IMG/VR virus record: IMGVR_UViG_3300021142_000228
Span: 1-20,823 of that record
Direction: 5' to 3' (one strand)
Length of the DNA: 20,823 bases
Source: a virus
Part shown: positions 1 to 20,823 of the stretch, in pieces
Numbering within the stretch: position 1 is the stretch's first letter
How the letters are laid out: each line of letters starts with the position of its first letter
Translations under genes and position numbers: made by a program
The notes under the pieces: model-generated
What the model was told of the DNA's origin: nothing
Database searches by the model: none
What the model saw: only the letters and a program-made list of their open reading frames with translations

Positions 1-181
1 CTGCAAAATTTTGAATAAATCTATTTGCGTTTTTCAACGCTTCTATTTCTTTGGCTTGTTGTTGTAGCATAATGGCTGATTCTCGGTAAAGAATAATAGC
101 CCTACCTGCTTGTTCAGTTTCTTTACCCAGCAATTTAATACTTGCACTTCTTAACTTATCTAATAGTTCATTTGCAGTCAT
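1..181 (-). CDS. Coiled-coil phage protein, partial (C-terminus beyond window)
   Basis: Reading from 181 to the window edge gives about 60 residues beginning MTANELLDKLRSASIKLLGK, rich in Glu, Gln, Lys and Leu and likely helical. The start codon overlaps the stop of the preceding gene as ATGA (178-181), so translation is probably coupled. The protein is a paralogue of its upstream neighbour: both begin MTANEL and both carry a Q-rich stretch followed by an EIEALK segment, and the DNA around both starts is also similar. No function is recognised. The C-terminal end is not visible. Confidence 0.7.
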   Translation of the reverse strand, partial: MTANELLDKLRSASIKLLGKETEQAGRAIILYRESAIMLQQQAKEIEALKNANRFIQNFA

Positions 182-462
182 TTCACTTTCCTCGCTTTCT
201 TTATAAGGTCTTTAACCTCACCCATTGATTTTTTAATATGGGCATCGTAGGCTCGTTCCATCATTTCAATCTTTTCTTTGTATGGTTTCAACGCTTCTAT
301 TTCTTCTTTCAACAAACTAATTTCTTCTCGTAATACACCAATCATATGTCCTGCTTCAGTCAATTCAGCTTCTTGTTGACGTAGCATAGTGGCTATCGCT
401 TGATGTGTTTTATCGTTAGGGTTACTAATTTCAATAAAATCCGCTAGTTCATTTGCTGTCAT
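178..462 (-). CDS. Small coiled-coil phage protein
   Basis: 94 residues starting MTANELADFIEISNPNDKTH. Residues about 20-75 are a heptad-like run of Leu, Glu, Lys and Gln (for example LREEISLLKEEIEALK), so a coiled coil is likely. The C-terminus is Lys-rich. It overlaps the zinc-ribbon gene upstream by 14 nt and the next gene by 4 nt (ATGA). It is a tandem paralogue of the partial gene at 1-181. It may be a structural or scaffold-type helper or an oligomerisation protein, but nothing assigns a function. Confidence 0.75.
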   Translation of the reverse strand: MTANELADFIEISNPNDKTHQAIATMLRQQEAELTEAGHMIGVLREEISLLKEEIEALKPYKEKIEMMERAYDAHIKKSMGEVKDLIKKARKVK

Positions 463-628
463 TTCTCACACTCGCTTTCTTTCCTTCATAAGCACGTTTG
501 CTCTGTCTGTTTAAACAATGTACGCACTTCCAAATCCTTACCTTTCTGTTCGATGTATTCACCAATGAAACTTCACTTGCTGGTCGATATTGTGTACACG
601 CAGGGCAGTATTTTTTATCCTCACTCAT
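449..628 (-). CDS. Small zinc-ribbon-like protein, 59 aa
   Basis: Reading leftward from ATG 628 gives MSEDKKYCPACTQYRPASEV and so on, ending at TGA 449-451. Two CxxC pairs are visible, CPAC at residues 8-11 and CVHC at 35-38. This spacing is typical of a four-Cys zinc ribbon. The C-terminal third is basic (RQSKRAYEGKK), which fits nucleic-acid binding. A GAAGG ribosome site precedes the ATG. The gene overlaps the following coiled-coil gene by 14 nt. Its role, DNA or RNA binding, is inferred from the metal site and charge only. Confidence 0.7.
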   Translation of the reverse strand: MSEDKKYCPACTQYRPASEVSLVNTSNRKVRIWKCVHCLNRQSKRAYEGKKASVRNDSK

Positions 629-664
629 TTCTTTACCTTCAACCTAGTGTTATATTTAACTGAA

Positions 665-997
665 CTACCATTTGATTAAATTTTTACGTTTTATTGGCGC
701 ACTTCCAAAAGGTGAATTATCTTCCTCGTCATCGTCGTCCTCGTCCTCGTCCTCGTCCTCATCTTCTTTTTCGATCAGCGTTCGGAATACCATGTTATTA
801 AATTCTTCCATGCGAATCTGTTTAATCTTCTCAAAAATCTGCCCCTTCTGCACTTCAGTCATGGCATCTCTAAAATATTCTTTATAGATGAATCGCCACT
901 TTTCGCTATCGCCCCAAAATTCTTCGGGGTGCGTATCCATCCTAGCCAATACAATGTTTACTCCGTTGCTAATATCGATTTGTTTTTCTTCGCTCAT
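665..997 (-). CDS. Hypothetical protein with polyacidic tract
   Basis: 110 residues. Residues 1-77 look globular (MSEEKQIDISNGVNIVLARM onward, with WGDSEKW and RFIYKEYF). They are followed by about 16 consecutive Asp/Glu residues (78-93) and then a basic tail ending KRKNLIKW. An AAGGAT ribosome site precedes ATG 997. The acidic run is encoded by a TCCTCG-type microsatellite and could vary in length between relatives. Acid tails of this kind occur on DNA mimics and on proteins that regulate DNA binding, but no such role can be shown here. Function unknown. Confidence 0.75.
   Translation of the reverse strand: MSEEKQIDISNGVNIVLARMDTHPEEFWGDSEKWRFIYKEYFRDAMTEVQKGQIFEKIKQIRMEEFNNMVFRTLIEKEDEDEDEDEDDDDEEDNSPFGSAPIKRKNLIKW
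722..763. repeat. TCCTCG microsatellite inside CDS
   Basis: A run of TCCTCG and TCGTCG units encodes the Asp/Glu tract of the 665-997 gene on the - strand. Read on the + strand it gives a false poly-Ser frame. Confidence 0.8.
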
Positions 998-1030
998 TTT
1001 AAAATCCTTAAATAGTGTGGTGTATAGTTA

Positions 1031-1064
1031 CAAAAAAGGGGAGCGAGGCATAGCCTTACCCCCC
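1031..1064 (-). terminator. Probable intrinsic terminator after the 110-aa membrane protein
   Basis: On the - strand, G-rich sequence, an inner AGGC/GCCT stem with a 3-nt loop, and an outer GGGG/CCCC pairing with a small internal loop are followed by six T. It lies just after the stop of the 1071-1403 gene and before the ATG at 997. The interrupted stem makes it moderate in strength, so partial read-through is likely. Confidence 0.5.
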
Positions 1065-1070
1065 TATAAA

Positions 1071-1403
1071 TTAATTACGCTTTAACTGAGAATAAAAACT
1101 ACGCAGATTAGATGGTAAGCGGTCTTCATCGTAAACACTAAAACGATGTAAAATAATAGCCCTTAATGCTTGCTTGTGTTCTATATCTGCATTGGCATAC
1201 TCCATCTGTAAGTTTTCTAAATCACGAACCATTCCATCGTTGTATTGCTCGCTCTCTTTGAATACTTTATTTTCTACTGCTCGGTACTTTGGCGCAAAGA
1301 AGTTATAGCTTGCTAAGTCAAATAAATTTAGCCCTGTGCTAAGTGCAAGTAATAAAAACAAAGAAACGATTAGAGTAATAAGTCCTATAAAAAACTCTTT
1401 CAT
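1071..1403 (-). CDS. Small membrane-anchored phage protein, one TM helix
   Basis: 110 residues. Residues 4-27 form a strongly hydrophobic helix (FFIGLITLIVSLFLLLALST). A soluble region of about 80 residues follows, with FFAPKYRAVENKVF, a helical Glu/Lys/Gln stretch, and a C-terminal LPSNLRSFYSQLKRN. From memory this resembles a small family of hypothetical proteins in proteobacterial phages with the FFAPKYxAVxxxVF and LPxxLRSF signatures. A strong AGGAGG site lies across the upstream lipoprotein stop, with only 1 nt between the genes. The pair may work together at the cell envelope. Function unknown. Confidence 0.8.
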   Translation of the reverse strand: MKEFFIGLITLIVSLFLLLALSTGLNLFDLASYNFFAPKYRAVENKVFKESEQYNDGMVRDLENLQMEYANADIEHKQALRAIILHRFSVYDEDRLPSNLRSFYSQLKRN

Positions 1404-1404
1404 G

Positions 1405-1893
1405 TTAACCTCCTAATGGAATTGGTGAAACAATGATGCGTGGCTCGATATAAACGACTCTCGCTTTACCACTCTTAGGGTCTACACATTGAACCCATGT
1501 GCCGTCGGCACTCGCTGGAGAATAAAGTCCATTAGGGTCTGCTTGTGGCAAAAGACTCCAATGCCCTACTTCGTCGTTTTGCATCGCTTGTGGATTAGTG
1601 TATTGAGTCGCATAAGGTAAGCCGTAACCCACCGAATTACATAACTTATGAAGTTCTCCATTCATACCAACAATGTAAGTAGTCGTAGCAACGTCTTGGT
1701 CTCGTATCTCAAGAATATCCTTCATCATGCGTTTCTCAGCGAAGTTCACAATCGAAGGCATACCTACTTGTTGCACTGCTTGTAGACTTAATTCTTCTTG
1801 TTTACGACGCTCGATTTTTGCTGAAGACTCAGGCATTGGTTGACAAGCAGTAAGGACACCACTCGCTATCATTAATGCGATAATCTTTTTCAT
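1405..1893 (-). CDS. Phage-encoded lipoprotein
   Basis: 162 residues from ATG 1893, chosen over a longer frame because GGAGAAGTAAT sits directly before it and because it gives a clean type II signal: basic MKK, hydrophobic IIALMIASGV, then lipobox LTAC with Cys17. The mature part includes GELHKLCNSVGYGLPYATQY and ends VVYIEPRIIVSPIPLGG. It also contains Cys residues that may pair in the periplasm. It should be lipidated and anchored in the host envelope. From memory, relatives occur as uncharacterised lipoproteins in other proteobacterial phages. It abuts the one-helix membrane protein gene. Surface modification, exclusion of other phages, or envelope disruption are all possible. Confidence 0.85.
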   Translation of the reverse strand: MKKIIALMIASGVLTACQPMPESSAKIERRKQEELSLQAVQQVGMPSIVNFAEKRMMKDILEIRDQDVATTTYIVGMNGELHKLCNSVGYGLPYATQYTNPQAMQNDEVGHWSLLPQADPNGLYSPASADGTWVQCVDPKSGKARVVYIEPRIIVSPIPLGG

Positions 1894-1894
1894 A

Positions 1895-2323
1895 TTACTT
1901 CTCCAAGTTAAAAACTGCACGATTTAAATACCATTGGGCTTTCTTTAGGTTATCTAATCGATCCCCTTTATGGTCTGCCCTAGTAATATATTTGACGACG
2001 TTACCGAGATGGTAGTCTAACTGTTTCGCTTCGATGAAGTCGATAGTCTCAATGCCACCTGTTGTATAGTGCGGTGGGTGGTTGATGTTATCGTTTGTAA
2101 AAACTTCATGCAAATGAATCTCGCCATCATCACGAATTTGTATGAGGGGCATTTCATTTAAAGTTCCACTACGTTGTGGAGTCTTGTTTAAGTTTCTTAC
2201 CTTAGACATCATCGTATAGACATAGCCAATCTTAATGCCTAACTTCTTGGATATCTCAGGTGCGGTCATGCTAGGGTTTTTGTCCATCAAGTTTTTTACT
2301 GCTTCAATTTTGCTAACTTTCAT
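1895..2323 (-). CDS. HTH-DUF3310 fusion protein
   Basis: 142 residues. Residues 1-45 read as a helix-turn-helix (KNPSMTAPEISKKLGIKIGY, then VYTMMSKVR). Residues 80-136 match DUF3310, a phage family that includes a nucleotide-kinase-associated domain: INHPPHYTTGGIETIDFIE, then LGNVVKYITRADHKGDRLDN. The short linker (PQRSG) is encoded by one of the dispersed TCCAC/GTGGA palindromes. An AAGGAGAAGTAA ribosome site precedes the ATG. The start overlaps the upstream gene by 11 nt. DUF3310 is linked to nucleotide metabolism in some phages; the HTH suggests DNA binding. The combined role is inferred. Confidence 0.85.
   Translation of the reverse strand: MKVSKIEAVKNLMDKNPSMTAPEISKKLGIKIGYVYTMMSKVRNLNKTPQRSGTLNEMPLIQIRDDGEIHLHEVFTNDNINHPPHYTTGGIETIDFIEAKQLDYHLGNVVKYITRADHKGDRLDNLKKAQWYLNRAVFNLEK
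2165..2180. repeat. Dispersed palindrome TCCAC-N6-GTGGA, copy 1
   Basis: Perfect arms with loop TACGTT. It lies inside the HTH-DUF3310 gene and encodes PQRSG. The tail on the right (GTC TTGTTTAAGTTT) resembles that of the intergenic copies. Confidence 0.75.
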
Positions 2324-2804
2324 TTACTTCTCCTTTTCTTTGGGTTTGTGCTACTTTAAATAATTGCTTGGTTAAATATTCTGCAAAATGCAAATCAATT
2401 TCTTCATCGGATAAACCATACTTATCTAATAATTCTTGCTTATGTGCATACCTTGCTATTTTCCATCTGTCACTCTCAAGACATTTATCAAGGATAGAAT
2501 TAAATTCTTTATTACCTATACTCATATTCCATCCTGTCATATGATTCCAACAAAGTATCGGTGATGAATTAATCCTATGTTCATAACCTTTAACTATGTT
2601 ACTTACACGATATACTTCATTTTTATCGCCCTTACCGCAAATGTCGCATCTGCCATCCCATTTACGATTCATAGCATTTTTATATATGTTAGAAATCTCA
2701 TTGAACAAGGCTAATATTTCTTTCCTTTCATAGCCATATATTTCATCCAAGCGTTTGTCGTGCGCAAAATTTATTGCGTCGTTAGGAGAAACGTGATTAA
2801 TCAT
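2313..2804 (-). CDS. Cys/His protein, possible degenerate HNH or EndoVII-like
   Basis: 163 residues from ATG 2804, preferred over a TTG four codons upstream because GGAG lies 8 nt before the ATG. A metal-site pattern is visible: CDICGKGDKNE near residues 53-63, then after about 30 residues SPILCWNHMTGWN. CxxC plus CxxH followed by a G resembles recombination endonuclease VII and HNH zinc sites, where CxxC and LCxxH precede the active His. The rest is helical and charged, ending KGEVNES. It overlaps both neighbours, by 8 and 11 nt. The zinc site is reasonably supported; nuclease activity is only a guess because the full HNH triad is not clear. Confidence 0.75.
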   Translation of the reverse strand: MINHVSPNDAINFAHDKRLDEIYGYERKEILALFNEISNIYKNAMNRKWDGRCDICGKGDKNEVYRVSNIVKGYEHRINSSPILCWNHMTGWNMSIGNKEFNSILDKCLESDRWKIARYAHKQELLDKYGLSDEEIDLHFAEYLTKQLFKVAQTQRKGEVNES

Positions 2805-3048
2805 TAGGTACTCCAATAGGAATTCCTTTAGCAGTTAAAGCCAATGGTACAAACCTTAAACCCGACTTATGAAAAGTCGCGGCTTCTATTTCTAGCTTCT
2901 TGGTATTAATAATCTGAACTGCTATTTTTGCTACAGAAGACGCTCGGTGTGCATCGCTTTTACCGTTACGCAATAAATCAAATTCTTCAAACAAAGCTTC
3001 ACAAAGTCCAGCACTCGTTTGTTGTGTTATTTTTAACTTTTTATTCAT
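2797..3048 (-). CDS. Small phage protein of unknown function
   Basis: 83 residues. The central part, ALFEEFDLLRNGKSDAHRAS followed by SVAKIAVQIINTKKLEIEAA, resembles a common phage family with the pattern LFexxxxLrxGkxdxxxAxxxAKlaxqIlxtxklExe, whose function is unknown. A strong AAAGGAGAAGTAA site precedes ATG 3048. It overlaps the neighbouring genes by 8 nt on each side. The C-terminus (FVPLALTAKGIPIGVPND) is extended and hydrophobic. Confidence 0.8.
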   Translation of the reverse strand: MNKKLKITQQTSAGLCEALFEEFDLLRNGKSDAHRASSVAKIAVQIINTKKLEIEAATFHKSGLRFVPLALTAKGIPIGVPND

Positions 3049-3250
3049 TTACTTCTCCTTTAAGGGTTACTGCGGTTATGCCCATATTGGGCGGTTCTTT
3101 TTCGTCACGCACTTTTAGCATCATGTCAGCCAACTCGTAAGAAGCAACTGCTAGTCCTCTCTCACTAAATTGTTTTTTACCTGACATATAGCCGTTCATA
3201 GCAAAGCACGCAATCAAATCTCTTAAATACTCTTTATCTTTATTTTTCAT
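3041..3250 (-). CDS. Small phage protein of unknown function
   Basis: 69 residues starting MKNKDKEYLRDLIACFAMNG. The pattern DLIACFAMNGY followed by LAVASYELADMMLKVRDE matches a small uncharacterised protein found in many phages of Proteobacteria, as remembered. The stop region carries the GGAGAAGTAA ribosome site for the next gene, so the last residues (KGEVNE) are partly set by that site. The upstream ribosome site is weak. Function unknown. Confidence 0.75.
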   Translation of the reverse strand: MKNKDKEYLRDLIACFAMNGYMSGKKQFSERGLAVASYELADMMLKVRDEKEPPNMGITAVTLKGEVNE

Positions 3251-3265
3251 ATTGAAGCCAGTTAT

Positions 3266-3571
3266 TTAGCATCTCCCATCATCTATATCATTAAATAAAC
3301 CATCTAGCATCGTGTCAATATTATTCTCATCGACCACAACTGCCGTTCCACCATTACGTTGAATGTTCTTCATGTGTTCAGCCTGTAATGCCGTAGGCTT
3401 ATTCCCATTAGCTTTACACTCTATGCCGTAAAACTTTCCTTGATAACAAACAAGTATGTCAGGCACACCATTCGCACCATATCCAGCGGTAAACGGCATT
3501 GTGTAATAGATTCCTCTAGCGGTTAAATAGTCTTTAACTTTCTTCTTTACTTTAGCTTCAGGTGTTGCCAT
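3266..3571 (-). CDS. VRR-NUC domain nuclease
   Basis: 101 residues, the full length of a stand-alone VRR-NUC (PD-(D/E)XK superfamily) protein. An early Glu (E5), then GVPDILV with D38, then YGIECKANGN with the E51-x-K53 catalytic pair, then a helix with QAEHM (Q63 region), and a closing strand GGTAVVV at 74-80. This arrangement is the metal-binding nuclease core. Family members cut branched or replicating DNA, often with helicases. Here it probably acts in phage recombination or DNA processing. A GAGGAGAAGATA ribosome site precedes ATG 3571, and the gene overlaps its upstream neighbour by 14 nt. Confidence 0.9.
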   Translation of the reverse strand: MATPEAKVKKKVKDYLTARGIYYTMPFTAGYGANGVPDILVCYQGKFYGIECKANGNKPTALQAEHMKNIQRNGGTAVVVDENNIDTMLDGLFNDIDDGRC

Positions 3572-3947
3572 TATCTTCTCCTCTTAGTTTCATTAGTAAT
3601 GAATATGGCAATACGACAACGAACCAACTATCGCTCGCTTGCCAGCCAACATTTGCCAACTCATTATTCCTCATTAACATAAGATTTAAATGTGATATCT
3701 CGTCATCACGAACTAACTCATGGTCACTTGCAAGTATCATAGCCATCTTACTTTTAACTTCATCAGGCAAAGTCTTTTCATCGAACTCTCTGGTATAACC
3801 GTCAGCGACATACATCGTGTAATGATCTTTTTCTTTACGCAAAGGTACACGATATAAGTCCCATTTATATGGGTGAACAATCGGGCTAAGATTATTTATT
3901 ACCAAGTTAATTCGATGAGGGACTGGACTGATGTTAAGTATTTTCAT
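3558..3947 (-). CDS. Hypothetical phage protein
   Basis: 129 residues if translation begins at ATG 3947, which overlaps the preceding stop as ATGA. ATG 3962 or TTG 3977 would add 5 or 10 residues, and no strong ribosome site decides. The sequence has VPHRINLVINNLSPIVHPYK, ELVRDDEISHLNLMLMRNNE and a hydrophobic SWFVVVLPYSLLMKLRG end. No family or catalytic motif is recognised. It overlaps the VRR-NUC gene by 14 nt. Confidence 0.7.
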   Translation of the reverse strand: MKILNISPVPHRINLVINNLSPIVHPYKWDLYRVPLRKEKDHYTMYVADGYTREFDEKTLPDEVKSKMAMILASDHELVRDDEISHLNLMLMRNNELANVGWQASDSWFVVVLPYSLLMKLRGEDNGNT

Positions 3948-4885
3948 AGTGTTGGCAAACATGGAACGAATGTCCAAACAAAGTCATACACGCTTGGGTG
4001 GGCATTATTTATTTGGATGATATCAAGGTCATTTAACAGTCCACTATGGGGTGGAATTAAATTTGCGTGGTATATAGTATGTCGCCCTTGTTGCTCGTGA
4101 TATACCTTCTGCATAAGCATGATGGGTTGTAAGTGTTCGTGTTTGTCTAAGTTTTTAACTCTAACAAACGGTTCAACTACATTAAATTTAAACCCCGACA
4201 CATCATCTCCAATATGTTTAATTTTACCTACAACTAATTGTCCAAACCCATCAGCACCAATAGCATAAAAGCCACCACCAAAAAATCTTTTTATGTCTGC
4301 TTTTGCAGTTTCTTTTATTTTATCTAGTTTATTATATTTGTCAAGTATTGTTTTACATTCAGCTAAAATATTTAACTCAGTAGTTTCCCCTAGTGCATAC
4401 TTTAATAAGGTGTGTACTTTGTCTACACTTAACGCATCGTCCTTATAAGAACGACCGTGTGAACTTTCTAATGTATGTACTGCACTAAAAAATGATGCTC
4501 TGTAAAAGTGTAAAATTTGTTCTTCAGTAGGTACGATGCTATTACGCTTGATTGTTGCTATCAATGTAGATAACTTCTTACTAAAGAAAGTTTCTTTATC
4601 TTCTCTGCTATGCCCTCTATCCTTAATGAAGTAAGGCGAACGAAAATAATATGTTAGGTTTTTACCTGTATCCTCAGTCCACGCTCTCGCCACCACAAAT
4701 GTGCCTGTTGCATCGGTAAGAACAATCTCCTGTGGTCGTCGGGTATACATCTCGCCTTTCTGTTCTAACGCTAATACTTTTAGCCCAAACTTAAAATTTA
4801 GTTCGTATATTAATTTCTTTACTGGTGTGCTTTCAATAGCGTCTATAACATATTGCTCAGTTAATCCATCGATTGCGTATTTCAT
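3944..4885 (-). CDS. Hypothetical phage protein, 313 aa
   Basis: A full gene with a strong GAAGGAGAAGTGAA ribosome site before ATG 4885. The N-terminal third mixes strands and helices (IYELNFKFGLKVLALEQKGE, then FVVARAW). Helical sequence follows (ILAECKTILDKYNKLDKIKE), then FFGGGFYAIGADGFGQLVVG and a basic, His-rich end (HEHLQPIMLMQKVYHEQQGR). A TCCAC/GTGGA palindrome near the 3' end encodes PPHSG. It neighbours two other unknown proteins and sits downstream of the AAA+/VWA cassette. No function is recognised. Confidence 0.75.
   Translation of the reverse strand: MKYAIDGLTEQYVIDAIESTPVKKLIYELNFKFGLKVLALEQKGEMYTRRPQEIVLTDATGTFVVARAWTEDTGKNLTYYFRSPYFIKDRGHSREDKETFFSKKLSTLIATIKRNSIVPTEEQILHFYRASFFSAVHTLESSHGRSYKDDALSVDKVHTLLKYALGETTELNILAECKTILDKYNKLDKIKETAKADIKRFFGGGFYAIGADGFGQLVVGKIKHIGDDVSGFKFNVVEPFVRVKNLDKHEHLQPIMLMQKVYHEQQGRHTIYHANLIPPHSGLLNDLDIIQINNAHPSVYDFVWTFVPCLPTL
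4040..4055. repeat. Dispersed palindrome TCCAC-N6-GTGGA, copy 2
   Basis: Perfect arms with loop TATGGG, inside the 313-aa gene, encoding PPHSG on the - strand. On the - strand the tail GTGGA-CTG-TTAAATGACCTT resembles the intergenic copies. Confidence 0.75.
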
Positions 4886-4886
4886 T

Positions 4887-5204
4887 TCACTTCTCCTTCA
4901 TTAAAATTTTCGTTAATAAAATATATAACTCTTCATCATTGAGATACCCATACACGTCCTTGTTGTTAGAGTCTACTAATTCATACCACAACTTATTATC
5001 TTTCATGGGACAAACTTCGTATAAGCCTGAGTCCTCATTAGAATAAAACAAATTACCCATAACTACACTAGCACCGTATCCATTAGGAAACTTATACCTA
5101 ACACGTCGAGCAATATAGTCAGTAATATGTATTAGGCTTTTGTCTACCTTGTCCGAAATAATGTATTCCTTGTAGGGCATATCTACTTTTTCTATCTCGA
5201 TCAT
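4887..5204 (-). CDS. Small conserved phage protein
   Basis: 105 residues. The pattern YGASVVMGNLFYSNEDSGLY, then EV, then LWYELV, then DVYGYLNDEELYILLTKI matches a widespread phage protein family, as remembered: S(V/V)-x-G-x-x-S-x-x-x-x-GLWE-x-x-V followed by DV-x-G-x-L-x-x-x-x-V-x-x-x-L. No function is known. AAGGAGAATT precedes ATG 5204. It lies 1 nt from the next gene and 8 nt from the previous one, so it is part of the same transcript. Confidence 0.8.
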   Translation of the reverse strand: MIEIEKVDMPYKEYIISDKVDKSLIHITDYIARRVRYKFPNGYGASVVMGNLFYSNEDSGLYEVCPMKDNKLWYELVDSNNKDVYGYLNDEELYILLTKILMKEK

Positions 5205-5212
5205 AATTCTCC

Positions 5213-6256
5213 TTAATATTGTTCAACTTCTTTGCCGTCAACTGTGATAGTCAAGCCCCACTCGCTTTGAGGGAAACGCTTACCCATCGTATACTCTACA
5301 GGTTTCATCACCTCGTCATGCCGTTTGTATAATTCTTTATTCAGCTTACGTTTAATACTAGAGTAAATATACATCGGGTCAATCTCCGCATTTCCATACG
5401 CACTTGCATACCCATTATCTAAGGTAGATGATCTTACACGACGATACATATTGCCAATATCATGTGCGACTGCAAATGCCAACGCTGAGTCTAGTGGTGC
5501 TACGTTGATATTCTTGTCTGCCCATGCGATCATATTATCTTTAGTTTCTTTACTCAGATAAAAGTTAATTAGTTCATCTTGGTTTGCTAATGACTTTACA
5601 GTATCTACCGCAGTATCCATTAGCGTTTTCCAATCTATTGTTTTAAACATTACCTCGTTGATTTTATAAAAATCTGCATACTTACTAAGAAACTGCTTCG
5701 CATCTTTACGATTGACACGCTTACCAGTTACCTTATAGATAGAAGATTCATGGGGCATCATAGTATCTAAGTTAACCCGCATACCTTTGAAGATTGGGTG
5801 AAAAATATCATTCATTCCTTCCTTATATACCATTCCACCATAACGTGAACTGCGAAAGAACCATCCTCTACTCCATCTACTCATCAATATATTATCTCCT
5901 TGCCCATAGTATTCGCTTGTAAATTCAAACGTGTTGTCTGAACGAATAATACCTAATTCACGAGGAAAATGAATATAGCTTACATACTTTTTGGTTTCAT
6001 CTTTTTCCCAATCACGCAGAAAAATATTTTGTTTTTTATTGTTTTGGTCTTTTTTATATTCTTCCTCTGTGCGGAAAACTTCTTGGTATCTGTAACCATA
6101 CGTCACAACATAAACAGTTTCATCACCTCGTTCTTCAACATAAAAACATTTAGTATTATGTTTCCTATCCGCAATTGGATATCTATTTGTTGTGCCACGA
6201 TACGGCATTTGAGTATTTTTAATCTCGGTAAGTCTATCCCAATGTAATGCTCTCAT
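5213..6256 (-). CDS. Hypothetical phage protein, 347 aa
   Basis: CAAGGAGAAGTGAA precedes ATG 6256. The N-terminus is rich in Arg, Tyr and Thr (IKNTQMPYRGTTNRYPIADR, YVVTYGYRYQEVF). The middle has WSRGWFFRSSRYGGMVYKEG and a helical region around KDAKQFLSKYADFYKINEVM. The C-terminal part carries FAVAHDIGNMYRRVRSSTLD, whose HD dipeptide is not enough for an HD-hydrolase call. It overlaps neither neighbour and lies 1 nt from the 70-aa gene. No family is recognised. Confidence 0.75.
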   Translation of the reverse strand: MRALHWDRLTEIKNTQMPYRGTTNRYPIADRKHNTKCFYVEERGDETVYVVTYGYRYQEVFRTEEEYKKDQNNKKQNIFLRDWEKDETKKYVSYIHFPRELGIIRSDNTFEFTSEYYGQGDNILMSRWSRGWFFRSSRYGGMVYKEGMNDIFHPIFKGMRVNLDTMMPHESSIYKVTGKRVNRKDAKQFLSKYADFYKINEVMFKTIDWKTLMDTAVDTVKSLANQDELINFYLSKETKDNMIAWADKNINVAPLDSALAFAVAHDIGNMYRRVRSSTLDNGYASAYGNAEIDPMYIYSSIKRKLNKELYKRHDEVMKPVEYTMGKRFPQSEWGLTITVDGKEVEQY

Positions 6257-6257
6257 T

Positions 6258-6470
6258 TCACTTCTCCTTGTCTAATAAAGTTAATACTGCTTTCCATAGG
6301 TTTACTTCTTCTTTACTACTATTCTCGTTAACTACTCTCTCCAACGCATAGATGTGTGCCATGTCCCCATGCGTTTGTATCAACAACTCTGCTATGTCGT
6401 GCGAAAATTTAGGATTACTCGCATCAGTGCTATACCATTTTTCATACCGTTTTTCTTTTTCATCAGTCAT
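6258..6470 (-). CDS. Small hypothetical protein
   Basis: 70 residues starting MTDEKEKRYEKWYSTDASNP, mainly helical (DIAELLIQTHGDMAHIYALE, then WKAVLTLLDKEK). It overlaps the end of the VWA gene by 8 nt, so translation is probably coupled; an AAGG sits immediately before the ATG. Its position suggests it is expressed with the AAA+/VWA cassette. Function unknown. Confidence 0.7.
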   Translation of the reverse strand: MTDEKEKRYEKWYSTDASNPKFSHDIAELLIQTHGDMAHIYALERVVNENSSKEEVNLWKAVLTLLDKEK

Positions 6471-7746
6471 CCTTTACCATGACTTTCTTACCTGATGGGA
6501 CTTGTAATGATTTATTCTCAGTAATCATCCACAGGGTAGGGGAAGCGATTGTCCACTCGATATCATCTTCCACATATCCGTCAGTAAACACGATGACACA
6601 TTCTGCGTTAATCTTCTTCTGATTGATGTACTTGTTTACACATGAGACCCTAGTACCGCCACCGCCTAATGGTTTCAATAGCGATGCAATATCTTGGTAA
6701 TGTTCAGGTTTAAAGTATTGTTCACCATGCACATCGTAATCCCACCATATAACTCTTACCGCTTCGGGCGACACCACTTCTACAATCGAAGCCAGTTCCG
6801 TAGCAAATTCAGTCAACTCTTTGATACCGATTGAACCTGATGTATCTATCGCAACTACTACCTCACCGATTGATTCGTTCTCCATGCTTGGTAAGTAAAT
6901 GTCATTAGCCATGTGACGCTTATTCATCTTGCGCCATGTGTATTCATCGTTCCCCTTAGTAGTGGAAGCAACAAATTCTCGCAACACTTCTCGCCAATCT
7001 ATCTTCGGCTCAAGCAAGTCACTAATCTGTCTAGGCATCTTGCCACCCATGCGACCAGCCAACATACCGCCTTCACGCAAAGCCCTATCGATCTTGTCAC
7101 CCAGCTCTTTACGTTCGTCATCGCTTAGACCTTCAACATACGATTCCCAGTCATGCTCATCGAACCCATCGCCACTCATGTCATACTCTTTGCCATTGGC
7201 TTTGATCTTGCCATCTCCCGTTCCACCCCCCTGTGGATTGTTAGGCTTACCACTTGATCCACTTGGTTGTTTTTGTCGTTGAGGGTTCTCCTTACGGATA
7301 TAGTTATAGATCTCACGCATCGACCAATTATGAAAGAACGGATCGTACAATGCACCATCAGGTAGTTCAACGATAGCCTCGTTACTGTTTGCTATTCTTC
7401 CTTTAATATTCTTTATAATGTCATTCACTACAAAGTCCGCCGCCATGTTGGATATCTGCTTATCTTCCTTAAACATATCCTTCCCTCTTGGAATCTGTTT
7501 TAATGCAACGTGCAAATTCTCATGCAATACTAAGCCACGCAACTTTGCTTCTTCTTTGATTTCCTCTATGAATGGTTTAGAATATCTCTTGTTCATGCCA
7601 TCGGTATAAGCCGTAAACTCTTTATCGATTACTTCGGACTTACCCATCAACATCACACCGCTATACAACGCAGTATCGTTGTGTTTCATTAAAGCGATAT
7701 GTGCTTTCTTCAACCGTATTTCTTGTTTGTGCATCGTCATATCCAT
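6463..7746 (-). CDS. VWA protein with N-terminal HExxH (DUF2201-like, CobT-like)
   Basis: 427 residues from ATG 7746, chosen because CAGGAGAAGTGAC precedes it and because the upstream gene ends 1 nt before. Residues 55-85 include HENLH (75-79), an HExxH zinc-peptidase signature in the position expected of the DUF2201 putative metallopeptidase domain. Residues 160-180 are a Ser/Gly/Pro linker. Residues 295-425 form a von Willebrand A domain: MIDAS DTSGS at 301-305, T365 in GGGGT, and D389 in VIVFTDG. VWA proteins of this type pair with MoxR/CobS AAA+ ATPases, encoded here two genes upstream, to remodel or metallate a target protein. The phage target is unknown. Confidence 0.88.
   Translation of the reverse strand: MDMTMHKQEIRLKKAHIALMKHNDTALYSGVMLMGKSEVIDKEFTAYTDGMNKRYSKPFIEEIKEEAKLRGLVLHENLHVALKQIPRGKDMFKEDKQISNMAADFVVNDIIKNIKGRIANSNEAIVELPDGALYDPFFHNWSMREIYNYIRKENPQRQKQPSGSSGKPNNPQGGGTGDGKIKANGKEYDMSGDGFDEHDWESYVEGLSDDERKELGDKIDRALREGGMLAGRMGGKMPRQISDLLEPKIDWREVLREFVASTTKGNDEYTWRKMNKRHMANDIYLPSMENESIGEVVVAIDTSGSIGIKELTEFATELASIVEVVSPEAVRVIWWDYDVHGEQYFKPEHYQDIASLLKPLGGGGTRVSCVNKYINQKKINAECVIVFTDGYVEDDIEWTIASPTLWMITENKSLQVPSGKKVMVKDD
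7222..7237. repeat. Dispersed palindrome TCCAC-N6-GTGGA, copy 3
   Basis: Perfect arms with loop CCCCCT. It lies in the flexible linker of the VWA protein and encodes PQGGG. The right tail reads TTG-TTAGGCTT. Confidence 0.7.
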
Positions 7747-7747
7747 G

Positions 7748-7942
7748 TCACTTCTCCTGTACAATGATTTCAATAGAGTCGCCGTTGTCAACGACTCTTG
7801 CCCTACCGTCTGCTACTTGTTTCAGCCTGAATACTGTAAACTGTTTGAACTCCTCTGCCTTGTATAATGCCCTTTGCCATAAGACAGTCATAACTATCCC
7901 CCATATTATTAAAACTATTTCGCTTGGTGTTATCGTAATCAT
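7748..7942 (-). CDS. Small single-helix membrane protein
   Basis: 64 residues. Residues 8-23 (EIVLIIWGIVMTVLWQ) are one membrane helix. The cytosolic tail holds FRLKQVADGRARVVDNGDSI, which resembles an uncharacterised small phage protein family. AAGGAGAAGAAG precedes the ATG. Its last codons (CAG GAG AAG TGA) also form the ribosome site of the VWA gene, so the two are tightly linked. It sits between the AAA+ and VWA genes, suggesting a membrane anchor for that machine; this is inference from position. Confidence 0.8.
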   Translation of the reverse strand: MITITPSEIVLIIWGIVMTVLWQRALYKAEEFKQFTVFRLKQVADGRARVVDNGDSIEIIVQEK

Positions 7943-7953
7943 TCTTCTTCTCC

Positions 7954-9027
7954 TTAAAATAACTCATGGTTGTTCTTAGCCCACTCTGCGATAGTCGCAT
8001 TGTTTCTAGCCAGCTTAATTGCCTTCGCATTACGCATCATCATAGTAAAGAATACGGCTTGGACTTCTGAACTAGGAATCTTATTAACGAACTGCATAAA
8101 TTTAGTCAACTCGTCTTGCGTATCCAACACATCTACTGCTTGAAACATAATCATTAACTGTGCAGATATCTCGTCAGGTATTTTTACTGACTCTGGAGCT
8201 TTGATAATGTCTTTCACATCGATTAGTGTTTTCTCTAGTGATAAGAAAGCCGACATATCAGCAGATGCAGATTGACCGATAGTGCCAGCCAATGCGACCA
8301 TCGTAGCGTTCTCACCTAAGATATCTCTATGCTTCACAATCACATCGCACTTTGCTAAGGAACGAGGAGAGCAGAATGATAATGAAGTCATGTTAGGTTT
8401 AAAGATGTATGGGTTATCATCTTGATTACCTTCTCTGTATGATGCAAGGACTCTTGGGAACAACGCAACGAAAGCACGAACAACACGAGAAACACCATTA
8501 GCCGATGCCCATTGAAGCCAGTCATTTGCATTTGGTTTACTCATTTCAATCTTACATACACGATTACCAGCATGGGCTAACATCGAATCGCCTACACCGT
8601 CTGACGCATTGTTTGATGTAGCGAAAACCATGCTTCCACTAGGTAGTGGACGATCACCTACCATTCTTTCCAACATCAAGCGAGTAAAGATTACTTGCAA
8701 TAACTTTGGTGCTTTCATAAACTCATCGAGTAGAATAACTTTAGGTCTTGGATCATTGAGGCAGAACAGCGAGGACACATAATATTCTAATGTCTGAGTA
8801 GCATGGTTCGGGATTGTCATACCTATGTCTGACATATCTTTTACGGGACAGTCAACATAGATGTATTGGTAGGCATCGCCAAGATCAGATTCAATCATTT
8901 TTAATAGGCTAGTCTTACCGCAACCTGGCTCGCTTGTTATAACAACTGTCAGGTCTTTACTTACTACGGGAATTAATGTTCTTAGTTCATTGATAGATAC
9001 TGTTGGGACAAAATTCAGCTTACTCAT
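7954..9027 (-). CDS. MoxR/CobS-like AAA+ ATPase
   Basis: 357 residues starting MSKLNFVPTVSINELRTLIP. Walker A is SEPGCGKTS at 32-40, Walker B VILLDEF at 97-103, sensor 1 FATSN at 135-139, and a likely arginine finger in AGNRVCKI (R156). The order and spacing match the MoxR/AAA_5 branch, which forms hexameric rings and works with VWA partners. It should hydrolyse ATP to remodel a protein target with the downstream VWA-HExxH protein. CAAGGAGAAGTAA precedes the ATG. One TCCAC/GTGGA palindrome lies inside, at residues PLPSG just before sensor 1, a place where family members normally carry a PLPDG-like turn. Confidence 0.92.
   Translation of the reverse strand: MSKLNFVPTVSINELRTLIPVVSKDLTVVITSEPGCGKTSLLKMIESDLGDAYQYIYVDCPVKDMSDIGMTIPNHATQTLEYYVSSLFCLNDPRPKVILLDEFMKAPKLLQVIFTRLMLERMVGDRPLPSGSMVFATSNNASDGVGDSMLAHAGNRVCKIEMSKPNANDWLQWASANGVSRVVRAFVALFPRVLASYREGNQDDNPYIFKPNMTSLSFCSPRSLAKCDVIVKHRDILGENATMVALAGTIGQSASADMSAFLSLEKTLIDVKDIIKAPESVKIPDEISAQLMIMFQAVDVLDTQDELTKFMQFVNKIPSSEVQAVFFTMMMRNAKAIKLARNNATIAEWAKNNHELF
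8635..8650. repeat. Dispersed palindrome TCCAC-N6-GTGGA, copy 4
   Basis: Perfect arms with loop TAGGTA, inside the AAA+ ATPase gene, encoding PLPSG. The protein turn is conserved in the family, so this copy could be partly coincidental. Confidence 0.6.
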
Positions 9028-9068
9028 TTACTTCTCCTTGTGTATAAAAAATTAAAAAACTTATGTAC

Positions 9069-9083
9069 GTCACCATGACGTGT
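9069..9083. other. Intergenic hairpin ACGTCA-CCA-TGACGT
   Basis: A perfect 6-bp inverted repeat between the AAA+ and DUF3150-like genes. GTGTATAAAAA occurs on both sides. On the - strand T-runs follow some 8 nt later, so it may be a weak terminator or an mRNA-processing hairpin. Confidence 0.4.
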
Positions 9084-9103
9084 ATAAAAACTGCATCACC
9101 ACA

Positions 9104-10081
9104 TTACTGCATACAACTAAACCCACCAAACCTCGATAAAATATCATCGATCCCTTCCTTGACGTTCGACCGCACAGCATCGCTGTCTCGGATGTCCTCT
9201 GCACTTACACCGTCTAGGACTTTCTCTAGCGATGCTCTTGCTTGTTCTAGCTCGCTATCATGTTTGAGATTAAACACTTTGAAACTATCACACATATCTA
9301 ATGCTTTCTGTACAGTCGTGTCGTATATCTTCCTACGCTTGGTTTTCATCTGACCTGTTTTATCTAAGCCAATATCGTCAGCACCGCAACAATGAGAGAT
9401 ACTTTGCATTACATCGATAAGCCTTCTACTCTGTTCTTTTGCGATGCTCTCGATAATGTCGGAACTTTGCTTACTCAATGTCGTAAATAAATCCTCAGCG
9501 ATATCCTTCGCTATGCCACAACGAAAGTCATTTGTAGGAACTTCTGACACATACAACTGCACGTTGAACTTCGATGCAATCTGTTCTCTCGGTGGATAGT
9601 CCGCACGGTTAAACATAGTACCTTGCTTGAAAGCCATGTCCGATACGATTGAGTCATAGTCCATGACTAATGAATCCACTAATTGATGGAACGCTAACTC
9701 ATGCTCGTGATACTCTTGTTTGAACTTCGGCACATCGATTGATGGTAATAACTGCTGTGATTGATTCCACTTGTAAGTCCTACGTTGAAGCCAGTTATAG
9801 ATAGTCTGCCTGTAATTCACCACCGCTTTGTGCTTGGGATGATTAGCCAATAGATTCTTAACATACCTACCCGCACTTTTGTCTGCATTGTGTGACATAG
9901 TAACTTCATCGCTGATACCACGATCTTGTTTAGTAGCTGACCATACGCTGATATCCACGCTGACCAACACCGCACTACTCGCCAATGAGATTAAATGCTC
10001 AGGCATCTCTAGGTTTAATTTAGTTTGCTCTACTTCTTCTTGATCGGCAAGGTCTTGCCATTCTTCTAAATGTCTGCTCAT
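9104..10081 (-). CDS. DUF3150-like protein
   Basis: 325 residues from ATG 10081, which has AGGGAGAGTAGC before it and overlaps the preceding small gene as ATGA. From residue 35 the pattern LVSVDISVWSATKQDRGISD, a spacer with RYVKNLL, then RRTYKWNQSQQLLPSIDVPK and DYPPREQIASKFNVQLYVSE fits the DUF3150 family as remembered. That family is found beside CobS-like AAA+ and CobT-like VWA genes on phages, plasmids and integrative elements. The C-terminal half is a long helical, Ser/Lys/Asp-rich region. It is probably the third soluble part of the AAA+/VWA machine, perhaps an adaptor. The biochemical role is unknown. Confidence 0.85.
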   Translation of the reverse strand: MSRHLEEWQDLADQEEVEQTKLNLEMPEHLISLASSAVLVSVDISVWSATKQDRGISDEVTMSHNADKSAGRYVKNLLANHPKHKAVVNYRQTIYNWLQRRTYKWNQSQQLLPSIDVPKFKQEYHEHELAFHQLVDSLVMDYDSIVSDMAFKQGTMFNRADYPPREQIASKFNVQLYVSEVPTNDFRCGIAKDIAEDLFTTLSKQSSDIIESIAKEQSRRLIDVMQSISHCCGADDIGLDKTGQMKTKRRKIYDTTVQKALDMCDSFKVFNLKHDSELEQARASLEKVLDGVSAEDIRDSDAVRSNVKEGIDDILSRFGGFSCMQ

Positions 10082-10182
10082 GCTACTCTCCCTATAAATA
10101 AATCCACTATGACGTGGAACGCTATATAAAAAATACTTAATACTAAAAACAGCCATATAAACCACTCTGACTTTTTCATCAT
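10078..10182 (-). CDS. 34-aa membrane peptide
   Basis: ATG ATG at 10182-10177 with a GGGGGG ribosome site before it, reading MMKKSEWFIWLFLVLSIFYI and ending IGRVA; TGA at 10078-10080 overlaps the DUF3150-like ATG as ATGA. Residues 7-25 form a hydrophobic helix after a basic MKK start, so it should insert in the inner membrane. It is the first gene of the long leftward operon, just downstream of the promoter at 10217-10263. A TCCAC/GTGGA palindrome lies inside it. Function unknown. Confidence 0.7.
   Translation of the reverse strand: MMKKSEWFIWLFLVLSIFYIAFHVIVDLFIGRVA
10103..10118. repeat. Dispersed palindrome TCCAC-N6-GTGGA, copy 5
   Basis: Perfect arms with loop TATGAC, inside the 34-aa membrane peptide gene and read in a different frame (FHVIVD) from the other in-gene copies. 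Tail ACG-CTATATAAAA. Confidence 0.75.
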
Positions 10183-10216
10183 TACCCCCCTGTTAAATTT
10201 GTTTCCCTACTAATCA

Positions 10217-10263
10217 TTAGTATAACATAACTTTACATTTAAACATAGTGTCTGCGTAAAGTA
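10217..10263 (-). promoter_or_regulatory. Leftward promoter of the long operon (first of a duplicated pair)
   Basis: On the - strand, an extended -10 TGTTATACT (TATACT at 10219-10224), a 16-nt spacer and a -35-like ATGTTT (10241-10246). The 47-nt segment matches 11862-11908 at 41 of 47 positions without gaps, including a shared TACTTTAC block upstream of the -35. Conservation outside genes supports a real promoter. It lies about 35 nt before the 34-aa gene. Confidence 0.75.
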
Positions 10264-10277
10264 TTTTATGTAAGAAC

Positions 10278-10457
10278 TCATAGGGAATACTCATGTGCTT
10301 GGATTACGACCTCATAACCTAATTGTTTAATTGTGTATATATCCGTTTTAGTTAGCGTAGTGTGTCTTGCTAACTCTGCTAACAGCTTTGCCGTTTCGCA
10401 CTTCGGATAGATCATCTCGTTACCATAGACGTTGCGTCTCTCAACTATGATCTTCAT
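10278..10457 (-). CDS. Small conserved phage protein
   Basis: 59 residues from ATG 10457, which overlaps the preceding stop as ATGA; a longer in-frame start would lie inside the upstream gene. The sequence MKIIVERRNVYGNEMIYPKC, then ETAKLLAELARHTTLTKTDI and YTIKQLGYEVVIQ, matches a small phage family of the form NVYGNExxYPxxxxA-xxLAxLxxxxTLTxxxxxxxKxLGxEV, as remembered. No function is known. It is the last gene of the 11762-10278 unit; no clear terminator follows, so read-through into the next unit is possible. Confidence 0.8.
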   Translation of the reverse strand: MKIIVERRNVYGNEMIYPKCETAKLLAELARHTTLTKTDIYTIKQLGYEVVIQAHEYSL

Positions 10458-10936
10458 AGCCAGTCCGTTACTATCTGACGAGATGGATATGCCCAGTCCC
10501 AATCACCAGTCCCTATTCGCATTTCATCGACATCGTCTGCGTTCTCGCCTAGCCTCACAAAGACAGCACCTATGTATGGATTAGGATTATCCTCATCGTC
10601 AGTCCACTCCTCTGCTAATCTAAATAAACTTTCATGTGCTTTGACTTCAGCGTATTCGGGATACCATTTCCAACTCTCGGCATAGAAGTTAATCTGTAAG
10701 TTCTCCTCGTCTATCCGCATCCCTTCAACTTTCGATTTAGAGTCCGATCCTACTAAATCATCAAAGCATAGTCGGGTTTCTTCCTTCATTTTCGCTTCCG
10801 CTAAGAATGTATAGAATGACTCTCTGCACTTAGCTAGATCAGCTTCTTCTGCATCGCCTTGTTTCTCGCCACTTGCAACTTGGCTTGCTGTAATAAAGCG
10901 TATTGTGTACGCAACCTCAGAACGGTATCCCATCAT
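10454..10936 (-). CDS. MGYRSEV-family phage protein
   Basis: 160 residues, starting MMGYRSEVAYTIRF. The MGYRS(E/D)V start followed by an alpha/beta domain is a common uncharacterised phage family. The protein is acidic overall and ends with GTGDWDWAYPSRQIVTDWL. A GGGGGTG ribosome site precedes two consecutive ATG codons (10936 and 10933); either could be used, and the first overlaps the upstream stop as ATGA. Function unknown. Confidence 0.82.
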   Translation of the reverse strand: MMGYRSEVAYTIRFITASQVASGEKQGDAEEADLAKCRESFYTFLAEAKMKEETRLCFDDLVGSDSKSKVEGMRIDEENLQINFYAESWKWYPEYAEVKAHESLFRLAEEWTDDEDNPNPYIGAVFVRLGENADDVDEMRIGTGDWDWAYPSRQIVTDWL

Positions 10937-11163
10937 TCACCCCCTAAATATTTTTTAACTAGATCGATAGCATCGATTGGACACTCGGCACTTAGAACCA
11001 TTGTCCGTTCAACTCCATTCACAACGTAATTAACTTCATGCAATACTCGTGGCTTAGAATCATCCTTCTCTATAGCCCTCGCTTGGAAGTATTCAGCTTT
11101 CATTTGTGCATCCTTTCTCTCCTCAATCTCATGCTTCAGGTGTTGTGCAAATGTTTTACTCAT
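10933..11163 (-). CDS. Small hypothetical protein
   Basis: 76 residues. The first half is a charged helix (HLKHEIEERKDAQMKAEYFQ), the second half has VNYVVNGVERTMVLSAECPI then DAIDLVKKYLGGE, which looks like a small beta sheet followed by a helix. AAAAGGAGAAGCACC precedes the ATG, sitting inside the end of the upstream gene, which it overlaps by 8 nt. No family is recognised. Confidence 0.75.
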   Translation of the reverse strand: MSKTFAQHLKHEIEERKDAQMKAEYFQARAIEKDDSKPRVLHEVNYVVNGVERTMVLSAECPIDAIDLVKKYLGGE

Positions 11164-11314
11164 GGTGCTTCTCCTTTTTCGGTTGTGGTGTTAATAAATA
11201 GAAATACGGGTTGGTGGTGCGTACTGCTTCAATCTTTTCTGCTAGTGTTGCATCACTTAGGATTACATTAAGCAACGAGAAGTCATCTTGTTTTTTGATT
11301 TTAGTTGTTCGCAT
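11156..11314 (-). CDS. 52-aa hypothetical protein
   Basis: ATG 11314 to TAA 11156-11158, reading MRTTKIKKQDDFSLLNVILS and so on, ending PQPKKEKHHE. An AAAGGGAAATAA sequence precedes the ATG. The gene fills the space between two confident genes and overlaps the next start by 8 nt, as is usual in this operon. It is basic at both ends, with a helical centre (LSDATLAEKIEAV). Function unknown. Confidence 0.6.
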   Translation of the reverse strand: MRTTKIKKQDDFSLLNVILSDATLAEKIEAVRTTNPYFYLLTPQPKKEKHHE

Positions 11315-11343
11315 TTATTTCCCTTTCTTTTCTAGTTCGCTTA

Positions 11344-11562
11344 TCATGTTGTCCTCTTAGGGTTAAGTTGTTTTAGCTGAGTCAGGTCTGTAATCAGCAT
11401 ATAGTTTGATTTGTTGATAGGTGCGATGGTGTACTTTTTTGACTTGAGATGTGCAACCTCATCACCGCAATCTAAGCATAATAAGATTCCTATGCGATAG
11501 CGTTGTTCACTATATGTATCACCACACAATTTGCATTGTGGCATAAAAGTTTCATCAACCAT
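11344..11562 (-). CDS. Small four-Cys zinc protein
   Basis: 72 residues from ATG 11562; a GTG one codon upstream is possible, but the ATG has GGAAGGGGTG before it. CKLC at about residues 10-13 and CLDC at about 29-32 form a four-Cys zinc ribbon. The C-terminus, TIAPINKSNYMLITDLTQLK then QLNPKRTT, is a conserved signature of an uncharacterised phage family, as remembered. It may bind nucleic acid or a host protein. The stop overlaps a possible 10-codon frame that leads into the next gene. Confidence 0.82.
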   Translation of the reverse strand: MVDETFMPQCKLCGDTYSEQRYRIGILLCLDCGDEVAHLKSKKYTIAPINKSNYMLITDLTQLKQLNPKRTT

Positions 11563-11762
11563 CACTCACCCCTTCCGTATTTGTTCTCAAAGAAATCCAA
11601 CCAGTCCTCGAACTCTTTTTCATACTGCTGTATTGCTTGCTCTGTGTTTTCGAGTCCACTAAGATGTGGATTGAGATGTGGATTGGACAATTTAAATTCA
11701 GAATCTAATTGCTCCCATGCTTGCTCTTGTTCTTCCATTAACATAGCTTTAACTCTACCCAT
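11562..11762 (-). CDS. Small acidic hypothetical protein
   Basis: 66 residues starting MGRVKAMLMEEQEQAWEQLD, rich in Glu, Gln and aromatic residues near the C-terminus (YEKEFEDWLDFFENKYGRGE), probably all helical. ATTAGGAGAGTAATC precedes the ATG. It contains a duplicated NPHL-NPHL made by a short DNA repeat next to a TCCAC/GTGGA palindrome (encoding PHLSG). It is the first gene of the second leftward unit, below the promoter at 11862-11908. Function unknown. Confidence 0.72.
   Translation of the reverse strand: MGRVKAMLMEEQEQAWEQLDSEFKLSNPHLNPHLSGLENTEQAIQQYEKEFEDWLDFFENKYGRGE
11655..11670. repeat. Dispersed palindrome TCCAC-N6-GTGGA, copy 6
   Basis: Perfect arms with loop TAAGAT, inside the 66-aa gene, encoding PHLSG. 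A partial duplication (GATGTGGATTG twice) adjoins it. Confidence 0.75.
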
Positions 11763-11788
11763 GATTACTCTCCTAATTGATAAGTGAT

Positions 11789-11804
11789 TCCACGTTTGCG
11801 TGGA
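11789..11804. repeat. Dispersed palindrome TCCAC-N6-GTGGA, copy 7
   Basis: Perfect arms with loop GTTTGC in the 5' untranslated region of the 11762 gene. The right tail TTGTTAAATAAGTTTT resembles that of copies 8 and 9. Confidence 0.75.
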
Positions 11805-11861
11805 TTGTTAAATAAGTTTTACTGCTGGACAACAACGAAAAACGACTGCCTTACTACACTA

Positions 11862-11908
11862 TTAGTATAACATAACTTGACATATAAACAAAGTGTTTCA
11901 GTAAAGTA
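11862..11908 (-). promoter_or_regulatory. Leftward promoter of the second unit (duplicate of 10217-10263)
   Basis: Extended -10 TGTTATACT (TATACT at 11864-11869), 16-nt spacer, -35-like TTGTTT (11886-11891), and the same upstream TACTTTAC block as the other copy. It lies between an 8-bp inverted repeat, CGACTGCC at 11843-11850 and GGCAGTCG at 11933-11940. It should drive genes 11762 to 10278. Confidence 0.78.
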
Positions 11909-11974
11909 GTTAATAGCTAACAAGCGTAATACGGCAGTCGAGGGGTAAGGGTTGGATTGGTGGGGTAGGTCGGC

Positions 11975-12313
11975 TTATCTCTGTTTGTGGAAACTCTTAC
12001 GTCTGAACAGGACTTCATCTCTGTCACCGTTTGCATAGCGTAGGGCTAAAGACTCTTTGCTGATGCCAGTTATCTCTGCCCATTCTTTTAGTGTATGAGT
12101 TTCGGGTTTGGCTTTGGCTTCGAGTTTGTACTCTACGAATATGTTGTAGCTGACTGGTATTTTATTAGGGATTGGTTTCTCTAGTAATGCTTTACCACGC
12201 AATCCTTTTTTCCAACGATGGGATAGGACTTGTATGCTGATGCCACTTTTTTCAGCCCATTCCTTCATTGTGTGTGATTCGTTTCTAAATCTGTATATCT
12301 GCTTCGTAAACAT
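11975..12313 (-). CDS. Tandem helix-turn-helix protein, putative regulator
   Basis: 112 residues made of two similar units joined by a linker of about 25 residues. Unit 1 is ESHTMKEWAEKSGISIQVLS then HRWKKGLRGKALL; unit 2 is ETHTLKEWAEITGISKESLA then LRYANGDRDEVLF. The pattern TxxEWAExxGIsxxxLxxRxxxGxxxxxLl is a short HTH module common in phage DNA-binding proteins. Two modules in one chain would contact two half-sites. AGAGGAAAATCC precedes ATG 12313. The region upstream is filled with ATTCTA-type sites, so it may control its own expression and that of neighbours. It stands outside the two dense operons. Confidence 0.8.
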   Translation of the reverse strand: MFTKQIYRFRNESHTMKEWAEKSGISIQVLSHRWKKGLRGKALLEKPIPNKIPVSYNIFVEYKLEAKAKPETHTLKEWAEITGISKESLALRYANGDRDEVLFRRKSFHKQR

Positions 12314-12437
12314 GGATTTTCCTCTTTGGTTATGTTCTAGAAAAAATTCTAGTTATTCCATTGTATCTTAAAATCTAAGAAGTTTCTAGAATTTTTTTGA
12401 GGGGTATTTTAGAGGGGTTAAGTGATTGATTTTATTG

Positions 12438-12481
12438 TATTATTATTATTATTATTTAATAGATAGTAGTAGTAGTAGTAA
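12438..12481. repeat. TAT and TAG triplet microsatellites
   Basis: About six TAT units pass into TTAATAGA and then five or more TAG units. Non-coding; a + strand frame through it gives only Tyr and Ser runs. Confidence 0.85.
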
Positions 12482-12724
12482 GAAAATTCTAAATTCTACG
12501 GTTTTTAAAAAGGATATACCTTATGGCGATGTTTTTTTATTGACGATATTACACTCTCTGCCACATTGTCGTTCTGTGCAAAAAACGCAATTTAGTAGGT
12601 ATCCCCCTAAAATCGTTTAGAATTTTAGAACTTTTTTACAGAGTTTAATTAAATCAACAAGTTACAAGCGAAAAAAATTCTTCAGTTTTCAGGAAATTCT
12701 AAATCGTTTTTGGAATTTTTCAAT

Positions 12725-12740
12725 TCCACTAGTAAGTGGA
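12725..12740. repeat. Dispersed palindrome TCCAC-N6-GTGGA, copy 8
   Basis: Perfect arms with loop TAGTAA. The repeat continues rightward: TCGTTATTTAAGGTCTTGT, the same as copy 9 except for one base. Confidence 0.85.
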
Positions 12741-12762
12741 TCGTTATTTAAGGTCTTGTCTG

Positions 12763-12829
12763 TCATTTAGAATAAAATTAAATGATGCAACGTATAAATC
12801 TGGCTATCATTTAGAATAAAATTAAATGA
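12763..12829. repeat. Two identical 23-nt palindromic elements, 44-nt period
   Basis: TCATTTA, GAATAAAAT, TAAATGA occurs at 12763-12785 and again at 12807-12829. Each has 7-bp inverted arms. The exact duplication at four helical turns suggests paired protein-binding sites. Confidence 0.75.
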
Positions 12830-12852
12830 CACACTCACGCACTCAAGGATAT

Positions 12853-12866
12853 GTAACTGGTTTCAA
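12853..12866. repeat. GTAACTGGTTTCAA element, copy A
   Basis: The same 14 bases recur at 13750-13763. Both lie next to a gene-end hairpin and to an ACACTC sequence, and both are followed leftward by a TCCAC/GTGGA palindrome, so a longer module has been duplicated. Confidence 0.7.
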
Positions 12867-12877
12867 TTTGACAGGCG

Positions 12878-12910
12878 AAAAAAAACCTGATATGCTATCG
12901 CATATCAGGT
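12878..12910 (-). terminator. Strong intrinsic terminator of the 213-aa gene
   Basis: On the - strand, a perfect 11-bp stem (ACCTGATATGC with its complement), 4-nt loop, then eight T. It starts 10 nt after the stop of the gene at 12920-13561. Confidence 0.92.
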
Positions 12911-12919
12911 CTAAAAATA

Positions 12920-13561
12920 TTACTTAAGCCATACTAAATTAAATGCTTTGATCGACTGTTTTAACTTATCAAGATCAGCAGTTACATCATCACGTTTTTT
13001 AGCACTTCCGCAACGTGCGATCAAACCCGTTTTACCGTCATTGAATACAGCGTCAACGACTTCTGTAAAATCTTTTACAGCAGTTCTAGCATTTTCCTTC
13101 CCTTCGTTTTGAATCCGTCTTGCTTCCCGCTTGAGATCGTTAATGCGATTACTGCAATACGTTTGGACTTCCTTCCTGATCTGTTTGACAATCGGGTACA
13201 TATACGGTTCAGTTTCTTTTAACTTACCAAACACTTGCTGATTAAAGCTAAAGGCAAAATCAACGCCTATTAGTTTCTTATTACTTGCTTCCTTTAGGTT
13301 ATTACTATCATTAACCAACAAGTACTTATCATCAATTACAGCGTATTGCTTCGGCGGATTATTCTCACTAAAACGTAAACGATAACCCTCGTTTAACTGC
13401 TCAAGAGCTTCTTTCGGTATATCTTCGGGGAAGCCTACTACATTGGATAAACAATATCTAGCAACCGATTTAACGGTATCTCCTGCCCTAGCTTGCTTAT
13501 ACGCACCGTCTTTTAATGACGTAATTACTTCGTTTTGTGTTGCAATAGTTTTTGTAGCCAT
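12920..13561 (-). CDS. Hypothetical phage protein, 213 aa, single-gene unit
   Basis: Begins MATKTIATQNEVITSLKDGA; no family is recognised. The centre is IDDKYLLVNDSNNLKEASNK then KLIGVDFAFSFNQQVFGKLK; the C-terminal half is helical and strongly basic (RINDLKREARRIQNEGKENA, AKKRDDVTADLDKLKQSIKA) and ends FNLVWLK. It has its own promoter (13631-13660), an AAAGGAT ribosome site and a strong terminator. This independent expression suggests an abundant product. A basic, soluble protein near a control region could be a DNA-binding or single-strand-binding protein, but this is inference only. Confidence 0.82.
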   Translation of the reverse strand: MATKTIATQNEVITSLKDGAYKQARAGDTVKSVARYCLSNVVGFPEDIPKEALEQLNEGYRLRFSENNPPKQYAVIDDKYLLVNDSNNLKEASNKKLIGVDFAFSFNQQVFGKLKETEPYMYPIVKQIRKEVQTYCSNRINDLKREARRIQNEGKENARTAVKDFTEVVDAVFNDGKTGLIARCGSAKKRDDVTADLDKLKQSIKAFNLVWLK

Positions 13562-13630
13562 GATGTTAAATCCTTTATGAAAAGTTAAACTGCTGAAATA
13601 TGACTAATGAGAATCACTAGCCATGTGTTA

Positions 13631-13660
13631 TATATACCCGATTTTCTAATTAAAAAGCAA
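13631..13660 (-). promoter_or_regulatory. Promoter of the 213-aa gene
   Basis: On the - strand TTGCTT (13655-13660), 18-nt spacer, TATATA (13631-13636). CTTG(A/C)TTTT, GGGTATA(C/T)AT and a downstream ACATG are shared with the promoter at 14304-14333. Palindrome copy 9 ends close to the -35, as an operator might. Confidence 0.7.
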
Positions 13661-13663
13661 GAT

Positions 13664-13679
13664 TCCACTAGTAAGTGGA
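13664..13679. repeat. Dispersed palindrome TCCAC-N6-GTGGA, copy 9
   Basis: Perfect arms with loop TAGTAA, identical to copy 8 including the tail TCGTTATTTAAGGTTTTGT. It sits 4 nt upstream of the -35 of the promoter at 13631-13660. Confidence 0.85.
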
Positions 13680-13749
13680 TCGTTATTTAAGGTTTTGTGA
13701 CGCACTATTGCATATCCGCCATGCACACGCACCACACACTCGGCGATGA

Positions 13750-13763
13750 GTAACTGGTTTCAA
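13750..13763. repeat. GTAACTGGTTTCAA element, copy B
   Basis: Identical to 12853-12866. It adjoins the hairpin after the 61-aa gene. Confidence 0.7.
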
Positions 13764-13764
13764 A

Positions 13765-13778
13765 CCGGCTTGCGCCGG
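13765..13778 (-). terminator. Short GC hairpin after the 61-aa gene
   Basis: CCGGC, TTGC, GCCGG: a 5-bp stem directly after the stop codon on the - strand, followed by only three T. A weak terminator or an mRNA-end stabiliser. Confidence 0.5.
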
Positions 13779-13784
13779 CTGATG

Positions 13785-13970
13785 TTATCGATACACCACT
13801 TCTATCATCGAGTTGCGCTTCAGTATGAACACGCCTACTTTGAAAGCATCAAGCGCTAGGCTTAAGTTATCAAACCGTTTAATCTTACGGCATATTACAT
13901 CACCGTTTTTTACAACCGTCTCAGTTACTTTGTAACACTTGGTTACAGGGAATAGTTCTAGTTGTTTCAT
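13785..13970 (-). CDS. Small basic hypothetical protein
   Basis: 61 residues starting MKQLELFPVTKCYKVTETVV, mostly beta-like (KCYKVTETVVKNGDVICRKI) with a helical turn (LSLALDAFKVG) and a basic C-terminus. GAGGAGAAGTAATT precedes the ATG and overlaps the end of the 26-aa gene. It lies in a three-gene leftward transcript from the promoter at 14304-14333. Function unknown. Confidence 0.72.
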   Translation of the reverse strand: MKQLELFPVTKCYKVTETVVKNGDVICRKIKRFDNLSLALDAFKVGVFILKRNSMIEVVYR

Positions 13971-13972
13971 AA

Positions 13973-14053
13973 TTACTTCTCCTCATTGATTGATAAAAGA
14001 TATACAACGGCTAAGCCTAATACATATACAACTGCTGGAATAATGTAACCCAT
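13973..14053 (-). CDS. 26-aa membrane peptide
   Basis: ATG 14053 to TAA 13973-13975, reading MGYIIPAVVYVLGLAVVYLL then SINEEK. The first 20 residues are a complete hydrophobic helix. TTAGGAGAATCAC supplies a strong ribosome site, and the last codons (GAG GAG AAG TAA) form the ribosome site of the next gene. This placement supports a real microprotein even at 26 residues. It should sit in the inner membrane; its role is unknown. Confidence 0.65.
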   Translation of the reverse strand: MGYIIPAVVYVLGLAVVYLLSINEEK

Positions 14054-14071
14054 GTGATTCTCCTAAGTGAT

Positions 14072-14087
14072 GGGGGCTTTCGCCCCC
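14072..14087 (-). terminator. Perfect GC hairpin with GAAA loop
   Basis: GGGGGC, TTTC, GCCCCC; on the - strand the loop is a GNRA-type GAAA. It lies 6 nt after the stop of the 53-aa gene. There is no T-run, so it may slow RNA polymerase or protect the mRNA end rather than stop transcription. Confidence 0.55.
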
Positions 14088-14093
14088 GATTGA

Positions 14094-14255
14094 TTACCGT
14101 TTGTACTTGATAGCGACCGTCTTACCGAACACGTCAGTCACCTTGATGAACACATCTTCGTTAGGGTACTTGTATAACCATGATAGTGCTTTACCCTTTG
14201 ACCATGCTGTGTGCTTTACTTCTTTGTTACCCCATAATACATTGACTGTAAACAT
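14094..14255 (-). CDS. 53-aa hypothetical protein, first leftward gene
   Basis: ATG 14255 to TAA 14094-14096, reading MFTVNVLWGNKEVKHTAWSK and so on, ending TVAIKYKR. It is basic, with alternating beta-like segments (EDVFIKVTDVFGKTVAIKYK) and one amphipathic helix (SKGKALSWLYKY). CAATAGGAGAAGTAT is a strong ribosome site. It is the first gene after the leftward promoter facing the packaging arm, a position often used for early host-takeover proteins. That role is inference. Confidence 0.7.
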   Translation of the reverse strand: MFTVNVLWGNKEVKHTAWSKGKALSWLYKYPNEDVFIKVTDVFGKTVAIKYKR

Positions 14256-14303
14256 ATACTTCTCCTATTGAATATGAACTGCTTGATTGCTGTTCATGTA
14301 ATA

Positions 14304-14333
14304 TGTATACCTGTTTTTTACCTATAAAATCAA
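14304..14333 (-). promoter_or_regulatory. Leftward promoter at the divergence point
   Basis: On the - strand TTGATT (14328-14333), 18-nt spacer, TATACA (14304-14309), followed by ATTACATG. Shares its layout and flanking bases with the promoter at 13631-13660. It should drive genes 14255 to 13785. Confidence 0.7.
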
Positions 14334-14340
14334 GTATTCT

Positions 14341-14362
14341 GGGGTAAGTCCCCCCTTACCCC
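14341..14362. other. Hairpin GGGGTAAG/CTTACCCC beside the leftward promoter
   Basis: Perfect 8-bp inverted repeat with a 6-nt TCCCCC loop, 7 nt upstream of the -35. The complementary strand carries G-runs (GGGGGGG, GGGGG, GGGGGG) that could form a quadruplex. An operator or origin-type structure is possible. Confidence 0.55.
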
Positions 14363-14644
14363 CACCCCCCCAAAAGCTAATCTGGTACCATCGCGTCCCC
14401 CATACCCCATGATCTAGACAAACAACTCCACTTTTTCCCCAAACACCTACCCTTCAACTTTACATATCTTATCTATATAAATCAACAACTTAACTTAAAA
14501 ATTACCTCAAAATCGGCATTAAGTACACCCCTTCATAAATTTCCGCCAAAACGTACTTTTTTGCTTGTAACTTATTAATTTTAAACAATAAAAAGTGCCA
14601 AACACCCCACCTAAAATGAACATGTTTGTAACTTTACATATTAC

Positions 14645-14689
14645 TTTGACCCCACCCCCTACTAAAATATTTATTTGACCCCACCCCCT
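14645..14689. repeat. Direct repeat TTTGACCCCACCCCCT, two copies
   Basis: Identical 16-mers at 14645-14660 and 14674-14689, separated by 13 AT-rich bases (29-nt period). They are about 200 bases from the small terminase gene. Confidence 0.8.
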
Positions 14690-14802
14690 GACTTTTTCGG
14701 ATGAAGAGCCATGCGTTCGGCGCATAGAAAACACCCCCCGTAGGAGTCCCAAAACTAAAAAATGGGGGTATAATATTTATAAATTCCTGTGAGAAGGACT
14801 TT

Positions 14803-14824
14803 GGGGGCTTAGGCCCCCTTTTTT
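14803..14824 (+). terminator. Intrinsic terminator before the packaging operon
   Basis: GGGGGC, TTAG, GCCCCC, then six T on the + strand. No gene ends before it, so it either terminates a short transcript from a TATAAT at 14769-14774 or insulates the packaging operon from upstream reading. Confidence 0.85.
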
Positions 14825-14857
14825 AGTAAAAAAACTCTTTACACATAAAAAATATTA

Positions 14858-14863
14858 TATAAT
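14858..14863 (+). promoter_or_regulatory. Probable -10 of the packaging operon
   Basis: A perfect TATAAT 6 nt before the terS ATG at 14870. TTTACA lies only 14 nt upstream, so the -35 is poor or absent. Transcription would begin at or near the ATG itself, implying a leaderless or nearly leaderless mRNA. Confidence 0.45.
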
Positions 14864-14869
14864 TTGGAC

Positions 14870-15442
14870 ATGGACACGTATATTCCTGAAATTGAAGCAG
14901 ATATTGCCTTGCCGAAGAACGCGCAAGACGCATTCCCGTCCCTAACACCCCAAGAAGAACTCAACATGCGGGCCAATGTTGTTGCTTTAATGTCAGAATT
15001 AACTGGACAGGCTATATCTCCTACCCAAGATAACGTAGAGGAAGCAAAAAATCTAGCCAGGCAGATGGCAGAGAACCCCAAGTTCCGCCCTGAGTTCAAT
15101 CAATATCCAAATGAAACGCTTGCAATGCTGGCTGGCATGGTTGCGCAGATGAATGTGTCTATCGTTGATGAACTTTCTGAGCTAAAGACATATGTAGTGA
15201 ACCAATTAATTCATTCTGTAGAAGCCGCTAAAGATGTAAAGACTAAAGTTACTGCACTTAGGACTCTAGGTGAGGTAGATGGAGTAGACGCATTCAAAAA
15301 ACGTACAGAAGTTACTCTCAAAATCCAAACTATTGAAGAAGTTGAGGCCGAACTCATAAATTTACTTGACCAAGTAGAGACTAAATATATAGATGTGGAA
15401 GCAAAAGAGGTGTTTGACGAGGTAAAAGACAACGATGAGTGA
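14870..15442 (+). CDS. terS: Probable terminase small subunit
   Basis: 190 residues from ATG 14870 (a TTG two codons upstream is less likely). The N-terminal half has LTPQEELNMRANVVALMSEL then NPKFRPEFNQYPNETLAMLA. The C-terminal half, KTKVTALRTLGEVDGVDAFK then KRTEVTLKIQTIEEVEAELI, matches the end of phage small terminases (xALxxLGxixGVxxFxxxtEvtvxxxTxEEvExxL), as remembered. It directly precedes and overlaps terL by 8 nt, the usual order. Small terminases form rings that recognise viral DNA and regulate cutting by TerL. No ribosome site is visible. Confidence 0.78.
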   Translation: MDTYIPEIEADIALPKNAQDAFPSLTPQEELNMRANVVALMSELTGQAISPTQDNVEEAKNLARQMAENPKFRPEFNQYPNETLAMLAGMVAQMNVSIVDELSELKTYVVNQLIHSVEAAKDVKTKVTALRTLGEVDGVDAFKKRTEVTLKIQTIEEVEAELINLLDQVETKYIDVEAKEVFDEVKDNDE

Positions 15443-16973
15443 GCTCAAACTCACCCAAGAGCAGCTATTTAAACTGCGAATAGTGGTAGAAAACCCTAAA
15501 ACTCCACTTCAAATTAAGCGAAAAGCGAAGGATTTACTGGAGAAATATGATGAGTTTCTTACCCAAGCAAGAGGAAAACTATCCTTTTTGGACTTTGTTA
15601 AACATGTGTACCCAGGCTACAAAGTCGGGCCTCACCATCTCAAGCTGGCTCAGATTTTTGAAGACATTGCTGCGGGAAAGAAAAAACGCGTCATTGTTAA
15701 TATTGCTCCACGACACGGTAAGTCTGAGCTCATATCCTACCTCGCGCCAGCATGGTTCCTCGGTAAGTACCCCCAGAAAAAAATTATTATGGCATCGCAC
15801 ACAGCGGATCTTGCTGTTAACTTTGGTCGTCGTGTTAGGAATCTGGTCGGTTCAGAACCGTATAAAAACATTTTTCCGCAAGTAGAATTGCAAGCCGATA
15901 GTAAATCAGCATCACGATGGGGGACTAATTTTAATGGTGAATATTTTGCTATTGGTGTGGGTGGCGCACTTGCTGGTCGTGGTGCCGACTTGTTTATTAT
16001 TGACGACCCTCATTCCGAGCAAGAAGCAAAAACTGGGAGAGCTGAAGTATTTTTGCCTGCTTGGGAATGGTTTCAGTCTGGGCCTATTCAGCGTCTTATG
16101 CCTGGCGGAGCAATTATTGTAGTGATGACAAGATGGTCAAAGCTAGATTTGACTGGTCAGATTGTAAAACAGATGGAGCAAAACGACACTCAGGGAGATA
16201 TAGTTGAGCCATGGGAAGTAGTTGAGTTCCCCGCTATTAAAGATAACGGCGAATCTCTTTGGCCTGAGTTTTGGCCTGTTGAGGAGTTACTAGCTAAAAA
16301 AGCAGTATTAGATATTAGGTATTGGAATGCTCAGTTCATGCAGAACCCAGTATCAGAAGAAGGTGCGTTAATAAAAAGAGAGTGGTGGAATATATGGGAT
16401 AAAGATACCCCGCCACAATGCGAACATATAATCATGTCGCTTGACGCAGCCCAAGAATCTAACAACCGTGCGGACTACAATGCGCTTACAACGTGGGGAG
16501 TATTCTTTAACGAGGAAGTTAATAACTACAATATTATTCTTCTCAACGCGATTAAAAAACGCTTAGAGTTTCCGGAGCTAAAGAAGCTTGTACTTGATGA
16601 ATATAAAGAGTGGCAACCGGATGCGTTCATGGTCGAGAAAAAGTCCAACGGGGCTGCGCTTTACCAAGAGCTCCGCCGTATGGGTATACCGGTCCAAGAC
16701 TTTACACCAGGCAAAGGCCAAGATAAGATTGCGCGCGTTAATGCCATTTCAGATTTATTTTCAGGTGGGGTTGTCTGGGCTCCGAGTCATAGATGGGCGA
16801 AGGACGTTATAGAGGAATGTAATGACTTTCCGAGCGGAGTAAATGACGACTTAGTGGACTCAACTACCTTAGCTCTGTTAAGATTTAGGCAAGGTGGATT
16901 TATACGTCTACCAAACGACGAACCAGAAGACGATTTTCTGTACAAATACCGCAAAAAGGCAGCGTACTACTAA
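15435..16973 (+). CDS. terL: Terminase large subunit
   Basis: 512 residues, normal for TerL. The ATPase domain has Walker A APRHGKSE at 91-98, Walker B LFIIDD at 186-191 followed by PHSEQEA, and a coupling motif VMTRW at 230-234. The C-terminal RNase H-like nuclease has D337 in MSLDAA, E401 in FMVEKK, and D471/D472/D475 in NDDLVDST. The enzyme powers DNA packaging through the portal and cuts concatemers. The start overlaps terS by 8 nt; the portal gene follows 9 nt later. All key residues are present. Confidence 0.97.
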   Translation: MSELKLTQEQLFKLRIVVENPKTPLQIKRKAKDLLEKYDEFLTQARGKLSFLDFVKHVYPGYKVGPHHLKLAQIFEDIAAGKKKRVIVNIAPRHGKSELISYLAPAWFLGKYPQKKIIMASHTADLAVNFGRRVRNLVGSEPYKNIFPQVELQADSKSASRWGTNFNGEYFAIGVGGALAGRGADLFIIDDPHSEQEAKTGRAEVFLPAWEWFQSGPIQRLMPGGAIIVVMTRWSKLDLTGQIVKQMEQNDTQGDIVEPWEVVEFPAIKDNGESLWPEFWPVEELLAKKAVLDIRYWNAQFMQNPVSEEGALIKREWWNIWDKDTPPQCEHIIMSLDAAQESNNRADYNALTTWGVFFNEEVNNYNIILLNAIKKRLEFPELKKLVLDEYKEWQPDAFMVEKKSNGAALYQELRRMGIPVQDFTPGKGQDKIARVNAISDLFSGGVVWAPSHRWAKDVIEECNDFPSGVNDDLVDSTTLALLRFRQGGFIRLPNDEPEDDFLYKYRKKAAYY

Positions 16974-16982
16974 GGACAAATT

Positions 16983-19532
16983 ATGGCAATAGATAAAGCA
17001 CTATATCAAGCCCCTCAAGGTATTGACCAACTAAGTGAACAAGAACCACATGAGTTGGAGATTAGTATTGAGGATCCAGAAGCGGTAGAAATTGGCATCG
17101 ATGGTGAGCCTATTATGCGGATGGAGAAAGAAGAAACTCCCCCTGGATTTAATGATAACTTAGCTGAACACCTTGATGATAATGTGTTAAATAGTTTAGC
17201 TAGTGAATTAATAGCAGATTTTGAGAGCGACGTTAATGCAAGAAAAGACTGGATCCAAACTTATGTAGATGGTTTAGAACTTTTAGGTATGAAGATAGAA
17301 GAAAGAGCTGAACCATGGGAAGGCGCTTGTGGAGTCTATCACCCACTATTAGCAGAAGCAGTTGTTAAGTTCCAAGCTGAAATTATGATGGAGACGTTTC
17401 CCGCAGCGGGGCCAGTTAAGACTCAGATTATCGGTAAAGAAACCCCTGAGAAAAAAGCCGCAGCTGAACGTGTCCGAGACGACATGAACTACCAGATTAC
17501 TGACGTGATGAAAGAGTTTAGACCTGAACATGAAAGAATGTTATGGGGATTAGGACTTGCTGGTAATGCGTTTAAGAAAGTATATTTTGACCCATCGATG
17601 CAAAGACAGGTATCTATATATGTACCAGCAGAAGATGTAGTTGTGCCATACGGCGCTTCAAGTCTAGAAGATGCTGAACGTGTAACTCATGTAATGAGGA
17701 AGAAAGAAAATGATGTAGTAAGACTACAGCATGAAGGCTTCTATAGAGACGTTGATTTAGGTACACCTGTACAAGTCATGGATGAGATCGAGAAAAAGAT
17801 CGCCGAAAAGATGGGGTTCCGCGCGACTACAGATGATAGATTTAAGTTATTAGAGATGCACGTCGATCTAGATTTGCCTGGGTTTGAACATGAAGGTGAT
17901 GATGGAGAAGTAACAGGTATTGCACTTCCTTATGTAGTAACAATAGAGAAGGGTACTAGCACCATCCTTGCAATTCGTAGAAACTGGAGACCAGAAGATG
18001 AAACACATCGCAAACGCAATCACTTCGTACATTACCCATATATTCCAGGATTTGGGTTCTATGCTTTTGGTCTTATCCACCTTATCGGTGCTTTTGCCAA
18101 GTCTGGTACTTCTCTTATACGTCAATTGGTCGATGCTGGGACACTTTCTAACTTGCCCGGTGGTTTCAAATCACGCGGTATGCGAGTTAAAGGAGACGAT
18201 ACCCCAATCGCGCCTGGAGAATGGCGAGACGTGGATGTACCTTCCGGATCAATGCGCGATAACATGTTGCCGCTACCTTATAAAGAACCAAGTACAGTAT
18301 TATTCCAACTGTTCCAGAACATAATTGAAGAGGCTCGCGTATTTGCCGGATCCGCAGATATTAGTGCTTCAGACATGAGCGCGAATGCTCCTGTTGGGAC
18401 TACATTGGCTATTTTAGAAAGAACTCTTAAAACAATGAGTGCGATACAAGCTCGTATTCACTATTCAATGAAGCAAGAGTTTCAACTTCTAAAAGATATT
18501 ATTAGGGACTATGCCCCAGAAGAATATGAGTATGAGCCAGTTGAAGGTAGTAGGATGGCAAAACAGTCTGACTACGATATGGTTTTTGTTCTGCCTGTGT
18601 CTGACCCTAATGCCGCTACCATGGCGCAAAAAGTTGTACAGTATCAAGCAGCATTGCAGCTTGCTCAGACTGCCCCACAGTTGTATGACTTACCAATACT
18701 ACATCGCCAGATGCTTGATGTAATCGGCATTAAAAATTATCAGAAGCTTGTTCCGTTGCCAGAAGATATGAAGCCGCGTGATCCAGTAACTGAGAATCAG
18801 AATATCTTGTCGCAAAAACCTGTTAAAGCGTTTGTTTATCAGGACCATCAGGCGCACATATTAAGTCACCAAGCTTTAATACAAGATCCACATATTGGCC
18901 AATTGTTGCAGTCAAACCCACAGTTAGGCCAACAGATCCAAGCGGCTTTAACTGCGCACGTATTTGAGCATTTAGGTATGGAGTACCGTAAGCAGATCGA
19001 ACAAAGAATGGGTCAGACTTTACCCCCAATACCTGATGATGCAGATGAAGAAGAAAAGGGAATGTCTCCAGAAATGGAGATACAAGTCTCCAGAATGGCG
19101 GCTCAAGCAGCTCAACAGATGTTGCAGCAACACCAACAAGAAGCTCAACAGCAACAGAATCAGCAGACTGCCCAAGATCCAATCATTCAGTTACAGCAAC
19201 AAGAGCTTCAGATAAAAGCCCAAGAGCAGCAAAGAAAAGCCCAGAAAGATCAGCAAGACTTCCAGCTTAAGCAGATGCAGCTTCAGATTGAAGAAAAACG
19301 GATTACGGCCCAGCAGGAAACTGAAGGGGCTAAGATGGCAATTCAAGCTCAGCTTGCTAAGAGTAAAGAGCGTACTTCACAAGAAGCTGAAGGCGCAAGA
19401 ATGGCTATCGATGTAAGTAAAGCCCGTGAGCAACAAGCTCACCAAAAAGAAGTAACACGGATGCAAACAGATGCACAGAAAGAATTAGCAACAAAACAAA
19501 TGAACCAAGCACCTAAAAAGGAAACTAAATGA
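16983..19532 (+). CDS. Portal protein with long Gln-rich C-terminus
   Basis: 849 residues. The N-terminal ~60 residues are acidic. The core has ARKDWIQTYVDGLELLGMKI, then ERAEPWEGACGVYHPLLAEA, VVKFQAEIMMETFPAAGPVK, and later GLIHLIGAFAKSGTSLIRQL then VDAGTLSNLPGG. This is the pattern of large P22-like portals. The last ~160 residues are a Gln/Ala/Lys coiled coil with repeated EGAxMAI units (AQQETEGAKMAI, SQEAEGARMAI), like the portal barrel extension of podovirus-type phages. The portal forms the 12-subunit DNA channel at one capsid vertex and the docking site for terminase. AAGGACAAATT precedes the ATG. Confidence 0.92.
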   Translation: MAIDKALYQAPQGIDQLSEQEPHELEISIEDPEAVEIGIDGEPIMRMEKEETPPGFNDNLAEHLDDNVLNSLASELIADFESDVNARKDWIQTYVDGLELLGMKIEERAEPWEGACGVYHPLLAEAVVKFQAEIMMETFPAAGPVKTQIIGKETPEKKAAAERVRDDMNYQITDVMKEFRPEHERMLWGLGLAGNAFKKVYFDPSMQRQVSIYVPAEDVVVPYGASSLEDAERVTHVMRKKENDVVRLQHEGFYRDVDLGTPVQVMDEIEKKIAEKMGFRATTDDRFKLLEMHVDLDLPGFEHEGDDGEVTGIALPYVVTIEKGTSTILAIRRNWRPEDETHRKRNHFVHYPYIPGFGFYAFGLIHLIGAFAKSGTSLIRQLVDAGTLSNLPGGFKSRGMRVKGDDTPIAPGEWRDVDVPSGSMRDNMLPLPYKEPSTVLFQLFQNIIEEARVFAGSADISASDMSANAPVGTTLAILERTLKTMSAIQARIHYSMKQEFQLLKDIIRDYAPEEYEYEPVEGSRMAKQSDYDMVFVLPVSDPNAATMAQKVVQYQAALQLAQTAPQLYDLPILHRQMLDVIGIKNYQKLVPLPEDMKPRDPVTENQNILSQKPVKAFVYQDHQAHILSHQALIQDPHIGQLLQSNPQLGQQIQAALTAHVFEHLGMEYRKQIEQRMGQTLPPIPDDADEEEKGMSPEMEIQVSRMAAQAAQQMLQQHQQEAQQQQNQQTAQDPIIQLQQQELQIKAQEQQRKAQKDQQDFQLKQMQLQIEEKRITAQQETEGAKMAIQAQLAKSKERTSQEAEGARMAIDVSKAREQQAHQKEVTRMQTDAQKELATKQMNQAPKKETK

Positions 19533-19729
19533 TTGACGGCGAGTCAGCATTAAACCATGTAGCGCGACAGCTAGATGAAAAAATTCTACAACTTCAAGAG
19601 GCTTTAGCAGACGGACGTGTTGAAACTTTTGATGAATATAGAAAAGTATGCGGAGAAGTTAAAGGTCTACTTACCGCACGAACATACATAACAGACCTAA
19701 AACGGAATATGGAGCATGATGATGAATAA
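19529..19729 (+). CDS. Small helical protein of the head-assembly operon
   Basis: 66 residues starting MIDGESALNHVARQLDEKIL. The pattern ILQLQEALADGRVETFDEYR, KVCGEVKGLLTARTYITDLK then EHDDE is an amphipathic helical bundle found in the same place in other phages, after the portal gene, as remembered. The start overlaps the portal stop as ATGA. It is probably a head-completion or assembly helper; no direct evidence. Confidence 0.8.
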   Translation: MIDGESALNHVARQLDEKILQLQEALADGRVETFDEYRKVCGEVKGLLTARTYITDLKRNMEHDDE

Positions 19730-20129
19730 TGTAATAGATATTAATAAGGCGATAGATTTACGCGCAATTATGAAAGATTCAGAAGATAAGGCTAAGCAAT
19801 TACCTAATCCTATGGGGTATCGTATTTTATGCGCAATCCCTGAATCGGAAGAATCCTTTGAAAACGGTATTCTTAAATCTGATGAAACAAGACGACATGA
19901 TGAATTATTAACAACAGTCCTTTTTGTAGTAAAGATGGGGCCTGACTGTTATAAAGATCCTGAGCGTTTCCCAAGTGGGGCGTATTGTAAGGAAGGAGAT
20001 TTTGTTCTTACAAGACCTAATGCTGGCACACGTTTAGTTATTCATGGGCGTGAATTTCGTTTGATTAATGATGATTCTGTAGAGGCAGTCGTACAAGACC
20101 CTCGTGGAATCAGCCGTAAGTTCTATTAA
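19722..20129 (+). CDS. Phage GroES-like co-chaperonin
   Basis: 135 residues if the third of three consecutive ATG codons (19716, 19719, 19722) is used; a GGAG lies 7 nt before it. From residue 29, NPMGYRILCAIPESEESFEN, GILKSDETRRHDELLTTVLF, VVKMGPDCYK and VIHGREFRLINDDSVEAVVQ follow the beta-barrel layout of GroES. GIL (49-51) is where GroES has the IVL tripeptide of its mobile loop, which contacts GroEL. A 28-residue N-terminal extension and a short C-terminal tail are added. No GroEL is encoded nearby, so it probably pairs with host GroEL to fold capsid protein, as T4 gp31 does. It lies between portal and scaffold genes. Confidence 0.85.
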   Translation: MNNVIDINKAIDLRAIMKDSEDKAKQLPNPMGYRILCAIPESEESFENGILKSDETRRHDELLTTVLFVVKMGPDCYKDPERFPSGAYCKEGDFVLTRPNAGTRLVIHGREFRLINDDSVEAVVQDPRGISRKFY

Positions 20130-20138
20130 GGAGGGTAT

Positions 20139-20823
20139 ATGGCAGAAAATTATAAGTTTCCCGATGAAATCGAGGAAGATAACAACGTAAGTTTTGAAGT
20201 GGAGGGCGTTGACGAGATTGAAATTGATATCGTTGATGACACTCCTAAAGAAGACCGGAATAGAAAACCTTTAGATTCAGAAGCAAAAGACCAACTTGAA
20301 ACTTTGGATGAGTCTGAAGAATATTCTAAGAATGTAAAAGAGAAATTTTCACAGTATAAGAAGGCTTGGCATGAAGAAAGACGCGCAAAAGAAGCTGCTT
20401 TACGTGAACAACAAGAGGCTTTAAGGGCTGCTCAAGCTATTTTAGATGAGAATAAACGCCTACAAAGTCAATTAAGAAGCGGTGAAAAAGAAATAAACTC
20501 TAACTATAAATCAGCCGCAAAAGCTGAGTTAGAGAAAGCTAAGAAAGACTATAAAGACGCTTATGATTCTGGCGACTCTGATAGACTTTTAAAAGCCCAA
20601 GAAGACATGGTAAAAGCACAGATTAAACTAGATAAGTCAAAAAAGTTTAAAAATACTGTACAAAATGACCAAAACAATGTAAAAATACCTGTACAGCAGC
20701 AACAACCGCAGGTCCAACCACAAATGGACCCTAAGTTTGCTCAATGGGTGTCACGAAATCAGTGGTTTGTTAATCCGGAAAAAAGACGGATGAGATTATA
20801 CGCTGAGGCATACCATGAGGAGT
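20139..20823 (+). CDS. Scaffolding-like protein, partial (3' end beyond window)
   Basis: 228 residues visible from ATG 20139, which follows a strong AAGGAGG site. Residues 1-60 are very acidic (IEEDNNVSFEVEGVDEIEID). Residues 75-175 are a Lys/Glu/Ala coiled coil, followed by a Gln/Pro run, then WVSRNQWFVNPEKRRMRLYA EAYHEE. An acidic start, a long helix and a RNxWF segment are typical of tailed-phage scaffold or capsid-assembly proteins encoded just before the major capsid gene. Such proteins shape the procapsid and leave or are cut before DNA packaging. The stop codon is not in the window. Confidence 0.82.
   Translation, partial: MAENYKFPDEIEEDNNVSFEVEGVDEIEIDIVDDTPKEDRNRKPLDSEAKDQLETLDESEEYSKNVKEKFSQYKKAWHEERRAKEAALREQQEALRAAQAILDENKRLQSQLRSGEKEINSNYKSAAKAELEKAKKDYKDAYDSGDSDRLLKAQEDMVKAQIKLDKSKKFKNTVQNDQNNVKIPVQQQQPQVQPQMDPKFAQWVSRNQWFVNPEKRRMRLYAEAYHEE

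Follow-up and report, generated by a model that had tools for sequence, protein, structure and literature searches.

The window, by which we mean the whole stretch of DNA analysed here, is a 20.8-kb piece of an uncultured phage genome taken from a virus record. It carries a leftward early arm, beginning with a first early gene designated F0, and a packaging arm on the + strand (14870-20823). Along the early arm, lying both in and between genes, are copies of the palindrome TCCAC-N6-GTGGA. Nine are perfect and five have one mismatch, each standing where a preliminary description of the sequence had placed it. The description had called this number far from chance, and comparison with shuffled sequence agrees: the 14 matches at no more than one mismatch stand against a mean of 0.36, and a largest value of 2, in 100 dinucleotide shuffles of the window. 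A reversed-pattern control gave 0 matches in the window, and the reversed control pattern also gave 0 matches in 12 records.

Positions and setting of the palindromes

The copies had also been described as confined to the leftward half of the window. Their absence from the packaging arm is confirmed, but they do not span the entire early arm and instead mark its promoter-proximal part, since there are none in positions 1-2164 and in complete relatives they stop before most replication genes. The one-mismatch copies, all of which had been counted as members of the family, fare differently from one another. The copy at 5834 is supported and that at 3347 recurs in G002, a relative of 65.7 kb; the copy at 6528 recurs there too, but sits in another reading frame, and its recurrence may reflect protein conservation. 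At 9675 synonymous conservation is not above normal, and this copy may be a chance occurrence, while the copy at 6951 was not seen in relatives. The sites and the elements around F0 are collected in Table 1.

Table 1. Palindromic sites and associated features in the window
Feature	Coordinates	Strand	Setting
F0	12920..13561	-	First early gene, 213 aa, new fold
Putative sigma-70 promoter of F0	13625..13661	-	TTGCTT (-35-like), ~18 nt, TATATA (-10-like)
Composite site, perfect core	13664..13679	-	TAWWTA box TTAAATAAC on upstream side (~13682-13690); directly upstream of putative F0 promoter
Composite site, same box and core as 13664	12725..12740	-	1 nt on: -35-like TTGAAA (12723-12718), N16, TAGAAT (12701-12696)
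Composite site	11789..11804	-	Box TTATTTAAC; 26 nt upstream of start codon of ORF 11562-11762
Perfect core	11655..11670	-	Within ORF 11562-11762, codes PHLSG; no strict outer box
Composite site	10103..10118	-	Box TTATATAGC; ~21 nt upstream of likely true start of F3 (10081)
Perfect core	8635..8650	-	Within AAA ATPase gene; relatives have it at the same codons, CCCAC lineages as a CCCAC-type version
Perfect core	7222..7237	-	Within VWA/DUF2201 gene
One-mismatch core	5834..5849	-	Within gene F24; recurrent in relatives
Perfect core, downstream-side box	4040..4055	-	Within 3' end of F12, 63 nt upstream of next gene
One-mismatch core	3347..3362	-	Within VRR-NUC-like gene; same position in G002
Perfect core, downstream-side box	2165..2180	-	Within HTH/DUF3310 gene

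Several further repeats accompany these sites. Two 29-bp repeats, 93% identical, adjoin site 12725 (12757-12785 and 12801-12829), and a 31-bp repeat with a GAAACCAGTTAC core, its copies 81% identical, lies upstream of the box-and-core sites 12725 and 13664 (12836-12866 and 13733-13763), where it is possibly a further control element. A 54-bp repeat (85%) containing CTTTAC...GTAAAG and a -10-like TGTTATACTAAT occurs at 10216-10269 and 11861-11914, upstream of F3 and of ORF 11562-11762, respectively. ORF 11975-12313 contains two similar HTH-like units (47-bp repeats at 12058-12104 and 12235-12281), with palindromes of the TTCTAGAA type in its upstream region, and the protein encoded at 665-997 has a long Asp/Glu run (EDEDEDEDEDDDDEED).

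The AAA ATPase gene (7954-9027) has 158 relatives in IMG/VR, and 80 of these 158 ATPase loci were kept for comparison. The window belongs to an uncultured family of water phages whose large members measure 60-66 kb. By terminase the nearest phages, at about 50% identity, are 023Pt_psg01, DSL-LC04 and the pelagiphages HTVC027P and HTVC023P; the first 50 kb of each of these four records show no comparable repeat and the phage collection contains no match to F3, so that no cultured member of the family was found. All nine perfect sites of G002 fall within 18.7-32.1 kb. The remaining large records that show a strong motif have the same kind of cluster, 9-14 kb long, which opens at the first early gene and ends where the DNA polymerase gene begins. 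Roughly four sites out of ten are genic, and the nongenic ones often stand 3-35 nt ahead of a start codon.

Among 84,980 bacterial and archaeal genomes scanned, no prophage was found. The only hits were a contig of an actinobacterial MAG, which bears three CCCAC sites, and a gene pair from Spiribacter. The latter, on the chromosome of Spiribacter salilacus, consists of an ATPase gene (36% identical) and a VWA gene with no phage genes around them. Since neither an integrase nor a ParB or ParB_N domain was found in 12 records, and no prophage in the genomes scanned, a repressor of the lysogeny type is unsupported.

Architecture and lineage specificity of the sites

An unbiased search for gapped palindromes recovered TCCAC-N6 as the dominant palindrome of the window's clade, and in the same region of other clades it returned CCCAC-N6, TTCAC-N6, TGGACA-N2, ATCGGG-N4, TGTCG-N8 and CCTGACA-N3. 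With mismatches allowed, two sister contigs were found to carry TCTTG-N6 and TCCTG-N6. Set on a tree of the ATPase, F3 and VWA proteins, the half-site classes largely track the branches, with TCCAC appearing in three separate places, and the half-sites shift by single steps along the phage tree. Within a lineage the stem sequence is constant while the loop or spacer varies from copy to copy. That each lineage has its own spelling of the site suggests that each makes its own putative DNA-binding regulator.

In the N6, TGGACA and ATCGGG classes a second element accompanies this core, a TAWWTA box whose distance from the centre is fixed and which lies roughly one helical turn beyond the core; CCTGACA and TGTCG sites lack it. 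When unique sites are aligned on their centres, the box is marked by A at -17, T at -14 and A at -13, mirrored at +16, +13 and +12. By this strict triplet, 52 nongenic N6 sites have the box on the left only, 32 on the right only, 3 on both sides and 16 on neither, a one-sidedness with a Fisher p of 2.6e-11, uncorrected for relatedness; as with all counts across related genomes here, these observations are not phylogenetically independent. Genic sites divide into 45 left only, 17 right only, 2 both and 26 neither. An initial reading of the whole as a symmetric 34-bp site was replaced by that of a one-sided box after these left and right counts. The second box occurs only at about background rate, from which it follows that one box is enough, and its appearance as the reverse complement on the other side of the core implies recognition of double-stranded DNA. 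At one site in another relative (G036, ~34654-34693) the flanks extend the site to a nearly perfect 40-bp palindrome.

Across 2.9 million viral contigs, the combination of box and core is almost confined to this phage family. Scanning these contigs for it yielded 46 newly fetched stretches, 43 of which carry genes of the family, and the remaining three have one site each, about the number estimated for chance.

Copies inside genes were compared at homologous codons. At one position in the ATPase gene the sequence is TCCACTACCTAGTGGA in the TCCAC clade and CCCACTGCCCAGTGGG or GCCACTGCCCCGTGGG in the CCCAC clade, whereas lineages with other motifs have unrelated sequence at the same codons and no indel. 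Two genic positions were examined, and in both of them site-bearing and site-free homologous codons align free of indels, with half-sites matching the class of each lineage at the homologous codon in different lineages; the genic copies arise through point changes rather than indels. Synonymous conservation is raised at four of the five genic sites tested, and selection on the genic sites acts at the level of DNA.

The first early promoter and the search for a regulator

A site precedes F0 in most relatives, where tandem duplication is frequent and two copies of F0 are often present. In the window the putative F0 promoter begins 3 nt after the core at 13664, and the same arrangement recurs at 12725. 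Across the relatives, a -35-like hexamer (TTTACA, TTTACT, TTGACA and variants) lies 1-3 nt downstream of the core at 28 of 31 F0-upstream sites, compared with 9 of 180 other nongenic sites and 1 of 273 genic sites. A -10-like hexamer follows 16-19 nt further on at 14 of the F0 sites under a strict rule and at several more by eye. Many of these hexamers are TATAAC or TAGAAC, and a scan requiring T at the last position missed the F0 promoters. Outside F0 the palindrome was rejected as a general promoter element: among perfect sites, an adjacent promoter was found beside 2 of the 100 nongenic ones elsewhere and none of the 93 inside genes, no more often than at offset controls. Directly 3' of F0 stands a strong intrinsic terminator (13-bp stem and T run, 12883-12912), so that F0 may form its own transcription unit.

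Among the genes compared, no phage regulator gene was found whose DNA-reading part tracks the half-site. F19, HTH_3-like and the one universal HTH protein of the large records, was rejected as the specificity determinant, its recognition helix being almost constant across half-site classes. F0 and F24 were each modelled confidently as a new fold, with no known DNA-binding fold and no match in the PDB, and were rejected as known DNA-binding folds; in BFVD, F24 matches only uncharacterised phage proteins. A weak test correlating protein divergence with half-site divergence singled out F1 and F23, neither of which is DNA-binding-like. A promoter for an N4-like virion RNA polymerase was also considered and rejected, since the 2248-aa protein of a relative has only an LPD38 domain by Pfam and matches no polymerase in the PDB. 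This giant polyvalent protein, encoded in G002 (L087:2791-9537), is convergent to the early arm.

Interpretation and precedents

We lean towards the view, at somewhat better than even confidence, that the palindromes are double-stranded DNA operators of a phage-encoded, dimeric and lineage-specific regulator, likely acting as a stoperator-like roadblock or silencer of early transcription. Both binding by a phage protein and repression are here inferred from sequence. The earlier suggestion that a phage DNA-binding protein binds these sites finds good support in the symmetric core with its single invertible outer box, in an architecture that is shared while the half-sites differ between lineages, and in the restriction to the phage family. 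The putative regulator would be a homodimer (or tetramer) reading two inverted half-sites of lineage-specific sequence one helical turn apart, with one extra contact, on one side, to the TAWWTA box some 10 bp beyond the core. At F0 the bound protein would lie directly against the -35 element, from where it could switch or modulate the promoter, and at leader and genic sites it would most likely, in the manner of stoperators, block or silence transcription through the half of the early operon nearest the promoter. Repression with roadblocking is the simplest reading because the placement at the F0 promoter is combined with many copies in the leaders and genes of the same unit, and bound sites probably silence or road-block early transcription.

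The same placement admits an activator or processivity site, by which the F0 promoter is activated from just upstream of its -35 and internal copies titrate or autoregulate. The 28 of 31 F0 sites favour it, and a position just upstream of the -35 would allow contact with sigma region 4 or the alpha C-terminal domain, but most sites lie in genes or leaders without an adjacent promoter and synonymously constrained genic copies are hard to explain as mere sinks, leaving this reading unlikely. Sites that organise the chromosome or hold and position phage DNA in the manner of ParB/parS do not need promoters, and some ten palindromes in one 9-14 kb region would suit them. We regard this as improbable, given the lack of a ParB_N domain in the 12 records, the way in which the sites follow the early transcription unit just ahead of start codons, and the promoter-abutting arrangement at F0. 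Operators of a host-encoded regulator, differing in specificity between the hosts of the lineages, would fit the failure to find a tracking phage gene; the near exclusivity of box and core to this family and the single-step changes along the phage tree make that rather improbable.

Two other proposals of the preliminary description fared less well. Hairpins in early transcripts, serving processing, stability or an RNA-binding regulator, are decidedly improbable. Every core could form a stem-loop in the transcript, several lie 3-35 nt ahead of start codons, and TCCAC copies show a weak sense-strand excess of wobble pairs (39 vs 25), but CCCAC copies show no such bias (32 vs 33), the outer box flips as its reverse complement, and an innermost A-T pair is conserved with N2 spacers, where it is unable to form. 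The fixed stem sequence and variable loop within a lineage point the same way, and the wobble and box counts do not show strand-specific pairing kept through compensatory or G-U changes. A miniature mobile or selfish palindromic repeat would account for many dispersed copies inside and between genes. It was rejected as extremely improbable once relatives were compared for empty sites, as site-free homologues align without insertion at the two genic positions examined; homologous codons hold different palindromes in different lineages, and spacers vary among copies.

Returning to operators of a phage regulator, inverted-repeat operators are dispersed over the early region of Streptomyces phage phiC31, which has a known repressor and a temperate lifestyle, unlike the phages here. 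The nearest system of known function is that of the Cluster A stoperators, 13-bp asymmetric sites that are bound by a monomer, oriented with transcription and found in temperate phages with a known repressor (PMC9283540, PMC6550527). Shared with them are many dispersed early-region sites, genic and intergenic, lineage-specific variants, and recognition via more than one contact module (PMC9283540, PMC6550527). In contrast, the core here is palindromic with a box on either side, so that an asymmetric site oriented with transcription was not found, and temperate character is not indicated by integrase or ParB_N in 12 records or by prophages, nor an HTH repressor by any compared gene that tracks the half-site. 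We do not class the sites as Cluster A stoperators, given the asymmetry of the latter and their occurrence in temperate phages whose repressor is known.

The closest precedent is the 17-bp repeat of the Cluster O (Corndog-type) mycobacteriophages, TGTTCGG-N3-CCGAACA, present in 34 copies with function unknown (PMC4351075). Both systems have dispersed perfect palindromes with invariant inverted half-sites and a variable centre, found both within genes and outside them, concentrated in a single leftward operon, at conserved positions, lost by point changes and without integrase (PMC4351075). The Cluster O repeat differs in being one sequence in a cluster of close relatives, with no lineage series of half-sites, no outer box reported and no description of abutting one gene's promoter (PMC4351075), and its half-sites are not those of this family.

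An odd repeat thereby becomes a testable regulatory system, with a natural specificity series (TTCAC, TCCAC, CCCAC, TCCTG, TCTTG and more divergent forms), mostly on one architecture, within a single uncultured phage family that is widespread. Such a system would shed light on the dispersed palindromes of Cluster O phages and would show a regulator switching its recognition sequence while some ten sites, several of them inside protein genes, follow. More tentatively, and against the balance of probability, these may be phages without recognisable lysogeny genes that use stoperator-like silencing through a DNA-binding protein of novel type, its recognition diversifying stepwise on a fixed core and one-sided box, perhaps with mutual exclusion in co-infection. 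The question raised is why phages in which no integrase or partition genes were found should carry dispersed silencing sites.
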